A stretch of DNA of 64,000 nucleotides from Antricoccus suffuscus. GTDB lineage: Bacteria; Actinomycetota; Actinomycetes; Mycobacteriales; Antricoccaceae. A program made the translations under genes and the position numbers. Where the stretch lies: positions 124,001 through 188,000 of the forward strand of contig NZ_PVUE01000001.1 of assembly GCF_003003235.1 (NCBI RefSeq). Direction: 5' to 3'. The notes beneath the pieces were generated by a model. It saw nothing but the letters and a program-made list of their open reading frames with translations, was not told the origin of the DNA and did not search any database. Each line of letters opens with the position of its first letter. Within the stretch, counting starts at the first letter, position 1. This document shows, one piece after another, positions 1 to 64,000 of the stretch.

Positions 1-156
1 CTGGTCAGCAGCGAGCCGGAGGACCTGGCGCTCGCCTGCGACCGCGTCCTGATCCTCGACGAGCAGGGACTATCCCCGGCCAAGGCGCTGACCACCGACA
101 CCATCCTGGAACAGATCTACGCCCAAAAGCCCGAGTCGGCAGGGAGCCATCCATGA
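1..156 (+). CDS. Sugar ABC transporter ATP-binding protein, C-terminal end (partial)
   Basis: Only the last 51 codons lie in the window; the reading frame is open from base 1 to the TGA at 154-156. The visible segment SSEPEDLALACDRVLIL resembles the end of the second ATPase domain of RbsA/XylG-type sugar importers, where a Ser-Ser-Glu element is followed by a conserved Asp-Arg-Val. The stop overlaps the start of the downstream permease (ATGA), so the two are translationally coupled and very likely energise and form one importer. Substrate cannot be told from this fragment. Confidence 0.75.
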   Translation: MVSSEPEDLALACDRVLILDEQGLSPAKALTTDTILEQIYAQKPESAGSHP

Positions 157-1190
157 CTATGACGAAGCGGACGGACAAGAACGAGGACGCCCGCCCTCCC
201 GCACCGGGTGAGCGTCGTGGCAGGGTTGGCGGCTTTGTCAGGGAGCGGCTCAACGGGCTGGGCGCTCGGTACGCCTTGCTGCTGGTGTGGCTGGCCATGG
301 CGGTGGTCTACGGCATCCTCATGCCGGACAAGTTCCTGAATGTGTCGACTGTCCAGGCGATTTTCGGTTCTCAGTCGGCCTTACTGCTCCTCGCGGTCGC
401 ATCGCTGTGCACCATGGTCGTCGGCGAGTTTGACTTGTCGTTCGCCGGCGTAATGGGCGTCTCGGCAACACTCGTCCCTGTCCTGGTCGGGCTGCACCAC
501 ATGAACATCGTGCTGGCCTGTCTCATTGCCCTCGCCGCCGCGGTCGTATGCGGTGCCATCAACGCATTCTTCATCGTCAAGCTTGGTATTTCGTCGCTGA
601 TTGTCACGCTCGGAACGGCCAGCCTGTATGTGGGTATCGCAGAGAACATTGCGCACTCCAACACCGTCTCAGTTTTCAACCAGACGTTCTCCAATCTGGC
701 GCTGACCCAGTTTCTCGGGCTGCCGCTGTCGTTCTACTACGGTCTCGTCGCGTGCTTGGTCTTTGCCTACGTGTTGACGTGGACACCGATGGGGCGGCAC
801 ATCGTCTTTGTTGGGGCGAACCGAGAAGTGGCGCGGCTGGCCGGGATCAGGGTCGATCGCGTGCGGGCGACGAGCTACATCGTCGCCGGATTTGTCGCGG
901 GTCTCGCCGGCATCCTTCTCGTCGCCTCTGTCGGCGGCTTCGACCCGACTGCGTCGGCGAACTATCTACTTCCGGCGCTCGCGGCGGTCTTCCTCGGAAC
1001 TGCGATTGTCAAACCGGGACAGTTCAACCCGATGGGCACCTTCCTGGGAATTTACTTCCTTGAGACGGGCATCATTGGGCTCCAATTGCTTGGGTACGCG
1101 GGCTGGGTCGAGGACGTCTTTTACGGCGCCGGACTCGTGCTCGCGGTCACCGCCGCGGTGCTGATTCGCAGTCGTACCAAGACGGCCTGA
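153..1190 (+). CDS. Sugar ABC transporter permease (RbsC/XylH type)
   Basis: A 345-residue integral membrane protein of the branched-chain/ribose permease family. After a basic, hydrophilic N-terminus (about 40 residues) there are many hydrophobic segments. The cytoplasmic loop GANREVARLAGIRVDRV matches the conserved G-x-N-x-x-A-A-x-x-x-G-I element that contacts the ATPase in this family, followed by the usual Gly-rich helix. The length is normal. The start overlaps the stop of the upstream ATPase, so it belongs to that operon; it is the last gene, facing the LCP gene convergently across 57 bases in which I see no hairpin. The transported sugar is unknown. Confidence 0.88.
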   Translation: MTMTKRTDKNEDARPPAPGERRGRVGGFVRERLNGLGARYALLLVWLAMAVVYGILMPDKFLNVSTVQAIFGSQSALLLLAVASLCTMVVGEFDLSFAGVMGVSATLVPVLVGLHHMNIVLACLIALAAAVVCGAINAFFIVKLGISSLIVTLGTASLYVGIAENIAHSNTVSVFNQTFSNLALTQFLGLPLSFYYGLVACLVFAYVLTWTPMGRHIVFVGANREVARLAGIRVDRVRATSYIVAGFVAGLAGILLVASVGGFDPTASANYLLPALAAVFLGTAIVKPGQFNPMGTFLGIYFLETGIIGLQLLGYAGWVEDVFYGAGLVLAVTAAVLIRSRTKTA

Positions 1191-1247
1191 CCTAATTCGT
1201 GGTGGAGAGATTAGAGACCTCGTCGTACCCGACAGATGCACGACCGC

Positions 1248-2435
1248 CTAGTTAATCTTGTCCGGGCTGTCGAGCTGAGCGGGCTTGTACTGCTGGATGT
1301 ACTTCTGCATCTCGTCTTTCTTCATCGCCGCGAACAGCAGCGCGTCCTGCTCGGCGTTGAGGTGTACGACGCTCTGGTCGCCGACCATGCCGGTGCCGGT
1401 GTACGGCGCGGTCATGAAGTGGATGTTGGAGGACTTGACGCCACGCATCTCCCAGGCCAGATCGCGCATCAACGACGGCGTGAAGGCGGAGTCAACGGTC
1501 GTATTGCTGGTGAAGATGCCCAGGATGTTGGTCAGCATGCCGATATTGGTGATCGACACCGAGTCGAAGGTTTGCTTCATGACCTGGCGCAGGAAGTTCT
1601 GCTGCCGCTTGACCCGGTCGAAGTCGCCGTTCGGCAGCGTCTTGCGGGTGCGTACGTAGTCGAGCGCGGCCTGGCCCTGCAGCTTCTGCACGCCTTCGCC
1701 GGGGATGTTGACCTCGACGCCGCCGAGCGCGTTGGTCAGGTCCTTGAAGCCGTTCCAATCGATCATCACGACGTGGTCGATGTGCATGTTGGTGAGCTGT
1801 TCGACGGTCTGGACGGCGAGGTCGGGCCCGCCGTACGAGAAGGCAGCGTTGATCTTGTTGGTGCCGTAGCCGGGCACCGGGACCCACGAGTCGCGGGGCA
1901 GCGATACGACGTACGCGGCGGAACGGTCGGACGGGATGTGCACGATCATGATGGTGTCCGAACGCATGGAACCCTTGTCCCACTTGCCGCTGGCGAGCTG
2001 CTGCGCGATGGATCCCGCGTCGCTGTGGTCGGCGCCCATCATCAGGATGTTCAGAGCGGGCGGGCCGGATTTGCCGGTGTCCTCGCGCGGCACGCGGTTG
2101 GACGGGTCGATTTGGCTGGTATAGGTGTCGATGTTGCTGAGCTTGCCGTTGAGGTAGAGCCCGAAGCCGACGACCGAACCGACGAGCAGTACGACGAGAG
2201 TCAGAAACCCGGTGAGCACCTTGTGCCGCCGGACGAAGCCCTTCTTCTTCGGTGCGCCGGCGGCCGCTGCATCCTCGGGCGCCTCTTCACCGATGTCGTC
2301 CAGGGTCAGATCGTCGTCGTACGACGGATCCTCTCGCGAATCGTCAGCCACGCGGTTCCCCAGATCATTTGGTGTCGTATCGGCAACGCGCAATGTTACC
2401 GGAGTTCGGGCGCCGTCCGGCCCCACTTGCGACAT
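1248..2435 (-). CDS. LytR-CpsA-Psr (LCP) family glycopolymer ligase
   Basis: LCP enzymes transfer undecaprenyl-linked glycopolymers to peptidoglycan on the outer face of the membrane. The protein has a cytosolic acidic/Lys-rich N-terminus, one transmembrane helix (around TGFLTLVVLLVGSVVGFGLY) and the LCP domain: LNILMMGAD, RSDTIMIVHI with the Asp/Arg pair, SLPRDSWV, NKINAAFSYGG, and the C-terminal DYVRTRK and FDRVKRQQ motifs that bind the polyprenyl pyrophosphate. The ATG at 2435 is chosen; a TTG at 2498 would add 21 residues and neither has a strong ribosome site. It lies next to a polysaccharide locus, so a role in attaching that polymer to the wall is a reasonable inference. Confidence 0.9.
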   Translation of the reverse strand: MSQVGPDGARTPVTLRVADTTPNDLGNRVADDSREDPSYDDDLTLDDIGEEAPEDAAAAGAPKKKGFVRRHKVLTGFLTLVVLLVGSVVGFGLYLNGKLSNIDTYTSQIDPSNRVPREDTGKSGPPALNILMMGADHSDAGSIAQQLASGKWDKGSMRSDTIMIVHIPSDRSAAYVVSLPRDSWVPVPGYGTNKINAAFSYGGPDLAVQTVEQLTNMHIDHVVMIDWNGFKDLTNALGGVEVNIPGEGVQKLQGQAALDYVRTRKTLPNGDFDRVKRQQNFLRQVMKQTFDSVSITNIGMLTNILGIFTSNTTVDSAFTPSLMRDLAWEMRGVKSSNIHFMTAPYTGTGMVGDQSVVHLNAEQDALLFAAMKKDEMQKYIQQYKPAQLDSPDKIN

Positions 2436-2645
2436 GTCGCATAGACCCACGCTCACCTCACGGCGTACGGATAGCTCCGGCACAGTGACTTTGGCCAATC
2501 ATCGCGACATCGGGCCTGCTCAGGCGTGATGTTGCCGTCACGAATTGGCGACAGACTGCCATCGCGCCGTCGTACGCATTAAGGTCTGTACGGCGGCACT
2601 AATCCCACCCGTCACACTGGACACCCGACCTGAGAGGCAGCGACC

Positions 2646-3551
2646 ATGCGCAAAAACCTCGCGATCGGCGCGGTAGCCGCCTTGCTCGTCGCCGACGTCG
2701 TGCTGATCGGCCTGGCCATCCGGCACACCAACACGGTTCCGGCCTCCTCAACGTCCAAGTCGTCCAGCTCGACATCGCAGTCGCAACAGAGCAGCAGTAC
2801 TGCTGCGGCGACGAGCACGTCGGCGGCGACCACCCCGGCGAAGAAAGACGCGCATCGAGCGTTGCTTGCGGTCGGCGGCGACGGCACGATCTTGCGCAGC
2901 AACGGCGGGGACTGCACGTCCGGCGGCACCGCGACGGTCGAATACTCGACCGACAAGGGCGCGACGTTCAAGCCGGCCAGCCAGCAGGTCAGCCAGGTGC
3001 TGCGGCTATCTGCTCAGGCCTCTAACAACTTCTGGTTCATCGGCACCGACGCCAGTTGCCAGCCGACGCTCTATCGCTCGCGGGACGGCGGCGCCACCTG
3101 GGTCAGCGAGTCCGCCGGGGGAGCCTGGTATTTCAGCACCGACCCCACTTCGACGCAAATCTTCTCCCCGGACGGCGCCGTCGAGGCTGGCTGCACGCCG
3201 GTCGCATTCAGCACGCTGTCCGCGCAGCAGGCGTACGTCGCCTGCAGCAGCGGCGACGTACGCGTCACCAAAAACCGTGGCGCGAAGTGGGATACGGCCG
3301 GGCAGCTTCCCAATATTGCGGCGATCGCCTTCGTCAATCTCTCTCGCGGGTTCGCGCTCGCGGCGACCGCGGACTGCCCGGCAGCGGCCTTCACGACCGA
3401 GGACGCCGGCACGACCTGGAAGCAGACGGCATGCCTGCCCGGTACGACACCGAAGGCCATCGATGGTGTCGGTGACACGGTTTACGCGCAGGTCGACGAC
3501 GCCCTGCAGGTCAGTAAGGACGGGGCGGTGACATGGAATTCGACCCCTTGA
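2646..3551 (+). CDS. Membrane-anchored beta-propeller protein with Asp-box repeats
   Basis: A 301-residue protein with one N-terminal transmembrane helix (residues about 4-23), a Ser/Thr/Gln linker (about 30-60) and an extracellular domain with four Asp-box-like repeats: RDGGATW, NRGAKW, EDAGTTW and KDGAVTW. Such repeats are typical of sialidase/YCF48/sortilin-like propellers, but no catalytic residues can be assigned, so it is better seen as a structural or carbohydrate-binding scaffold. A GAGAGG ribosome site precedes the ATG. The stop lies 19 bases inside the following phosphatase gene, suggesting a two-gene operon divergent from the LCP gene. Paired Cys residues in the outer domain may form disulfides. 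Confidence 0.7.
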   Translation: MRKNLAIGAVAALLVADVVLIGLAIRHTNTVPASSTSKSSSSTSQSQQSSSTAAATSTSAATTPAKKDAHRALLAVGGDGTILRSNGGDCTSGGTATVEYSTDKGATFKPASQQVSQVLRLSAQASNNFWFIGTDASCQPTLYRSRDGGATWVSESAGGAWYFSTDPTSTQIFSPDGAVEAGCTPVAFSTLSAQQAYVACSSGDVRVTKNRGAKWDTAGQLPNIAAIAFVNLSRGFALAATADCPAAAFTTEDAGTTWKQTACLPGTTPKAIDGVGDTVYAQVDDALQVSKDGAVTWNSTP

Positions 3552-4129
3552 CGCCGACCGTCACGCCGGTACCCGACACGTTTCGCATCCTCGTTGTCTG
3601 TACGGCAAACATCTGCCGCTCGCCGATGGCCGAACACCTTCTGCGGGCGGATCTGGCCCAAGATGCCTCCGGCGGCAAGGTTGAATTCGTCGTCACTAGT
3701 GCGGGGATTCGCGGCTGGGACGCGGCGGAGATGGACGCGGACGCTGCGGCCGAGTTGCGCGACCTCGGCGGCGACCCGACGGACTTCCGGTCGAAGCAAA
3801 TCACTGCGCACGACATCGAGACCGCGGGCCTGATCTTGACCGCCGCTCGTGAGCACCGGACATATGTGTTGGAGCAGGTGCCGCGGGCGCTTCGGCGTAC
3901 CTACACGATCCTCGAGTTTGCGCACCTGATCGAACACCTCGACTCAAAACCGCACCCCGCAGGCGATCCGCGCGAGATCGTGACCGCCGCGTTCGCGCAT
4001 CGCGGCGACGTCACGCTCGACCACTACGACATCGAGGATCCCTACCGCGCCTCAGAACAGAAGCATCATCAGATCGCCGGTGTGATCGCCAAGGCCACCG
4101 CCGCCATCGCAAAAGGCCTCACCCGCTAA
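3533..4129 (+). CDS. Low-molecular-weight protein-tyrosine phosphatase
   Basis: The P-loop VCTANICRSP fits the CX5R signature of the family (usual CxGNxCRS, with Ala in place of the first Gly as in many actinobacterial members). The general-acid loop is present near the C-terminus as DIEDPYRAS. At 198 residues it is longer than the usual 150-160; the extra length lies in an N-terminal stretch and in a middle region around the RRTYTILEFAHL segment. In exopolysaccharide loci such enzymes (Wzb/PtpA-like) dephosphorylate the cognate tyrosine autokinase, and the BY-kinase lies immediately downstream on the other strand. The start overlaps the upstream propeller gene. Confidence 0.88.
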   Translation: MEFDPLTPTVTPVPDTFRILVVCTANICRSPMAEHLLRADLAQDASGGKVEFVVTSAGIRGWDAAEMDADAAAELRDLGGDPTDFRSKQITAHDIETAGLILTAAREHRTYVLEQVPRALRRTYTILEFAHLIEHLDSKPHPAGDPREIVTAAFAHRGDVTLDHYDIEDPYRASEQKHHQIAGVIAKATAAIAKGLTR

Positions 4130-4158
4130 CGACCAGCACCGTGCCCTGAACTAACCAG

Positions 4159-4179
4159 TTCCCTGAGCCTGTCGAAGGG
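4159..4179. repeat. Short dispersed hairpin repeat (CCCTGAGCCTGTCGAAGGG type)
   Basis: An imperfect hairpin with CCCT/AGGG ends between two convergent genes (phosphatase and tyrosine kinase). I recall near-identical elements scattered through many high-GC genomes at gene ends. It probably acts as a bidirectional terminator here. Only one copy is present in this window. Confidence 0.6.
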
Positions 4180-4203
4180 CCGAATCCGCACACGCAGGAA
4201 TTG

Positions 4204-5694
4204 TCAGCGAATCCGCTGGATCTCGTCCGTCGGCGCTTCCTCCGCATGCGCAGGCGGAGCAGGCTTCTCGACCCGCTTGCGCTGACGCTTCCCACCTACC
4301 GCGGTCTCCGCGTCGGAGAGTTGCACGTCCTTTTGCGGGGCGTAGCCGTATCCATAGCCATACCCGTATCCATAACCAGTCCCACCCTTTTCGGGCGTCA
4401 TGTTGAAAACGGATCCGAGCAAACGCGCATCCACGGACTCGAGGCGCTGCACCGCGAGTGAAGCCTGCTCCTTTGTCGTCTTTCCGTGGCGTACGACGAG
4501 GATCGCGCCATCGGCCTGTTGGGAAAGCAGAGCAGCGTCGGTTACCGGAAGTAACGGAGGCGCGTCGATCAAGATGACGTCATAGTGCTCGCGCAGCGTT
4601 GCAAGAGTCGCTGTCATTGCTTTCGACTGGAGTAGCTCTGCGGGGTTCGGCGGGATCGCGCCACTGGAAATGACGTGCAGGCCGCTGTCCCCCCAGGGCT
4701 GGACCGCGTCTTCGGCGTCTATCCGGCCGATGAGCACCGTCGTGAGACCGACAGTCGGCTCCAGATGCAAGTACTCGGAGATCTTCGGACGACGCAGGTC
4801 CGCCTCGATAAGCACGGTGCGTTGACCGGCCTGCGCAAGTGTGATCGCCAGGTTAACGGCGGTCGTTGACTTACCATCAGCCGGCAGCGGACTGGTCACC
4901 ACGAAGACCTTCGACGAGCTGTCTACGTCGACGAATTGCAGGTTGGTCCTCAGCATTCGGAATGCCTCGACTCGCGGAGCGTGACTGTCGAGCTGGGTAA
5001 CGAGTGGTCGCTTGGCCGCGTGCGAGTCGAAGAAGATGTTCCCAAGCTGGGCCGCGCCCGTGGCCTCTTTGAGCCCATCCGAGTTCTTAAGCGAATTGTC
5101 GAGGATTTCGCGCAACACCGCGGCGCCGATCCCGACGAGAAGACCGAGCACGGCCGCAAGCCCGATGTTACGCAGCGGTTGCGGGCTAACGGCGCTCGTC
5201 GGCACGGTCGCCGGATCGACGATGGTCGCCTTGATCGGAGCGTTCTCCTGGCCCGGTGACGTCTCGAGCTCTCCAACGAAGGTCGTGAACTCCTGGGCGA
5301 CGGATTCGGTCAGCTTTTGTGATTGCTCGGGGCTCGGGTCTTGCACCGTGACTTCAAGAATCACCGTCTCCGGTACGACGGTCGCGGTGGTGCGGCTCGC
5401 CAGTGAGGCTGGTGATTCGTGCAGATCGAGCCTCTTGACTACCCGCTCAGCGATCTGCTTCCCGGTAATCAGATCAGCGTAAGAAGAGACGCGTTGCTGG
5501 GAAAAGAGTCCGCCCTGGTATGCCGCACCGGTGTTGTCCGACTGCGGGGTGGAGATGAAGAGTCGTGCCGTCGACTGGTATTGCGGCGTCGCCTGCAACG
5601 TGAACAGCGCGGCCGCGGCGATCGCGACCAGGAAGCAAGACACGATCAGCAACCAGCGTCGCCGAATGATCTGCAGGTAGTCGCGAAGGTCCAC
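4204..5694 (-). CDS. Wzz-type chain-length regulator fused to BY-kinase (polysaccharide tyrosine autokinase)
   Basis: About 496 residues. The N-terminal Wzz region has a first membrane helix (WLLIVSCFLVAIAAAALF) and a second near residue 180, enclosing an extracytoplasmic loop. The C-terminal kinase has Walker A (PADGKSTTAVN), A' (VLIEADLRRPK) and Walker B (VILIDAPP). Near the C-terminus six Gly-Tyr dipeptides in a row form the expected phospho-acceptor tyrosine cluster. The GTG at 5694 is chosen because the family normally begins M/V-D-L-R-D-Y-L; a TTG at 5709 is possible. It should control export and chain length of the Wzx/Wzy polymer, opposed by the adjacent LMW-PTP. It is divergent from the PglF-like gene. 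Confidence 0.9.
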   Translation of the reverse strand: MDLRDYLQIIRRRWLLIVSCFLVAIAAAALFTLQATPQYQSTARLFISTPQSDNTGAAYQGGLFSQQRVSSYADLITGKQIAERVVKRLDLHESPASLASRTTATVVPETVILEVTVQDPSPEQSQKLTESVAQEFTTFVGELETSPGQENAPIKATIVDPATVPTSAVSPQPLRNIGLAAVLGLLVGIGAAVLREILDNSLKNSDGLKEATGAAQLGNIFFDSHAAKRPLVTQLDSHAPRVEAFRMLRTNLQFVDVDSSSKVFVVTSPLPADGKSTTAVNLAITLAQAGQRTVLIEADLRRPKISEYLHLEPTVGLTTVLIGRIDAEDAVQPWGDSGLHVISSGAIPPNPAELLQSKAMTATLATLREHYDVILIDAPPLLPVTDAALLSQQADGAILVVRHGKTTKEQASLAVQRLESVDARLLGSVFNMTPEKGGTGYGYGYGYGYGYAPQKDVQLSDAETAVGGKRQRKRVEKPAPPAHAEEAPTDEIQRIR

Positions 5695-5941
5695 GGGGAA
5701 GACGCCCAATTCTCTGAGGGGTGGCGTAAAGACCAGCCGATTATTGCAGTTCTGGCTGATTCATGTGTCGTCGTAACCAAAACGCGACGTCACACCGGTC
5801 ACTTCTTCATCACGAATCGGTGGTGATTTGGCGCATTGGTAGGGTGAAAGTTTGCTGTGTGAAGGTAACATTCGCCAGGTTGAACCCCACAACCGCTTAA
5901 CCGCACTAGTTCGCTCGATATTGACCTGGAGGCCCCCACCC

Positions 5942-7774
5942 ATGTCTGGTACACGCATGTCTTCCGCTCTGCGTGATCATCGTCGCGGGGTGCTCTTCCT
6001 ATTTGATTCCGCCGCGTGGGGTGTCGCAGTAGTCCTCGCATCGCTGGGACGGATGGACTTCGAACCGCACCAGGTTGACTGGTCCGGCGCGGTGTGGGTC
6101 TGGCTGATCGCGATCGCCCTTCACACGGTGATCGCCTGGTCTGTCCGCCTGCATCACGGCCGCGCGACGGTGGCCACCCTCGAGGAGATGGTGTGGCTTG
6201 GCGCCGTGGTCGTCGGCGCTGGGACGACGCTGTTTCTAGTTAACCTCGTTGTCCAGGTCGCGCCGCGGTCGGTACCGCTGACGGCGATGCTTGCCGCGCT
6301 CGCGATTATGGCGTGGGGGCGCGCGACCTGGCGTCGCCTGAACGAGCGTGATCGCCGCCGGGTCGGCGGCACCGACGGCGAACCGATCATTGTCATTGGA
6401 GCCGGCGACGGTGGCCGGCAACTGATCAAGTCCATGCACGAAGATCCCACGTCACAATGGAAACCGGTGGCACTGCTGGATGACAGCCCGGCGAAACGCC
6501 ACCTGAGAATCAATGGTGTCCCCGTGGTCGGCACGGTCGACGACGTGGAAAAAATCGCCGACGACACGGGCGCCAAAACCGTTGTCCTCGCTGTTCCGTC
6601 GGCAGGTGCCGAGTTCGTACGGCGAGCGTCGACATTGGCAACGGATGCCGGATTACGGGTGAAGGTGCTGCCCGGCATCAATGATCTTCTGCACGGCAGG
6701 ATCGGGATAGGTGACGTTCGCGACATCGACGTCGCCGATGTCCTTGGCCGACATCAGATTGATACCGATATTCAGTCCATTGCGGGTTACCTCACCGGGC
6801 AGCGGGTCTTGGTTACTGGCGCTGGCGGGTCAATTGGATCTGAACTGTGTCGTCAGATCTATAAATACGGACCCGCCGAATTGATGATGCTGGATCGCGA
6901 CGAGTCGGCTTTACATGCCGTGCAGCTATCGATTTTCGGCAGGGCAATGTTGGACTCCGACGATGTCGTGCTTGCGGACATACGTGATCGGCAAGCAATC
7001 GACGAGATATTTGCAACCCGACGCCCGACGGTGGTGTTTCACGCCGCGGCTCTCAAACACCTTCCGATGCTTGAGCAGTATCCGGCCGAAGCCGTCAAGA
7101 CGAACGTGTGGGGATCGCTCAACATCCTAGAATCCGCCCGAGAGTTCGGCGTCGAGCGATTCGTCAACATCTCAACGGATAAGGCAGCCAATCCGTGCAG
7201 CGTGCTCGGATATACGAAGCGAATCGCGGAGGGGCTGACAGCGACCATCGCCGCCGAATCCGACGGCACCTACCTAAGCGTCCGTTTCGGCAATGTTCTC
7301 GGCAGCCGCGGATCGGTCCTTACCGCGTTCGCCGCGCAGATTGCGGCCGGCGGTCCCGTGACCGTGACACACCCGGACATCACCCGCTATTTCATGACTG
7401 TCCAGGAAGCAGTGCAGTTGGTCATCCAGGCTGCAGCAATTGGTCGTGACGGCGAAGCGCTTGTGCTAGACATGGGCGAGCCCGTGAAGATTGAGGATGT
7501 GGCTAACCAGCTGATCGCGATGTCGGGCAAGCAGGTCGAGATTCAGTACACGGGCTTGCGCGATGGCGAGAAAATGCACGAGGAGCTGTTCGGTGCAGGC
7601 GAGCCCGACGAACGCCCCGTTCATCCGTTGGTCTCGCACGTGGCTGTACCGTCGGTGAACGCCACGACAGCTCATGCACTAAACACAGGTGCCTTCCGCG
7701 AGGCGATTGTCCATGACATAAACCATGTGTGTGACGCGATGGCGCAGATGCAGGAAGTTGGATCGACTGAATGA
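5942..7774 (+). CDS. Membrane nucleotide-sugar 4,6-dehydratase (PglF/WbpM/CapD-like)
   Basis: A 610-residue protein: several N-terminal transmembrane helices, a first Rossmann-like domain (IVIGAGDGGRQL) and a C-terminal SDR domain with TGAGGSIGSELCRQI for NAD(P) binding. The active-site region STDKAANPCSVLGYTK carries the Thr-Asp-Lys set typical of PglF-like enzymes. These convert UDP-GlcNAc to the 4-keto-6-deoxy sugar. The ATG at 5942 is chosen because GGAGG lies nine bases upstream; an upstream TTG has no such site. It heads an operon, with its stop overlapping the aminotransferase start (ATGA). The following three genes complete a bacillosamine-type pathway. Confidence 0.9.
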   Translation: MSGTRMSSALRDHRRGVLFLFDSAAWGVAVVLASLGRMDFEPHQVDWSGAVWVWLIAIALHTVIAWSVRLHHGRATVATLEEMVWLGAVVVGAGTTLFLVNLVVQVAPRSVPLTAMLAALAIMAWGRATWRRLNERDRRRVGGTDGEPIIVIGAGDGGRQLIKSMHEDPTSQWKPVALLDDSPAKRHLRINGVPVVGTVDDVEKIADDTGAKTVVLAVPSAGAEFVRRASTLATDAGLRVKVLPGINDLLHGRIGIGDVRDIDVADVLGRHQIDTDIQSIAGYLTGQRVLVTGAGGSIGSELCRQIYKYGPAELMMLDRDESALHAVQLSIFGRAMLDSDDVVLADIRDRQAIDEIFATRRPTVVFHAAALKHLPMLEQYPAEAVKTNVWGSLNILESAREFGVERFVNISTDKAANPCSVLGYTKRIAEGLTATIAAESDGTYLSVRFGNVLGSRGSVLTAFAAQIAAGGPVTVTHPDITRYFMTVQEAVQLVIQAAAIGRDGEALVLDMGEPVKIEDVANQLIAMSGKQVEIQYTGLRDGEKMHEELFGAGEPDERPVHPLVSHVAVPSVNATTAHALNTGAFREAIVHDINHVCDAMAQMQEVGSTE

Positions 7775-8925
7775 CGTCCGACGGTCAGGCCAGTCCGCGC
7801 ATCCACATGTCCTCTCCTGACGTTGGGGAGCTTGAGGAGTCCTTCCTTGTCGATGCCGTCCGATCAGGATGGATCGCACCGTTAGGCCCCCACGTTGACG
7901 GGTTTGAGTCGGAGCTTGCGAATCGTTGCGGGCGTGGGCATGCAGTGGCGCTGAGCTCTGGCACCGCCGCATTGCATCTAGCACTGCTCCAACTCGGCGC
8001 GCGTCCGGGCACCAGCGTCATCGTGCCGACGATGACGTTTGCGGCGACTGCCAATGCGGTTGTCTATACCGGCGCATCACCGGTCTTCGTCGACTGCGAC
8101 CCATTCAGCGGAAATCTCGATCCGGAACTGCTCGGCTTCGCGATGAGCACACTAAGTGCCGAGGGCCAAACGATCGCCGCCGTGATGACCGTTGACCTGC
8201 TCGGCAAGTGTGCTGATCACGACGCGATTGAAGCTCTTTGCGATCGCCACGGCGTCCCGGTGCTGGAGGATGCGGCGGAGTCGCTTGGTTCGGTCGATCG
8301 AGGCCGGCCGGCCGGCTCATTTGGTGCGGCGGCGGCGCTCTCATTTAACGGCAATAAAATCATGACCACCAGTGGTGGCGGGGCCCTACTAACGGATGAT
8401 GCTGACTTTGCGGCGCGAGCAAGGTATCTGAGCACCCAGGCACGTCAACCCGTCGAGTTTTATGAGCACACCGAGGTTGGCTACAACTACCGCATGAGCA
8501 ACCTGCTCGCGGCGCTGGGTAGGGCGCAATTGCAGCGCCTTGACGAGATGCTCGCGCGGCGGCGTGAGCACCGCGAGCGTTATGCTCGGACCTTTGAGAG
8601 GGTCGAGGGAGTCGAGGTGTTCCAGCGGGACGGAGATGAGTCGGACAATTGCTGGCTCACTTCGCTATTGGTCGATCCCAAACGTGCTGGTTGGGAGCGA
8701 CAAGATCTCAGCAAGGAACTCGCGGCAGGCAACATTGAGTCTCGTCGGCTTTGGAAGCCGATGCACTTGCAGCCGGTATTTAGGGAGGCGAGAGCCTTTA
8801 TATCCGGCGCGGCGGAGCGCCTGTTTGCCACCGGTCTCACCCTTCCGAGCGGATCTGCTCTCGACGAGTCCGACGTTGAGCGGATCGACTGTATCATCGG
8901 CAATTTCCTGGATCGGGTCTCGTGA
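7771..8925 (+). CDS. DegT/DnrJ/EryC1/StrS aminotransferase (PglE-like)
   Basis: A 384-residue PLP-dependent sugar aminotransferase. ALSSGTAALHLAL is the phosphate-binding helix start, VLEDAAESLG holds the Asp that contacts the pyridine nitrogen, and LSFNGNKIMTTSGG carries the PLP-binding Lys. The length is normal. Between a 4,6-dehydratase and a phosphoglycosyl transferase it most likely aminates C4 of the 4-keto sugar, as PglE does. It overlaps both neighbours by 4 bases (ATGA upstream, GTGA downstream), so it is coupled within one operon. Confidence 0.9.
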   Translation: MTSDGQASPRIHMSSPDVGELEESFLVDAVRSGWIAPLGPHVDGFESELANRCGRGHAVALSSGTAALHLALLQLGARPGTSVIVPTMTFAATANAVVYTGASPVFVDCDPFSGNLDPELLGFAMSTLSAEGQTIAAVMTVDLLGKCADHDAIEALCDRHGVPVLEDAAESLGSVDRGRPAGSFGAAAALSFNGNKIMTTSGGGALLTDDADFAARARYLSTQARQPVEFYEHTEVGYNYRMSNLLAALGRAQLQRLDEMLARRREHRERYARTFERVEGVEVFQRDGDESDNCWLTSLLVDPKRAGWERQDLSKELAAGNIESRRLWKPMHLQPVFREARAFISGAAERLFATGLTLPSGSALDESDVERIDCIIGNFLDRVS

Positions 8926-9560
8926 GCGCGCGAAACCGTAAACCGTATGACCGATTCAAGCGACTGATCGATGTTTCTGTAGCCGCGGTCGCGCTGGTAG
9001 CCACGGCCCCAGTACAGGCTGCTCTCGCGATCGTCGTGCGGAGAAATCTCGGGTCGCCAGTTCTTTTTCGGCAACGCCGTCCGGGCCGCGACGGTCGGCC
9101 ATTTGATCTGGTCAAATTCCGAACAATGCGCGATGTCGATCTCGTTCGTGGTCTCGTGACCGACGAGGAGAGGCTGACACCATTCGGCCAGAGACTTCGC
9201 CGAACGAGCCTCGACGAACTGCCTACGTTGTGGAACGTTCTGCGAGGGGACATGAGTCTGATCGGCCCGAGGCCCCTGTTGATGGCATACCTCGACCGAT
9301 ATACGTCGCAGCAGGCTCGCCGCCACGAGGTCCGACCAGGTGTCACGGGCCTGGCGCAAGCTTCCGGACGGAACGAAGTGCCGTGGGAAGATCGATTTGC
9401 GCTCGACGTCGAGTACGTCGACAATCGAAGTTTGCGCCTGGATGCATGGATTGCAGTGAAGACTATTCTCCAAGTCCTGACGCGAACTGGGGTCAGTGAG
9501 CCCGGTCATGTAACGATGACAGAGTTCGGTGCGTTCACAGTCGACGACGGTTCGGTATGA
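8922..9560 (+). CDS. Undecaprenyl-phosphate sugar-1-phosphate transferase (PglC-like)
   Basis: A 212-residue monotopic phosphoglycosyl transferase with no extra membrane domain, the small PglC form. One N-terminal hydrophobic segment (DVSVAAVALVATAPVQAALA) forms the re-entrant helix. KFRTMRD and the catalytic Asp-Glu in SLDELPTLWN are present, followed by GDMSLIGPRPLL and RPGVTGLAQ. It should load the first sugar phosphate onto undecaprenyl phosphate at the inner membrane face. The GTG start overlaps the aminotransferase stop; the stop overlaps the next start. Confidence 0.92.
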   Translation: MSARNRKPYDRFKRLIDVSVAAVALVATAPVQAALAIVVRRNLGSPVLFRQRRPGRDGRPFDLVKFRTMRDVDLVRGLVTDEERLTPFGQRLRRTSLDELPTLWNVLRGDMSLIGPRPLLMAYLDRYTSQQARRHEVRPGVTGLAQASGRNEVPWEDRFALDVEYVDNRSLRLDAWIAVKTILQVLTRTGVSEPGHVTMTEFGAFTVDDGSV

Positions 9561-10177
9561 CGGACCTAATCATCTTTGGATGCGGCGGGCAGGGTCGAGA
9601 AATCGCATCAATGACATCCGCGGAGGGAATTCGGGTGCTGGGCGTCGTCGATGATTCTCCGAGTGATCTAAATCTAAGTCGACTGCACGCGCAAGGACAC
9701 ACGTACTTAGGGACGAGTGCTTCGATGCCCAAGATCCCTTTGCAGACCAAGTACTTGATCGGTATCGCGAATGGAGCAGCTCGAGAACGAATCACAGCGA
9801 TAGCGGAGGGGCATGGACTTCAGGCTTTCACCTTCCGCCATGCCAGCGCTAGCATTGGATCGGATTGCATGCTAGCGCCCGGAACAGTGGTTTGGCCCGG
9901 AGCTCGGCTTACAACGAACATACGAGTCGGTCAACACGTGCACATTAATCAGAACGTGACCGTCGGACACGACACCGATCTCGGTGACTACGCAACGGTG
10001 AACCCGTCCGCGTCTATCTCTGGTGACTGCCAGGTCGGGCGGCGCGCGCTCGTCGGCGCTTCTTCAGTGGTGCTTCAAGGCCGCCGCGTCGGAGATGACG
10101 CAGTTGTTGGCGCCGCCGCGTGTGTTACGCGCGATGTCCGGGCCGGGTCGGTAGTCAAAGGTGTACCGGCGCGGTGA
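9557..10177 (+). CDS. Sugar N-acetyltransferase (PglD/NeuD-like, left-handed beta-helix)
   Basis: A 206-residue protein with an N-terminal Rossmann-like UDP-sugar-binding part (IIFGCGGQGREIAS) followed by hexapeptide repeats of a left-handed beta-helix, including NVTVGHDTDLGDY with the probable catalytic His. This is PglD architecture. In context it likely acetylates the 4-amino sugar made by the preceding enzymes, although the gene order dehydratase, aminotransferase, phosphoglycosyl transferase, acetyltransferase differs from a strict pathway order. It is coupled to the upstream gene by ATGA. From here codon use becomes more A/T-rich, with a TTA Leu codon. Confidence 0.87.
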   Translation: MTDLIIFGCGGQGREIASMTSAEGIRVLGVVDDSPSDLNLSRLHAQGHTYLGTSASMPKIPLQTKYLIGIANGAARERITAIAEGHGLQAFTFRHASASIGSDCMLAPGTVVWPGARLTTNIRVGQHVHINQNVTVGHDTDLGDYATVNPSASISGDCQVGRRALVGASSVVLQGRRVGDDAVVGAAACVTRDVRAGSVVKGVPAR

Positions 10178-10217
10178 CGGGCCGCGTATCGCTTGCCGTA
10201 CTTGAGGGGATAGCCCT

Positions 10218-10808
10218 GTGAAATCCAGAAGATCGCGCTCGCGAGGACGGGAGCAGTTTAAGGCCGTCGAGCCGCTCCTGGCGACGCTCGAACGCATAAC
10301 GGTTAGGTTGCCGCGGGCAGCAAAGGAGTGGGCATACGGAGCACTTCGGTTTCGACAGAGTCGAGCCAGTCGCGCGTTTCGATACGTTCTCCTGCGCACG
10401 CTCACAATGTCATGTGGACGGCTGGTAGACGTGCGCGAATCGGTGTTCTTATTTTCTCTAAAGAACCTTGAAATCGGGAATCGCGTGAGCATTCATCCGA
10501 TGTGCTATATCGATGCTTCAGGCGGAGTACGGATTGGTGATGATGTTTCTGTCGCGCATGGCGTGACTATCATGTCGACGGAGCATCAGTTTGTTGATAT
10601 CTCGGTTCCAATACGAGATCAGCCGATCGAATTTGTGCCAGTTGTGATCAATAATGATGTCTGGATAGGAGCGGGGGCCAAGATCCTTGCTGGTGTCAGC
10701 GTTGGGCACGGATCAGTGGTGGCCGCTGGAGCAGTAGTTACTCGCGATGTTCCCCCACTGATGGTCGTGGCGGGGGTTCCAGCGCGAGTCTTGGGCGCGA
10801 GATCGTGA
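10218..10808 (+). CDS. Hexapeptide-repeat acyltransferase (WcaF/maltose O-acetyltransferase-like)
   Basis: A 196-residue protein starting at GTG 10218 with an AGGGGA ribosome site. A basic helical N-terminus precedes hexapeptide repeats ([34 protein letters not shown]) and a closing [20 protein letters not shown] segment with the usual GVPARVLG end. It probably O-acetylates a sugar residue or lipid-linked intermediate of the polysaccharide; the acceptor is unknown. Confidence 0.8.
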
Positions 10809-10844
10809 TGACCCCCTGCGTCGTCAAGCCGTCTGGGGCACATT

Positions 10845-11780
10845 GTGACTAGGCCTTCGCGCGGAGAGATCATCAATGACTCGCCGAGCCTGGCGGTCGT
10901 CACCACAACCCTGAATCGCGCCGATCTGCTCGAAGAACTGTATGAGAGTCTGCGGGTGCAGTCAGACACCGATTTCACCTGGTACGTGGTCGACGACGGT
11001 AGCGCAGACCGAACCAAATTGTTTATCCAACATCTCTCGAGGACGGCGACTTTCCCGATTCGACTGTTAGCGAATAAATCAACAATTGGAAAGTGTGCTT
11101 CGTTAAATCGCGTGTTCAGTGAAGCCAATACCGATATATGTGTTGTCGTCGACAGCGATGACACCATCACGCCTGAAGCTGTTCGGCTAATGAAAGCTGC
11201 TGTGTCGGCGAGTGAACAAGACGAATCTATAGGCGCCATCTTTTTCAGATATGTCGATCCGGAACTCAAGCTCATCGGTCCAACACTCCCACACGAAGAT
11301 ATCCGATTAAGTCGCGCTCGCCACGATGAGACATTTGGAAAGTACGATGGATGCGTCGGCTATCTACGCAGGGTCTACTCGGCAATTGGCTATCCTGAGT
11401 ACCCAGGAGAACGGTATCTCGGTCCTACTGTACTGCAGTTGCTCATGGAGCCAAAATGGAAGATGTGGTTCACCAACACCGTAGTGGGTGTCGCGGTGTA
11501 TCGGGCCGGCGGTCTTACGGCGCAAGGGCGTGCGCTACGCGTTAAGAACCCACGGTCAATGATGAAGTACACACAATTGCAATTTCAGCAAGCTAGCAGC
11601 CTCCAATCCCGACTTAAATATGGTGCGATGTACTTCGCATACCGGAGGTTCTGTGGCCAACGCCTTCGTAGCGAACTGCGCGGATATCCGCTCGAGCGGC
11701 TCCTAGGTCGAGGGATGGGCCTTGCGCTCTCGACGTACTGGCGTTACCGAATCCGATCAAAGTATGGGGGTGTCGGGTAG
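10845..11780 (+). CDS. Glycosyltransferase family 2
   Basis: A 311-residue GT-A-fold transferase. The N-terminal VVTTTLNRADLLEELYESL and VVDDGSADRT bind the nucleotide, and VVVDSDDTITPEA carries the metal-binding DxD. No membrane segment is evident except weak C-terminal hydrophobicity. It starts at GTG 10845. Codon use is clearly more A/T-rich than in flanking operons (TTA Leu, ATA Ile codons). It should add one sugar to the repeat unit; donor and linkage cannot be read from sequence. Confidence 0.87.
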   Translation: MTRPSRGEIINDSPSLAVVTTTLNRADLLEELYESLRVQSDTDFTWYVVDDGSADRTKLFIQHLSRTATFPIRLLANKSTIGKCASLNRVFSEANTDICVVVDSDDTITPEAVRLMKAAVSASEQDESIGAIFFRYVDPELKLIGPTLPHEDIRLSRARHDETFGKYDGCVGYLRRVYSAIGYPEYPGERYLGPTVLQLLMEPKWKMWFTNTVVGVAVYRAGGLTAQGRALRVKNPRSMMKYTQLQFQQASSLQSRLKYGAMYFAYRRFCGQRLRSELRGYPLERLLGRGMGLALSTYWRYRIRSKYGGVG

Positions 11781-11781
11781 T

Positions 11782-13290
11782 ATGCCCCAGTTGTCAGTGG
11801 CCAAGCGAATCGATCTACGCACGTTCGATCGACGAACCGAACGCCGAAGGCAATCGCACCAAGCGAGTCTTATTTTCCAAGGTGTCGTTGTCCTAGTTCT
11901 CTGGCTATACGTATCCAGCAGTGTGGACGGCCAACGCCCGTGGGATCAGTTGTATCGGCTTGCGTGGGCCGGCAACCTCCTCCTCATCGCCGAGTTGGTG
12001 CTTCTTCGCCGCATCACAGGCCGCCTGTTTTCGCCGGTCGTTCTCTACTTCCTGTTCCTTTGGTTATTCACGTGGGGGCAACTCGCTCTCTTTGCATTCG
12101 GCGTCTCGCCAGATGGAGCAGACGTACTCAATCGTGAGCAGGCCACGTCTGTGGTGACAGCTGGAAAGTACTTTCTATACGCATACTGGGCGTGCTGTCT
12201 CGGAGCGGTCGTCGCCAATTGGGTGTTTCCACAGCGCCGCGGGTTGCGACGGTCTTCTCCGTCTGCAGTTGATTGGGAGAGCGCAATAAGAACGGTAGGA
12301 TATCTCTCTATTGCAATCGGGATTGTCCCCTTCGCGATCATCAATTTTAACAACTTTCGCGTAATATTCGCCGGCGGATACTCTGCGTACTATGTTGAGG
12401 GGGCGCGTCTTGATTCGCCGTTGCTTAGCGTCGCATATCTGCTAATTGTTGGTCTCGTTCTAATAGGTATCGCGGGGTCGCTGACATCCAGGCGCGCTGC
12501 AATCATCGGGATTCTGGCTATCGCGGCAGTTCGGTTTGCGGCAGGTGATCGTGGCGAAGGGATGATCTATCTTGTCACTGCGCTGCTAATCTGGACTGAG
12601 CACGGTCGAGGGGTTCGGCGTCGTTCTAGCGTCGCGATCGTCGGCATTGGGGCGCTGGCATTGCTCCTAATTCCTGCGATCGGCCTGCTTCGGCAAAGCT
12701 ACGGGACAGGGGCGCAGGACTTCGACGTCTTCCGGGACAATCCCGTAAGCGTCACATTGTCGACAGTGGGGGGAACTCTTTTCCCTCTCGTTAAGGTAGT
12801 CGAATTGGTTCCTGGTGCACACGAGTATGCACTTGGATCGAGTTATGTCGGTGGGCTTCTGGCTGCGGTCCCCGAGCCGGTCCGGAGCGCCGCGACCTCG
12901 GCTCTTGGCGTTGATACGGACATGCGCAGTCCGGGTGTTTGGCTACAAACTACCTTGAATATGTCCTATGGCCCTGGCTTTACCCCATTTGCCGAGAGCT
13001 ATCTAAATTTTGGGTCAGTTGGCGGTTGTATCGCGATGGCACTCTACGGTGGCATATTTCTTCTCCTGCTGAGAATGCCTACGTCCACTGATTCAAGTAG
13101 AACTATCCGAGTTGTCCTAGTGCTCGCGACGTTCGCACTCGTGGGCTTCTCAGTTCGTGGATCGATCAACTCAGTCTTCCCCTACTACGGCAAATATGTA
13201 GTCGTTCCCGCCTTTGTCATACTGCTAGTTGCGCAGCGATCGCGATTACGTCGCGCGCGGGCGGCAGCCGGGGAATCGGAAGACGAATGA
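11782..13290 (+). CDS. O-antigen-type polysaccharide polymerase (Wzy-like)
   Basis: About 502 residues with many transmembrane helices and a longer periplasmic-side loop in the second half (around GSSYVGGLLAAVPEPVRS). That pattern, weak conservation and its place between glycosyltransferases and Wzx fit an oligosaccharide-repeat polymerase. The ATG at 11782, two bases after the upstream stop and preceded by GGGGGTG, is preferred; in-frame starts at 11722 and 11764 would overlap the upstream gene. The stop overlaps the next start (ATGA). It is identified mostly from topology and context. Confidence 0.75.
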   Translation: MPQLSVAKRIDLRTFDRRTERRRQSHQASLIFQGVVVLVLWLYVSSSVDGQRPWDQLYRLAWAGNLLLIAELVLLRRITGRLFSPVVLYFLFLWLFTWGQLALFAFGVSPDGADVLNREQATSVVTAGKYFLYAYWACCLGAVVANWVFPQRRGLRRSSPSAVDWESAIRTVGYLSIAIGIVPFAIINFNNFRVIFAGGYSAYYVEGARLDSPLLSVAYLLIVGLVLIGIAGSLTSRRAAIIGILAIAAVRFAAGDRGEGMIYLVTALLIWTEHGRGVRRRSSVAIVGIGALALLLIPAIGLLRQSYGTGAQDFDVFRDNPVSVTLSTVGGTLFPLVKVVELVPGAHEYALGSSYVGGLLAAVPEPVRSAATSALGVDTDMRSPGVWLQTTLNMSYGPGFTPFAESYLNFGSVGGCIAMALYGGIFLLLLRMPTSTDSSRTIRVVLVLATFALVGFSVRGSINSVFPYYGKYVVVPAFVILLVAQRSRLRRARAAAGESEDE

Positions 13291-14522
13291 GCCCATATCG
13301 CGTCCTGATTATTGTCAGCTCTCTCAGAATTGGCGGTCCGCAAAAGAGTCTCGTTGGTCTGCTGGAACGGCTTGATCCTCGACAATTCGACGTAAATCTG
13401 CTCGTGCTCGACCCAGGTAGCGACGCGCTCGCGCCTTGGATCCCGGGCCACGTAACCGTGCTTGCAACTCCTCCAGCGTTGACCAGCGCGACTATTCCCG
13501 CGACCGATGCCGCGAGGCACATTGCTCGGCTGTTCCGCATAGGCGGGGTGCGTAGTTCCTGGAAGCTACTTAACCAGATTGTTCGCGGCGCGGCAGCTAC
13601 GGGCGGACGACAACAAGCGCGACAGCACGTGTGGCGCATACTCCGGAAGCGGCTTCCGAAAATTCCCGGGAAGTTCGATATGGCCATCGGTGTTTTAGGT
13701 CAGTCTACGTATTGCGCTGTCGACCTAGTAGATGCTCATTTCAGGTACCACTGGGTGCGAAGCGATACACGTGTTCTTAATCGGGATGTCGTTCTGGACG
13801 GTCGGTATTTCGGATTGATACACGGCGTCGTGGCGGTATCCACGCTTTGTGCAAAGATCTTCGAGGATATGTATCCCGTACTGCGTGGATGCACCCAGGT
13901 CTATAAGAACGATATACCGAATGGGCCATCGATGGAGCGCGCCGAGGTCATGGTGCCGCTGGCTGCCGAGGGCACGGTGAACTTGCTTACGGTCTCACGA
14001 CTGGATCCGCTTAAGGGTCTCGAACTCGCGGTCGCCGCGTGTGATGAGCTGGTCCGTGCTGGGCGTCGGATCCGTTGGGTTGTACTAGGCGACGGGCCGA
14101 GTCGTGCGGAGTTGGAGGCCGAGGTTCGGGCGCGCGGACTGCAACGCTACTTCCTTCTACCCGGGTCGGTGAGCGATACATTGCCCTATGTAAGCGCGGC
14201 CGATATCTATGTCCATCCCTCGCGCACAGAAGGGCGCTCGAACTCAGTAGAGGAAGCTAGAGCAGCGGGCAAGCCTATAGTCGTCACGAACTATCCGACT
14301 GTTGCAGATCAGGTCGAGAACGGCGTGACCGGGGTAGTTTGCGAGATTGATATCGCGGCTATTGGATCGGCTATCGGTCTATTGATCGATAACCCAGTCT
14401 TTGCTGAGAAACTTGGACACAATGCCAGCGTGAGGTACGCCGAAGAAGTCGATGATCCGAACGCTCTGTTCGCGGCGCTTTGCACCGGGCGGATCGCAGC
14501 GTCATCGGGCACCGATGAGTGA
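13287..14522 (+). CDS. Glycosyltransferase family 4 (GT-B)
   Basis: A 411-residue retaining GT-B enzyme. VLIIVSSLRIGGPQKSLVGL is the typical N-terminal acceptor-side motif, SRLDPLKGLELAVAACDEL lies at the donor domain start, and the EGRSNSVEEA element is the Glu-x7-Glu donor-binding motif. It is coupled to the polymerase by ATGA and to the flippase by an 8-base overlap. Substrate is unknown. Confidence 0.9.
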   Translation: MSPYRVLIIVSSLRIGGPQKSLVGLLERLDPRQFDVNLLVLDPGSDALAPWIPGHVTVLATPPALTSATIPATDAARHIARLFRIGGVRSSWKLLNQIVRGAAATGGRQQARQHVWRILRKRLPKIPGKFDMAIGVLGQSTYCAVDLVDAHFRYHWVRSDTRVLNRDVVLDGRYFGLIHGVVAVSTLCAKIFEDMYPVLRGCTQVYKNDIPNGPSMERAEVMVPLAAEGTVNLLTVSRLDPLKGLELAVAACDELVRAGRRIRWVVLGDGPSRAELEAEVRARGLQRYFLLPGSVSDTLPYVSAADIYVHPSRTEGRSNSVEEARAAGKPIVVTNYPTVADQVENGVTGVVCEIDIAAIGSAIGLLIDNPVFAEKLGHNASVRYAEEVDDPNALFAALCTGRIAASSGTDE

Positions 14523-15744
14523 TTACAGTCTGAACCTGGTAAGCAAGGCCGTCTCGTTAGTGTCTGGCTTCGCAGTCTCGATAATCGTGGCGCGATATTT
14601 GGGCGTAGTGCTGCGTGGTGACTACGCGTATGTGACTCAGGTCGCGGGGCTGGTCGCAATATTTCTCGGGTTCGGCCTCAACTACGGATTCCCCTACTTT
14701 TTCAAACACCGACTCGGCAAGTCGACGTTTGAAGTGTTCATGCGCATATTCTTGATCCAGTTCGCGGCCTACGTAGTACTCAGTTTCGGGGTTTTCGCCT
14801 TGGTCAACTCTGAGCTTGTGCGAGCGACTGTGGTGCTTGTGGCGCCTGCGGTCCTCTATCAGCAGCTCGAGGGTTCGATGGCCGTCTACAATATCCGCTT
14901 GAAGATCTGGGCGAACATTGGAATGTCCATCTTTCGAGTTGTTGCTTTCGTAGGTGCCCTCTCCCTTTTTCCTCGAGGACTCATTTGGCCGGTGGTCCTT
15001 ACTGCGCTCGCATGGCTGGTGCCCTTCTTTGTGTACCTGGTTGCGGCCCGCCGGATGGTCTTCATTCCTGTCAATCTCGTACACGCACCGGCAATCTTTC
15101 GGTACAGTTGGTTGCCGATGCTGAGCGCGCTTCTCGTAGTGCTCAACTACAACGTAGATACGGTACTTTTGAAGTGGCTTGGCACGCCCGACGATCTGGG
15201 ACACTACGCCGTTGCCGCAGGCCTAATCGTATATCTGTGGGTGATTGCTGACGCAATCAAGGAGGTCTTGGTGTCGCGCGTTGCTCGTAGTTCCGACCCC
15301 CGGCTCGTCGTCGGGCCGCTTAAGATCGCCGTCGCAGCAACGCTGGTGTGTGCGCTTTTCCTGGCGGCTGTGGGCCGCCCATTGATATCGCTTGCATTCG
15401 GCCCTGCATATTCGCCTTCATATCCGCTGCTGTTGATCCTGAGTTTGGGCGCCATAGGAATGATATATTTCAAGATCCTTGGGGTAGTGATGCTGGCAGA
15501 CGGGCGATCGAGGCTATACTTCGTTTCGCTTGCGGCAGCCGTGATGATTAACGTTGTCGTAAATCTGTTTGCTATTCCGCGGTTCGGCGCTGCGGGCGCT
15601 GCCTGGACTACCGTGTTGTCCTATTCGGTAACTGCAGTTGTCTTCTCCGTTCACTTCTGCAGGATTTCTGGAGTGCGCGCGCGCAATTTGTTCGTAGTCC
15701 GCCGTGCTGACTTGGCGCAATTTAGATCACGAATTGGGAGATAG
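14515..15744 (+). CDS. Oligosaccharide-lipid flippase (Wzx, MATE-like MOP superfamily)
   Basis: A 409-residue polytopic protein. The N-terminus LVSKAVSLVSGFAVSIIVAR followed by YLGVVLRGDYA is characteristic of Wzx/polysaccharide-biosynthesis flippases, and about 12 hydrophobic segments follow. The start at ATG 14515 overlaps the end of the upstream glycosyltransferase. It should flip the undecaprenyl-linked repeat unit outwards for polymerisation by the Wzy-like protein. Confidence 0.9.
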   Translation: MSDYSLNLVSKAVSLVSGFAVSIIVARYLGVVLRGDYAYVTQVAGLVAIFLGFGLNYGFPYFFKHRLGKSTFEVFMRIFLIQFAAYVVLSFGVFALVNSELVRATVVLVAPAVLYQQLEGSMAVYNIRLKIWANIGMSIFRVVAFVGALSLFPRGLIWPVVLTALAWLVPFFVYLVAARRMVFIPVNLVHAPAIFRYSWLPMLSALLVVLNYNVDTVLLKWLGTPDDLGHYAVAAGLIVYLWVIADAIKEVLVSRVARSSDPRLVVGPLKIAVAATLVCALFLAAVGRPLISLAFGPAYSPSYPLLLILSLGAIGMIYFKILGVVMLADGRSRLYFVSLAAAVMINVVVNLFAIPRFGAAGAAWTTVLSYSVTAVVFSVHFCRISGVRARNLFVVRRADLAQFRSRIGR

Positions 15745-15748
15745 TCGT

Positions 15749-16171
15749 ATGACAAATATTCGAACGCTGGATTGGGCGCGCAAAGCTTATCTTGCCAAAA
15801 TTCCATTGGTGCCAAGAATTCTCGGGCGAGTTACCAGGCTTTTCTACTCGTGCGAAATTCCGTACACGGCTGCGATCGACCCAACGGTAGTCTTCGCGCA
15901 CAGAGGGCTCGGTGTAGTGATTGGACATGACACCCAAATCGGAGCCCGCACACGCGTACTGCAGAACGTGACGATCGGGGGGCGAAGCGGTGTGCGCGCC
16001 AACCCGCGTATTGGTAACGCCGTGCTCATCGGTGCTGGTGCTGCAATACTTGGAGACGTCAAAGTCGGTGATGGGGCGCAGATCGCCGCCCACGCGGTCG
16101 TTCTGACAGATGTCCCACCGGGCGCTACTGCGGCCGGGGTCCCTGCAAGAATCGTCGCCCCTAGAGTGTGA
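15749..16171 (+). CDS. Serine O-acetyltransferase-like hexapeptide acetyltransferase
   Basis: A 140-residue protein with CysE-like repeats: GLGVVIGHDTQIGARTRVLQ, NVTIGGRSG and the closing GVPARIV. Short forms like this in capsule loci usually acetylate sugars rather than serine. The ATG at 15749 has GGGAG upstream and lies five bases after the flippase stop, making it the last gene of the forward polysaccharide operon. Confidence 0.8.
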   Translation: MTNIRTLDWARKAYLAKIPLVPRILGRVTRLFYSCEIPYTAAIDPTVVFAHRGLGVVIGHDTQIGARTRVLQNVTIGGRSGVRANPRIGNAVLIGAGAAILGDVKVGDGAQIAAHAVVLTDVPPGATAAGVPARIVAPRV

Positions 16172-16205
16172 GGATCGTACGTTTTTAGTTGTGAGACCAA
16201 GTGGG

Positions 16206-17369
16206 CTACGTGCCGTGGTAGCGATGCTCCAACTCGGTCCAGATCTGTTCAGGTACGAAATCTGTTAATGTACGCAAACGTCCCGCCTGTCCCAGGTTTG
16301 ACCGAAGATGTGGGTCCGCTGCGATCTGATTGAGCCGCGCTGCCATTGCGAGACTGTCGCCAACGTCGACCAGGAATCCGGTCTGCCCGTCGATCACTGA
16401 GTCGCGCGCTCCTGTCGCACGTGTCGTAACTACGGGTAGGGCCGCGGCGCCGGCCTCGAGCACAACATTCGGGAAGCCTTCCCGCCGAGTTGGCAGGCAC
16501 AGCGAGTCGGCCGCGGCAAGTATCGGGACTACATCTGTCACGGGGTTCTCGAGGTGAAGCCGCGGGCCGAGTCGTCGGAGATAGTCTACGACAGCGCCGT
16601 TCTCGACCTCTCCGACCGCCAGAAGGTGAAAGGTCTCGGTTTCCGGTCGCAATAGAGCGTCAACCAGGTCGTGAATTCCCTTGTCAGATGCCAGCCGGCC
16701 GAGGTAACACACCACAAACGCATCAGGAGGAATTCCGTGGCCTGCTCGAAGACCCGTCGTGTCCAGTAGTTCTACGCGCCGTGCGATCTCGCGCCCCTGC
16801 ACCCCGTTGCTGCTACCCGATTCGATCACCGTCAAGTGTTTTGGCCGGGCGAGTCTGGCGGCGACCAACTCGTCGCGAAGGCTGGCTGAGACCACGAGGA
16901 CGTCGGTACTCATCGCGATCGTTAGCCGTTCCATGGCCCACAGAACCGCACGCCGAACTCCCCGCTCGCCCTCAAGCCGGAGACCCCGGACGAGATAGAC
17001 GCGACGTGGCACACGTCGTAGCAAAGACGCGATAGATCCGATTAACGCCGCTTTGGGAGTGCTGAGGTTCGTCACCGACGGTCTTATTCGTCCTAGAAGT
17101 CGCCACCACTCCCGAAGGCTCCGTAGATCAGAGAGCAATGCGATCTCGCGGCGCATTGGAAGTTCATGAACCGCGACACCTTCTCGTTTGCGAACAGTGT
17201 CAACTTGGCTGCCCGGGGAACATACAACGTGGACCTCCCACCCCGCCTTCCGCATGAATGCGAGTTGGCCGCGTAGCAGAATCGCCGCTGTTTGGGGAGC
17301 GGTGACGCCATAAAGCAGCACGTTGGGCCGGTGCTGGAAAGTGAGCGTAGAACTCATTTTTCGCTTCAT
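16206..17369 (-). CDS. Glycosyltransferase family 4 (PglA/WcaL-like)
   Basis: A 387-residue GT-B enzyme; VLLYGVTAPQTAAILLRGQL and CSPGSQVDTV are N-terminal motifs seen in PglA-like HexNAc transferases, YLGRLASDKGIHDLVDALL begins the donor domain, and REGFPNVVLEAGAAALPVV holds the donor-binding acidic motif. The ATG at 17369 is chosen for the AAAGGG site nine bases upstream; a longer frame would run into the epimerase gene. It is the last gene of a reverse operon with the epimerase and dehydrogenase and is convergent with the forward polysaccharide operon. Confidence 0.88.
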   Translation of the reverse strand: MKRKMSSTLTFQHRPNVLLYGVTAPQTAAILLRGQLAFMRKAGWEVHVVCSPGSQVDTVRKREGVAVHELPMRREIALLSDLRSLREWWRLLGRIRPSVTNLSTPKAALIGSIASLLRRVPRRVYLVRGLRLEGERGVRRAVLWAMERLTIAMSTDVLVVSASLRDELVAARLARPKHLTVIESGSSNGVQGREIARRVELLDTTGLRAGHGIPPDAFVVCYLGRLASDKGIHDLVDALLRPETETFHLLAVGEVENGAVVDYLRRLGPRLHLENPVTDVVPILAAADSLCLPTRREGFPNVVLEAGAAALPVVTTRATGARDSVIDGQTGFLVDVGDSLAMAARLNQIAADPHLRSNLGQAGRLRTLTDFVPEQIWTELEHRYHGT

Positions 17370-17403
17370 GTGTATCGCCCTTTGACCGTGTCGGCGATTC
17401 TGG

Positions 17404-18345
17404 TCACTGGGGTAACTGCGACGCTCCTTCAGTGAACCACGTGTAGGTGCTATCCAGCCCACTATGCAATTCAGTTGGACTCACAGAAGGAAAGAGTTTT
17501 CTGAGCGTCGAGTTCTCCGCTTGAGAATGCGGGACATCACCCTGCCTGGGATCCCGGTGGCGGACCTCAAAGGTGCTCCCGTGGATGTCCCTCAATTCAT
17601 CGGTCAAGTGGCGGAGGGTCGTGTTAGTGCCGAAGGCGAGGTTGACGGGTTCCGGATGGGTAACCCGGCGCTGGACCGCGTCAAGTAGGACGGCGCAAAC
17701 GGTGCCGACGTAAGTGAAATCGCGAGAATTCGTTCCATCGCCGTTGATCCAGACCGGCTGGTCTTTGAGGATGGCGTTGATCCAGGTCGGGATGACCGCT
17801 GCGTAGACATGCCCTGCGCGTTGGCCCGGCCCGTAGACGTTGAAGAATCGGAATGCGAGGGTATCGAACTCGAAAGACTGCTGGTAGGCAAGAACGTACT
17901 GCTCAGTCGCAAGTTTGCTCACGGCGTACGGGCTCATCGGGCGGACCCACTCGCGCTCACCCTTCGGCAATGCCGGATTCATGCCATATACCGAGCTAGA
18001 TGAGGCGCACATGACGTGGTTCGTGGCAGCGCGTCGCGCCTGATCTAGCAGCATAAGGGTGCCTGTTGCGTTGGCGTGATGAGTCCGCAACGGATCTTTG
18101 ATACTGCGCGGCACGCTCCCGAGCGCGCCAAGATGGACAATCGAGTCAATGCCCGAGACTGCGCTGGCAACCGCGCCCTCATCGAGCAGCGACGCTTCCC
18201 GAAAATCAACATCAAGACCATCGAGGTTGTCTCGGTAGCCGTTTGACAAGTCATCGAGTACTCGCACTTCATGGTCTGCGTCGAGGGCCAGTTTGACCAG
18301 ATTGTGGCCGATGAAGCCGGCGCCGCCTGTGATCAAAATTCGCAT
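17404..18345 (-). CDS. UDP-N-acetylhexosamine C4-epimerase-like SDR (TviC/WbpP-like)
   Basis: A 313-residue extended SDR: TGGAGFIGHNLVK binds NAD, ASSSSVYG supplies the Ser region, and YAVSK supplies the catalytic Tyr-Lys; RFFNVYGPGQ is typical of UDP-hexose epimerases. It lies 17 bases downstream of a nucleotide-sugar dehydrogenase, the pairing found in Vi-antigen (TviB/TviC) and WbpO/WbpP systems that make UDP-GalNAc uronic acid. The exact sugar is inferred. Confidence 0.85.
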   Translation of the reverse strand: MRILITGGAGFIGHNLVKLALDADHEVRVLDDLSNGYRDNLDGLDVDFREASLLDEGAVASAVSGIDSIVHLGALGSVPRSIKDPLRTHHANATGTLMLLDQARRAATNHVMCASSSSVYGMNPALPKGEREWVRPMSPYAVSKLATEQYVLAYQQSFEFDTLAFRFFNVYGPGQRAGHVYAAVIPTWINAILKDQPVWINGDGTNSRDFTYVGTVCAVLLDAVQRRVTHPEPVNLAFGTNTTLRHLTDELRDIHGSTFEVRHRDPRQGDVPHSQAENSTLRKLFPSVSPTELHSGLDSTYTWFTEGASQLPQ

Positions 18346-18362
18346 ATTTGCGGAACTTTCCG

Positions 18363-19646
18363 TTAGAGACGGAGGTCGGCGGTCCCGGTAGGGAGCGCGC
18401 CCTTGAGATCGTATAGAACTTGGCCGGCTGGTTTTCCGAAGTCACGAATTTTTCCTGCGCCGAGTTCACGGAATTCATCGTGCGCGACAGCGAGGACGAT
18501 GCCGTCATACGCGCCTGGCTCGGGGGAGTCGATGATGTCAATCCCGTGTTCGTGTTTCGCCTCGGTGGTGTCTACCCACGGGTCGTGAACATCGACTACG
18601 AGGCCATATCCCTCGAGTTCCCGGACGACATCGACGACTCGGGTGTTGCGAAGATCGGGAGTATTCTCCTTGAAGGTCAGACCCAGAACCAATACCCGCG
18701 CGGAGCGAATGTCGAGTCCGGCGCGAATCATAGCTTGAATAAGCGTTGTTGCAACGTATGCGCCCATGCTGTCGTTGAGCCGCCGACCCGCGAGGATTAC
18801 TTCCGGGTGGTACCCGATGGATTGCGCCTTGTGGGTGAGGTAATAAGGATCCACGCCGATGCAGTGGCCGCCCACCAGACCCGGCTGGAAGTTCAGGAAA
18901 TTCCACTTGGTCGCTGCGGCGGCGAGGACGTCCTGGGTCTCGATGCCGAGCCGGTTAAAGATCAGCGCTAGTTCGTTTATCAATGCAATATTGATGTCTC
19001 GCTGGGTATTCTCAATTACCTTCGCGGCTTCGGCGACCTTGATCGACGCGGCCCGATGCGTTCCGGCGGTGACCACCGTCTGATAGAGCGAGTCGACAAA
19101 CTCGGCAGCTTCGTCGGTCGACCCCGAGGTCACCTTCATGATTGTTTCGAACCGGTGTTGCTTGTCTCCCGGGTTGATGCGCTCGGGGCTATAGCCGACG
19201 AAGAAGTCGCGATTGAACGAGAGCCCGCTCATTTCTTCGAGGACGGGTACGCAGTCATCCTCGGTCGCTCCTGGATACACCGTTGATTCGTAGATGACGA
19301 CATTGCCCGGGCAAAGTGCAGACCCGACTGTCTTGGATGCTGCGAGGACCGCCCGCATATCTGGTTGCTTGTGCTCGTCGATTGGAGTCGGCGTCGTCAC
19401 GATGTAGACATCGACTTCATCCAGGTCGGATGGAGTCGTGCTGAACCGCAATTTGTTCGCACTTTCGAGTTCTGCAGCGGATATCTCTCTGGTCCGATCG
19501 TTGCCGGCAGAAAGCTCATCGATTCTCGTGGAGTTAATATCGAACCCGACCACGTCGAACCGCCGGGCGAACGACGCCGCCAGCGGAAGTCCCACATAGC
19601 CGAGACCAATCACGCCAATGCGGAGATTCGAGTCGATCGAAAGCAC
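18363..19646 (-). CDS. UDP-N-acetylhexosamine 6-dehydrogenase (TviB/WbpO/WecC-like)
   Basis: A 427-residue UDP-sugar dehydrogenase. [14 protein letters not shown] binds [13 protein letters not shown] is in the middle domain, and [16 protein letters not shown] contains the catalytic Cys; the C-terminal UDP-binding part has [15 protein letters not shown]. The form with [10 protein letters not shown] belongs to the N-acetylhexosamine rather than UDP-glucose group. The GTG at 19646 is chosen because GGGGA precedes it by six bases. It is the first gene of the reverse operon with the epimerase and a glycosyltransferase. Confidence 0.9.
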
Positions 19647-20069
19647 CAGGGATCCCCAAAAGTTGATCGGACAGGACGACGCACGAAAGGATACTGGCAT
19701 CCCATCAGACGTCAAACTCCGCCTACCGAACGGGTGCGCACATCCACTGCCTGGCCACTGCTCGGCGAGCGCTCTGGACACGTTGTCGTCGCCCAGGACT
19801 AGCGCATTAGCTCGCCGCCACGCACTGCTGCTGGCGCCCGCCGAAGGCCATTAAACTGGCTGAACTGCCACTTCGGCGTGTGCAATCTCACCTGCCCTAG
19901 CAGCCCGTTCGCGGCGATGAGCCGCCGGGACGGGAGACGGAGCCGATGCGAGCCTCTTGATTTGTCTCCGCGAATGCTCGAGGAACTGCCTTCGTATCCA
20001 ACCTTAAGTCTCGCGTGGGGGCGCGGCCGCGCTGATGCTGGACATCGAAGACTGGTGAGCACAGAATCT
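19647..20069. other. Intergenic stretch at the right edge of the polysaccharide locus
   Basis: This 423-base stretch contains no open frame that looks like a protein on either strand. It should hold the promoter of the reverse dehydrogenase-epimerase operon, but I see no convincing -35/-10 pair or operator. Confidence 0.5.
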
Positions 20070-20616
20070 CAGCTCGCACTCGAGTCTCGGGGCGGACGAT
20101 GGCGTCCACTAGCCCTCGGGTCTCGTGGATGAGGTGCCAGGCCCAGGCGAGGACAGAGGATTTCGATTTGCTCGCGATCATGTAGACCGTGATTGGTGTC
20201 GCCTGTCGCCTGTCGCACGAGCACTCGGGCCCGAGTGGTGTGGCACGTCGAGGTCACCACCGCAATGGACGTCCAATTGTGCTGCGCCGCGAGCTTCGCG
20301 ATCGCTTTTGCCTCGCCCCGCCTGTCATCGGTGTGTGGCACGAAGCAGATCACCTGTGGACCGCTCGCGGCCTTGCATTTCTAGTTCGCGCGCGCATTTT
20401 CCGGGCCGGGGAGTCCGACACGACCAAGGTCAGCGACACGCCTTGCGCGACGAAATTCTGGCCAACGGGAAGGCGCTCCGGCGACCCGCCGAGCACGACG
20501 ACCGCGCCGGCGTGCTCTGGTTGATCGACGGCAGGATCGATAAAGAAGAAGTAGCACGCGATCAGCCACGCGACGATGAGAGCGCTGATGCCGCTGAGGA
20601 ATGGATGTCGGCGCAT
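20070..20616 (-). pseudogene. Decayed YdcF/SanA (DUF218) family gene
   Basis: Segments in different reading frames line up in order with the intact homologue at 37869-38411. From 20616, MRRHPFLSGISALIVAW through VVVLGGSPERLPVGQ matches well; then GPENARAN is in a second frame and ends in a stop; MICFVPHTDDRRGEAKAIAK and HTTRARVLV are in a third; and SSVLAWAWHLIHETRGLVDA ends the copy in another frame. At least three frame changes or stops separate them, so no full product can be made. The boundaries are approximate. A sequencing-error explanation would require several independent errors. Confidence 0.8.
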
Positions 20617-20652
20617 GGCTTCAGATCGATAGGGTCCGGGGCAGTAGAACGT

Positions 20653-20689
20653 CGAAGTGACCCGGCGCACGAGGCGCTGGGTCACTTCG
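20653..20689. terminator. Hairpin between FAH-family gene and ydcF pseudogene
   Basis: Perfect 11-base arms (CGAAGTGACCC and GGGTCACTTCG) enclose a 15-base GC-rich loop that can pair further. It lies about 100 bases past the end of the reverse FAH-family gene and probably ends that long operon. No T-run follows. Confidence 0.6.
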
Positions 20690-20720
20690 GCGTCCTCTAG
20701 TCGAGGACATTTCGGCTTAC

Positions 20721-20758
20721 GTGGTTTCGACTCGCAAGCTCGCTTAACCAGCGAGAAT
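20721..20758. repeat. TGGTTTCGAC...CTTAACCAGCGAG-type intergenic palindromic element
   Basis: TGGTTTCGACTCGCAAGC followed by TCGCTTAACCAGCGAG makes an imperfect inverted repeat. I recall similar TGGTTTCGA...CAACCA elements at gene ends in many high-GC actinobacterial genomes. A partial echo (CTCAACCAGCG) follows immediately. It probably has a termination role. Confidence 0.45.
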
Positions 20759-20792
20759 GGTGACGCTCAACCAGCGATGGTCGGTGCCCCGG

Positions 20793-21719
20793 CTAGTGGC
20801 CGGAGCTGAGGCGGTGTACCGGCAGGCTGGGGGTGACCTTCTGTCGCAGCTGTCCGATCTTCTCGACCTCGAGCAGCACCTCGTCGCCTGGCTTGAGCCA
20901 GCCGCGGAAGGTGTCCGGCGCGGTGAGAGAGTGCTCGTAGAGGCAGCCGCGACCGACCGTGCCCGACCCGAGCACGTCGCCCGTGCGCAGCGTCGTACCT
21001 CGGGATGTGTAGGCCACGACGTCGTCGAAGGACCAGTCGATGGTCGACCAGTTGCCCTTGCTGATCTGCTCGCCGTTGATCGACGCGGTCATCGTCAGGT
21101 CGAAGCCCTTGCCGGAGCGCACTGGCTCCAGCTCGTCGGCCGTGATGAGCACCGGACCGAGAGTGGTGGCGCTGTCCTTGCCTTTTGCCGGTCCAAGGCC
21201 GAGTTGCATCTCGTCCATCTGCAGGTCCCGTGCGCTCCAGTCGCAGTACATCGTGTAGCCGATGATGTGCTCGTTTGCGTCCGCTGGTGCGATGTTGGTG
21301 CCCGGTTTGCCGATGACAGCGGCGACTTCGAGCTCATAGTCGAATTTCTCGCAGCCGGGGGAGATCGGTACGTCGTCGTGCGGGCCGACGACCGCGGCCG
21401 GGTTGGAGATGTAGAACGCCGGGTAGAGGCTGTGCCGAGGGTCGATCTCGCCGCCGCCGCGACAGTTGCGGATGTGCTCGTGGAAGCACATCGAGTCGCG
21501 CAGCGACGGTGGCTGCAAGGGGGAGTGGATGGTGACGGAGTTCCACTCAACCTGCTCACGCGGGTTCTGCCGCGCGTGTGCGCCGGCCTCGGCGAGCGAG
21601 CCCGCGTCTGCGAGGAGCTCGACCAGAGGCCTCGTGGAGTCGAGACCATAGATGAGCTCGCGCTCGACGACTCCGGTCCTCGTCGTACCGTCCGGTGATG
21701 AGTAAGTTGCCCAACGCAT
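20793..21719 (-). CDS. Fumarylacetoacetate hydrolase (FAH) family protein
   Basis: A 308-residue protein. The N-terminal part is variable; the C-terminal FAH fold shows FHEHIRNCR, the metal-binding acidic set in DYELEVAAVIGK, YTMYCDWSARDLQ and KGKDSATTLGPVL, the hallmark of FAH-type C-C hydrolases, decarboxylases and hydratases. The ATG at 21719 starts one base after the upstream stop. It is the last gene of the peptide-importer operon, following a metallo-hydrolase, so it probably acts on a product of the imported compound. The substrate is unknown. Confidence 0.85.
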   Translation of the reverse strand: MRWATYSSPDGTTRTGVVERELIYGLDSTRPLVELLADAGSLAEAGAHARQNPREQVEWNSVTIHSPLQPPSLRDSMCFHEHIRNCRGGGEIDPRHSLYPAFYISNPAAVVGPHDDVPISPGCEKFDYELEVAAVIGKPGTNIAPADANEHIIGYTMYCDWSARDLQMDEMQLGLGPAKGKDSATTLGPVLITADELEPVRSGKGFDLTMTASINGEQISKGNWSTIDWSFDDVVAYTSRGTTLRTGDVLGSGTVGRGCLYEHSLTAPDTFRGWLKPGDEVLLEVEKIGQLRQKVTPSLPVHRLSSGH

Positions 21720-21720
21720 G

Positions 21721-22683
21721 TCAGTTGCCCTTCGTTGCTGGCTCGCCGAAGCCTTCGAGTCGTGCGATCTCCTCGAAGATGTCGAGGATTTCGGGTGCGG
21801 GATGTGCAGGATCGAGCTGGTGGTAGACGTTGAGGACGTTCTGGACCACGCGGCCGCGCTCATTGAGCTCGGCGAATTTGCCCAGGTCCATGTTGCGCGC
21901 AGCGTCCTGCGCGGTGACGCCTTTATGGAAGGCCTCGGTCGCTTTCTCCTGGACGAAGCTGAGGTAGTCGCGGTTCGCGATGATGCCGGACTTGTCGGTG
22001 ACCGGACCATGGCCGGGTACGACGGTCTCGACGTCGAGTCCGAGCATCAGGTCGCAGGCGTCGATCCACCGCTGGAGCGGACCGGCCCACGCGATCGGCG
22101 TACCCCCGATGAAGAGGATGTCCCCGGCGTACAGGGTCTTCGCGGACGGCACGTAGGCGATGATGTCGCCCGCGGTGTGTGCGGGGCCGACCTGGATCAG
22201 CTGCACCTCGACGCCGCCGACGTCGACCGTGGTCTCGCCCTCGAAGGTGCGCGTCGCCGGGGTGGCGGTGATACCGGAGAAGTCGAACGGCCCGAAGATG
22301 GAGCGTGCGAAGTCGCCCGCCGCACCCTCGAGTGACTTCATGCCCTGGATCCGGGTTACATCGGCCTGGGTCATGTCCGCGTTGGTCGCTTTAGACGCGA
22401 TGATCTCGGTGCCGTCAGGCAGCAGCTCGTTGCCGAAGTAGTGGTCGCCGTTGGAGTGCGTGATTGCGGCGTACTTCAGCGGCGCGTCCTTGGTGAGATG
22501 GGCGATGCCGTCGAGCATCTCCTGGGTGAGCGCGAGATCGAAGTGCGTGTCCACCAATAGCGACTCGCCCTTGCCGGTGATCAGGCCGGAGTTGCTCCAG
22601 CCCCAGCTGCCGTCGGGAAGCATCCACGAGTAGCAGCCGTTCCCGAGATCGTGCAGCCCTCGGGGGTAGTTGAGGTCGATCAT
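21721..22683 (-). CDS. Metallo-beta-lactamase-fold hydrolase
   Basis: A 320-residue MBL-fold protein with LLVDTHFDLALTQEML, the metal motif THSNGDHYFGN, GPAHTAGDIIAYVP and VPGHGPVTDK. The usual HxHxDH reads H-x-N-x-D-H, so one metal ligand is replaced by Asn; the other His/Asp ligands are present. It sits between an ABC-transporter ATPase (4-base overlap) and an FAH-family enzyme, so it likely hydrolyses an imported compound. Exact chemistry is unknown. Confidence 0.85.
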   Translation of the reverse strand: MIDLNYPRGLHDLGNGCYSWMLPDGSWGWSNSGLITGKGESLLVDTHFDLALTQEMLDGIAHLTKDAPLKYAAITHSNGDHYFGNELLPDGTEIIASKATNADMTQADVTRIQGMKSLEGAAGDFARSIFGPFDFSGITATPATRTFEGETTVDVGGVEVQLIQVGPAHTAGDIIAYVPSAKTLYAGDILFIGGTPIAWAGPLQRWIDACDLMLGLDVETVVPGHGPVTDKSGIIANRDYLSFVQEKATEAFHKGVTAQDAARNMDLGKFAELNERGRVVQNVLNVYHQLDPAHPAPEILDIFEEIARLEGFGEPATKGN

Positions 22684-23699
22684 GAGTTACCTTCCGTTCG
22701 TTGTAAGACGCCAGACGATTGGCTTGTGCCGTGGTACGGGGTGGCGTAATGACATGTGGCGAACTGTTCTTCGCCGACTTGGATCCGCGGTGGTTCTTGC
22801 TGGGTGCAAAGATCGGTGGCAAACGGGCATCGGGTCCTGAAGGTGCAGCCCGACGGGATGTTCAGAGCGCTCGGGATCTCGCCGGTCACCCGGATCCGCT
22901 CCTTCTGCCGCTGCACGACGGGGTCCGGCACGGGTACGGCGTCGATCAGCGCCCGGGTATAGGGGTGGCCGGGCGTGGAGTAGACGTCGGCAGTCGGACC
23001 GAATTCGACGATCTGGCCGAGGTACATCACCGCGACGTAGTCGCTGATCGTCTGGACGAGGGCGAGGTCGTGCGAGATGAAGAGGTAGCCGACGCCGGTC
23101 TCCTGCTGCAGATCCTGCAAGAGGCCGATGATGCTGGCACGGGTCGAGACGTCGAGCGCGGCGACCGCCTCGTCGGCGACCACGAGCTCGGGTTTGCAAC
23201 CGAGCGCCCGCGCGATCGCGATGCGCTGCCGCTGGCCACCGGACAGCTCGTATGGGTAGCGGTCGACGAAGCTCGACGGGAGTCCGACGAGGTCGATCAG
23301 CTCCTTGGCGCGGGTACGCCGATTGCCGCGGGTGAGGGTGTCGGCCAGCATCTCGGGTTCGGTGACGATGTCGCCGATCAGCCACGTCGGATCGAGCGAG
23401 GAGTAGGGGTCCTGGAAGACCATCGGCATGCTGCGCTGAATCGTGCGCATCTGCTTGGTGCCCGCGGCCATCACATCGGTGCCGCGCAGCATCACCGAGC
23501 CACTGTCGGCGGGGATCAGGCGCAGCATCAGCCGCGCGGCCGTGGACTTGCCAGAGCCAGACTCGCCAACCAGCCCTAGCGTCGTACTCTCATCGAGCGT
23601 GAAGGACACCCCGCGCACGGCGGCGACCTGCTGCTTCTTGCCGCGGCGGCGTACCTTAAACGTCTTCGACAGGTCGGTGACCTCGAGCAGGCTACTCAT
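22680..23699 (-). CDS. Peptide-type ABC transporter ATP-binding protein (DppF/OppF type)
   Basis: A 339-residue ATPase: Walker [10 protein letters not shown], signature ELSGGQRQRIAIARAL, Walker B LVVADEAVAALDVS, and the C-terminal oligopeptide-transporter extension with PSGCTFRTRCPFATDLC. The ATG at 23699 overlaps the stop of the partner ATPase (ATGA); the longer frame upstream is inside that gene. It works with the other ATPase to drive the DppB/DppC-type channel encoded upstream. Confidence 0.92.
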   Translation of the reverse strand: MSSLLEVTDLSKTFKVRRRGKKQQVAAVRGVSFTLDESTTLGLVGESGSGKSTAARLMLRLIPADSGSVMLRGTDVMAAGTKQMRTIQRSMPMVFQDPYSSLDPTWLIGDIVTEPEMLADTLTRGNRRTRAKELIDLVGLPSSFVDRYPYELSGGQRQRIAIARALGCKPELVVADEAVAALDVSTRASIIGLLQDLQQETGVGYLFISHDLALVQTISDYVAVMYLGQIVEFGPTADVYSTPGHPYTRALIDAVPVPDPVVQRQKERIRVTGEIPSALNIPSGCTFRTRCPFATDLCTQQEPPRIQVGEEQFATCHYATPYHGTSQSSGVLQRTEGNS

Positions 23700-24682
23700 A
23701 TGACTTCCACTCGCTCGCGTGCGGGAAACAGGCATCGGGCCAGGTGTGCGCCCTCGATCGGTCGCAGGTCGATCGGACCGACGCGGCACTCGTCGCGCGC
23801 CAGGGTGCAGCGCGGCGCGAACCGGCAGCCGGCGGGCATCTGGTCAAACGTCGGCACCATCCCGGGAATCGGTACGAGCCGCCGGTTCTGCCCGCTCGGG
23901 ATCGAGCGCAGCAGCGCTTCGGTGTAGGGGTGCTGAGTCTGCGCGAAAAGGTCCATCACATCGGTGGACTCGACGACCTGCCCGGCGTACATCACCGCGA
24001 CCCGGTCACAGATGTCCGCGATGACGCCCAGGTCGTGCGAAATGAACAGGACCGCCAGATTTTCTTGCTCCTGAAGGTCCTTGAGCAGGCCGAGGATCTG
24101 GTCCTGGACGGTCACGTCGAGCGCGGTGGTCGGCTCGTCGGCCAGCAACAGCGCCGGCTCGCAGGCCAGCGCGATCGCGATGACCACGCGCTGGCGCATC
24201 CCGCCGCTGAAGTGGTGCGGGTAGTCGCTGGCACGTTTCGCCGCCGATGGGATGCCGACCCGGTCGAGCATCTCCACCGCACGCGCCCACGCCTTCTTCT
24301 TCGACCAGCCCAGATGCTGCCGCACACCTTCGGCGATCTGCTCGCCCACGGAGTACGCCGGGTCCAACGCGGTCATCGGCTCCTGGAAGACCATGCCGAC
24401 CTTGTGCCCACGGATTGCGCGCATCTGTTCCGCGCCGAGGGTGGTGAGGTCGGTGCCGTTGATCTTGACCTGGCCGGAGGTGATGTGTACGCCGGATCCG
24501 AGCAGGCGCAAGATCGCCAGCGCGGTCATCGACTTTCCCGATCCGGACTCGCCGACCAGCCCGAGGGTCTCGCCGGGAGCGATGGACAGGGACACCCCGT
24601 CCACGATCGTGATCGCGCCGTTGCGGGTTTGCGCCTCGACGACGAGGTCGGTGACCTCGAGGACATTTACGTCGGTGCTCAA
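23696..24682 (-). CDS. Peptide-type ABC transporter ATP-binding protein (DppD/OppD type)
   Basis: A 328-residue ATPase: Walker [10 protein letters not shown], signature [16 protein letters not shown], Walker [14 protein letters not shown], and the Cys-containing C-terminal extension [18 protein letters not shown]. It starts at TTG 24682, which overlaps the upstream permease stop (TTGA) and has AGGGAGG seven bases upstream. It is in the seven-gene operon 28117-20793. Confidence 0.92.
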
Positions 24683-25578
24683 CGTCGTACCTCCCTGCCC
24701 AGTGAGTCCCGGATCGCGTCCCCGACGGTGTTGAAAGCCAGCACCGTCAGCAAGATCAGCAGCCCGGGTAAGAGGACGAGTAGCGGATTGGTCGAGGCGT
24801 AGGTGACGGCCTTCTGCAGCAGCGATCCCCACGATGCGTCGGGCGCCTGTACGCCGAGGCCGAGGAAGCTCAGACCGGCTTCAAACAGGATCGAGAAGCC
24901 GACGGTCAGCGAGATCTGCACGATGAGCGGGGAGAGCACGTTGGGCAGCACGTGGGTGCGGATGATCTTGGTCATCGGGCAGCCAATCGAGCGTGCTGCC
25001 TCGATGAACGTCTCTTCCCGTACGACGATGGCCATGCCGCGCGCGATCCGGAAGAACCGTGGGGCGGTGGCGATGCCGATGGCCAACATCGCCTTGGTTA
25101 CGCCAAAGCCCAGCACCGCGACGATCGCCATCGCGAGAAGCAGGGTCGGGATGGCCATCAGCGCATCGTTGATCCGGCTGAGGGTCGCGTCGACCGCGCC
25201 GCGTTTGTAGCCGGCGATGAGCCCGAGAGGAAGTCCGATTGCCACACTGATCACGGTCGCCAGCGCGCCGGCGTACATCGTCACCCGAGTCGCGGCGATC
25301 AACCGGGACAAGAAGTCCCGGCCGAGGTCGTCGGTGCCGAGCAGGTGGGCGCCGGACGGTTTTGCAAGGGTGTTGGACAAGGTTTGCGCCGTGGGGCTGT
25401 CTGGCATTATCCACGGAGCCGCGATCGCGACGACGATCAGCAGGACGATGACCGCGAGCATCACCATCGCGAATTTCTGCGCGCGGAAGCGTCGCCAGAA
25501 GCGCCCGCCGCTGGACTCGCCGTCGTATGCGACAACCGGCGCCTGGCCTGTCTCGGAAACCTCTGAGGTGGTGTTCAT
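24679..25578 (-). CDS. Peptide-type ABC transporter permease (DppC type)
   Basis: A 299-residue integral membrane protein. HLLGTDDLGRDFLSRLIAAT is the DppC-type signature after the first helix, and EAARSIGCPMTKIIRTHVLP is the EAA loop that docks on the ATPases. Six hydrophobic segments are visible. It overlaps the DppB-type gene by ATGA. Confidence 0.92.
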   Translation of the reverse strand: MNTTSEVSETGQAPVVAYDGESSGGRFWRRFRAQKFAMVMLAVIVLLIVVAIAAPWIMPDSPTAQTLSNTLAKPSGAHLLGTDDLGRDFLSRLIAATRVTMYAGALATVISVAIGLPLGLIAGYKRGAVDATLSRINDALMAIPTLLLAMAIVAVLGFGVTKAMLAIGIATAPRFFRIARGMAIVVREETFIEAARSIGCPMTKIIRTHVLPNVLSPLIVQISLTVGFSILFEAGLSFLGLGVQAPDASWGSLLQKAVTYASTNPLLVLLPGLLILLTVLAFNTVGDAIRDSLGREVRR

Positions 25579-26516
25579 TCTGCTGCCTTTGGGTTGAGCC
25601 AGCCGTACGCGAGATCGACCAGCAGGTTGACCAGCACGACGACGACGGTGGCCAGCAGCACGGTGCCCTGGACCATCGGGATGTCACGGTCGAAGACCGC
25701 TTTGATCATGAGCGTGCCGATGCCAGGGATCGCGAACACCGACTCGATCAGCACCGAGAGGCCGAACAGCCTGCTCACCTGCAGTCCGGCGACGGTGACG
25801 ACCGGGATCAGGGCGCTGCGCAGCGCGTGCTTGATCAGGATGGTGCGCGGCTTGATCCCTTTGGCGTGCAGTGTGCGGATGAAGTCCAGCTGCAGGGTGT
25901 CGATCACGCTGGCGCGGGCCTGCCGCGCGACCTCCGCTGCGCCGCCGGCGGCCAAGGTGACGACGGGGAGCGCGAGGTGCGACACCCATTGGATCGGGTC
26001 TTCGGTGAACGGCACATAGCCGCCGGTCGGGAACAGGCCGAGGCTCACACCAAAGAATGTCACCAGCAGGATCCCGAGCCAGAAGTTCGGCAGCGCGATC
26101 CCGACAGACGATAGAAACAGCATTGCTCGGTCGAGCAGGCTGCCGGGACGAGAGCCGGCGATGACGCCGACGATCGTCCCGACAACCATCGACACGATGA
26201 GCGCGCCGACCACCAACGAGATCGTGACCCAGATCCGACTGGCGATCGCGGATCCGACGTTGTAGCTGGAGAACAGCGATGTGCCGAGATCGCCATGCAG
26301 CAGGCCCGCGAACCAGTTCCAGTAGCGGACGATGAACGGCTCGTCCAACCCGAGCGCTGCCCGGAGGGAGGCGATCTGGTCGGTTGTGGCGTTATCGCCG
26401 AGGAGCGTGAGCGTCGGGTCGCCTGGGATGAGGAGCGTCAACGCGAACACCGCAAGTGACACGATCCAGATGAGCACCACCATCATGCCCAGGCGACTGA
26501 GAATCTGACGCAACAC
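25575..26516 (-). CDS. Peptide-type ABC transporter permease (DppB type)
   Basis: A 313-residue integral membrane protein starting with an N-terminal helix (LGMMVVLIWIVSLAVFAL), then FIVRYWNWFAGLLHGDLGTS, typical of DppB, and a C-terminal EAA loop region with RTLHAKGIKPRTILIKHALR. It pairs with the DppC-type permease to form the channel. Confidence 0.92.
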   Translation of the reverse strand: MLRQILSRLGMMVVLIWIVSLAVFALTLLIPGDPTLTLLGDNATTDQIASLRAALGLDEPFIVRYWNWFAGLLHGDLGTSLFSSYNVGSAIASRIWVTISLVVGALIVSMVVGTIVGVIAGSRPGSLLDRAMLFLSSVGIALPNFWLGILLVTFFGVSLGLFPTGGYVPFTEDPIQWVSHLALPVVTLAAGGAAEVARQARASVIDTLQLDFIRTLHAKGIKPRTILIKHALRSALIPVVTVAGLQVSRLFGLSVLIESVFAIPGIGTLMIKAVFDRDIPMVQGTVLLATVVVVLVNLLVDLAYGWLNPKAAE

Positions 26517-26548
26517 GCTTGCCTCCTACTCCTTATATATAGGTGTGG

Positions 26549-28117
26549 CTACTTGGTGATTTCGACGTTGCGCAGATCGACCACGCTGGCGACGGTGCTC
26601 GGGATACCGCGCACCTTGTCCGTCATCGCGGTCGGCAGGCTCGCGCTGCAGATCGGCAGATGCATGTGCTGCTCGATCGTCACCTTCGACAGCGCCTGGT
26701 AGGACTTCGCGCGAGCGGCCTGGTCCTTGCCCGCCAGGCCCTCGGCGGCTAGCTTCGTCACCTCGGGGATGTCGAGAGCGCCGGGGTTAAACAGCCCGGT
26801 CGGTAGGTAGAGGCTGGACACGGTCCGTGACGGATCGCCGGCGCCGGGCCAGACCGACGTGTAGGCGTCGGTGACCTTCTGCGCGTTGAAGTTTCCGAGC
26901 AACTGCACCGGTTCGGTGATCTGAAGGTCGACCTTGATTCCGATCTTCTCGAACTGCTCAGCCAGGGCCTCCGCGACGTTGGAATACTGCTGGACGTTGA
27001 TCGCCGCGAGCGACATCTCGAAGCCGTCCGGGTAGCCCGCCTCGGTCAGCAGCGTCTTCGCCTTCTTTGTATCTTGTGCAATCGCGTCCTTCGGGACGTC
27101 CGTGGACGCGGCCCAGTACCCCTTCGGGAACATCTGCGCAGTCGGATCACACGCGCCACCGAGCAGGCCCTTGTTGATGCCGCTTCGATCTATGGCCAGC
27201 GAGAGCGCCTCGCGCACCTTTGGATTGGCCAGGGCGGGGTTCCGCGACATGTTGAGGTAGACGAGGTACGTCGCCGTACTCACCTTCGCAGGGTCGGCAA
27301 GCCGAATCCCCTGGTTCTTGGCCGAGTCGAGCTGGTTCATGTTGATGCTCGTGGCATCGAGCTCGTTGGTCGTAACGCTGCGCAGCCGCGTCTCTGGATC
27401 GAGCTGGATCATCATCTCGATCTTCTTGACGGCGTTCTTGTTGAGGTTGTAGTAACCCTCGAAGCGTTCGTAGCTGACCTTGACGCCGGGGTCGTCGGCG
27501 GTGACTTTGTATGGGCCTGCGCCGACCGGCATCAGGTCAAGGTCCGGGTTGCTCATCGCCGTCGGGCTGACCATCATCCCGGCGCGATCGGCCAGGATGG
27601 CGGTGAGCGCGCCGTTTGGCGCGTTGAGGTTGAGCTTGACCGTCTGCGGGTCGACGACATCGACCGTCTCAACGGTGGCCAGGTCGGGCTTGATGGTCGA
27701 CTTCGCGTTGGTCTTGCCGCGTTCTATGTTCGCCTTGACGGCATCGGCGTTGAACGCGGTCCCGTCGTGGAACTTCACGTCTTTGCGCAGCTTCAGGGTG
27801 AGGGAAAGTCCATCCGCGCTGTACTCGCTGGACTCGGCGAGCATTGGGACGACCTTGCCGTCCTCGTCCAGGTCGAAGAGGCGGTCGTAGACCGGAAGCA
27901 GGAAACCGGGGACGAACTGGTTGGCCGCGGTGACTGGATCGTAGTTCTTGCCACCGTCCGTGCCATATCCGAACCTGAGCGTGGCATTTGGGTCGGCGGC
28001 CCCCTTTGGTTCACCAGAGGAGCCGGAGCCGGTGCCGGCACAGCCGGCGAGCATCATTGTGCTGGCGACGGCGCCTATGAGGGCGCCGCGTAGAAAGCGG
28101 TTTTGTGTACGTGGCAT
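26549..28117 (-). CDS. Peptide-type ABC transporter substrate-binding lipoprotein (SBP_bac_5)
   Basis: A 522-residue lipoprotein: basic N-terminus, hydrophobic stretch and lipobox LAGC near residue 27, followed by a Gly/Ser linker and the family-5 solute-binding fold (LTLKLRKDVKFHDGTAFNAD near the N-terminal part). The ATG at 28117 has GAGAGGG upstream. It is the first gene of the operon and divergent from the AsnC-GAF regulator. The ligand may be a peptide or another small organic compound; the downstream hydrolases favour a catabolic substrate. Confidence 0.92.
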   Translation of the reverse strand: MPRTQNRFLRGALIGAVASTMMLAGCAGTGSGSSGEPKGAADPNATLRFGYGTDGGKNYDPVTAANQFVPGFLLPVYDRLFDLDEDGKVVPMLAESSEYSADGLSLTLKLRKDVKFHDGTAFNADAVKANIERGKTNAKSTIKPDLATVETVDVVDPQTVKLNLNAPNGALTAILADRAGMMVSPTAMSNPDLDLMPVGAGPYKVTADDPGVKVSYERFEGYYNLNKNAVKKIEMMIQLDPETRLRSVTTNELDATSINMNQLDSAKNQGIRLADPAKVSTATYLVYLNMSRNPALANPKVREALSLAIDRSGINKGLLGGACDPTAQMFPKGYWAASTDVPKDAIAQDTKKAKTLLTEAGYPDGFEMSLAAINVQQYSNVAEALAEQFEKIGIKVDLQITEPVQLLGNFNAQKVTDAYTSVWPGAGDPSRTVSSLYLPTGLFNPGALDIPEVTKLAAEGLAGKDQAARAKSYQALSKVTIEQHMHLPICSASLPTAMTDKVRGIPSTVASVVDLRNVEITK

Positions 28118-28171
28118 GTGCAGCCCTCTCCCCAGGGGCCTCGGCATACTTATGTGCCCGAGACCGTGCAT

Positions 28172-28196
28172 TCGAAAGTTTGACGCCGAATTTCGA
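28172..28196. promoter_or_regulatory. Inverted repeat TCGAAA-N13-TTTCGA, candidate operator
   Basis: Perfect 6-base arms lie between the divergent importer operon and the AsnC-GAF regulator gene. Its position makes it a candidate binding site for that regulator. Further TCGAA-like half-sites occur at 28217-28222. Confidence 0.5.
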
Positions 28197-28263
28197 CCTT
28201 GCAATGTATGGTTCGGGTCGAATATCGGATGACCATAATTGCCGAAATGAGAGGAAGTCAACT

Positions 28264-29298
28264 GTGCGTGACCAAAACGTTGCCGAACTAGATGACCTGG
28301 ACAAGTCAATAGTTGGCGCGCTGCAGCAGAACGGTCGCGCTTCAAACGTGGAGATCGGGCGTGCGCTCGGGGTAAGCGAGAAGACCGTCCGATCGCGAAT
28401 TGCGCGCCTGACCAGCGACCGAGGACTCCGAATATCGGCGGTGCTGGACGAGCCGATCGCAGCCGTGCAGATGCTGTATCTGATTGATGCCGAGCCAGGA
28501 CGGCGGTTTCATCTTGCCGAAGAATTAGCGATGCACCCGTCGGTCAACAACGTGCTGCTCGCCAACGGAGCCGCGGACCTTATCGTCGGCGCGTCGTTCT
28601 CCGATGCCGATAACGCGCTCAAGTTCTTGGTGAACACGATCGAGGGTTCGGCCGACGTGCGCTCATCCACAGACTGCACGATCATCTCGCGGATCGGCGC
28701 CGATGAAACCGCGATGCACTCGGATGCGCGCGTTCCGGAAATCGACTCCGATGTGCTGCTGGAGGCGACCCTGCATCCGCCGGCGTTTTCCCACCTCAAC
28801 GAGATTCTCGAGTGGATGTGCCACACTGCGGCGCGTGCGTTCGGCGCCGATCACGCGCTGTCCCTCATCTACGCGCCTGAGCGCACGCCCGAGATTCCAG
28901 CGTCGCCGCGTGTGCTAGGTGCTGGAACCTTCGGTTTCTCGCCGACCTATCTCGATCGGATCAGCGAACGGCTAAAGAGCGGCACAAACGTCGGCGTCAT
29001 TCGGCGTTGCCTCGAGACCCGTCAGCACGTCTATGTCGACGATGCGAGGACGAGTCCGCTAATGAAGGGCGCTGAGGATGTCATTCGCAGCGAGGGGTAC
29101 ATTTCGATGCTCGCGGTCCCCGTGCTGTTCGGATCGATTCCGTTCGGAGTGTCGACGATCTACTTCGATCGACCGACGACGATTGACGAGCACTACGTCG
29201 CGACGATCCAGCGCTTCATCGACCAATGCGCCTTCGCGATTGCGCGGGTCGAGGAAGGCGTAACCGAGTATCTCCTGGGTGGCCGACTCGAAAACTAG
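28264..29298 (+). CDS. AsnC/Lrp-type HTH regulator with C-terminal GAF domain
   Basis: A 344-residue regulator. Residues about 6-60 form the AsnC-type HTH (LDDLDKSIVGALQQNGRAS, EIGRALGVSEKTVRSRIARL). An Lrp ligand-binding-like domain follows (about 60-150), and the C-terminal half (about 170-335) looks like a GAF sensor domain with MLAVPVLFGSIPFGV. The GTG at 28264 is chosen for the GAGGAAG site upstream. It is divergent from the importer/hydrolase operon and most likely controls it in response to a small ligand. Confidence 0.8.
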   Translation: MRDQNVAELDDLDKSIVGALQQNGRASNVEIGRALGVSEKTVRSRIARLTSDRGLRISAVLDEPIAAVQMLYLIDAEPGRRFHLAEELAMHPSVNNVLLANGAADLIVGASFSDADNALKFLVNTIEGSADVRSSTDCTIISRIGADETAMHSDARVPEIDSDVLLEATLHPPAFSHLNEILEWMCHTAARAFGADHALSLIYAPERTPEIPASPRVLGAGTFGFSPTYLDRISERLKSGTNVGVIRRCLETRQHVYVDDARTSPLMKGAEDVIRSEGYISMLAVPVLFGSIPFGVSTIYFDRPTTIDEHYVATIQRFIDQCAFAIARVEEGVTEYLLGGRLEN

Positions 29299-29349
29299 TC
29301 CGGATGCGGGCCTTGTCCTACGCAAAATAGATTGTCCTCGCGATGATCG

Positions 29350-29435
29350 ACCAGTGCGACGACTGCCGCTGGGGCCGTCGGATGCCAGTTACGGAACCTG
29401 CCGATGGAGAACTCAAACCCGGCACCCAACTACGC
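29350..29435 (-). pseudogene. Remnant of a hydratase gene (homologous to 37180-37255)
   Basis: Around GATGCCAGTTACGGAACCTG and the following bases the sequence closely follows the intact hydratase coding sequence near 37205-37250. Sequence on both sides shows that everything between this internal part and the start of the gene has been deleted. It cannot encode a functional product. Confidence 0.65.
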
Positions 29436-29590
29436 GCTGCTTGGCGGTCGAGCGGACCACCCGAGTGAGATAAGGGTGGCCCCGCGCCAGTACTCGCCTG
29501 AATTGGCGCGGGGACCGCGTGACGTAGTCAATGAGTCACGGCAATATAGGTACCCACAGCGACTAGTCTCAAACAACGAGAAACACGACC
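29435..29590. repeat. Intergenic repeat, copy A
   Basis: This stretch is clearly similar to 37660-37818. Shared landmarks include GGGTGGCCCCGCGCCAGTAC, CGCCTGAAT, AATGAGTCACGGC, AGGTACCCAC and GTCTCAAAC. It contains a perfect CCCCGCGCCA/TGGCGCGGGG hairpin at 29480-29513. It joins directly to the hydratase remnant. Confidence 0.75.
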
Positions 29591-29625
29591 TCGTAGGGTG
29601 AAGCGGCGGGCTGCATACGGTAAGT

Positions 29626-29661
29626 GAGGCCCCCGGGCAATTCGGGGGGATTGGGGGCCTC
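29626..29661. terminator. GAGGCCCCC/GGGGGCCTC hairpin
   Basis: Perfect 9-base GC-rich arms enclose an 18-base loop. It follows the AsnC-GAF gene by about 330 bases and is not followed by a T-run. Termination is a possible role. Confidence 0.5.
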
Positions 29662-29979
29662 TGCGACTCGCTCTCGGGAGAGTTCGCCGCGTGGCCTCGG
29701 TAGCGACTCCGTGGCCATTTGGTCCCAGGAGCGACCCGGGACTTGTTAAGTCTACGTTGTCGTTTGCGCAGTGCGCAGCCACCCATAAACCTGTGGCCAA
29801 AGCTACTGTCGGTCAATTGACCGAATAAAGTTGCTGATTCTACTACCGCTGACCAGCAATCTAGTATTAGATAATTAAGCACGCATCAAAGGGACTCCGG
29901 GGGGAGCTGCATTGACACCGTGCGTCGACTCGAGTTATTAGATGGGGATCTATTCTTCGAGTGTCCGGTATAGATGCCG

Positions 29980-30013
29980 CGGACCCCCGCAGCCATTCGT
30001 GGTTGCGGGGGTC
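29980..30013. terminator. Strong hairpin with TTCG loop downstream of the seven-gene operon
   Basis: Eleven perfect pairs (GGACCCCCGCA with TGCGGGGGTCC) continue through a G-T pair and three more pairs to a TTCG tetraloop, giving a very stable stem of about 15 pairs. It lies some 110 bases past the end of the reverse gene at 30122 and probably terminates that operon. Its symmetry would allow action on both strands. Confidence 0.75.
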
Positions 30014-30121
30014 CAGTGCTTTCAGCGGGGCGAGGCTGCTGAAACATCCGGGCTGGTGGTATTCGCCTTTATTCGCGACCGGCGACTCGCAAAGGCTCGT
30101 CGCCGTGCCCGTCCGCCCGCT

Positions 30122-30883
30122 CTAGGCCGATATTCGCGCGGTCAGCTGATGAGCCAGATCGGCAGGGGAGCGGTCGCCGAGTTGGCGGCGTATCTCCTCG
30201 ATCGCCGCGGTGACAGTCACTTTCCCGGCGGCGGCATACTCAGCGTCCCTGTCGACGTACTTGAGCGACTCAGCGATATCGAAGGTGATCTGCGGCTCGG
30301 GGGCCGAGATCGACAGTGGGGAGGAACGACTGTACGGCGCGAGCACGCGCTGCCAGACCGCGCACCGCTCCGCCCATCCTGGGTCCGGCTCGGTATCCGC
30401 CTGTGGGTCGTCGGCCGCGGCCACCGGATAGGACTCCATCCCGCGCAACTGGAGGAAGACCTGTTCCAGCCGGTCGTGCTCGGTGCCGAAAAGCACGTAG
30501 TTCCAGGTGCGCGACGGATCTTCCGGATCATCCATAAACTGTGCCCGGCACCGCATGTCGAGCTTGGTCGGCAGCGGGATGACCGACGGTCGGTGCATGA
30601 TGCCGTGTGCCACATCGAGGAACTCGGCCGCCTGGTGCAGCAGTCCGCGTTCGGTCGTGGTGCTGATGACTAGATCCGCTTCGGAGATCTGGCCGTGCGA
30701 GAGCCGCTTGTAGACGGCCTCGCGGTCGTCCGGCGCGTCCAGCAGGTCGATCGCGATCGACGCCAGCGCCCGTACCGTCTCCGCACGCCACACCGGCCAG
30801 CCGAACCGCTCCAGCGCGCGGCTGATCGACGGCAGACTCACCGAGGCGGGCATGCGGTATCCCGTGGGTTGGCTATAGCTCAT
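30122..30883 (-). CDS. Hypothetical protein, last gene of the PIG-L/ATP-grasp/GT2 operon
   Basis: A 253-residue soluble protein I do not recognise. It has no signal peptide or membrane segment. An N-terminal helical part contains FGWPVWRAETVRALASIAID and a repeated acidic/Arg pattern; the middle has LVISTTTERGLLHQAAEFLD and DPSRTWNYVLFGTEHDRL. The start overlaps the end of the alpha/alpha-barrel gene by 11 bases, so it is almost certainly co-translated with it. Codon use and composition match the operon. It should work with the other six products. Confidence 0.7.
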   Translation of the reverse strand: MSYSQPTGYRMPASVSLPSISRALERFGWPVWRAETVRALASIAIDLLDAPDDREAVYKRLSHGQISEADLVISTTTERGLLHQAAEFLDVAHGIMHRPSVIPLPTKLDMRCRAQFMDDPEDPSRTWNYVLFGTEHDRLEQVFLQLRGMESYPVAAADDPQADTEPDPGWAERCAVWQRVLAPYSRSSPLSISAPEPQITFDIAESLKYVDRDAEYAAAGKVTVTAAIEEIRRQLGDRSPADLAHQLTARISA

Positions 30884-31988
30884 CGCGCAGAGGCTCCTTC
30901 ATAGGTCGTTCGTCCCATATCGCCGGTACACCGGCAAGTGCTTGTGCGGCAAGCAACATCCACGCGGTGGCTGCCACCGCGGGCGCCGCGGTCATTCCCC
31001 ACGCCGAGTCCGCGCGGGTAGCCGCGGGCCATGCCCCGCTGCGCAGTCTCGCCGCGTCGAGCGCACTGAGCGTACGGCGCGCCGCGGCGGTCTGGTGCAG
31101 GCGACATTGCGCCAACGCGACCCCGGCCGATCCTTCGAACCACACCAGGGGTTCGGTGCTCGGGGCTTGTGGTCCGTAGCCGATAACCGGGGGTGCGACC
31201 GACGAAAACCGGGCGACGTGCTTCAGCGCTGCCTGCGCCTTACCCGACTCGCCGACGGCATGCAGGAAGATCGCGCCCCACGAGTTCACGTCCAACGCCT
31301 CGTCGTGGTCGGGGCCGTCGAGAGTCCAGCCCTGCAAGAAATGTCGGTCCTTGGCGTCCCACAGCCGTGTGACGACCGAGGTGCCGAGCAGGCTGGCGGC
31401 GGTCGCGACGGCCGCATCGTCCACGACGGATCGCGCGAGCGACAACGTATGCCAGGCGTCGAGGTTGTGCTCCGTGGACGCCCACGTGATCGCGACGGTG
31501 GGATCGAAACTGCCGTCCGGCAGGTAGGCGCCGTACCCACCGCTGACCAGTCCGGTCATCGTTCCGCTTCGCACCTGCTGCGCCAACAGCCAGCGCACCG
31601 CCCGTTCGGCGGCGTCCACGACCGGCGGGCGCGCGGCGTCGTTCTGCGGCACAGTGGCAATGTAGCGCAGCACGGCGTACGCCGCGATGCTGTGGATCCC
31701 GGTGCGATATTCCGGCAGCCCGGCCGCCGGGTTGAGTGCGGCGGCCGACGCGATAAACGCGCCGTCGTGCGGCCCGCCCGCCGTCTGCAGCCGCAGCAGC
31801 CCGGTCACGAGAATCTGCGCGGTCGCTGCGTCACCCAGCGACAGCGCAGTCAGCAGCGCGAGCGCCTGGTCGTAGGCGTATGTACGCCCCGACAGCGGAT
31901 CCCCGGCAGGTACGTCGAACGAGCGCACGAGACCGGTAGTGCTGAGTTGGGAGCGGATCCACTCCCATGAGCGCTCCGTCGTGCTCAT
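30873..31988 (-). CDS. Predicted alpha/alpha-barrel (six-hairpin glycosidase-like) protein
   Basis: A 371-residue protein with repeated helical hairpins. The motifs TYAYDQALALLTALSLGD, STEHNLDAWHTL, LDVNSWGAIFL and WFEGSAGVALA are spaced as in six-hairpin glycoside hydrolase-like proteins, and the conserved Asp/Glu in EHNLDAW and WFEG may be catalytic. No signal peptide is seen at the chosen start, ATG 31988, which overlaps the small membrane-protein gene (ATGA). It could trim or modify the glycan made by the adjacent GT2. A protein-fold prediction would settle the family. Confidence 0.65.
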   Translation of the reverse strand: MSTTERSWEWIRSQLSTTGLVRSFDVPAGDPLSGRTYAYDQALALLTALSLGDAATAQILVTGLLRLQTAGGPHDGAFIASAAALNPAAGLPEYRTGIHSIAAYAVLRYIATVPQNDAARPPVVDAAERAVRWLLAQQVRSGTMTGLVSGGYGAYLPDGSFDPTVAITWASTEHNLDAWHTLSLARSVVDDAAVATAASLLGTSVVTRLWDAKDRHFLQGWTLDGPDHDEALDVNSWGAIFLHAVGESGKAQAALKHVARFSSVAPPVIGYGPQAPSTEPLVWFEGSAGVALAQCRLHQTAAARRTLSALDAARLRSGAWPAATRADSAWGMTAAPAVAATAWMLLAAQALAGVPAIWDERPMKEPLRDEL

Positions 31989-32125
31989 CAGACCCACCAC
32001 CGCTGCCGGACGTAGGCGAGCGCGACGACGAACACCAGCGAGCCAAGCCCCTTCCAGAGCAGCCGCAGCTCGAACCGTTTGTCCTGGACCAGCTGCTGCT
32101 CGCGGGAGGTCGGCTGATCGTTCAC
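31988..32125 (-). CDS. Small single-pass membrane protein (45 aa)
   Basis: A GTG at 32125 overlaps the glycosyltransferase stop (GTGA) and the stop overlaps the next ATG (ATGA), so the frame is fixed on both sides by coupling. The product has a charged N-terminus (REQQLVQDKRFELRLLWK) and one transmembrane helix (GLGSLVFVVALAYV), ending RQRWWV. Probably an accessory subunit of the membrane glycosyltransferase, by analogy with small PgaD-like partners; I cannot show homology. Confidence 0.65.
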   Translation of the reverse strand: MNDQPTSREQQLVQDKRFELRLLWKGLGSLVFVVALAYVRQRWWV

Positions 32126-33636
32126 GACGCGGCCACCTTCCCGGTCTTCTCGGTCTTGTCCCAGGTCGTTGCGGCACCACGGAACTGTGCGACGTACGCC
32201 GCGAACGTCACCGCGCACAGGAGCGGTCCGAATCCGACGATGGCCACTAGCAGCGGGATCACCGGCCGGGCACGGCGTACCCGGTCCAGTCGGTAGATCG
32301 CCCAGGCGGCGAGCATGCTGGCCGAGGTCCAGATGTACGCCGCGAGGGCGAGCGCGTGGCGAGTGTGTTGCGTCCAGTCAAGCCCGACCCCCTCGCAGAC
32401 CATTCGGATCAGCTCGTGCATCGGCGCCGGCACCAGCACCCACGCGATGATGACGAGGCTGACCAGCCCGGGAAAGAGCACCGCCTGCCGCCAACTGCGG
32501 CGGGCGACCGCGCGGTCGATCAGCAGCGTGTACGTCGTGGTGAACACAAACGCCAGCGCCGTGATACTCCAGTAGGTCTCGAACAGGATCCGGGCACCGT
32601 TCGCGTCGATGAACCACATCACCACCAGCGACACCGAGACCAGCAGCATGAACGCGGGCAACAGCAGCGTGGAGTACCACTGCAGCCCGAACCAGACGTT
32701 GCCGAGGTGATGCACTCGGCTGGGCCGGAAAAAGACGTTACGGAAGCGGCTAGTGACCTGCAGGTTGCCACGCGACCAGCGCAGCCGCTGCTTCCACAGC
32801 CCGATCACGCTGGCTGGCTCCTCGGCCAGGCACTGCGCGTTGCCGTCGAAGATGACCTTCCGCCCGCGGATCTGGGTCAGCAGCGTGGTCACGGTGTCCT
32901 CGGCGAGGGTTGCCGTGTCGATCTGACCGCCGAGCGCGACGAGGTTCTCCCGGCTGAGCAACTGCGCGCCGCCGGCCAGGCACGCCTGCGCGCGGGCGAC
33001 GTTCTGCGCGCGGCGGGCGGCGGCCTGCGCCGTGGTGTATTCGTAGCCGATGTAGCGGCTCATCCAGTTAGGCGGCTCGCTGGCCTCCCGGATGAACGCC
33101 GTCACCGCGCCCACCTCGGGGTCGGCCAGGTGCCGCGCCATCTTCGCGATCGCGTCCGGCTTGAAGACCACGTCCGCGTCGGTGATCAAGACGGCGTCGG
33201 CCCAGTCGTCCTCCAAGATCATCCGAAGCCCGTGGTTGAGGGTGTGTGCCTTGCCCTCGCCGCCCTTCGCCCGCCGGAGCGCCACGACCCGCCCGGGGTA
33301 GAGATCGGTCTTGGCTTGCAGCAGCTCCGGGGTGCCGTCGGTGCTGGCGTCGTCGACGACCACGATCCGCAGCCGATCGGGCGGGTAGTCCATCGTCATC
33401 ATCCGGTCGACCGAGAACTTAAGGACGGGCGCCTCGTTCCACGCCGGCACCAGGACCGCGATGCGCGGCAGGTACGACGGGTCGGCCCGGTCGTAGTGCG
33501 AGAACTTCCAGTGCACGGCAATCAGTAGGTAGCCGATGATCGAGCCCAGCATTGGCAGCGCACCGATGATGATCAGCACGCTCAGGACCCATCCGGCGGC
33601 GGTGGTCGGCGTGTCCAGTGCCAGCGAGGCGCTCAA
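32122..33636 (-). CDS. Processive membrane glycosyltransferase family 2 (PgaC/cellulose-synthase-like)
   Basis: A 504-residue enzyme: N-terminal helix, GT-A domain with PAWNEAPVL, VVVDDASTDGT, ITDADVVF, the TLAEDTV acceptor-site motif and QRLRWSRG (the Q-x-x-R-W motif of polymerising enzymes), then four to five C-terminal helices that would form the export channel. This architecture fits poly-N-acetylglucosamine, hyaluronan and cellulose synthases. It starts at TTG 33636, overlapping the PHP gene stop (TTGA). It is probably the polymer-making core of the operon; the sugar is unknown. Confidence 0.88.
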   Translation of the reverse strand: MSASLALDTPTTAAGWVLSVLIIIGALPMLGSIIGYLLIAVHWKFSHYDRADPSYLPRIAVLVPAWNEAPVLKFSVDRMMTMDYPPDRLRIVVVDDASTDGTPELLQAKTDLYPGRVVALRRAKGGEGKAHTLNHGLRMILEDDWADAVLITDADVVFKPDAIAKMARHLADPEVGAVTAFIREASEPPNWMSRYIGYEYTTAQAAARRAQNVARAQACLAGGAQLLSRENLVALGGQIDTATLAEDTVTTLLTQIRGRKVIFDGNAQCLAEEPASVIGLWKQRLRWSRGNLQVTSRFRNVFFRPSRVHHLGNVWFGLQWYSTLLLPAFMLLVSVSLVVMWFIDANGARILFETYWSITALAFVFTTTYTLLIDRAVARRSWRQAVLFPGLVSLVIIAWVLVPAPMHELIRMVCEGVGLDWTQHTRHALALAAYIWTSASMLAAWAIYRLDRVRRARPVIPLLVAIVGFGPLLCAVTFAAYVAQFRGAATTWDKTEKTGKVAAS

Positions 33637-34331
33637 CGCGCCGGGGTCACTTCATGCACATAGGCCCACTGCCCGACGTCGGCGGCGCGGTGCGCATCGC
33701 TGCCGGCGGTCAGCCGTACGCCGCGGGCGGCGAGCCCGGTGAGCACCCGCGCGGACGGGCAGCGCCACTTCTCGTTGGCCTCCACCGCGGTGTCCGTGGC
33801 GAGGCACGCGCCGGCCAGCTCGTCGAGCAGCTGATCAGACACGGCCGACTCGTCGAGCCCGCACTTCGGCAGGATGCTGAACAGGTGCGCCAGGATCGCT
33901 GGGCGCGGGGCGGCGCGGACCGCGGCGGCGGTGGCGCCCACCAGCTGCTCGACCGCCAGCGCAGGTGTCAGTTCGCCGGAGCCGAGTGACGCACGCACCG
34001 CGTCCGGGTGCAGCGGACCGGTCGGCCCGGGAAACTGGTGGTCGGCGATCAGCAGGTAGTCCAGCTCTTCGATACCGGACGGCAGGTCGAGTCGACCGGC
34101 GGTGTCCATGATCTTGACTTCGACGCCGCACTTGATATTCAGGCCGTCTATCCGCAGCGCGCGGACCTGGCCGATGTAGTCGGGCAGCCACGTCGTACCC
34201 GCGCGGACGTGATCGCTCAGGCCCCACGTGTGCAGGCCCGCGTCGCGCGCCGCCGCCGCCATCACCTCGATGCTGTCGGCGCCGTCGCTTATCGAGGAGT
34301 GCGTGTGCCAGTCGACACCGCGATCGATCAT
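33633..34331 (-). CDS. PHP-domain phosphoesterase/hydrolase
   Basis: A 232-residue PHP protein: DWHTHSSISDG with the first two His ligands, LHTWGLSDHV, KCGVEVKIMD, LLIADHQFPG, AILAHLFSIL and the closing GSDAHRAADVG. All expected metal-binding positions are visible, so it should be active on a phosphomonoester, for example a sugar phosphate, histidinol-phosphate-like compound, or phosphotyrosine. It overlaps both neighbours by 4 bases. The frame extends upstream into the ATP-grasp gene, but the ATGA junction at 34331 fixes the start. Confidence 0.85.
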   Translation of the reverse strand: MIDRGVDWHTHSSISDGADSIEVMAAAARDAGLHTWGLSDHVRAGTTWLPDYIGQVRALRIDGLNIKCGVEVKIMDTAGRLDLPSGIEELDYLLIADHQFPGPTGPLHPDAVRASLGSGELTPALAVEQLVGATAAAVRAAPRPAILAHLFSILPKCGLDESAVSDQLLDELAGACLATDTAVEANEKWRCPSARVLTGLAARGVRLTAGSDAHRAADVGQWAYVHEVTPAR

Positions 34332-35329
34332 CCGGCGGCCACCGGAGCCTGGATCGTGGTGTATTCCTCGATCGGGACAACGACGTCGGCCCAGTGCCGC
34401 ACGACCGCGACCTCGGTGAAGTCGATGCTGTCGGGGATCCTCTCGCCGTACGCCGCGGCGACCGCGAGAGTGGGCATGTCGACGCCGGCGGCCATCGTCA
34501 GCGCCATGGTGCCGGGGAAGCGCGGGTTGACCTCGAGTAGTGCCGGCGTACCGTCCACGGCTCGACGGGCCTGGACGTTGACGACACCGACGACACCGAT
34601 GGCCTCGGCGACACTGCGGCCGAAGGCGATGAGCGACGGGTCGTGGACGGTCCGCCCGGCGACCGCGATACCGGAGTCGACCTTGTCCCGGCGGCGCGGC
34701 ACGGCCGACACGATGTGACCGTCCGGTCGGCCCAGCACGTCGATCGAGAACTCCTCGCCGGGCAGGTACTCCTGCATGATGTAACTGCCGTCGCGCGGGG
34801 TCTCCCCGAGTGCTTCGGGGCCGTCGATGACGGCGAAGCCGCGCCCGCCCGCACCCGCGCGGGGCTTGACGATAAAGGGCCGACCCAGCGTGCTCATCGC
34901 GTGGTCGGTCGTATCGCACTCGAGCAGCATCGTGGTGGGAACGCGCACGACCGACGCGCAGCGCTGCATGAGCTGCCACTTGTCGAGACAGCATTCGAGG
35001 GTGGCGACGGTTTCGACCAGCAGCCGGATGCCGTGCGCGGCGAATGTGTCCGCGGCCGCCGACACGTCCGCGAGCTCGACGTCCACGGTCGGGATGACCA
35101 GATCGGCGCCGTGCGTGCGCGCCTCCTGCAACAGGGCAGGGACAAAGTCCGGATCGTCACCTCGACGCAGCAGCACCCTGTCCTCGGGCGGCACCAGATA
35201 CAGCCCCACGGCGTAGGGGTCGATGTCACCGGCGATCACCCTATACATAGGAGTGAGCGCGCGGATCAGCGTCACGGCAGCCGCGCCACCTGCGCCGGTG
35301 ACGAGAACGGTGGACTGGTGCTGGCTCAT
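34328..35329 (-). CDS. ATP-grasp carboxylate-amine ligase-like protein
   Basis: A 333-residue ATP-grasp protein of the CarB/PylC-like group: N-terminal VLVTGAGGAAAVTLIRAL preATP-grasp domain, ATP-binding PFIVKPRAGAGGRGFAVI and YIMQEYLPGEEFSIDVL, and metal-binding LLEVNPRFPGTM. These enzymes form amide bonds between an activated acid and an amine, or carboxylate phosphates. In this operon it could join an amino acid or other acid to an amino sugar freed by the PIG-L deacetylase. That role is inference. Confidence 0.85.
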   Translation of the reverse strand: MSQHQSTVLVTGAGGAAAVTLIRALTPMYRVIAGDIDPYAVGLYLVPPEDRVLLRRGDDPDFVPALLQEARTHGADLVIPTVDVELADVSAAADTFAAHGIRLLVETVATLECCLDKWQLMQRCASVVRVPTTMLLECDTTDHAMSTLGRPFIVKPRAGAGGRGFAVIDGPEALGETPRDGSYIMQEYLPGEEFSIDVLGRPDGHIVSAVPRRRDKVDSGIAVAGRTVHDPSLIAFGRSVAEAIGVVGVVNVQARRAVDGTPALLEVNPRFPGTMALTMAAGVDMPTLAVAAAYGERIPDSIDFTEVAVVRHWADVVVPIEEYTTIQAPVAAG

Positions 35330-36456
35330 GTGGGGACCTTCTGTCCGTCGTTGATTGGCATGACCGGCGCCAGTGGCGCGGCGGCGGTGACCGGCTTGGC
35401 GGAGCGTGTCGGGGGAGCGCTCATGCTGCGGATGACCTCGAACGGCTCGGCATACCGCGCCCGAGGGGCGAGGTTGCGAGCCCAGTAGCGGGCACCCGCG
35501 ATCACCATTTCAGGCTCGAGGTAGGACCGCTCGCGCTGCGAGTCAAACAAGCTGAGCACCTCGACCTTGCGCACTACAACCTCGTCGATAGCCACGAACT
35601 TCGTCGGTGCGAAATCGTTGGTCGCCGACGGGGACTGGTAGGCGAAGATCTGCGGCACCCGGCGGCTCGCGCTGATCGTTGCGATGTGGACGGCGCGGTG
35701 GTCCTGATGATTGTCGTTCTTGGAGTGCACATAGATGATTGTCGGATCGAACGCCTGGACCACGCATTCGATCATCTGGATGGTGTCCACGCCGGAGTCG
35801 ATTCTGGTGTCCGGAAGGTTGGCCAGCATCAGCCGCGCACCGATGGTCTGTGCCGTCGCGGTCGACTCCTGGACGCGCTGACTAACGTCGCCACCCACTT
35901 GCCCGTGGCTCATCGTCAGCACCGAGACGCTATCGCCGCGGCGCCGGTGATCGAGCAGCGCACCTGCGCAACCGATCTCCACATCGTCCGGGTGCGCGCC
36001 GATCGCGAGGACACGCTCGGCACGCGCATCCGCCGCGACGAGGGAATTGTCGACCGTGGTGCTCAGGGCTATCGCGTCCGTGGGGTCGACGACATCGCTG
36101 ACGCCGGCCCGCATAGCTTCGACAAGCACCTTCGAGTCGAGGGAGCTTGCGGCGCCGGTAAGCACGATCTTGGCGTTCGGGCTTAATGCGTGGAGGTCAC
36201 GGATAAGGTAGACGCCATCTTCGTCGCCGATGGTGTCCGGCTCGATGAAGACGAAACTGAAGTTGCCCAGACCTGACGCGACGTCCATTGCGTTGGCTGT
36301 CGTCGTCGTGATGCGGCGACATCCCAGCCGGTCGAGGGTCGGGGCCGTCGCCTCTTCGTAAGTCGACCCGAGTACGAGAACGATAGGCCTAGGCGCGCCG
36401 AGGCGCTGCTCGATGGTGTCAGGCAACGCAAGGTCGAGCGCTGTGGAGTCGTTCAA
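35326..36456 (-). CDS. Pseudo-receiver domain fused to PIG-L-family zinc deacetylase
   Basis: A 376-residue fusion. Residues about 24-130 look like a response-regulator receiver (IVLVLGS, FSFVFIEPD, KIVLTGAAS, EAMRAGVSDVVDP), but the phospho-acceptor position is Glu72 and the late conserved Lys is missing, so normal phosphorylation is unlikely. From about residue 148 lies a LmbE/PIG-L domain with AIGAHPDDVEIG and the second zinc motif in KNDNHQDHRAVH. Such enzymes remove N-acetyl groups from amino sugars. It is the first gene of the seven-gene operon. The start is a TTG at 36456 without a clear ribosome site, so the N-terminus is uncertain. Confidence 0.82.
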   Translation of the reverse strand: MNDSTALDLALPDTIEQRLGAPRPIVLVLGSTYEEATAPTLDRLGCRRITTTTANAMDVASGLGNFSFVFIEPDTIGDEDGVYLIRDLHALSPNAKIVLTGAASSLDSKVLVEAMRAGVSDVVDPTDAIALSTTVDNSLVAADARAERVLAIGAHPDDVEIGCAGALLDHRRRGDSVSVLTMSHGQVGGDVSQRVQESTATAQTIGARLMLANLPDTRIDSGVDTIQMIECVVQAFDPTIIYVHSKNDNHQDHRAVHIATISASRRVPQIFAYQSPSATNDFAPTKFVAIDEVVVRKVEVLSLFDSQRERSYLEPEMVIAGARYWARNLAPRARYAEPFEVIRSMSAPPTRSAKPVTAAAPLAPVMPINDGQKVPT

Positions 36457-36855
36457 CGGTCGGCTCGATCGTGGTGCGGGGACGTGCAGCTACGGCTCGC
36501 TGGGTGAGCAATCACGGGATCCTCCAGGCCTTTCCGGTCCAATTACGCGTGATCACCTCGGCTTTTCGGGTCCGAGTCGGTGCCCCCCAGCACGAGGTAA
36601 TCCTGACAGACCGCACACGTCCACGCAAACGAACCACGACCTGGGTTGCGTCACATCTAGGCGTCGACAATCCGACCGGTAACTGCCGTCAGCGCGAGTC
36701 GTATCTATGAGGCACTGATCCCACAGCCATTCGTGACGCGGCTGTCCGCGTCGACGATGTTGGGCACGCGCTTCGACCCGAGCTGGGAGACGGAGTATTC
36801 ACGTGGCACTTGGCGCGGAGTCGCGCCAATGTCCCTGGGAGGAACGTCCGTCGCC
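36457..36855. other. Intergenic stretch upstream of the seven-gene operon
   Basis: About 400 bases with no plausible gene. The left part should hold the promoter of the PIG-L operon, but I see no clear consensus. Near the right end are two hairpins, ACAGCC/GGCTGT at 36723-36745 and a perfect TTGGCGCG/CGCGCCAA stem with a 4-base loop at 36810-36829. Confidence 0.5.
36810..36829. terminator. TTGGCGCG-GAGT-CGCGCCAA hairpin
   Basis: A perfect 8-pair stem with a tetraloop, 27 bases beyond the end of the reverse hydratase gene. No T-run follows, as often in high-GC terminators. Confidence 0.6.
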
Positions 36856-37647
36856 TCACGCAGCGGTAAATCGCACCTCGCCGAGGTCGTGGCTGAACCG
36901 CGCCGAGTATTCGCCGGGAGTCGCGGGCCGGGCGGGCAGCAAGGTGCCGGTCGCGATGATCGATCCCTTGGGAAGTGAGTAATTCAAGCTGCGGATGAGC
37001 CATTGGGTCGTGTCGTACGCCGTACCCACCTTGGGATTGGCGCGGCCGGTCTCGGTCTGCCCGCCGGGAAACCGAACTTCGGCGGTGACCTGCGTGAGCT
37101 CTTCAGGGTCAAGTCCCGGTCGCCAGGAGTCGCCGAGCACCAACAAACCAGCGAGCCCGTTGTCGGCGGCCATCGCAGGCAGTGCAACGACTGCCCCAGG
37201 CGCGGTCGGGTGCCAGTTGCGGAATCTGCCGATCGGGAGCTCGAAACCCGCACCCATCTCCACGCTGCCGGCGATGTCGGAAGTGGACACGTCGCCGGAC
37301 AGGTCGGCGGTGGTGCGCAGCAGAATCTCCGGTTCGACCAGCGGCACGTTGTTAGCCGCGACGTTGACGTGTGCGCCGGACGGCAAGAGTTTCGTGTCCA
37401 GCAGTGTCCCGCGCATAAGCGAGGCGCCGCCGCCGACCTTGTAGCCGCGTGGCGTGCCGCCGTACGCCGAGCGCAGTCGCTCAAGTGTCAGTTCTTGCAC
37501 GCGGTAAGCGTCGTCAATCGCCAGGTCGTTTAGCGCCGGTGGGAAGTCGTTTAGGTCGCCGGTGGCTGCATCCGTCCGTGCCTCGAGTACGTCGTACGCC
37601 GAGGTCAGTCGGTCGACCCAAGCGTTGAGATCAGCATCGTTGGTCAT
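36856..37647 (-). CDS. 2-keto-4-pentenoate hydratase/FAH-superfamily protein (MhpD-like)
   Basis: A 263-residue protein of the MhpD-like branch of the FAH superfamily: RGYKVGGGASLM, VEPEILLRTTADL with the acidic metal ligands, VEMGAGFELPIGRF and AADNGLAGLLVLGD. These enzymes hydrate or decarboxylate 2-keto acids in aromatic-ring degradation. It appears monocistronic, between terminator-like hairpins. A deleted remnant of the same gene lies at 29350-29435. Confidence 0.8.
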   Translation of the reverse strand: MTNDADLNAWVDRLTSAYDVLEARTDAATGDLNDFPPALNDLAIDDAYRVQELTLERLRSAYGGTPRGYKVGGGASLMRGTLLDTKLLPSGAHVNVAANNVPLVEPEILLRTTADLSGDVSTSDIAGSVEMGAGFELPIGRFRNWHPTAPGAVVALPAMAADNGLAGLLVLGDSWRPGLDPEELTQVTAEVRFPGGQTETGRANPKVGTAYDTTQWLIRSLNYSLPKGSIIATGTLLPARPATPGEYSARFSHDLGEVRFTAA

Positions 37648-37659
37648 GCTCAGACCCTA

Positions 37660-37818
37660 GTACGCGCGAATCTGAGGAGCGCTCGAGCGGACTCCCCGAA
37701 ATGGTGAGGGTGGCCCCGCGCCAGTACTCGCCTGAATCGGCACGGGGCCCGTGACCCGGTTAATGAGTCACGGCGATAGAGGTACCCACGGCGATTCGTC
37801 TCAAACGACGAGAAGCGA
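37660..37818. repeat. Intergenic repeat, copy B
   Basis: This is the counterpart of the stretch at 29435-29590, sitting upstream of the intact hydratase gene and downstream of the YdcF-family gene. It contains the matching hairpin at 37714-37747 (CCCCGCGCC with GGCACGGGG, one mismatch). The shared arrangement with copy A shows that a segment with hydratase plus upstream flank was duplicated. Confidence 0.75.
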
Positions 37819-37835
37819 CATCAAAGGTGAGGTGA

Positions 37836-37851
37836 GTGTCCAAAAGGACAC
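37836..37851. terminator. GTGTCC-AAAA-GGACAC hairpin after the YdcF-family gene
   Basis: A perfect 6-pair stem with a 4-base loop 18 bases beyond the stop of the reverse YdcF-family gene. A short terminator is the simplest reading. Confidence 0.6.
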
Positions 37852-37868
37852 ACGCGATGATTGGACGG

Positions 37869-38411
37869 TCAGCCCTGGATTCGGGTCCCTGGGCGGAGGA
37901 GCGCGTCGATCATGCCACCGGTCTCGTGGATGAAATGCCACGCCCACGCGAGGACCGAGGCTTTGGGCTTGCTCGCGACCATGTAGACCTTGATCGGTGT
38001 CGCCTGCTCGACGAGGACCCGCGCGCGGGTGATGTGGTACGTCGAGGTCACCACGACAATGGACTTCCAGCCGTGCTGCGCCGCGAGCTTTGCGATCGCG
38101 TGCGCTTCGCCGCGCGTGTCGTCCGGCGACGGCACGAAACAGATCACGTCCGGACTCGTGTCGGTCTTGCACTCCTTGTTGGCGCGGGCGTTTTCCGTGC
38201 CGGGGGAGTTGGACACGACAAGCGTCGGCGCGATGCCCTGCGCGACGAGTTTCTGGCCGACGGGCAGACGGTCCGGCGCGCCGCCGAGTACGACGACTGC
38301 GTCGGCGTGCTTCGGATGATCCACGGCCGGGGCGACGAAATAGAAGTAACAGGCGATCAGCCACACGATGAGGAGCGCGCAGATTCCGGCGAGGAAAGGG
38401 TGTCGGCGCAT
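37869..38411 (-). CDS. YdcF/SanA (DUF218) family membrane protein
   Basis: A 180-residue protein with an N-terminal membrane helix (ICALLIVWLIACYFYFV) and the DUF218 domain: DAVVVLGGAPDRLPVGQKL, VICFVPSPDDTRGEAHAI and VTSTYHITRARVL. The family is linked to envelope integrity (SanA) but has no established reaction. A decayed paralogue lies at 20070-20616 and a possible tail fragment at 48064-48103, so the gene has been copied several times in this region. Confidence 0.82.
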   Translation of the reverse strand: MRRHPFLAGICALLIVWLIACYFYFVAPAVDHPKHADAVVVLGGAPDRLPVGQKLVAQGIAPTLVVSNSPGTENARANKECKTDTSPDVICFVPSPDDTRGEAHAIAKLAAQHGWKSIVVVTSTYHITRARVLVEQATPIKVYMVASKPKASVLAWAWHFIHETGGMIDALLRPGTRIQG

Positions 38412-38536
38412 GGCGGCCAGCCTAATGCGATTTGCTGAGAGGCGCCTTCGCGGATTGACCGCGTTGCCGGCGTCCCGTGTGTGGGCGGCGTGAAAGTATT
38501 TCGATTAGGACCGAGGTGCGTGGAGGTGCAAGGCCA

Positions 38537-40021
38537 GTGCGGCAAGAGAGCAGCGCGAGCGAGGTGAGCGCAGTCGACACGGCCGTCGAGCCGGACCCGA
38601 CACGGTGGCGCATCCTGTCCGTCCTGCTGGTTGCGATCTTCATGTCCCTGATCGGCGTCAGCATCGTCAACGTCGCGTTGCCGTCGATCCAGCACGGGCT
38701 CGGTGCCTCCGAATCGGACCTGCAGTGGGTGTTGTCCGGCTACGCGCTCACCTTCGGCATCGTCCTGGTCACCGCCGGCCGCGGCGGCGACCTGATGGGG
38801 CGCGGTGGTTTCTTCATCATCGGTGTCACGATCTTCACCGCCTCGTCGGTAGCCGCCGGGTTCGCTCCCACCCCGGAGGTGCTCAACGTCGCGCGGTTCG
38901 CGCAAGGTGTCGGCTCCGGCCTGCTGAACCCGCAGGGCGTCGGGATGATCCAGCAGTACTTCCGAGGCGCCGAGCGGGGCCGCGCGTTTGGCTACTTCGG
39001 CAGCACCGTCGGCGTATCGGTCGCGATCGGTCCGGTGCTGGGCGGGCTGCTGATCAAGGCGGGCGGCCCGGATCTGGGGTGGCGCATCACGTTTCTGGTC
39101 AACCTTCCGGTCGGCCTCATCGCAATCATCTTGGCGTTTCTGTGGTTTCCGCGACCACTGCTGCGGCGTACCTCCCGTACGCCGACGTCCCCAGGGCAAC
39201 GTGTGTCCCGATCGATGGACCCGGTCGGGTCGATCCTGCTCGGCCTTGCCGTCCTGGCGGTCCTGTTCCCGTTCGTCGAGGCGCAAACCTCGGCCCTGAC
39301 GTGGCTGTTGATCCCGCTCGGCCTCGTCCTGGTCGCCATTTGGGTGTGGTGGGAACGGCGATACGCCCGCCGCGGCCACAGTCCCATGGTCGAGCTGAAT
39401 ATCTTCCGCACGCGCAGCTTCACCAACGGCACCGTCATCGTGGGCCTCTACTTCCTGGGTATGACGAGCGTCTGGGTGCTCGTTGCCATGTATATGCAGG
39501 AAGGGCTGGGGAAGTCCGCGCTCGAAGCGGGACTGATCGGCGTACCCTCGGCACTCCTTTCGGCGTTGGCCGCCAACTGGGCCGGCAAGCGCGTAATGAC
39601 GTACGGCCGGAAAGTCGTCATCGGTGGCCTGTTGTGCGGGATGGCCGGTCTCCTGCTGAGCATCGCGGTCGTCCTGTTGCACGAAGCGGGCACCCTCAAC
39701 GAATGGTGGCTGCTACTTCCGCTCTGTCTGGTGGGTGTGGCTCAGGGTTCGGTAATCAGCCCCAACCAGACGCTGACGCTGGCCGACGTACCGCTGGACT
39801 ATGCGGGAAGTTCCGGCGCCATCATGCAGACCGGTCAGCGGATCGGTACGTCGATCGGCATCGCCGTGATCACTGCGGTCGTGTTCGCGACGCTGGGAAG
39901 CAACTCGTGGTCGGTCGCGGTGTCGACCGGGTTCGCGCTGATCTGCGTCGTCGTACTGCTCGCGCTCGGCGTCGCGCTGAAGGATCTGCGCGACCGCGCC
40001 AAGGCAGCCACCTCGAGGTAG
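38537..40021 (+). CDS. MFS drug/metabolite exporter (DHA2, EmrB/QacA type)
   Basis: About 494 residues with 14 predicted helices. IVNVALPSIQHGLGASESDL and LQWVLSGYALTFGIVLVTAG are the typical DHA2 first-loop motifs, and GRGGDLMGRGG with RFAQGVGSGLLNPQ are further signatures. The GTG at 38537 has GGAGG ten bases upstream; a GTG at 38477 would add 20 residues. No regulator is adjacent. It probably exports a toxic or metabolic compound by proton antiport. A repeated palindrome unit begins directly after the stop. Confidence 0.88.
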   Translation: MRQESSASEVSAVDTAVEPDPTRWRILSVLLVAIFMSLIGVSIVNVALPSIQHGLGASESDLQWVLSGYALTFGIVLVTAGRGGDLMGRGGFFIIGVTIFTASSVAAGFAPTPEVLNVARFAQGVGSGLLNPQGVGMIQQYFRGAERGRAFGYFGSTVGVSVAIGPVLGGLLIKAGGPDLGWRITFLVNLPVGLIAIILAFLWFPRPLLRRTSRTPTSPGQRVSRSMDPVGSILLGLAVLAVLFPFVEAQTSALTWLLIPLGLVLVAIWVWWERRYARRGHSPMVELNIFRTRSFTNGTVIVGLYFLGMTSVWVLVAMYMQEGLGKSALEAGLIGVPSALLSALAANWAGKRVMTYGRKVVIGGLLCGMAGLLLSIAVVLLHEAGTLNEWWLLLPLCLVGVAQGSVISPNQTLTLADVPLDYAGSSGAIMQTGQRIGTSIGIAVITAVVFATLGSNSWSVAVSTGFALICVVVLLALGVALKDLRDRAKAATSR

Positions 40022-40174
40022 GGATTACGTGGAAGTTCGGCGTACGCCGGCGTACGCGGAACTTCCACATAAGTCACCTAGGGGCACGACGGGCAGCTGA
40101 TGAACGGGCCCGGCCACGTGCGTTGCAGCAACAATCCGCCGACCTCGCGCGCGACGCCGCACGCATCGCCAAAC
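40022..40174. repeat. 153-bp repeat: palindrome P1 plus duplicated 3' end of the DUF559 gene
   Basis: Nearly identical to 48166-48318 (about three differences by eye). It starts right after the MFS stop codon. Bases 40029-40068 are a 40-base near-perfect palindrome (19 of 20 pairs). The rest, on the reverse strand, reads GDACGVAREVGGLLLQRTW and then the same stop as the full gene at 48222. So it is a gene-tail fragment with its own palindrome, copied next to an unrelated gene. Confidence 0.88.
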
Positions 40175-40222
40175 ACCTTGGTCCGAACCCCTTTATCGTG
40201 GCTGGAGCGACCGGTGATGTGG

Positions 40223-41452
40223 TCATGAAATCACGCCGGCTAAGCGAAGCGAGTCGATGCCGTTGTCATCGATGCAAAGCAGCTCCCGTAGTACCTCGGT
40301 CGTGTGCTCACCGGCGTCGGGCCCGACGTGACGGATCCGCCCAGGAGTCACCGAGAGGTGCGGAATGACACCCGGCATACCGATACTCCGACGGTATTGC
40401 GTATCGGGTACTCGAACCAGCATGCCTTCGGTCCAGGCGTCATCGTCGGCGAATAAGTCCGCCATCGAATTGACCCGCCCGACCGCGACCTCATTGGAGC
40501 GCAGGGCGTCGTAGAGCTGATCGAGAGTGCGACTCGCGAATTCCGGTTCGAGGAGCGCATCGAGCGCCTCCCTGTTGCGTACACGATCTGCGTTGGTCCT
40601 GAAGCGCTCATCGTCGACCAATTCCGGCCGACCAATCGCGGTGCCGAAGCGTAGCCACATGCTGGGGGTGCTGATTGGCACAACGATCCATTGGTCGTCA
40701 CCGGTGCGGTAGATGCCGTTAGGTGCGATGCCGTTGCGATTACCGGTGCGCTCTGGGGATCGGCCACTCGTCTCGTACGCGGCGACGAGGCCTTCGAGCA
40801 TACGCAGTGTCGCTCCAGCGAGGGACAGCTCGACGAGTTGCCCTCGTCCGGAGCGTTGCGCCTCGTAGAGGGCAAGCAGGATGGAGAAGGCGCCATGCAG
40901 GCCGCCGACTCCGTCGGCGATCGCGTAGCCAGAAAACATTGGAGGCCCGTCGGGTTCGCCGGAAGCGTAGGTCAGGCCGGCGTATGCCTCGGCGACCCGG
41001 GCGAAACCGGGATCGTCGCGACGAGAACCAGATCGTCCGAGCGCGGACAGGTGATACATGATTAGGCCTGGGTTGGCCGCCGACAGTGCCGAATAGCCGA
41101 GGCCCCATTTTTCCAGCGTCGACATGCGGAAGTTCGTCGAAACGACATCGACCTGGGCGGCTAGATCGAGAAATAGCGCCTGCCCGCGCTCGTGGCGCAG
41201 GTCGATTGCGATGCTCCGTTTGTTGCGGTTGGAGATCTTCGATTGCACTGACCGACCCTGCTCGTCAGCGGAAATGAGACGCATAGGGTCGCCGCCGCGG
41301 ATGTCCTCCACCTTGATCACGTCGGCACCAAAATCGGCGAGTAGTCCACCGGTAAGCGGCCCCGCAAGCATCGTGCTTGCGTCGAGCACCTTCACGCCGC
41401 GGAGCGGACCAGGGGTGTCGTTCGTGCCGTCATGTGGCCGGTCGTAGCTCAT
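40223..41452 (-). CDS. CaiB/BaiF-type family III CoA-transferase
   Basis: A 409-residue enzyme with LDASTMLAGPLTGGLLADFG, ADVIKVEDIRGGDPMR, NRNKRSIAIDLRHERG and SGYAIADGVGGLHGAFSILL, all typical of formyl-CoA/carnitine-CoA transferase relatives. The ATG at 41452 has AAGGAG just upstream and overlaps the ABC ATPase end by 23 bases. It ends the second importer operon, suggesting that the imported compound, or its product, is activated as a CoA thioester. Confidence 0.9.
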   Translation of the reverse strand: MSYDRPHDGTNDTPGPLRGVKVLDASTMLAGPLTGGLLADFGADVIKVEDIRGGDPMRLISADEQGRSVQSKISNRNKRSIAIDLRHERGQALFLDLAAQVDVVSTNFRMSTLEKWGLGYSALSAANPGLIMYHLSALGRSGSRRDDPGFARVAEAYAGLTYASGEPDGPPMFSGYAIADGVGGLHGAFSILLALYEAQRSGRGQLVELSLAGATLRMLEGLVAAYETSGRSPERTGNRNGIAPNGIYRTGDDQWIVVPISTPSMWLRFGTAIGRPELVDDERFRTNADRVRNREALDALLEPEFASRTLDQLYDALRSNEVAVGRVNSMADLFADDDAWTEGMLVRVPDTQYRRSIGMPGVIPHLSVTPGRIRHVGPDAGEHTTEVLRELLCIDDNGIDSLRLAGVIS

Positions 41453-42254
41453 GGGTCTCCTTGGGTAGTAAACGTGGGATTGATGCGACAAGCAATTGCG
41501 TGTACGCGTGGCGTGGGGTGCCGCAGACTTCGTCTGCGGTACCGGACTCCACGATTTGTCCTTCACGCATCACGTGTACTCGGTCGCACAGCTGGCGGAC
41601 CATGGCTAGGTCGTGGCCGATAAACAACATGGCTGAGTCTGGACGTAGCAGGCCGTATAGCAGGCGGGCGACGGAAGCCGCCGTAGTGACGTCGAGCGCG
41701 CTTAGCGCCTCGTCGAGGATCAGCAGCGACGGCTCGACGATGATCGCTCGTGCGATAGCGACCCGTTGACGCTGTCCCCCAGACAATTCTCGAGTGGTGC
41801 GGTGCAAGAAACTGGCATCGAGGCCGACCGACTCGAGTGTCGCGACGACCCGGTCCTGTCGATTACGCGTACCGAAGTTGGCGTGGATCGCCAAGGGCTC
41901 ACCGACCAGCTCCGCTACCTTGTGACGTGGGTTGAGCGCCTGAAGCGGATCTTGGAACACGGTCTGTACCGTCCGGCGATACGTCAGGGGAGCTGGCGTC
42001 GGCAGCGCCCCGACATCCGTGCCAGAGATCATCACTCGCCCGGTGAAAGGAACGAGACGTAGGAGCGCGCGGGCGAGGGTTGATTTCCCGGATCCCGACT
42101 CGCCTACGAGCCCGGTAATCTCACCTGGGCGAATGTCGAGAGAGGCGTGATCGACCGCGATGAACGGCTTGGGCCGTATATCGCCAATGCTGCGTCGACG
42201 AGGAAATTGCACGGTGAGGTCCTCGATCAGGCCCAGCGGTTCTGACGCGTTCAT
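41430..42254 (-). CDS. Peptide-type ABC transporter ATP-binding protein (second importer)
   Basis: A 274-residue ATPase with [34 protein letters not shown] and LLILDEALSALDV. It is shorter than usual for OppF/DppF types and lacks the Cys-rich C-terminal extension. It overlaps the fused permease-ATPase gene (ATGA) and the CoA-transferase gene. Confidence 0.9.
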   Translation of the reverse strand: MNASEPLGLIEDLTVQFPRRRSIGDIRPKPFIAVDHASLDIRPGEITGLVGESGSGKSTLARALLRLVPFTGRVMISGTDVGALPTPAPLTYRRTVQTVFQDPLQALNPRHKVAELVGEPLAIHANFGTRNRQDRVVATLESVGLDASFLHRTTRELSGGQRQRVAIARAIIVEPSLLILDEALSALDVTTAASVARLLYGLLRPDSAMLFIGHDLAMVRQLCDRVHVMREGQIVESGTADEVCGTPRHAYTQLLVASIPRLLPKETHELRPAT

Positions 42255-44029
42255 GCCACTACCTCTTGTCCTTGGGGCGACTCGAGGATCGCGCGGCCCG
42301 GTTCATTCCGGGGGACAGCGCTGACGAGCGCGGTTGTGTAGGCGTGGCTGGGATGAGCGATGACGGTCCCAATCGGACCGGACTCGACGACGTTGCCGCG
42401 CAGCATCACGACGACTCGATCAGCGAGTTCGCTGGCCACTCCGAGATCGTGAGTGACGAGTAAGACCCCGAACTCCCGCTCATGGCACAGGCGGCGCAGC
42501 AGCTTGATGATTTCGCTTTGCACAGTCACGTCGAGCGCTGTGGTCGGCTCGTCAGCGATCAGCAGGATCGGAGACTTGGCGAGTGCCATAGCGATCATGA
42601 CCCGTTGCGCCATACCGCCGGAGATCTGACCAGGTCTTAATCTCGCCACTTCATCGGGGCGACGAAGCCCGACCGAGGTAAGCAGCGAAGAGATCTCCTC
42701 GGTAACGGGGCGTCGCGCTGAGGGGGTATCCGACTCGGTATCCCTTGAGGTGGCGAGTCGACGCTGGGCGACGATAACGTCTCGCAGCTGGCGTCCGACC
42801 GTTTGCAGTGGGTTCAGCGCCGCGGAGGGCTCCTGGAACACCACTCCGACGCGGCTGCGCCACGCCGCCCTCGTCTTGCGGTCGGCGCCGACGAGCTCGA
42901 GCGGCTCCCCGCCTCCGAGCCGTACTTGGTCGGCGTTAGCTGATGCAGGTGGAGTGAGAAGGTCCGCAAACGCCATAGCGACCGAGGTCTTCCCGCTACC
43001 GGACTCGCCGACCAGCGCGACGACCTCACCGTGACCAACCGTCACGTCGGCCCGATCGACCGCAACTGTGTCGCCGTAGCGGACCGTGACTCCGCGAGCG
43101 TCGAGCAATGGCGCTGAAGCGGGGTCCGGCTCGGATCCAGCGGCAGCCACGCTGTCGGTGTCGGCGTGATGGGATGGGGCGGCCTGCATGCCAACCGGCT
43201 CGAGATATCCGGTTGGGTTGTCCAGAGCGGTACCCCTACGCCGGCGAACGAGCGCGTCTCCGACGATGTTCAGCGCCAGGACCGTCAGAACGAGCGCAAG
43301 ACCCGGCGGGATCGCCTGGAACGGTGCCTCACGAATCGCGCGTTGCGCGCTGGACAGCATGACTCCCCAGCTGGCCGCAGGGGGCTGGGTGCCAAGGCCA
43401 AGAAAGCTAAGGGCCGCTTCAATGGTCACCGCGTGCGCAAAGACCAGGGTCGCCTCAACGCCCATGGGGGCTGCGATGTTAGGGGATATATGACGGCGGA
43501 GCAAGCGGAAGCGACCCGCACCGATCACCCGGGCGCCATCCACGTAGAGCCGCTCTCGCTCCGCTAGGGTCAGGCCCCGCGCCAACCGGGCGATGCCCAT
43601 CGCGAACGCGATCCCGACTGCCAGCATCGATCGGCTGAGTCCGCTGCCGAGTGCCGCAATGAGCGCGATCGCCAGCACGATGGCCGGGATCGCCGAGATG
43701 CCCTCGACGATGCGCATCACGATGCGGTCGACCCACCCACCCAAGAGCCCGATGGCCATGCCGATCCCGCCGCCGAGGACCACGGCGATCGCCGTTGCCT
43801 GCAATCCGGCGATAGTCGACACTCGGGCTCCGTCGATGAGCCGACTTAAGGTGTCTCTGCCTAAGTAGTCGGTGCCGAGCCAATGCGCGCGGCCCGGCCC
43901 GGTGAGAGCGGCACCGAGGTCGCCGACCGTCGGATCGTAGGGAACGATCCATGGGCCGATAACCGCGAGAGTCGCGACCACGAACAGGATGACCCAGGAC
44001 ATTTTCACTAGCACGGATCCGCCCCTCAT
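42251..44029 (-). CDS. Peptide-type ABC transporter permease-ATPase fusion (DppC-DppD)
   Basis: A single 592-residue chain. Residues 1 to about 275 are a DppC-type permease (HWLGTDYLGRDTLSRLIDGA and an EAA-like loop ARVIGAGRFRLLRRHISPN). After a linker around 275-310, an ATPase follows with GESGSGKTSVAMAF, QISGGMAQRVMIAMAL and [12 protein letters not shown]. The open frame is continuous with no internal stop. Gene fusion of a permease with its ATPase is uncommon in this importer type and fixes their stoichiometry. Confidence 0.9.
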   Translation of the reverse strand: MRGGSVLVKMSWVILFVVATLAVIGPWIVPYDPTVGDLGAALTGPGRAHWLGTDYLGRDTLSRLIDGARVSTIAGLQATAIAVVLGGGIGMAIGLLGGWVDRIVMRIVEGISAIPAIVLAIALIAALGSGLSRSMLAVGIAFAMGIARLARGLTLAERERLYVDGARVIGAGRFRLLRRHISPNIAAPMGVEATLVFAHAVTIEAALSFLGLGTQPPAASWGVMLSSAQRAIREAPFQAIPPGLALVLTVLALNIVGDALVRRRRGTALDNPTGYLEPVGMQAAPSHHADTDSVAAAGSEPDPASAPLLDARGVTVRYGDTVAVDRADVTVGHGEVVALVGESGSGKTSVAMAFADLLTPPASANADQVRLGGGEPLELVGADRKTRAAWRSRVGVVFQEPSAALNPLQTVGRQLRDVIVAQRRLATSRDTESDTPSARRPVTEEISSLLTSVGLRRPDEVARLRPGQISGGMAQRVMIAMALAKSPILLIADEPTTALDVTVQSEIIKLLRRLCHEREFGVLLVTHDLGVASELADRVVVMLRGNVVESGPIGTVIAHPSHAYTTALVSAVPRNEPGRAILESPQGQEVVA

Positions 44030-44970
44030 GCTGCACGAATCCGGGGATCGATGAGGGCGTAGGCCAAATCCAGCAGGAATTGGATCACAGCCACCAGGAG
44101 AGCCATGAGCGCGACGAAGCCAAGCACGACCGGAATGTCGCCGTTGTGGATCGCGTTGAGGACGAGCTGGCCGAGCCCCGGCAAAGCGAACACCTGCTCA
44201 ATGACGACGGCGCCGCCGACGAGCACGGCAGCTTGGCCGGCGATGATCGTCACTACGGGTATTGACGCGTTTCGCAGCGCGGTGCGCCATAGTATTCGAC
44301 GGCGGGTAAGTCCGCCTGCGACTGTCGCGCGGACATAGGGCTCGTGTAGTACCTGCACGAACCCAGCCCGCGTCTGGCGAGCGAACGCGCCGGCGGCCGC
44401 GGCCCCGAGTGCGATCGACGGCAGGGTGATACTGCGTAGCCAGCCACCCGGGTCTTGGGCGAAAGGCACATAGCCCGTAGCCGGGAACCAGGGTGTTTTC
44501 ATTGCGACGTACGCGACGAGCAGCAGCGCCAACCAGAAGCTCGGAATGGCCTGGCCCAGGGAGGCCCCACCGGTGAGGAGCGAGTCGCTACTGCGGCCGG
44601 CACGAATTCCCGCAGCGATCCCGGTCGGGATGCCGATCACGAGCCCCACGACGAGGGCCGCGACCGAGATCGACAGGGTGACGGGCAGGCGAGTCATAAG
44701 TGAGTCGATCACCGGCGTCGAGTTGGACCAAGAGGTCCCGAGATCACCGTGGACCGCACCTAAGAGCCAGCTTCCGTACTGAACGAGAACTGGACGGTCA
44801 ACGCCGATCTCGTGGCGGAACGCCGCATACGCCTCGCTTGTCGCGTTATCTCCGAGGCGGACCACGGCGGGATCGGTCGAGGTGAGTTGCAGCAGTAGGA
44901 ATGCTACAAAACTGGCGATGACTAGTAGTGGAATGAGCGCTAAGAGGCGGCTCAGAGCGATACGTAGCAT
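44026..44970 (-). CDS. Peptide-type ABC transporter permease (DppB type, second importer)
   Basis: A 314-residue membrane protein with an N-terminal helix, PVLVQYGSWLLGAVHGDLGT, and a C-terminal loop VAGGLTRRRILWRTALRN that contacts the ATPases. It is coupled to the fusion gene by ATGA and eight bases downstream of the binding-protein gene. Confidence 0.9.
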   Translation of the reverse strand: MLRIALSRLLALIPLLVIASFVAFLLLQLTSTDPAVVRLGDNATSEAYAAFRHEIGVDRPVLVQYGSWLLGAVHGDLGTSWSNSTPVIDSLMTRLPVTLSISVAALVVGLVIGIPTGIAAGIRAGRSSDSLLTGGASLGQAIPSFWLALLLVAYVAMKTPWFPATGYVPFAQDPGGWLRSITLPSIALGAAAAGAFARQTRAGFVQVLHEPYVRATVAGGLTRRRILWRTALRNASIPVVTIIAGQAAVLVGGAVVIEQVFALPGLGQLVLNAIHNGDIPVVLGFVALMALLVAVIQFLLDLAYALIDPRIRAA

Positions 44971-44978
44971 GGGCTCGC

Positions 44979-46535
44979 TCAGACGACAGTGATGTCGTAC
45001 GGTTTCGGCACGTTGTCCGATGGCGCGAGCTGCACACCAGAGACGTTTTTGCCGACAACGACGGTTGGAATCTGATGGCCGATGACGATCATGTAACCCT
45101 GGTCGATCAGGTATGTGTAGACATCTCGCCAGCCTTTGCTTTGCTGTTCTTCCGTCTCGCCGTTAAATGCCTTCTCCGCGAGTGCTGCGAGATCGCCCCG
45201 GTCGGTCTTCAGCGGATCGTATGCGCCGCCGGGCGCGTTCCGTTCTGAATATTGAGATTCAGCGGTGAATCCGCGGGCAATGGTTGGGGTCATGACAGTC
45301 GAGCCGTTGCGCATCACACTGGCGAGTGTGCCGGGTTCGACCTGGTTGAGCTCTACGGTGATGCCGATATTTCCCCACATCTGCTGGACGGACTCGGCCA
45401 CCTCGGTGAGAGCACCGAAGGTCGGGAGGGTAACTGAAAACCCATCCGAATAGCCAGCCTCGGCCAGTAGCTTCTTGGCCTTAACGGGGTCGTAAGCGAG
45501 GTCCTCGAGAGACTTGTCGTAGTAGGGGGTGTCGGGGAGCCAGAAACTGGGGCTCGGGTTGCCGTTGCCGAACTGGAGTCCCTTATTGAAGGCTTTACGG
45601 TCAATGCCCAGGTTCAGGGCCTTGCGCACGCGCGGGTCTGCCATCGGCTTAAGCAGTGTGCCGTCGGTGTCCATGATTTGCATGTAATAGACGTTTGCGT
45701 TAGCACGTTCGATGAGTTGGAGCGATCCACTGTCGAGGGTCGCTCGGTCGGACTCGGCGCGCATCTCGATGACGTCGACCTGGCCGTCGAGTATGGCGTT
45801 GGTGGCTGCCGAGGCGTCTGCAAGTAGCCGGAGTTCGACGGTATCGACCTTGACGCGTTTGGGATCCCAGTAGTCCGGGTTGGCCTGATATACCTGTACT
45901 TCGCCGGCGTTGGAGGCGGCCGCGTCATAGACCCAGCCACCGGCGCCGATGGGCTTGGTGTCGGGATCAGCATCAAACGACGCCGGGCTCATCATCATCC
46001 CTGGCAGCCGGGTGAGTTGGGAAAGCATATCGGTTGTCGGGTGGACGAGGTTCAGGCGCACAGTCGAGTCATTGACTGCTTCGGCGGATGTGATGTTTGA
46101 GTAGAACGCTGCGGACGGACTCGCCGTCATCGCTATTCCCCGTTCGAAGTTGGCGACTACGGCCTGGACGTCCACCGGCGTACCGTCGCTGAACTTCACG
46201 TCGGGGCGAAGCTGCAACTCAAAGGTCGTCGGAGTGATGATTTCCCACTTCTCGGCGAGAGCCGCCTCATAGGTGCCGTCAGGCAAGGCATGGATCAGGG
46301 TGTCGAACACCGGATTCAGGTAGTACTCCTGAGCGACAGCAGCCATCTGCGGGTCAAACGTCTGAACGTCGGTGGCGACCGCAACCTTCAGCGTGCCACC
46401 GGGTTTGTCCGTAGCGCCTGTCCCCCCGCCACAAGCGGCGAGCAGAAGGCTGAACAGTGTTATGACGACGGCCAGGGTGCGTAGGCGACTACGACGCATC
46501 CCGTGCGTGGATCTAATGACTGCAGTCTCGTGCAT
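44979..46535 (-). CDS. Peptide-type ABC transporter substrate-binding lipoprotein (second importer)
   Basis: A 518-residue lipoprotein with an Arg-rich N-terminus, hydrophobic stretch and lipobox LAAC, then a family-5 solute-binding fold (FELQLRPDVKFSDGTPVDVQ). The ATG at 46535 has AGGAG six bases upstream. First gene of the operon, divergent from the ROK regulator; ligand unknown. Confidence 0.9.
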   Translation of the reverse strand: MHETAVIRSTHGMRRSRLRTLAVVITLFSLLLAACGGGTGATDKPGGTLKVAVATDVQTFDPQMAAVAQEYYLNPVFDTLIHALPDGTYEAALAEKWEIITPTTFELQLRPDVKFSDGTPVDVQAVVANFERGIAMTASPSAAFYSNITSAEAVNDSTVRLNLVHPTTDMLSQLTRLPGMMMSPASFDADPDTKPIGAGGWVYDAAASNAGEVQVYQANPDYWDPKRVKVDTVELRLLADASAATNAILDGQVDVIEMRAESDRATLDSGSLQLIERANANVYYMQIMDTDGTLLKPMADPRVRKALNLGIDRKAFNKGLQFGNGNPSPSFWLPDTPYYDKSLEDLAYDPVKAKKLLAEAGYSDGFSVTLPTFGALTEVAESVQQMWGNIGITVELNQVEPGTLASVMRNGSTVMTPTIARGFTAESQYSERNAPGGAYDPLKTDRGDLAALAEKAFNGETEEQQSKGWRDVYTYLIDQGYMIVIGHQIPTVVVGKNVSGVQLAPSDNVPKPYDITVV

Positions 46536-46559
46536 CGCGATCTCCTGTAATTCCTGGTG

Positions 46560-46586
46560 GATTAATCAAGAAGAAAATAATTAATC
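46560..46586. promoter_or_regulatory. GATTAAT-N13-ATTAATC inverted repeat, candidate ROK operator
   Basis: Perfect 7-base A/T-rich arms lie between the divergent importer operon and ROK regulator gene. NagC/Mlc-type ROK repressors bind A/T-rich inverted repeats, so this is the best operator candidate; it starts 25 bases upstream of the binding-protein ATG. Confidence 0.6.
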
Positions 46587-46699
46587 AACACCGTAGAGGA
46601 AAGATTTATGTGACGCAAGAGATCGCTTGAAAGAAGGTACAGTTGATGCGGACAGCTAACAGAGAATTCTGAGCCGGCCGCAACCTCGCGTAACACGCT

Positions 46700-47944
46700 G
46701 TGTCAGACAAATTGAAGGAGATGCCTAATACTGTGGATATAGCTGCCGGATCGGGCCGCAGAAACCGTGATCTCCGCCTGAGCAACACTCGCGTTATTCT
46801 CGATGCTCTCCGAGGAGGCGGTCGTTTTTCGCGGGCCGAACTGGCGCGCCGCACGACCCTCTCCGCGCAGGGTATTGCGATAATTCTCAACGCTCTTGTT
46901 GAATCTGGTCACGTGCTTGAGGTCGACGTGCACGGCGCCCAGAGGGCACAAGGACGACCCGCCCTGCAATATGAGTTCAATCCGCTGCGGTTCTGCGTCG
47001 TGTCGCTCTACGTCGGACTGCGATACGCAGAGTTGACGCTCTGCGATGCGCGAGGCCGCCCAATTTCCGAGAATGTACAGTTCCATCCCGGCTGGGATGT
47101 CCAGCGGATTATCGATGAATCGGTCGGTCGCATCATTGACCTACGCGTCGCCCACGCAGTCGCTCACCTACCGCTGTATATGGGCGTCGTTGTCCATGGA
47201 ACGGTCGATTCCAACACCGGGACCGTCGATAGTCCAGGGATGGGTTGGCGCCTTGTTCCACTCGTCGAATTGTTAGCTGAACGCATCGAGGCCGTCATTA
47301 CCGTGCATGATGCCTCCCGTGCGGCGGCGCTCGCGGAGAGCCGCGAAGGTATGGCGATCGGGGTCCGAAGAGCAGTCGTACTGAACTTCGGCCCGGAGAT
47401 TACTGCCACCCATATTGTGGACGGGGTACCCGATGTTGGTTCCGCGGGCCTTGCCGGACGGATCGGTCGTGCTCGGATTTGGAGCCAGGACCAACTGCGT
47501 TACATTGACGATATCGCTGGCAGCGTCGCATACAAGAACCGTTACGTTGAGTTATCGGGTCAATCTATCGAATGGGCAACCGAGGTCACGGAGAGAGCAG
47601 CCGCTGGTGATCGCGACGCCGAGGAGGCTCTTGAGCTCAGCTTTGAGAGCTTCGCGCGTGCGTCCATGTGGCTCATCACAATCACCAATCCCGAACGACT
47701 CATTCTGACCGGCTCGGCTGGGGGATTCCTGGAACGTTGGCGGACAAGAATACGGACTCGGATCATGGAGCTGGTCGACCCTGCGTTGTTCGACGGCATC
47801 AGGATCGACTTCACCGATCTCGGCCGCCAGGCTTGGCTTCGCGGTGGAGTGCACGCCGTGCTCGATCACCAGCGAACTCGCGAGTTACTCGACCAGGAGC
47901 GTGCAGCTAACCCGCGCATCCTGGCGACTCAGCCCGAGAACTAA
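46700..47944 (+). CDS. ROK-family transcriptional regulator
   Basis: A 414-residue regulator. The N-terminal winged HTH (NTRVILDALRGGGRFSRAEL, RRTTLSAQGIAIIL) is followed by a ROK domain with VVVHGTVDSNTG, VITVHDASRAAAL and GSAGLAGRIGR. The usual ROK zinc motif (CxCGxxGCxE) after that point is absent, so it may not bind zinc or sugar in the standard way. The start is uncertain: GTG 46700, ATG 46721 or GTG 46733; AAGGAG lies at 46714-46719. It is divergent from a peptide-type importer and probably represses it. Confidence 0.85.
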   Translation: MSDKLKEMPNTVDIAAGSGRRNRDLRLSNTRVILDALRGGGRFSRAELARRTTLSAQGIAIILNALVESGHVLEVDVHGAQRAQGRPALQYEFNPLRFCVVSLYVGLRYAELTLCDARGRPISENVQFHPGWDVQRIIDESVGRIIDLRVAHAVAHLPLYMGVVVHGTVDSNTGTVDSPGMGWRLVPLVELLAERIEAVITVHDASRAAALAESREGMAIGVRRAVVLNFGPEITATHIVDGVPDVGSAGLAGRIGRARIWSQDQLRYIDDIAGSVAYKNRYVELSGQSIEWATEVTERAAAGDRDAEEALELSFESFARASMWLITITNPERLILTGSAGGFLERWRTRIRTRIMELVDPALFDGIRIDFTDLGRQAWLRGGVHAVLDHQRTRELLDQERAANPRILATQPEN

Positions 47945-48063
47945 GTATCGGGCGTTTGAGATGGGATCCGCTCAACGATTTTGCGAGGGACGTACTTGTG
48001 GGTCGGACGACTGTACAGAAAACTGAATCGCACGGGTGGGTCTGGAATGCTCACCCGCGATAG

Positions 48064-48103
48064 CCGGTCAGCCTTGGATTCGGGGCTCGGGCCGGACGAG
48101 CGC
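48064..48103 (-). pseudogene. Possible 3'-end fragment of a YdcF-family gene
   Basis: On the reverse strand these bases read ALVRPEPRIQG and a stop, close to the ALLRPGTRIQG end of the intact protein at 37869. About 36 of 43 bases agree by eye. The match is short, so chance or a shared terminal repeat is possible. Confidence 0.4.
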
Positions 48104-48165
48104 GGGGAACGGGGTATCGGCGTACACCGGCCGGCCTAGTTGGCCAGCTGAGACGTGCCATCGCC

Positions 48166-48318
48166 GGATTACGTGGAAGTTCGGCGTACGCCGGCGTACA
48201 CGGAACTTCCACATAAGTCACCTAGGGGCACGACGGGCAGCTGATGAACGGGCCCGGCCACGTGCGTTGCAGCAACAATCCGCCGACCTCGCGCGCGACG
48301 CCGCATGCATCGCCGAAC
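48166..48318. repeat. 153-bp repeat: palindrome P2 and 3' end of the intact DUF559 gene
   Basis: The source-side match to 40022-40174. The palindrome occupies 48173-48212 (18 of 20 pairs) and lies nine bases beyond the DUF559 stop, between it and the convergent ROK gene, where it could terminate both. Confidence 0.88.
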
Positions 48319-49148
48319 AGTTCGCGTGATCCGTAACGCAACGACGACTGACCGGAGCGGGTGTTCGCGTTGTCCCTGGCGCGGTCCCGAAACGACTCGG
48401 TGTGCCACTTCAGGCCATCGAGTTCGACGACCAACCCGTACTCTTCGTACCACTTATCAACAGCGCCGGATTCGGTCGCCGGATGCGCTTGCGGTGTGCC
48501 AGAAGGAAGCCCGTGAGGGCGTTCGACGCGGTCGGCGTACTGGTACTCCAAGACGCTGTGTACGCCGCCGGCCGCCTCCCGAATGACGGCTTCGATCAGG
48601 GCGCGGTGACGTATCCGTGGCCGGCGATGTAATGCCAGTAGCAGTTTCTCGGGTGTGGTGAGTCGACGTTGCCCGACGGCGGTTATCCACGCGACGACGT
48701 CGTGCGGTGTGCCTTCGTTGCATAGATCGAGCACGGTGTCCTCGAGGCCGACGCACCGTAGTCCGCTCAGGCTGCGAAACTGGCGCGCAGTGAGGTCGAT
48801 GCGTCGGTAAATTGCGTTGACTCGCTTTGTGGCGCGGCGCGAGCGGTCGATGGCGATCTGGACCGGCAGCGACTGATCGTCATCGAGTCCGAGCAGGTAC
48901 GCCGCCGTACGTCCATATACGGCGCAATCGTCGTCGAGGTAGGCGTTCCATAAGTACGCGTCCCAACTCGGGCGCGACGGCGTGGTCAGCACGGTGCTCC
49001 GGTCGAGGCGCTGCCAGACCCCGTCACTTACGAACCTTTCGATCGTTCGGCGACCGACGCGCACATCGCCGAGCTGCGCGCGAGTCACGACCCCGCCCTG
49101 GCGCTGCGCGAGCGCTAGCGCTTTGTGGACTGGGCTCATGGAATCCAT
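48222..49148 (-). CDS. AbiEi-type HTH plus DUF559 (Vsr-like endonuclease fold) protein
   Basis: A 308-residue protein. Residues about 3-55 (VHKALALAQRQGGVVTRAQL, RRTIERFVSDGVWQRLDRS) resemble the AbiEi-family antitoxin HTH; the C-terminal part (about 215-308), with YEEYGLVVELDGLKWH, DNANTRSG and LRYGSRELFGDACGVA, fits DUF559, a PD-(D/E)xK-like fold related to Vsr nucleases. No toxin partner is adjacent. The ATG at 49148 is chosen; 49139 is possible. The gene is bracketed by two related palindromes (48173-48212 and 49227-49274). The function of this common actinobacterial combination is not established. Confidence 0.82.
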   Translation of the reverse strand: MDSMSPVHKALALAQRQGGVVTRAQLGDVRVGRRTIERFVSDGVWQRLDRSTVLTTPSRPSWDAYLWNAYLDDDCAVYGRTAAYLLGLDDDQSLPVQIAIDRSRRATKRVNAIYRRIDLTARQFRSLSGLRCVGLEDTVLDLCNEGTPHDVVAWITAVGQRRLTTPEKLLLALHRRPRIRHRALIEAVIREAAGGVHSVLEYQYADRVERPHGLPSGTPQAHPATESGAVDKWYEEYGLVVELDGLKWHTESFRDRARDNANTRSGQSSLRYGSRELFGDACGVAREVGGLLLQRTWPGPFISCPSCP

Positions 49149-49226
49149 GGCTATGTCTAACCAAAATTCGGGCGGGCGGGGTATCCGCGCTCGTTTGCTG
49201 TGGATAAGGCGATCCGCGGGCGCGAG

Positions 49227-49274
49227 TTGTGTGGAAATCTCGTGTACGCCGGCGTACGTGGAACTTCCACACAA
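49227..49274. repeat. Palindrome P3 upstream of the DUF559 gene
   Basis: A 48-base inverted repeat of the same family (outer TTGTGTGGAA arms and core GTACGCC/GGCGTAC; 19 of 24 pairs). It lies about 80 bases upstream of the DUF559 start and 55 bases before the divergent enoyl-CoA hydratase gene. Confidence 0.8.
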
Positions 49275-49329
49275 ATCGCCGAGGTGCTAGAGATGACTTA
49301 CAAGGACCGCAAGTCAGGAGAGATATCAG

Positions 49330-50121
49330 GTGGCATCCAGCGGCACGACTGAATACAGCGACGGATCAGTTCGACTCACGGGTGACGCACCGCTCGTTCA
49401 ACTGAGCATCGAGAACCCGCCGGTAAACGCGATGACCCCATTCGTTCTGCGCGGGCTGTGGGAGGCCGCCCACAAGGCTTCCGAGTATCGGCAGATGCGG
49501 GTGCTGGTCATCCGCGGCGGCCGGGAGGGCCGCTTTTTCTGCCCGGGCGCGGATCTCGATCGTCTGCAGGGTCGCGTGCCGGACAACTCCGGCGTTAATC
49601 TCGCGGCCGACCCGCGACCATTCGAACTGCCCGCCCTACTCGCCGAACTCAACGCCGTCACGGTCGCCGGAGTCAACGGAAGCGCAGCCGGGGCCGGTTT
49701 CGGGCTAGCCATGGCGTGCGACCTTCGGTTCGCCACTTCGAGCGCGCGGTTCAATTCGGCGTTCCTGGACGTCGGGGTCGCCGGCGACCTCGGGTTGGCC
49801 TGGAGTCTCACCAACAAGGTGGGACCGGCCATAGCCGCGGACGTGATGTATCGCCCGCGGAAGATCACCGCACAGGAGGCGCTCGAGACGGGCCTGGTGA
49901 ATGAGGTGTACGACGATGCGTCGTTTGACGAGTCGCTCGGTGCGGCGGTTGAACGGCTGATCGCGGTGAAGCCGGCCGCCGTACGCGGGCTTCGGGACAA
50001 CCTCACGAAGGCTGGGCAACTGTCGTTGCGCGCGTACCTGCGACACGAGACCGGGCGCCATCTGGTGATGACGCGGCCAGATGTCCTAGCCGATCCGGAC
50101 TTCGAGGGAGACGTGCGATGA
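49330..50121 (+). CDS. Enoyl-CoA hydratase/isomerase family protein
   Basis: A 263-residue crotonase-fold protein: GREGRFFCPGADLDRL and GSAAGAGFGLAMACDLRFAT form the oxyanion-hole regions. The second catalytic loop (LDVGVAGDLGLAWSLTNKVG) has Asp/Gly where hydratases have Glu, so it may be an isomerase or other crotonase. It starts at GTG 49330 with AGGAG upstream and is coupled to the next hydratase by ATGA. First gene of a four-gene acyl-CoA operon. Confidence 0.85.
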   Translation: MASSGTTEYSDGSVRLTGDAPLVQLSIENPPVNAMTPFVLRGLWEAAHKASEYRQMRVLVIRGGREGRFFCPGADLDRLQGRVPDNSGVNLAADPRPFELPALLAELNAVTVAGVNGSAAGAGFGLAMACDLRFATSSARFNSAFLDVGVAGDLGLAWSLTNKVGPAIAADVMYRPRKITAQEALETGLVNEVYDDASFDESLGAAVERLIAVKPAAVRGLRDNLTKAGQLSLRAYLRHETGRHLVMTRPDVLADPDFEGDVR

Positions 50122-50930
50122 GCGGGCAGATCACGCTGGAGATCAACGACCCGGTCGCGGTCATCACGCTCGACAACCCGGGCAAACTTAACGCGATCGA
50201 CAACCAGATGGTGCGCGATCTCCGTGAGGCGGTAGCGGAGGCCAACTCCTCGAAGGAGGTCGTCGGCATCGTCCTTACCGGCGCGGGTCGCGGTTTCTGT
50301 GCGGGCCTCGACGTCGCCGAGCTGGCGGCGGCCACGACCGCTGCGGAGTCCGGGCCTGGTCAAGTGTCTGGCGCCAGGCAGACCGATCCGCACGGGTTGT
50401 TCACCTACCTGCTGGAGACGGACAAGCCCGTGATTGCGGCGGTCAATGGTCCGGCGGCGGGTGGGGGCGTCGTACTCGCCGCGGCAGCCGACGTACGGAT
50501 CTTCGGCGCGAGCGGCTGGTGTCGCAGCGTGTTCCTCGAGCGCGGTCTGATCGGCGAGCACACCATCACCTGGATGCTCGCCCGTCAGATCGGCACCGGC
50601 AACGCGCTCGACTGGCTCTGGCGTCCGGACAAGATCACCGCCGAAGAGGCACTGCAGGCGGGCTTCGCGCAACGGGTCGTGCCCGACGAGCAGTTACTTG
50701 AGGTGGCCGTCGGTTACGTCGAGGCGATGGCCGCGCGGATGTCACCCTCCGCGATGCGGCTCACCAAGCAACTCGTCTACCGGCATACCTCCATGTCTTT
50801 GCGAAACGCTGCCGCGGATAGTGACACCGTCGGCTGGCAGGCGATCGGTGACTCGGATGCGCGCGAGGCGATGGCAGCGATGGGCGAGAACCGTCCACCG
50901 CGGTTTGGGCGCTTGGGCGACGGCACCTGA
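50118..50930 (+). CDS. Enoyl-CoA hydratase/isomerase family protein
   Basis: A 270-residue crotonase-fold protein with TGAGRGFCAGLDVAEL and NGPAAGGGVVLAAAADVRIF. The catalytic-loop segment is FLERGLIGEHTITWMLARQI, containing Glu at the usual places. The close paralogue upstream suggests a pair with different steps of the same beta-oxidation-like route or a heteromer. Confidence 0.87.
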   Translation: MSGQITLEINDPVAVITLDNPGKLNAIDNQMVRDLREAVAEANSSKEVVGIVLTGAGRGFCAGLDVAELAAATTAAESGPGQVSGARQTDPHGLFTYLLETDKPVIAAVNGPAAGGGVVLAAAADVRIFGASGWCRSVFLERGLIGEHTITWMLARQIGTGNALDWLWRPDKITAEEALQAGFAQRVVPDEQLLEVAVGYVEAMAARMSPSAMRLTKQLVYRHTSMSLRNAAADSDTVGWQAIGDSDAREAMAAMGENRPPRFGRLGDGT

Positions 50931-51039
50931 CAGCCGCCTGGCCCTAGGCACCGCGCGGCGTGAACTATCCATACAAAGCCCAAAAGCGATACGTTCATTG
51001 ACACGAGCGAGATCAGACTGCAACGAGGGGTAGGAATCG

Positions 51040-52584
51040 GTGTATCCAGGATCATTTGCCGCGCAGACACCGGACAAGCTGGCCGCCATCATGTCCGACA
51101 ACAGCGAGTCGCTCACCTATGCGCAGTTAGAGGAGCAGTCGATCCGTCTCGCGCGAGTCTTGCACGAGCACGGCCTACGGCCCGGCGACTCGCTTGCTTT
51201 TATCGCGCCGAACTCGTTGATCTACTACGTCGCCTATTGGGCGGCGGTGCGCAGCGGGCTCTACGTCACCGCGATCAACAACAACTTGAGCGTCGACGAA
51301 GTGGCCTACATCGTCAACGACTGCGGTGCCCGGGCGTTCATCGTGCACGGTGCGTACGCCGGCAAGGGCGAGAAGCTCATCCCCGAGACGCCGAAGGTCG
51401 AGCTGCGCTTTGCGGCGTACGGCCCGATCGAGGGGCACCGCAACCTGGAGGACGCGCTCGCGGGAGCGTCGAGTGAGCCGATGGAAGATCAGCCGACCGG
51501 CCGGGAGATGCTCTACTCCTCCGGTACGACGGGCCGGCCGAAGGGAATCAAGGGCCCCCTGCCGGGATATCAGATCGGTGAGGAGCCCGACCCGCTGTTC
51601 CCAGTGTTTGGCGTGGCATACGGGTTCGGCACCGACACGGTGTATCTGAGCCCGGCCCCGCTGTACCACTCCGCGCCGTTCCGGTTCAGCACGATGGCCC
51701 AGTCCGCCGGCGGCACCGTCGTGGTGATGCCGAAGTTCGACCCGGAGGGCGCGTTGGCGGCGATCGAGCGTTACAAGGTGACGCACAGTCAGTGGGTGCC
51801 GACGATGTTTATCCGGATGCTGAAGCTCCCTGAGCAGATACGCACCAAGTACGACCTGTCGACCCATAAGGTCGCCGTCCACGCCGCCGCGCCGTGCCCG
51901 GTTGAGGTCAAGCAGCAGATGATCGAGTGGTGGGGCCCGATTCTCGAGGAGTACTACGCCGCAACCGAAAGCATCGGCGCGACGCTGGTGGGCTCCGAGA
52001 CTTGGTTGAGCCGGCCCGGCACGGTTGGTCAAGCGTTGATGGGTGTCCTGCACATCTGTGACGACGACGGTAACGACGTACCGACCGGACAGCGCGGCGT
52101 CATCTACTTCGAGCGTGAGGAGTTCCCGTTCGAATACCACAACGCCCCGGAAAAGACCGCCCAGGCGAAGAACCCGCAACACCCGACCTGGGGGACGACC
52201 GGCGACATCGGCTATATGGACGACGAAGGCTTCCTCTACCTCACCGACCGCAAGGCCTTCATGATCATCTCCGGCGGCGTAAATATCTACCCGCAGGAGA
52301 TCGAAAACGCGCTCGCGCTGCACCCCAAAGTGACCGACTTGGCGGTGATCGGCATACCGGACCCGGAGATGGGCGAACAGGTCAAGGCCGTCGTACAGCC
52401 TGCCGACGGCATCGAGCCGACCCCAGAACTCGCGACGGAACTTCTCGAGTTCCTGCGGGAGCGGATCGCACACTTCAAGGTGCCCAAGAGCATCGACTTC
52501 GTGGCCGAACTGCCGCGCACACCGGTCGGCAAACTAGTCAAGCACCAGATCCGCGCTCAGTACCTCAAGGGAGAGACGACATGA
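51040..52584 (+). CDS. Acyl-CoA synthetase (AMP-binding family)
   Basis: A 514-residue adenylate-forming enzyme. LYSSGTTGRPKGIKG binds ATP, EEYYAATESIGATL is the A5 region, TGDIGYMDDEGFLYLTDRK the hinge, GGVNIYPQEIENAL the A8 region, and LPRTPVGKLVKHQI carries the C-terminal catalytic Lys. It starts at GTG 51040 after a GAGGGG site and overlaps the LLM gene (ATGA). It should activate a carboxylic acid to its CoA ester; the acid is unknown. Confidence 0.9.
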   Translation: MYPGSFAAQTPDKLAAIMSDNSESLTYAQLEEQSIRLARVLHEHGLRPGDSLAFIAPNSLIYYVAYWAAVRSGLYVTAINNNLSVDEVAYIVNDCGARAFIVHGAYAGKGEKLIPETPKVELRFAAYGPIEGHRNLEDALAGASSEPMEDQPTGREMLYSSGTTGRPKGIKGPLPGYQIGEEPDPLFPVFGVAYGFGTDTVYLSPAPLYHSAPFRFSTMAQSAGGTVVVMPKFDPEGALAAIERYKVTHSQWVPTMFIRMLKLPEQIRTKYDLSTHKVAVHAAAPCPVEVKQQMIEWWGPILEEYYAATESIGATLVGSETWLSRPGTVGQALMGVLHICDDDGNDVPTGQRGVIYFEREEFPFEYHNAPEKTAQAKNPQHPTWGTTGDIGYMDDEGFLYLTDRKAFMIISGGVNIYPQEIENALALHPKVTDLAVIGIPDPEMGEQVKAVVQPADGIEPTPELATELLEFLRERIAHFKVPKSIDFVAELPRTPVGKLVKHQIRAQYLKGETT

Positions 52585-53612
52585 AGGTTGACGGCAACAT
52601 CGGCGGCACTATCGACGGAACGGCCGGAGCCCGGCTCGCGGACATCCGCGCGCAAGTCGCGACGGCCGAAGACGTCGGGTACGACGGTGTCTGGACGGCA
52701 GAGACCAGCCACGACCCGTTCCTGCCGCTGATGCTGGCCGCCGAACAGTCCGCCGAACTGACCTTGGGTACGTCGATCGCGGTCGCGTTTGCCCGCAACC
52801 CCATGACCATGGCGGTCACCGCGAATGACCTGCAGTCCTTCAGCGGTGGCAGGTTCATCATCGGGCTCGGCACCCAGATCAAGCCGCACATCGAGCGCCG
52901 CTTCAGCATGCCGTGGTCCGAACCGGCCAAGCGGATGCGCGAGTTTATCGAGGCGATGCACGCGATCTGGGACTCGTGGGAATCGGGCGACCGACTCAGC
53001 TTCCGGGGCGACTTCTACACCCACACCCTCATGACGCCGATGTTCTCGCCCGGGCCTAATCCATGGGGTCCGCCGTCGGTCATGCTGGCCGCGGTCGGCC
53101 CGAAGATGACCTCCGTGGCAGCCGAGGTCGCCGATGGGCTGCTGGTGCACGGCTTCACCACCGAACGCTATTTCCGCGAAGTCACCATGACGCAGGTGGA
53201 GGCCGGGCTGTCGATCTCCGGACGTGATCGTGACCAGTTCAGCTTGATCTATCCCGGCTTTGTCGCGACCGGCCGGGACGAAGCTGAGTTCGAGGCAGCC
53301 TGCGCCGGCGTACGCAAGCAAATCGCCTTCTATGGCTCGACTCCGGCGTACCGCGGCGTGCTCGAGCTGCACGGCTGGGGTGAACTGCAGACCGAATTGC
53401 ACGCACTGTCGCTACGCGGCGAATGGGACACGATGGCCGGACTGATCGACGACGACGTACTCAACGCGTTTGCCGTGGTGGGGGAGCCGGCGTCGGTAGG
53501 TGCGGAGATTCGGCGCCGTTTCGACGGGATCGCCGACAGGTTCAGCATCTACGCGCCGTACGACTTGGATGACGCCGTACGCCGTGACGTGGTGAGCGCG
53601 CTGCACTCCTAG
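52581..53612 (+). CDS. LLM-class (probably F420-dependent) oxidoreductase
   Basis: A 343-residue luciferase-like TIM barrel: GYDGVWTAETSHDPFLPL, LTLGTSIAVAFARNPM, SGGRFIIGLGTQIKPHIE and VAAEVADGLLVHGF are hallmark strands and loops. Actinobacterial members of this kind commonly use F420 rather than FMN. It is the last gene of the operon with two crotonases and an acyl-CoA synthetase, so it may oxidise an acyl-chain intermediate. It ends at a hairpin facing the convergent ABC-2 operon. Confidence 0.87.
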   Translation: MKVDGNIGGTIDGTAGARLADIRAQVATAEDVGYDGVWTAETSHDPFLPLMLAAEQSAELTLGTSIAVAFARNPMTMAVTANDLQSFSGGRFIIGLGTQIKPHIERRFSMPWSEPAKRMREFIEAMHAIWDSWESGDRLSFRGDFYTHTLMTPMFSPGPNPWGPPSVMLAAVGPKMTSVAAEVADGLLVHGFTTERYFREVTMTQVEAGLSISGRDRDQFSLIYPGFVATGRDEAEFEAACAGVRKQIAFYGSTPAYRGVLELHGWGELQTELHALSLRGEWDTMAGLIDDDVLNAFAVVGEPASVGAEIRRRFDGIADRFSIYAPYDLDDAVRRDVVSALHS

Positions 53613-53625
53613 TCCTGACGGTTGA

Positions 53626-53667
53626 AGTGCAACGTTATGTCCGGACGTCGTACGCAAACGTTGCACT
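53626..53667. terminator. Bidirectional hairpin AGTGCAACGTT/AACGTTGCACT
   Basis: Perfect 11-base arms with a 20-base loop lie between two convergent genes, 14 bases after the LLM stop and 24 bases after the ABC-2 permease stop on the other strand. Position and symmetry indicate a shared terminator. Confidence 0.75.
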
Positions 53668-53690
53668 CTAAAACGCTCGCTCCGGTCCTG

Positions 53691-54479
53691 TCAGGGGACG
53701 TCGAGTCGGTCGAAGGCGGTTACCGCAGCCGCGGCGGCGATCAATGCGACCGCGATGAGTACCAGCACTGACGTCGCGGAGAGGCCGTCCGTGAGTTGGT
53801 TGTTGCCGACGCTCCAATAAAACAGCGACACAAAACGTAGCGGATGCATCCACTGCACGGTGGTTGCGAGCGAGCCGATCAGGTACGACGCGGCGGCGAG
53901 GGCTGACACGACGCCCAGTGCGGTTCCGCGGCTGCCGGTCCATGCGCCGACCAGCAGTGCGAGGATCCCGAAGTCAACGCCGAGCAGCAAGGCGCCGATC
54001 GTGGCTCCCAGCAGCGGTCCGAGTGCGACCTCTAACTGGAACCACCGCCCGATGAGCGCCATGGCCAGGGTCAGGACGCCTACCGGAATCGTCAGCAGCA
54101 AAACTACGGCGAGTTTCTGCGCAGCGATCCGACGCCGTGACAGTGGCAGCGTGGTGACTAAGGACAGAGTCCCTTCTTCGGCCTGCCCGGCGATCGCCGA
54201 AGCGCCGTAACCGATCGTCATCAGCAACAGGATGAGGGGGAGGAAGTTTGCATAGACGTTGGCGTTGAGCCAACCGGACGGAGAGGTTAGCGAGCCCGTG
54301 ACTCCGAACAGCGCGGCGACCGTCGAGTCACTGCTGACTAGATTGTCCAGGCTGCTGGAGTCCTTGAAGGCTGGGTAGATCACGACGACCACCAGGACGT
54401 ACGCCGCCATGCCCAGCGAGTAGCCGATTATCGATCGGCGTCGCAGCCTGGCATCCAGGCGCAGGATGTCAACAGCCAT
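53691..54479 (-). CDS. ABC-2 type exporter permease
   Basis: A 262-residue membrane protein with six hydrophobic segments. After the first helix there is a short outer loop with LDNLVSSDSTVAALFGVTG, and EEGTLSLVTTLPLSRRRIAA is typical of ABC-2 membrane proteins. Its start overlaps the ATPase gene by 11 bases; together they form a small exporter, likely controlled by the adjacent TetR protein. Confidence 0.88.
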   Translation of the reverse strand: MAVDILRLDARLRRRSIIGYSLGMAAYVLVVVVIYPAFKDSSSLDNLVSSDSTVAALFGVTGSLTSPSGWLNANVYANFLPLILLLMTIGYGASAIAGQAEEGTLSLVTTLPLSRRRIAAQKLAVVLLLTIPVGVLTLAMALIGRWFQLEVALGPLLGATIGALLLGVDFGILALLVGAWTGSRGTALGVVSALAAASYLIGSLATTVQWMHPLRFVSLFYWSVGNNQLTDGLSATSVLVLIAVALIAAAAAVTAFDRLDVP

Positions 54480-55386
54480 GACGGGCGCTCCCGGCGGGCT
54501 GGTCGCGGTAGTAGGTCAGGAACAGCTCGTCCAGGTCGGCCCGGCGAGCGCTGATATCAAGCGCATCGAGCTGCGCAGCGAGCGCCAACACAGGCGCCAC
54601 GGCCCCGGTTACGGACAGAGTCAGTTGGTCCGAGTCGTTGTTCGTGACCCGCACTCCTTCTAGAGCCGCGAACTGCGCCGGATCGACGCTACGGTCGAAG
54701 CGCAGTTCGATGGTGCGTGGCGCGGCTCGCCGGAGTGCCTGGACCGTGTCGGTGACCGCGATGTTGCCCTCACGGATGATTGCTACCCGGTCCGCCAGAC
54801 GCTGCACCTCGTCGAGTTCGTGGGAGGACAAGAACACCGTGCGGCCATCGTCGGCGGTCTCCCGCACGAGGCGGGCGAATTCGCCCTGTAGGAGAGGATC
54901 TAGACCCGAGGTGGGTTCGTCGAGGATCAGTAGGTCCGGCCGGTGCATAAACGCCAGCACAATCCCGATCTTCTGCCGGTTGCCTTTGGAAAGGGTGCGG
55001 ACCGGACGGTCCAACTCGACGCCGAACCGTTCGACAAGTTCATCGCGGTACGCCGTGTCGGTCTGACCACGGGCGCCGGCGACCCGTTGTAGATGCTGCC
55101 GGCCGGATAGTCGGGAGTAGAGGGCGAGTTCGCCTGGTAGATACCCGGTCAGGCGATGCACCTCCGGCGCATGTCGCGCCGGGTCGAGCCCGAACACCTC
55201 GACTCGGCCGGCGTCGCGACGGTACAGACCCAGCAGGATCCGAATCGTGGTCGACTTACCCGCGCCGTTCGGGCCGAGAAATCCGAATACCTCTCCCTGA
55301 GCGATCTCGAGACTGACCTGGTCGATACCAAGGTGACCGCCGAAACTGCGGGAGATCTTTTCCGCGACCACGACGGGCGGAGTCAT
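54469..55386 (-). CDS. ABC-2 exporter ATP-binding protein
   Basis: A 305-residue ATPase with GPNGAGKSTTIRILLGL (Walker A), TLSKGNRQKIGIVLAFM (signature LSKGN rather than LSGGQ, as often in DrrA/CcmA-type exporters), DLLILDEPTSGLDP (Walker B) and SSHELDEVQRLADRVAI. The start overlaps the TetR gene stop (ATGA). Confidence 0.92.
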   Translation of the reverse strand: MTPPVVVAEKISRSFGGHLGIDQVSLEIAQGEVFGFLGPNGAGKSTTIRILLGLYRRDAGRVEVFGLDPARHAPEVHRLTGYLPGELALYSRLSGRQHLQRVAGARGQTDTAYRDELVERFGVELDRPVRTLSKGNRQKIGIVLAFMHRPDLLILDEPTSGLDPLLQGEFARLVRETADDGRTVFLSSHELDEVQRLADRVAIIREGNIAVTDTVQALRRAAPRTIELRFDRSVDPAQFAALEGVRVTNNDSDQLTLSVTGAVAPVLALAAQLDALDISARRADLDELFLTYYRDQPAGSARHGC

Positions 55387-56021
55387 CGCTTCCCCCTGTG
55401 TGTCCGGTCCTGCGCTGGGGGCTGGATGAAGATGCCCTCTCGGTATAGGTCAAGTAGTGCCGCCGACCAGCGCTGCAGGCCCTCGCCCTGGACGGGGTTG
55501 AAACCGAGCGCGGTTTGAATCTGCTCGCCGAGCAGAATTGTTGCCAGGTCGGCCACCAAGACGAATGCCGACAGCACGTCGTCATCGGCGCTAGGGCGCA
55601 CGATCCCCGCCTGCTGCCACTGATGCAGTGCACCGCGCGTCGACTCAAGCAATCTGTCGAACAGCGCCTGCGCGGCCGGCCCGCCATCGACGAGGAGTCG
55701 CCGCAGGTAGGGCATCAACAGCGGCTCTTGTTGCAGTTGGTCGACAAGGCTGGCCTGCATCGATTCCATGGCGCCATCGACGGTGGATTCATCGCCCGAG
55801 ACCGCGAGCACCTCCTCGAGTGCACCCATTGCGCGCTCGTCGGCGGCTTCCTTCAGGCCGCGCTTCGAACCGAAGTGGTGAATCACCAGCGACGAGGAAA
55901 CTCCTGCTGCAGCTGAGACGTCCCGGATGGACACGGCAGTGGCGCCGCGTTCTGCGAATAGCCGCATCGCCTCTCGCAGGATGGCGGCGGTCGCCGTCAG
56001 ATCTCCGGGTACTGGACGCAT
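55383..56021 (-). CDS. TetR-family regulator of the ABC-2 exporter
   Basis: About 212 residues. The N-terminal HTH is LREAMRLFAERGATAVSIRD and VSAAAGVSSSLVIHHFGSKR; the C-terminal part is a helical ligand domain. It is the first gene of the exporter operon and its start at ATG 56021 overlaps a three-half-site TGTGCA array, an arrangement expected for autoregulation. A longer start at 56057 would include that array and is less likely. The inducer is probably an exported compound. Confidence 0.88.
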   Translation of the reverse strand: MRPVPGDLTATAAILREAMRLFAERGATAVSIRDVSAAAGVSSSLVIHHFGSKRGLKEAADERAMGALEEVLAVSGDESTVDGAMESMQASLVDQLQQEPLLMPYLRRLLVDGGPAAQALFDRLLESTRGALHQWQQAGIVRPSADDDVLSAFVLVADLATILLGEQIQTALGFNPVQGEGLQRWSAALLDLYREGIFIQPPAQDRTHRGKR

Positions 56022-56046
56022 GTGCAGATTATTGCACAGTTGTGCA
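56021..56046. promoter_or_regulatory. TetR operator: three alternating TGTGCA half-sites
   Basis: TGTGCA, six bases, TGCACA, two bases, TGTGCA. The outer and inner sites are inverted repeats of each other, giving two overlapping palindromes right at the start of the reverse TetR gene. Confidence 0.65.
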
Positions 56047-56122
56047 GCCCTCATCAACGACTTGGCCGCGCATCACCTCCGTCTCGGCATTGGCGATCGA
56101 TCCGTCTTCAATCCACTCATTG

Positions 56123-56140
56123 ACAGTCAGCAGTGACTGT
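56123..56140. promoter_or_regulatory. ACAGTCA-GCAG-TGACTGT operator
   Basis: Perfect 7-base arms with a 4-base spacer lie 15 bases upstream of the forward TetR gene at 56156. A TTGACA hexamer at 56120-56125 overlaps the left arm, so repressor binding would block that possible -35 box. Confidence 0.65.
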
Positions 56141-56155
56141 GAAAGCGTCTCACGC

Positions 56156-56761
56156 ATGACGACGCGAGACGACCAACGCGAACAGACCCGGGCGCGCATC
56201 CTCGACGCCGCAGTCACGACACTCCTTGAGTCGGGGTATTCCGGGGTGTCGACCCTCGCCGTACAGAAGGCGGCGAAGGTAAGCCGGGGCGCGCTGCTAC
56301 ACCATTTCGCGACCCGCGCCGACTTGTCAGCCGCCCTCGTCGAGCACCTCGTTGAACGCAACGAAACCGCCGTCCGCTCCGCGCTCAGCGATCTGCCAAC
56401 CGATCTGGACCCTGTCGCCCGTGCGACCCGTGCGCTGTACGACGCGCTCTCCCGGCCGGCTTTCCAAGCAGAGCTCGAGTTGTGGGCGGCGGCGCGCACC
56501 GATCCGGAGCTGCAGGCCGCGCTACGCACCGCCGAACGCCGGGCTGGCCTGGACCTGCGGCGTGTCGTGGACGTCGCGTTCGGTGCGGCGTACACCTCGA
56601 ATCCGGCGTACCCGCTCGTCGCCGATCTGACCATCGCGCTGCTGCGTGGGCTCGCGATCTCGCGCGTCTTGCGGCAGACCGACGCGCACGCGCGGCAGCT
56701 GATCGACGACTGGGCAAGCCTGGCACGTCAGATCTTCCAGCACGAAATCGTCGCTTCCTGA
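56156..56761 (+). CDS. TetR-family regulator of the following acyl-CoA genes
   Basis: A 201-residue regulator starting at ATG 56156. The HTH is RARILDAAVTTLLESGYSGV with VQKAAKVSRGALLHHFATRA, and the C-terminal part is helical. It lies 21 bases upstream of an enoyl-CoA hydratase gene and divergent from the other TetR gene, so it likely controls the acyl-CoA operon in response to an acyl-CoA or acid. Confidence 0.88.
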   Translation: MTTRDDQREQTRARILDAAVTTLLESGYSGVSTLAVQKAAKVSRGALLHHFATRADLSAALVEHLVERNETAVRSALSDLPTDLDPVARATRALYDALSRPAFQAELELWAAARTDPELQAALRTAERRAGLDLRRVVDVAFGAAYTSNPAYPLVADLTIALLRGLAISRVLRQTDAHARQLIDDWASLARQIFQHEIVAS

Positions 56762-56782
56762 CCCCTACAGATTGGACCCGCC

Positions 56783-57667
56783 ATGACCGACTACTCGGCC
56801 CTGATCTACGAGACGCGTGACCACAAGGCCTACATCACGCTCAACCGTCCCGACCGGCTCAACGCCATCAACGACGAGATGCCTGGTGAAATCAACGCCG
56901 CCATCGAGCGTGCGAATGATGACGACGACGTACGCGTCATCATCTTGCAAGGCGCGGGCCGAGCGTTCTGCGCCGGCTACGACCTCAAGCAGTACGCCGA
57001 AGGTGATCCGACAAATCGCTGGGCGCAGGACGCCGTGTGGGACCCGATCAAGGACTACAAGGCGATGAAGCGCAACACCGACGACTTCTTCAAACTGTGG
57101 CGCTCGCTCAAACCCACCATCGCCAAGGTGCGGGGGTTCGCGATCGCAGGTGGAAGTGACATCGCGCTGTCCTGCGACATGCTAATCATGGCCGATGACG
57201 CGAAGATCGGGTATCCGCCCGCTCGAGTCTGGGGCTGCCCGACGACCGCGATGTGGGTCTACCGCCTCGGCGCGCAGCGGGCGAAACGGATGCTGCTTAC
57301 CGGCGACACGATCCCCGGCACCCAAGCGGCCGAATGGGGACTCGCCCTCGAGTCGGTGCCGGAAGTCGAGCTCGACGAAGCGGTCGACGCGCTCGCGGAC
57401 CGGATCGTCGGCGTACCGATCAACCAGCTCGTCATGCAGAAGCTGATGATCAACCAGGCGTACGACAACATGGGTCTGGGCGGCACCCAGATCCTCGCGA
57501 CCCTGTTCGACGGGATCACCCGGCACTCCGCGGAAGGCCGGTGGTTCAAGGACTTCGCCGAACGCGACGGTTTCCACAAGGCCGTCGCGTGGCGCGACTC
57601 GGGCCGGCACATCCCCGACGGCGGCGGAGCATTGCCCACCGAAGCCGACCTCGCCGACCTTGGATGA
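56783..57667 (+). CDS. Enoyl-CoA hydratase/isomerase family protein
   Basis: A 294-residue crotonase. GAGRAFCAGYDLKQYAEG and VRGFAIAGGSDIALSCDM form the CoA and oxyanion-hole regions; the active loop KIGYPPARVWGCPTTAMWVY lacks the usual two Glu, so true hydratase activity is uncertain. It is between the TetR gene and an acyl-CoA synthetase gene that follows three bases later. Confidence 0.85.
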   Translation: MTDYSALIYETRDHKAYITLNRPDRLNAINDEMPGEINAAIERANDDDDVRVIILQGAGRAFCAGYDLKQYAEGDPTNRWAQDAVWDPIKDYKAMKRNTDDFFKLWRSLKPTIAKVRGFAIAGGSDIALSCDMLIMADDAKIGYPPARVWGCPTTAMWVYRLGAQRAKRMLLTGDTIPGTQAAEWGLALESVPEVELDEAVDALADRIVGVPINQLVMQKLMINQAYDNMGLGGTQILATLFDGITRHSAEGRWFKDFAERDGFHKAVAWRDSGRHIPDGGGALPTEADLADLG

Positions 57668-57670
57668 ACG

Positions 57671-59311
57671 ATGACGCTGACGACGTCGTACTTCCCCGCA
57701 GACACTAGCGAACCAGTCCTCGAGCTGACCGTCGGTGACCTCCTGCGGATGCGGGCAGCGGACAGCCCGGACGAACTTGCGATTATCGAGATCGCGCCGC
57801 ACAACAGCCCATCTCTCACGGGCGCCGACCGCACCGATCGCAGTTGGACGTACGCGCAACTACGTGATGAAGCCGAACACTGCGCGCAGTGGCTAACCCA
57901 GCACTTCGAACCCGGTGACCGGATTACCGTCTGGGCGCCGAATATCCCCGAATGGGTGGTATTGCAGTACGGCGCCGCGATGGCCGGACTCATCCTGGTC
58001 ACGGCCAACCCCGCGCTGCGCGCCGAAGAGCTGCGGTTCGTCCTGTCGCAGTCGGGTTCGACGGGGCTCTTCCATGCCGATAGCTTCCGCGGCACCGACA
58101 TGACCGCGATGGCGCGGGAGGCAGCAATGGGTCTCCCGTCTTCTCCGAGGTTGGTGAACTTCGCGTCGTGGTCGCGGGAAGTGCGCGGCTGGCGTGGCAC
58201 CTCGCGGGAGCTGCCCGTCGTACGGCCCGAGGATCCGGCTCAGATCCAATACACCTCAGGCACTACCGGTACGCCGAAGGGCGCGCTGCTTCACCACCGC
58301 GGGCTCGTCACCAACGCGCGCTATATTGCCGTACGCGGCGGGCTAACCGAACAGGGCCGGTTCGCTTCGGCGATGCCGCTGTTCCACACCGCCGGTTGCG
58401 GGATGAGTGTGCTCGGCGCCGCGCACATGCGCTCTGCTTTGCTTCTGATACAAGCATTCGATCCCGAGCTGGTGCTGCGGGCGATGGCCGATCATCGTGG
58501 CGACGCGTTCCTCGGCGTACCCACCATGCTGATCGCGATGCTTAACCACCCCGACTTCGCTGGCTTCGATTTGAGCGCCTGCGCGGTCGCGATGTCGGGT
58601 GGTTCGTCGGTGCCGCCCGAGCTGGTACGCCGGGTCGAGGCGGCGTTCGGGTGCCGCTTCTCGACCGTCTACGGGCAGACCGAGCTCAGCCCAATCGTGA
58701 CCCAAGTGAGTCCGACCGATTCTGAGACGGACAAGGCCGGCACAGCGGGAAAACCACTCTGGAACGTCGAGGTCAAGATCGCGGATCCGGTCACCGGCGA
58801 GCCGGTGCCGATCGGCGAGCAGGGCGAGATTCGGGCTCGTGGATATCAGCAGATGATCGAGTACTACGACAATCCTCAGGCCACCGACGACACCGTCGAT
58901 GCCGATCGGTGGCTGCACACGGGTGATCTCGGCACGATGGACTCGCGCGGCTACCTGCGGGTGACGGGCCGGCTGAAGGACATGATCATCCGCGGCGGCG
59001 AGAACATCTATCCCAGTGAGATCGAGCAGCTCCTGTTCACCCATCCGGCCGTCGAGGATGTGGCCGTCGTCGGCGTACCGGACGACACGTGGGGCGAGCG
59101 GGTCGCCGCGATCCTGCGGCTACGCGACGATATGGCACGACCAACCCCGGACGAGCTTCGCGCGTTGTGCCGGGCACATCTTGCGCCGTACAAGACGCCC
59201 GCCCAGTGGTACGTCGCGGAGTCCTTTCCGCTGACCGGATCGGGCAAGGTGCAGAAGTTCCGGATCGCGGAGCTGCTAGGCGAGCAAGTTTACGAACCGC
59301 TCAAACCCTAG
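57671..59311 (+). CDS. Acyl-CoA synthetase (AMP-binding family)
   Basis: A 546-residue adenylate-forming enzyme: IQYTSGTTGTPKGALLHH (ATP binding), FSTVYGQTELSPI, TGDLGTMDSRGYLRVTGRLK (hinge), IRGGENIYPSEIEQLL and the catalytic Lys in FPLTGSGKVQKFRI. It resembles medium-chain/aryl acyl-CoA ligases. Convergent with an acyl-CoA dehydrogenase gene; palindrome P4 lies in between. Confidence 0.92.
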   Translation: MTLTTSYFPADTSEPVLELTVGDLLRMRAADSPDELAIIEIAPHNSPSLTGADRTDRSWTYAQLRDEAEHCAQWLTQHFEPGDRITVWAPNIPEWVVLQYGAAMAGLILVTANPALRAEELRFVLSQSGSTGLFHADSFRGTDMTAMAREAAMGLPSSPRLVNFASWSREVRGWRGTSRELPVVRPEDPAQIQYTSGTTGTPKGALLHHRGLVTNARYIAVRGGLTEQGRFASAMPLFHTAGCGMSVLGAAHMRSALLLIQAFDPELVLRAMADHRGDAFLGVPTMLIAMLNHPDFAGFDLSACAVAMSGGSSVPPELVRRVEAAFGCRFSTVYGQTELSPIVTQVSPTDSETDKAGTAGKPLWNVEVKIADPVTGEPVPIGEQGEIRARGYQQMIEYYDNPQATDDTVDADRWLHTGDLGTMDSRGYLRVTGRLKDMIIRGGENIYPSEIEQLLFTHPAVEDVAVVGVPDDTWGERVAAILRLRDDMARPTPDELRALCRAHLAPYKTPAQWYVAESFPLTGSGKVQKFRIAELLGEQVYEPLKP

Positions 59312-59361
59312 ATCCCGCGATTGTGCTTTGAGTACCTCCGGACAATCAGTGAGCGGGTCTT

Positions 59362-59405
59362 GTGTGGAAGTTTCGTGCACGCCGACGTACACGAAACTTC
59401 CACAC
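59362..59405. repeat. Palindrome P4
   Basis: A 44-base inverted repeat of the GTGTGGAAGTT...AACTTCCACAC family with the core GCACGCC/GACGTAC (20 of 22 pairs). It lies between convergent genes (acyl-CoA synthetase and acyl-CoA dehydrogenase) without any attached gene fragment, consistent with a terminator role. Confidence 0.85.
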
Positions 59406-59495
59406 TAACTGCGGAGGCGGGCTACTTCCCATCCGCTGAGGTCCTCTCCCACAGTCGCGCCGAGGCCGATCAAGCACACGCGCGTAGGTCGGGCG

Positions 59496-60749
59496 TTACC
59501 GATTGTGCGGTACGTCGCGGAACGGTTTGTCCTTATCGAAGGACGGTTCGCGCGGCAGGCCGAGTGCCTTCTCGGACAGGATGTTGCGCTGGATTTGATC
59601 GGTGCCGCCGGCGATCGACTGCGCCGGCACCGAGATAAGGACCTCGGCGACGACTCCGTCCAGCGGACTGTCCGCGCCGGTCAACATCCCATCTGCGCCG
59701 GAAATCATCCCGTGTACGACGGAGGCCTGGCGTGCGATGTCGCTGTTGGCCAGTTTGCCGATCGAACCCTCGGGTCCCGGTGTGCGATCCAGGCTGCGCG
59801 CGGCCCGCGCGCGGTCGGCGGTCCATTGCGCCGCCTTCTGCATCGACAGCAGACGCGCGATTTCCTGGCGTACGACGGGATCCTTGTCCTTGCCGGTCGC
59901 CTGCGCCCGTGACACGACGAGGTCGACCCGGCCGGCGCGCTGCGGGTACCACTTGTACGTCTCAAAATGCGCGGCGGCTTCGGCCCGCGCCTCGTCAAGC
60001 GCGCGGCCGGGGGCGTCGCCGTACTGCGGTCGCGCCAGCGAGCCAAACTTCCGCTCGAACGCTAACGTTGTGAGCGCGACCCGCCATCCATCGCCTTGCT
60101 GGCCGACCATGTATTCATGCGGGATGCGGGCGTCGGTCATAAAGACCTCGTTGAATGACGCGTGGTTGTTCATCTGCCGCAGCGGTCGCGCTTCCACGCC
60201 TTCCTGGTGCATCGGGATGACGAAGTAGGTTAGGCCGCGATGTTTCGGTGCGTCCCAGTCGGTCCGCGCGACGAGTAGCCCGAAGTCGGCGTGATGCGCG
60301 CTGGTGTTCCAGACCTTCTGGCCGTTGATCACCCACGCGTCGCCGTCGCGCTCTGCGCGGGTCGTGAGCCCGGCGAGGTCCGAGCCGGCGCCGGGTTCGC
60401 TGAAGAGCTGGCACCAGGTCTCCTCGCCAGTGAGGATGGGGGCGAGGAAGCGATCGCGCAGCTCGTCCGATCCTTGCGCGAGGATGGTCGGCGCGGCCAA
60501 GTTGGTGCCGGTGCCAAGCGGGAGTCCAACGGCGCCACCGGCGCGGATCTCCTCGCTGACGACGTCGTCGGCCCACTTCGGAAGATCGCGTCCGTGCCAC
60601 CGCTCCGGCCAGGACGGCGTCGCCCATCCGGCATCGACCAACCGTCGCCGCCATTCGACCAAGGACAGGTCGGGGTCCCAGTTTGACTGGATCCAGGCGC
60701 GGGCCTCCGCGCGCACGCTATCGGCATCGGGCTGTGCAGGCGTCGACAT
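59496..60749 (-). CDS. Acyl-CoA dehydrogenase (FadE type)
   Basis: A 417-residue flavoenzyme with LFSEPGAGSDLAGLTTRAER, INGQKVWNTSAHHADFGLLV and the C-terminal SIAGGTDQIQRNILSEKALG that closes over FAD. The ATG at 60749 is chosen; an upstream TTG adds seven residues. It is divergent from a second acyl-CoA dehydrogenase gene. Such unequal pairs form heterotetramers in actinobacterial sterol side-chain breakdown (FadE26/27-like), a possible but unproven role here. Confidence 0.9.
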   Translation of the reverse strand: MSTPAQPDADSVRAEARAWIQSNWDPDLSLVEWRRRLVDAGWATPSWPERWHGRDLPKWADDVVSEEIRAGGAVGLPLGTGTNLAAPTILAQGSDELRDRFLAPILTGEETWCQLFSEPGAGSDLAGLTTRAERDGDAWVINGQKVWNTSAHHADFGLLVARTDWDAPKHRGLTYFVIPMHQEGVEARPLRQMNNHASFNEVFMTDARIPHEYMVGQQGDGWRVALTTLAFERKFGSLARPQYGDAPGRALDEARAEAAAHFETYKWYPQRAGRVDLVVSRAQATGKDKDPVVRQEIARLLSMQKAAQWTADRARAARSLDRTPGPEGSIGKLANSDIARQASVVHGMISGADGMLTGADSPLDGVVAEVLISVPAQSIAGGTDQIQRNILSEKALGLPREPSFDKDKPFRDVPHNR

Positions 60750-60760
60750 CACGGGCCGAT

Positions 60761-60832
60761 CGTAACTCAATCTGAAAACGATGTCGATTTCATGTCGGCC
60801 TAGATTGCCGTCCAGGCAACCGCTGAGTTACG
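60761..60832. promoter_or_regulatory. Paired CGTAACTCA/TGAGTTACG sites between divergent dehydrogenase genes
   Basis: Two perfect 9-base inverted sites at 60761-60769 and 60824-60832, 54 bases apart, in the 157-base divergent promoter region. Each lies on one gene's side, so one regulator could control both. No regulator gene is adjacent. Confidence 0.5.
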
Positions 60833-60906
60833 GTCGTTGGACTGCCCTTGTCGCGTGGGATCCCTTGGCCCCATTGCGAAGCGGCCCGTAGATTCCGAGG
60901 AGCACC

Positions 60907-62013
60907 GTGAAGTTCGTTTTCAGCGAGGAACAAGAAGAGCTTCGCCAGGAGGTACGGCGGTTCTTGCAGAAGACGTCACCGCTGACCGAGGTACGTCGCT
61001 TGATGGAGACCGACGAGGGCTACGACCCCGCCATCTATCGGCAGATGGCGCAGCAGCTTGGCTTGCAGAGTCTGGCGATTCCCGAGGAGTACGGCGGTGC
61101 AGGATACGGCTGGCTCGAACTTGTCGTCGTCTTCGAGGAGATGGGTCGCGGGCTCCTTTGCGCGCCGTACTTCTCCAGCATTGTTCTTGCCGCGTCGGCG
61201 CTCCTGGAGTCAGGCGATGACGCCGCCAAGCGGGACCTGCTGCCGGGCATCGCCGCCGGTACGACGCGCGCGACCCTCGCCCATGCCGAGGACAACGGGC
61301 AGTGGGATGGCAGTCAGATCGTCTTGACCGCGGTGCAAAGTGACGGCGACTGGCAGCTGACGGGGCACAAGAGCTTCGTCGTGGACGGCGCGACCGCCGA
61401 CGTCGTACTCGTCATCGGGCGCACCGCCGCCGGACTGGCACTGTTTGCCGTCTCCGAAGGATTTAGCCGTACGCCGCTTGCCACCATGGACCAGACGCGC
61501 AGGCTCGCGCGCCTCGAATTCGCCGCGACACCCGCTCGGCTCATCGGCACCGACGGTGACGGCGAGCGGATCCTCAACGGTGTGCGGGATCTGGCCGCCG
61601 TCGCGCTCGCCTGCGAGCAGGTCGGCGGGGCGCAGGCATGCCTCGACATGAGTGTGGACTACGCCAAGATGCGCCATCAGTTTGGCCGGCCGATCGGCTC
61701 GTTCCAGGCGATCAAGCACTTGTGCGCGGACATGCTGCTCGAGATCGAGTCGGCGCGGTCTGCGGCGTACGCCGCCGGGTGGGCGATCGCCGACCAGGAC
61801 GACGATCTCCCGGCGATTGCCAGCCTGGCGAAGGCGTACTGCTCGGACGCCTACTTCAACGCCGCCCGCAATACGATCCAGATCCATGGCGGCCTCGGCT
61901 TCACCTGGGAGCACGACGCGCACCTCTACTTCAAGCGGGCGAAGTCAAGCGAGTTCTTCTTCGGCGACTCGTCGTACCACCGTGAGCAGTACCTTCAGCG
62001 CTCCGGAATCTGA
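60907..62013 (+). CDS. Acyl-CoA dehydrogenase
   Basis: A 368-residue flavoenzyme: MKFVFSEEQEELRQEVRRFL start, IPEEYGGAGYGWLELVVVFE, GGAQACLDMSVDYAKMRHQF then GRPIGSFQAIKHLCADM, and IQIHGGLGFTWEHDAHLYFK near the C-terminus. The GTG at 60907 has GAGGAG four bases upstream. It is likely the partner subunit of, or works alongside, the divergent enzyme at 59496. Confidence 0.9.
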   Translation: MKFVFSEEQEELRQEVRRFLQKTSPLTEVRRLMETDEGYDPAIYRQMAQQLGLQSLAIPEEYGGAGYGWLELVVVFEEMGRGLLCAPYFSSIVLAASALLESGDDAAKRDLLPGIAAGTTRATLAHAEDNGQWDGSQIVLTAVQSDGDWQLTGHKSFVVDGATADVVLVIGRTAAGLALFAVSEGFSRTPLATMDQTRRLARLEFAATPARLIGTDGDGERILNGVRDLAAVALACEQVGGAQACLDMSVDYAKMRHQFGRPIGSFQAIKHLCADMLLEIESARSAAYAAGWAIADQDDDLPAIASLAKAYCSDAYFNAARNTIQIHGGLGFTWEHDAHLYFKRAKSSEFFFGDSSYHREQYLQRSGI

Positions 62014-62016
62014 GGA

Positions 62017-64000
62017 TTACGCGGTACGCCGCCGGCGCCCGAGGGCGACGAAGGCGATGCCACCCACGATCAGCCCAAGCGCGAGCAGCGACTGTTGCGG
62101 CGCCGCTATTCCGGTTTGTGCCAGGGTATGCGCCGGAGGGGTACCTCCGGAAATCGGGAGCGGCGCGGCAGAGGTCGGGGGCGGTGCGGGACTCTCGCCT
62201 CCGACAGGCGTCTTGGTCAGCTTGAAGTCGATTCCGCTCACGGATCCGTCGACCACGTTGAACGTGACCGTCGGCGGTCCGGCGACGGTATAACCATCTG
62301 GGGCGGTAACGGTGGCGACGTAATCGTCCGCGACGGTAAGTCCGGGGACGGTGTAAGTGCCTTCTGGCGCGGATGTCGTCGTACCAACAACTGTCCCGGC
62401 AGAATTAGTGATTGTGACGGTCACATTGCCCAGCGGTACGCCGTCCGCCGTGATCGTGCCCCCAGCGTCGAACGTCGCGAGCGGCTGCGGTGTTACGGCG
62501 AAGTCTTGGCCGCCGCGGATCTCACCGAGTTCGGTGATCGCGACTGAGCGCTGCGTGACGCCGTCGGCGGTGTAGCCGTCGGGGACGGTGAACACGATGT
62601 TGTATGTGCCAGGAGCGAGTCCGTCGAGGAAGTAGTTTCCGTCCGGGTCGGTGATGAGCGTCCGATTCCCGCCGGGTCCGGTCACCGTGACCGTTGCCCC
62701 GCTCAGCGCGCTGCCGGAGGAGGCATCGGTGACCTGTCCGCCGAGCGCACCGGGTCGGGTGAGGGCGAAGTCTTGTCCTGTGACGTCGGCCGCCCCAACC
62801 GCGACTCCTTGCAGCGGAGCGGCTGGATTGAAACCTTCTGGCGGCGATACGGCGATGTCGTAGTCGCCGGATGGCACATGCTCGAATACGTAGCTTCCAT
62901 CTCCGCGCGTGACTGTCGTGACCGCCGTGCCGCCGCCGGCAGGGGTGAGTGTCACCGTCACTCCGCCGAGTGGATCCCCGCCGCCGATGACGGTCCCGCT
63001 CACCGCAGGTAGCTCGGCGAGGATGAAGTCCAGCCCGGTGACAGGCGATCCTGGCGAGATGTCGAACGCCAGCGAGGCGGGACCGGACGGAGCAAAACCG
63101 TCAGGTACGCCGGTGAGCGCCACGGTATAACCGGCGACCTCGGCGTTGTCGTCGAACAGGTAGTTGCCGGCCGGGTCGGTCGTCGTCACTTTCGCCGTGC
63201 CGCCGCCTGGCGGGGTAAGCGTCACCTCGACGCCGGCCACAGGATGACCGTCGGTCGTGGTGATGGTCCCGGATGCGGTCTGCGGAATTATCGCCCGCAG
63301 CGAGAAGTCGGCTGTCGCGTCGGCGCTCGCAGTGCTCACGGTCTGACTCTCAGGACCGCTCAAGGCGCAGCCGGGCGGAGCTTCGATGCGGACCGTGTAG
63401 CCGTCCTGTGTCGCGTATTGACCGAAGGAGTAGGCGCCGCCGACCGGGTTGGTCTGGGCCAGGTCCTCCCCGTTGGGCCCCTGCAAGAAGACCGTCGCTG
63501 CGTCAATGGAACAACTGCTGCCGGCCGGTGACGTATCGGTGACCGTGCCTGAGATCGTGCGCGCGAGGCTGGCGAACCAGGTCTGGTAGATAGGGAATCC
63601 GGCCCGGCGGGTGAAGGTGAAGGTGAGGCTCGAGATGGAGATGTTGGGTTCGAACCACGCGGACGCGCCGCTAGTGTCGGCGGCCGCGACGTTACCTGTC
63701 AGAGTCGATGTCGCCGGATCCCACGTGGGCAGATCGCTTTCGCCGGCGTAGTTGAAGGTGTCGTGTCCGGCCTTCCATTCATCGATCTGTGCTGCCGTCA
63801 GGTCGACGCCGTCGGCGCCGGTTGCGCTTATCTTGACCTGATCGCTATCGATGTCGCCCAGGACGAACGTCCAACCGGTATTGGGCGTCGGCGAGTCGAA
63901 GGTGTACGTCGTCGTCGACGGTGCGGTTGCCGTGTCGGCCTTCGGGCGGAGGTTGAGGTAGGGGTTGTTCCTGCTCGACCCATACTTCAGGCCGACCGGA
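62017..64000 (-). CDS. Wall-anchored repetitive surface protein, C-terminal part (partial)
   Basis: The frame is open from the window end to TAA at 62017-62019, about 660 residues; the N-terminus is missing. The upstream part (63540-64000) is an outer-domain sequence with segments such as EWKAGHDTFNYAGESDLPTW. Then come about five prealbumin/Cna-B-like domains marked by SGTVTD, ISGTVT, VSGTVIGGGDPLGGVTVTL, LGGQVTDASSGSALSGATVT and GTYNIVFTVPDGY. A Pro/Ser-rich spacer precedes the sorting signal LAQTG, a hydrophobic helix and the RRRRTA tail. LAxTG is the class E sortase motif of high-GC Gram-positives. It probably works as an adhesin or stalk on the cell wall. Confidence 0.88.
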   Translation of the reverse strand, partial: PVGLKYGSSRNNPYLNLRPKADTATAPSTTTYTFDSPTPNTGWTFVLGDIDSDQVKISATGADGVDLTAAQIDEWKAGHDTFNYAGESDLPTWDPATSTLTGNVAAADTSGASAWFEPNISISSLTFTFTRRAGFPIYQTWFASLARTISGTVTDTSPAGSSCSIDAATVFLQGPNGEDLAQTNPVGGAYSFGQYATQDGYTVRIEAPPGCALSGPESQTVSTASADATADFSLRAIIPQTASGTITTTDGHPVAGVEVTLTPPGGGTAKVTTTDPAGNYLFDDNAEVAGYTVALTGVPDGFAPSGPASLAFDISPGSPVTGLDFILAELPAVSGTVIGGGDPLGGVTVTLTPAGGGTAVTTVTRGDGSYVFEHVPSGDYDIAVSPPEGFNPAAPLQGVAVGAADVTGQDFALTRPGALGGQVTDASSGSALSGATVTVTGPGGNRTLITDPDGNYFLDGLAPGTYNIVFTVPDGYTADGVTQRSVAITELGEIRGGQDFAVTPQPLATFDAGGTITADGVPLGNVTVTITNSAGTVVGTTTSAPEGTYTVPGLTVADDYVATVTAPDGYTVAGPPTVTFNVVDGSVSGIDFKLTKTPVGGESPAPPPTSAAPLPISGGTPPAHTLAQTGIAAPQQSLLALGLIVGGIAFVALGRRRRTA

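Follow-up and report, generated by a model that had tools for sequence, protein, structure and literature searches.

A conserved five-gene core with a receiver-PIG-L fusion and a membrane GT2 enzyme in actinobacteria, and its version with a phage-related barrel gene in Antricoccus suffuscus

The 64,000-nucleotide stretch of the Antricoccus suffuscus genome analyzed here (the window) carries a real seven-gene operon, A to G (Table 1), with a gene order far beyond chance. Its conserved core is the first five genes, encoding a receiver-PIG-L fusion, an ATP-grasp ligase, a PHP protein, a membrane GT2 glycosyltransferase, and a one-helix peptide; F and G lie outside this shared core and, in the window's clade, occupy the place taken by a kinase or a regulator in other loci. 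The original prediction, which treated all seven genes as one set, is thus supported in part, A to E being the shared portion. Its statement that no described locus has this set agrees with our literature search, in which no description of the gene set or of the receiver-PIG-L fusion was found, and the core is apparently undescribed in the literature searched. Judging from motifs and gene context, we lean somewhat toward the view that A-E is the conserved core of a pathway making and exporting an amino-sugar surface glycan.

Table 1. Genes of the operon in the window, listed from A to G.
Gene	Product or feature	Position	Strand	Length	Remarks
A	Pseudo-receiver (N-terminal) + PIG-L (LmbE-type) de-N-acetylase	35326-36456	-	376 aa	TTG start; PF02585
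B	ATP-grasp ligase	34328-35329	-	333 aa	PF15632
C	PHP-domain metallo-phosphoesterase-like protein	33633-34331	-	232 aa	PF02811
D	Membrane GT2 glycosyltransferase	32122-33636	-	504 aa	PF13641
E	Single hydrophobic stretch	31988-32125	-	45 residues	GTG start
F	(Alpha/alpha) barrel, glycosidase/epimerase type	30873-31988	-	371 aa	From predicted structure
G	Family not assigned	30122-30883	-	253 aa	

The seven genes form a same-strand, tightly overlapping unit, as had been predicted, and their order is kept in relatives. The overlaps are four bases at A/B, B/C, C/D, and D/E and 11 bases at F/G, in line with the 4- or 11-base overlaps predicted for every junction; E and F share a single base (TGATG), and this junction departs from the prediction. 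An independent codon-usage gene caller returned the same seven genes and disagreed solely on the start of G, which it placed at 30853, while the start at 30883 is backed by an N-terminus kept in relatives ('M.YSQP.GYR' or 'M.WSQP.GYR'). Among the six proteins scanned against Pfam (A-D, F, and G), A matched PIG-L, B ATPgrasp_Ter, C PHP, and D Glyco_tranf_2_3, and F and G gave no match. The operon contains neither a nucleotide-sugar precursor gene nor a dedicated exporter gene. An anti-phage defense system was rejected for lack of a match to the PADLOC models (0/7 operon proteins).

Conservation of the order, proposed earlier as a check, was assessed in 80 loci read out of the 132 found in actinobacterial relatives. 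A-B-C-D are adjacent and on the same strand in 73 of the 75 related loci with all four enzymes, and a small open reading frame with one hydrophobic stretch directly follows D in 72/76 loci (not found in L062, L063, L069, and L097), overlapping D by four bases in 68 of these 72. The full A-to-G order was seen again in 8/80 other loci. Two versions of the operon can be distinguished: a kinase version, with a histidine kinase downstream in 49/80 loci (only 40 of these 49 also have a CheY-like gene called on its own), and the F/G version of the window, whose nine loci (window included) form one clade with a support of 1.0. Neither version was found nearby in 10/80 loci, some of which are at contig ends.

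The distribution of the core is patchy. The core PHP gene was found in 39/247 Microbacterium genomes (two known beforehand) and in 3/396 genomes of a phylum sample, the A. suffuscus genome among them; this difference was counted in favor of the surface-glycan reading, as were the TasA/SipW neighbors described below. Among the five genomes of its own family, ATP-grasp B was present in A. suffuscus only. Nineteen weaker ATP-grasp matches were also obtained, and the 11 inspected (L022-L032) were regarded as paralogues, being loci of ~4 kb without other core genes. The core GT2 was unmatched among plasmids at an E-value of 1e-60 and gave distant partial matches only among phages.

The original prediction that these genes encode a glycan-making enzyme set is in keeping with the catalytic motifs, which are intact in all four enzymes A-D. 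A scored 77.5 bits against PF02585 (cutoff 28.2), and its metal motifs AHPDD and HQDHRA are invariant in 14 aligned sequences, which places A, on sequence criteria, in the PIG-L de-N-acetylase superfamily. Its best score among the NCBIfam deacetylases was to BshB1 (79.5 bits; cutoff 182.5), followed by BshB2 (22.9 bits; cutoff 195.25) and Mca (15.9 bits; cutoff 277.15); a bacillithiol or mycothiol deacetylase was rejected because all three equivalog cutoffs were missed. B is PRK12767-like (105.1 bits against PF15632), has 2pn1 as its closest solved structure by sequence, and retains K155, E266, N268, and R270 in all 15 aligned sequences. C scored 38.3 bits against PF02811 (gathering score 26.4), with nine ligand-type residues (H9, H11, D16, H41, E71, H98, H149, D212, and H214) invariant in 16 aligned sequences, as expected from sequence for a PHP metallo-phosphoesterase.

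D scored 101.1 bits against PF13641 and carries the D, DxD, ED, and QxxRW motifs of the membrane GT2 enzymes of synthase-dependent exopolysaccharide systems, as VDD, DAD, ED, and QxxRW (QRxRW columns), all invariant in 16 GT2 sequences. Hydrophobic segments flank the catalytic domain on both sides, and hydropathy gave four segments in the window's D and five to eight, partly overlapping, in seven relatives. The best NCBIfam model was PgaC_IcaA (TIGR03937; 114.8 bits), far below its equivalog cutoff of 422.3, so that D was rejected as a PgaC/IcaA poly-beta-1,6-GlcNAc synthase; the best score was counted for the surface-glycan reading and the missed cutoff against it. The best solved relative of D by sequence, 6yv7, is a family 2 enzyme that we take to be a non-processive membrane mannosyltransferase, and this was also counted against that reading. 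The window's E has a mean hydropathy of 1.81 over 17 residues (limit 1.7) and 1.58 over 19 residues, slightly under the limit of 1.6. As had been predicted, E resembles the small membrane partner of exopolysaccharide synthases, a likeness of position and conservation only (72/76 loci).

The same enzymes could also make a small conjugate or a glycolipid rather than a polymer, following the logic of mycothiol and bacillithiol: the glycosyltransferase would add a HexNAc to an acceptor, PHP would dephosphorylate, PIG-L would deacetylate, and the ATP-dependent ligase would acylate the amine, the GT2 sitting in the membrane on account of a lipid acceptor. The four enzyme types fit these steps one to one, the PHP metal ligands are all kept, and both the leading BshB1 score of A and the presumably non-processive relative of D suit such a product. 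We nevertheless consider it unlikely, since the BshB1 cutoff was missed, since the enzyme here is a GT2 whereas MshA and BshA are GT4 enzymes, and since the secreted-looking, phage-shared barrel and the TasA/SipW neighbors (two genera) point to an extracellular polymer. Somewhat less probable still is that the core decorates an existing envelope glycan, such as a wall polysaccharide or a lipid-linked precursor, the GT2 adding side-chain sugars and A-B-C altering amino groups. The single glycosyltransferase, the absence of precursor-supply and dedicated export genes from the core, and a patchy distribution spread over distant hosts would suit an accessory decoration, and decorated wall glycans are often attacked by phages; however, a one-helix partner following the GT2 (72/76 loci) and the QxxRW motif are more usual for synthases.

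The surface-glycan reading gains a regulatory side from the N-terminal domain of A. A PIG-L fusion had been predicted, and it is present; its partner is now corrected to a response-regulator receiver, which is degenerate in the window. The Response_reg domain was detected in 10/14 members of the A family. The window's A gave no such match, and its residues at the positions of the acidic pair, the phospho-accepting D, T/S, and K are GS/P/G/D, compared with DD/D/T/K or ED/D/T/K where the operon has a kinase. The receiver D/T/K is intact in 52/52 scorable strict-kinase loci and in 0/9 F/G loci, a correlation that involves one clade and so amounts to about one independent event; it is also kept in several loci having neither a kinase nor F/G nearby. 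From the contrast between kinase and F/G loci, deacetylase A was probably phosphorylation-gated in its ancestry and is probably not so in the window. The sensor part of the kinase was not found in seven F/G genomes (the window's, L051, L052, L054, L056, L057, and L059), while the same search was positive in 4/4 kinase-version control genomes, albeit with a sensitivity (2.8e-17 only for the L103 query against the L127 control) at which a distant kinase could escape.

Structure prediction, also suggested earlier as a check, gave different outcomes for F and G. The model of F (pLDDT 86.5) aligned with the dextran dextrinase 9ju0 (Z 35.4, rmsd 2.6, 327 aligned) and with MmpH 7qsj (Z 32.4, rmsd 2.7, 308 aligned), so that the predicted fold is, as had been claimed, an alpha/alpha-barrel, of the (alpha/alpha)6 type of glycosidases and epimerases. 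Its sequence places F in no single glycosidase or epimerase family, and neither F nor G matched a solved structure by sequence at E-values up to 1. For the model of G (pLDDT 81.4), Foldseek gave nothing at E<=0.001, and a second fold comparison, restricted to Foldseek's own list and therefore excluding nothing, gave Z of at most 3.6. No match to G was found in Pfam, NCBIfam, PADLOC, or PHROG, nor a homologue in phages; G follows F in 8/8 other F/G loci. In a class sample of 394 genomes, F and G were each found in one, the A. suffuscus genome itself.

F matched PHROG tail-fiber families (3.3e-28 and 6.3e-25) and proteins of seven Microbacterium phages of two groups (RubyRalph, Fransoyer, SadLad, A3Wally, Big4, and Zooman are six of them), with 34-38% identity over 82-84% of F. 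The full-length F of Tessaracoccus (L051) has 31-33% identity to the phage proteins over 88% of its length, and beta domain and barrel are present in both. Hosts of the phages are M. paraoxydans NRRL B-14843 and M. foliorum NRRL B-24224. The putative catalytic glutamates E173 and E285 are invariant in nine bacterial sequences and in an alignment of five bacterial and two phage proteins (RubyRalph and A3Wally). This barrel-wide homology, with both glutamates kept, identifies F by sequence as a member of a barrel family common to bacteria and Microbacterium phages. In RubyRalph, the F-like gene (gene 42) comes after a pair of minor tail genes; its A3Wally counterpart, annotated as hypothetical, is located two genes past the portal gene. 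In another Microbacterium, which lacks the core, a lone F homologue that looks secreted adjoins ROK and nagA genes (one locus). Because of the phage matches and this nagA neighbor, the context of F suggests an exported N-acetylhexosamine-based glycan. The eight F relatives carry an N-terminal extension that is signal-peptide-like by eye (hydropathy flagged four of the five checked), whereas the window's F has neither a signal peptide nor the beta domain. A co-encoded secreted glycosidase, as in synthase-dependent exopolysaccharide systems, was not found in the window's operon, and the earlier proposal that the barrel protein trims the glycan is doubtful in the window because the signal peptide is absent.

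The missing signal peptide and beta domain of F, the lost receiver residues of A, and a kinase found neither near the F/G loci nor in the seven genomes searched might together indicate that the window's system is decaying and no longer works as in its relatives. We regard this as very improbable, since all frames are open with tight overlaps and the catalytic residues of A-D and both F glutamates are intact, and since all nine F/G loci have lost the receiver alike, suggesting that this is a stable variant and not decay.

Biofilm-type genes accompany the core in some relatives. SipW-like and TasA/camelysin-like genes lie ~2-5 kb from the core, in 22/80 and 15/80 loci, respectively, all of them in Blastococcus or Cellulomonas; they were not found near the core in other genera, Microbacterium loci included. 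The TasA-like neighbor scored 25.8 against a TasA equivalog cutoff of 450. Twelve control genomes hold 1-5 SipW copies each, and by our estimate per genome the nearness of SipW to the core, seen in two genera only, is unlikely to be due to chance. A SipW-like match above the cutoff was present somewhere in the genome in 4/7 F/G genomes, and A. suffuscus has such a match below the cutoff only.

For the surface glycan that we favor, the GT2 (D) with the one-helix peptide (E) would build and translocate a HexNAc-based chain. In the cytoplasm, the PIG-L domain of A would deacetylate either the sugar donor or an intermediate carried on a lipid. The amine exposed in this way (alternatively, a carboxyl of the sugar) would be the site at which ATP-grasp B couples a further group, which may arrive in phosphorylated form, PHP enzyme C then taking off the phosphate. 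In many relatives the operon's histidine kinase may target the receiver of A, and the CheY-like protein where present, so that a signal would switch deacetylation. In the window's clade this switch would have been lost with the dead receiver, F and G replacing kinase and regulator, and F may act as a hydrolase-like enzyme.

The fullest version of this scheme is an undescribed surface-glycan machine in which a kinase gates de-N-acetylation directly via the receiver fused to PIG-L, ATP-grasp and PHP place a new substituent on the exposed amine, and, in one transferred sub-lineage, a phage-type depolymerase F and a new-family G replace the switch, host and phage sharing an enzyme against the same glycan; we offer it tentatively and doubt that it holds in its entirety. 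The core recurs with strict order in many actinobacterial lineages. If the surface-glycan reading holds, it would mark a candidate for a new surface glycan among bacteria common in soil and on plants, sugar deacetylation would be controlled by a response regulator with an unusual enzymatic output, and the target of a phage protein family could be guessed from host genes.

The operon is comparable with the PgaABCD/IcaADBC poly-GlcNAc and Bcs cellulose operons in the D, DxD, ED, and QxxRW motifs of its membrane GT2, in a small membrane protein encoded right next to the synthase, and, among F/G relatives, in a co-encoded secreted-looking barrel; a de-N-acetylase for an amino sugar is shared with Pga/Ica. 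It differs from those systems in having an ATP-grasp and a PHP enzyme in addition and in a GT2 that scores under the cutoffs for PgaC and CelA, and no c-di-GMP domain was found by Pfam in A-D, F, and G. PgaB and IcaB are secreted NodB-type deacetylases, whereas the PIG-L enzyme here is fused to a receiver, with no secretion signal seen. In mycothiol and bacillithiol biosynthesis, a glycosyltransferase, a PIG-L deacetylase, and an ATP-dependent ligase likewise act on an amino sugar; the differences here are a membrane GT2 in place of a GT4, the missed BshB1, BshB2, and Mca cutoffs, and the receiver fusion. The F-like proteins of phages stand in a structural-gene context and F in a bacterial operon, a shared function being putative, and the SipW-like and camelysin/TasA-like genes near the core are reminiscent of the TasA-SipW biofilm fiber module in Blastococcus and Cellulomonas only. 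A chemical precedent for GT2 + ATP-grasp + phosphatase is the HS:2 capsule of Campylobacter jejuni, for which the GT2 Cj1438, a TupA-like ATP-grasp amidoligase, and the phosphatase Cj1435 are reported to make an amide-decorated sugar jointly, the amine entering as its phosphate ester and losing the phosphate afterward (PMC11800379). The likeness is one of enzyme type: the present core pairs a PRK12767-like ATP-grasp with a PHP enzyme, whereas the HS:2 pair is a TupA-like ATP-grasp with a HAD phosphatase, the GT2 there forms the N-terminal part of a larger multidomain protein, and the amidated sugar is a uronic acid.

The seven genes of the operon lie where the original prediction had placed them, all on the minus strand from 36456 down to 30122: A (receiver-PIG-L fusion), B (ATP-grasp), C (PHP), D (membrane GT2), E (a 45-residue one-helix peptide), F (an (alpha/alpha) barrel protein) and G (a family-less protein). 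Overlaps of 4 or 11 bases had been proposed for every junction; five of the six have them (4, 4, 4, 4, and 11 bases), whereas E and F share a single base (TGATG). A codon-usage gene caller recovered the same gene set with the start of G 30 bases later, and the start predicted originally is backed by relatives. The AsnC/Lrp-GAF fusion encoded in the same window seems unusual.

Positions of features in the window (no prefix) and in other loci and genomes (prefixed)
Feature	Position	Strand	Remark
Peptide-type ABC importer set	24679-28117		substrate-binding and permease genes, named by eye
AsnC/Lrp-type DNA-binding protein	28264-29298	+	GAF domain at C-terminus; divergent from importer set
Convergent regulator gene			~0.8 kb beyond G
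G	30122-30883	-
F	30873-31988	-
Intergenic gap			~400 bases, upstream of A
Hydratase-like gene	36856-37647		upstream of A, past gap
DUF218/YdcF-type gene	37869-38411		upstream of A, beyond hydratase-like gene
F homologue, 598 aa	L034:about 13577-14575		opposite strand, one called gene from start of A
Phage F homologues	L144:3315-5156, L145:3297-5132		Microbacterium phages; one annotated minor tail protein, one hypothetical
Lone Microbacterium F with ROK and nagA	L147:8776-13059
TasA/SipW-type genes	L092:3339-5855		Blastococcus, directly upstream of core
Sole SipW-like match of own genome	G000:C5:95798-96085

In Pfam and NCBIfam, A was assigned to PIG-L (PF02585), B to ATPgrasp_Ter (PF15632), near the PRK12767 group, and C to PHP (PF02811), while D is a GT2 whose top NCBIfam model, PgaC/IcaA, scored 114.8 bits (cutoff 422.3); no match was found for F or G in either database. 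The residues that matter in the PIG-L, ATP-grasp, PHP and GT2 families are general knowledge. Because the PIG-L metal motifs of A, the ATP-grasp K, E, N and R of B, nine metal-ligand-type residues of C and the VDD, DAD, ED and QxxRW motifs of D are all invariant in alignments with 13 to 15 relatives, A to D look catalytically competent. Related ATP-grasp domains also form a second group (L022-L032), in open frames of about 380-830 codons, with no other core genes within about 4 kb.

The ATP-grasp gene was matched at E<=1e-30 in 38 of 249 genomes sampled from the order of the window, 18 of them strongly (E below 1e-70, own genome not counted). The wider loci of these 18 hold C in 18, D in 17 and A in 16, and one of the two loci without A ends at a contig end. 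A PHP-alignment scan of one genome per species (84,980 species) gave 132 relatives, and the best 80 (L051-L130) were surveyed. Of the 75 loci that hold A, B, C and D, 73 have them adjacent and co-oriented. In 72 of 76 loci (not found in L062, L063, L069 and L097), D is followed by a small ORF with a single hydrophobic stretch, which overlaps D by 4 bases in 68 of the 72. E of the window is barely above the hydropathy limit of this survey and barely below a stricter one. These 80 relatives come from Microbacterium, Cellulomonas, Blastococcus, Nakamurella, Serinicoccus, Tessaracoccus, Rothia, Streptomyces, Actinopolyspora, a Chloroflexi MAG and others. In a sample of the phylum, 3 of 396 genomes (own genome included) carried the core PHP gene; among Microbacterium genomes 39 of 247 did, two of which (G642 and G643) were known beforehand. 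The core gene set is undescribed in the openly licensed papers searched, and relative to that literature we consider it new.

Two versions of the locus were found among these best 80 of 132 relatives. A histidine kinase lies downstream, at most four genes from the core, in 49 of 80 loci, and 40 of these also have a separate CheY-like receiver gene between core and kinase; PAS, HisKA and HATPase domains were seen in both kinases examined. In 13 further loci, 11 of them Blastococcus, the kinase is upstream only. The kinase BLAST match covers the sensor part at the N-terminus in 54 of 62 loci; among the remaining eight, some kinases (L061, L062 and L069, for instance) may be unrelated. In the second version, E is followed by F and G, as in the window and eight loci from Tessaracoccus, Serinicoccus (four), Pseudactinotalea, Occultella and Rothia; no kinase of the core-linked family was near any of these nine. 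Ten of the 80 loci, several at contig ends, show neither version.

In a tree built on A-D of 76 loci, all nine F/G loci fall into one clade (support 1.0). The operon seems to move as a unit, since this clade is single although its named hosts, as looked up, belong to Propionibacteriales and Micrococcales, and the exchange between kinase and F/G seems to have occurred about once. A search for the sensor part of the kinase found it in none of seven F/G genomes (that of the window and those of L051, L052, L054, L056, L057 and L059) and in 4/4 kinase-version genomes used as positive control. It was also found in the genome of Nakamurella leprariae, whose core locus (L060) shows neither version. 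There the receiver-PIG-L gene runs in the opposite direction to B-C-D and its receiver is degenerate, and the kinase of the family is located elsewhere in the genome.

Judged from its sequence, A begins with a receiver domain; Pfam Response_reg matched 10 of 14 members of the A family, and A of the window was not among them. All 52 strict-kinase loci that could be scored keep the D/T/K positions intact (in two more, A is truncated); none of the nine F/G loci does, and each of them has D in place of K. Among the other 17 rows of the comparison (16 of the 80 loci and L034), 11 keep D/T/K, one is missing, and five depart: fully in L060 and L034, mostly in L063, and partially in L066 and L067. This pattern is the one expected if the kinase phosphorylated the receiver of A and the constraint on D/T/K vanished once the kinase was lost. 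Receiver loss is one evolutionary event here, not nine.

F matched two tail-fibre families in PHROGs (3.3e-28 and 6.3e-25), which was unexpected. Using tblastn, 14 phage records were recovered (7 Microbacterium, 6 Thermus, 1 Coprococcus); the Microbacterium phage matches show 34-38% identity over 82-84% of F, and the others are far weaker. The full-length F of Tessaracoccus (L051) aligns with the Microbacterium phage proteins over 88%, the beta domain lying within. In genomes of about 62 kb from phages of M. paraoxydans, the homologue is annotated as a minor tail protein in 2/3, and in RubyRalph it comes after two further minor tail genes. In those of about 192-195 kb from phages of M. foliorum it is annotated as hypothetical in 4/4, and in A3Wally it is two genes past the portal gene. 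The phage homologues of L144 and L145 are candidate depolymerases. A single Microbacterium genome out of 247 carries F, with no core PHP match and no core gene near F. This secreted-looking F (41% identity to that of the window) and a ROK gene diverge across 107 bases; nagA (TIGR00221, 232.8 bits, cutoff 225.65) comes after the ROK gene, sugar-transport genes are nearby, and this one locus points to a substrate containing N-acetylhexosamine.

F was modelled as an (alpha/alpha) barrel (pLDDT 86.5). Its top fold match was dextran dextrinase (Z 35.4, rmsd 2.6, 327 aligned), the methylmannose polysaccharide hydrolase MmpH also matched (Z 32.4, rmsd 2.7, 308 aligned), and epimerases rank closely after MmpH; the reaction is therefore not fixed by the fold. 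W169-N175 (WASTEHN), E285, D40 and D233 are conserved in an alignment of five bacterial F proteins with those of RubyRalph and A3Wally, and we infer E173 and E285 as the candidate acid pair of an inverting glycosidase. Each of the eight F relatives is extended at the N-terminus by what looks by eye like a signal peptide, flagged by hydropathy in 4/5 checked, and carries a long or short beta domain. F of the window is without both, its first helix joining the barrel directly, which may mean a cytoplasmic site of action or a changed role. L034, from the order of the window, has an F homologue, and no G was detected there.

In Blastococcus, as locus L092 shows, the genes directly upstream of the core encode a protein resembling camelysin/TasA (PF12389, 42.4 bits), a signal peptidase of the SipW type (TIGR02228, 62.0 vs 51.85), another protein that looks secreted, and a receiver-Hpt protein. 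Cellulomonas has a SipW-like gene ~4 kb downstream of the core on the opposite strand. Among the best 80 of 132 relatives, SipW-like genes are near 22 and TasA-like genes near 15, solely in Blastococcus and Cellulomonas. SipW-like genes number 1-5 per genome in seven genomes of these two genera and in five others. Such neighbours, which were not seen near the core of the window, would suit a biofilm-matrix role. A SipW-like gene above cutoff was present anywhere in the genome in four of seven F/G genomes, and the own genome has a sole match below it (50.7 vs 51.85 bits).

A lone membrane GT2 is no proof of polymerisation, and the operon product could be a mycothiol-like, non-polymer compound, which we regard as less likely; the operon probably resembles synthase-type surface-glycan operons in its mode of working. 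We do not assign the operon to the Pga, Bcs or thiol families, whose tested cutoffs or features were not all reached or found. In the Campylobacter jejuni HS:2 capsule, three enzymes are able to act one after another on a polymer (PMC11800379): a GT2, an amidoligase of the ATP-grasp type that uses serinol-phosphate or ethanolamine-phosphate, and a phosphatase. In our operon the PIG-L domain of A would supply the free amine, and the HS:2 capsule may be taken as a precedent, by analogy, for the logic of GT2, ATP-grasp and phosphatase steps.
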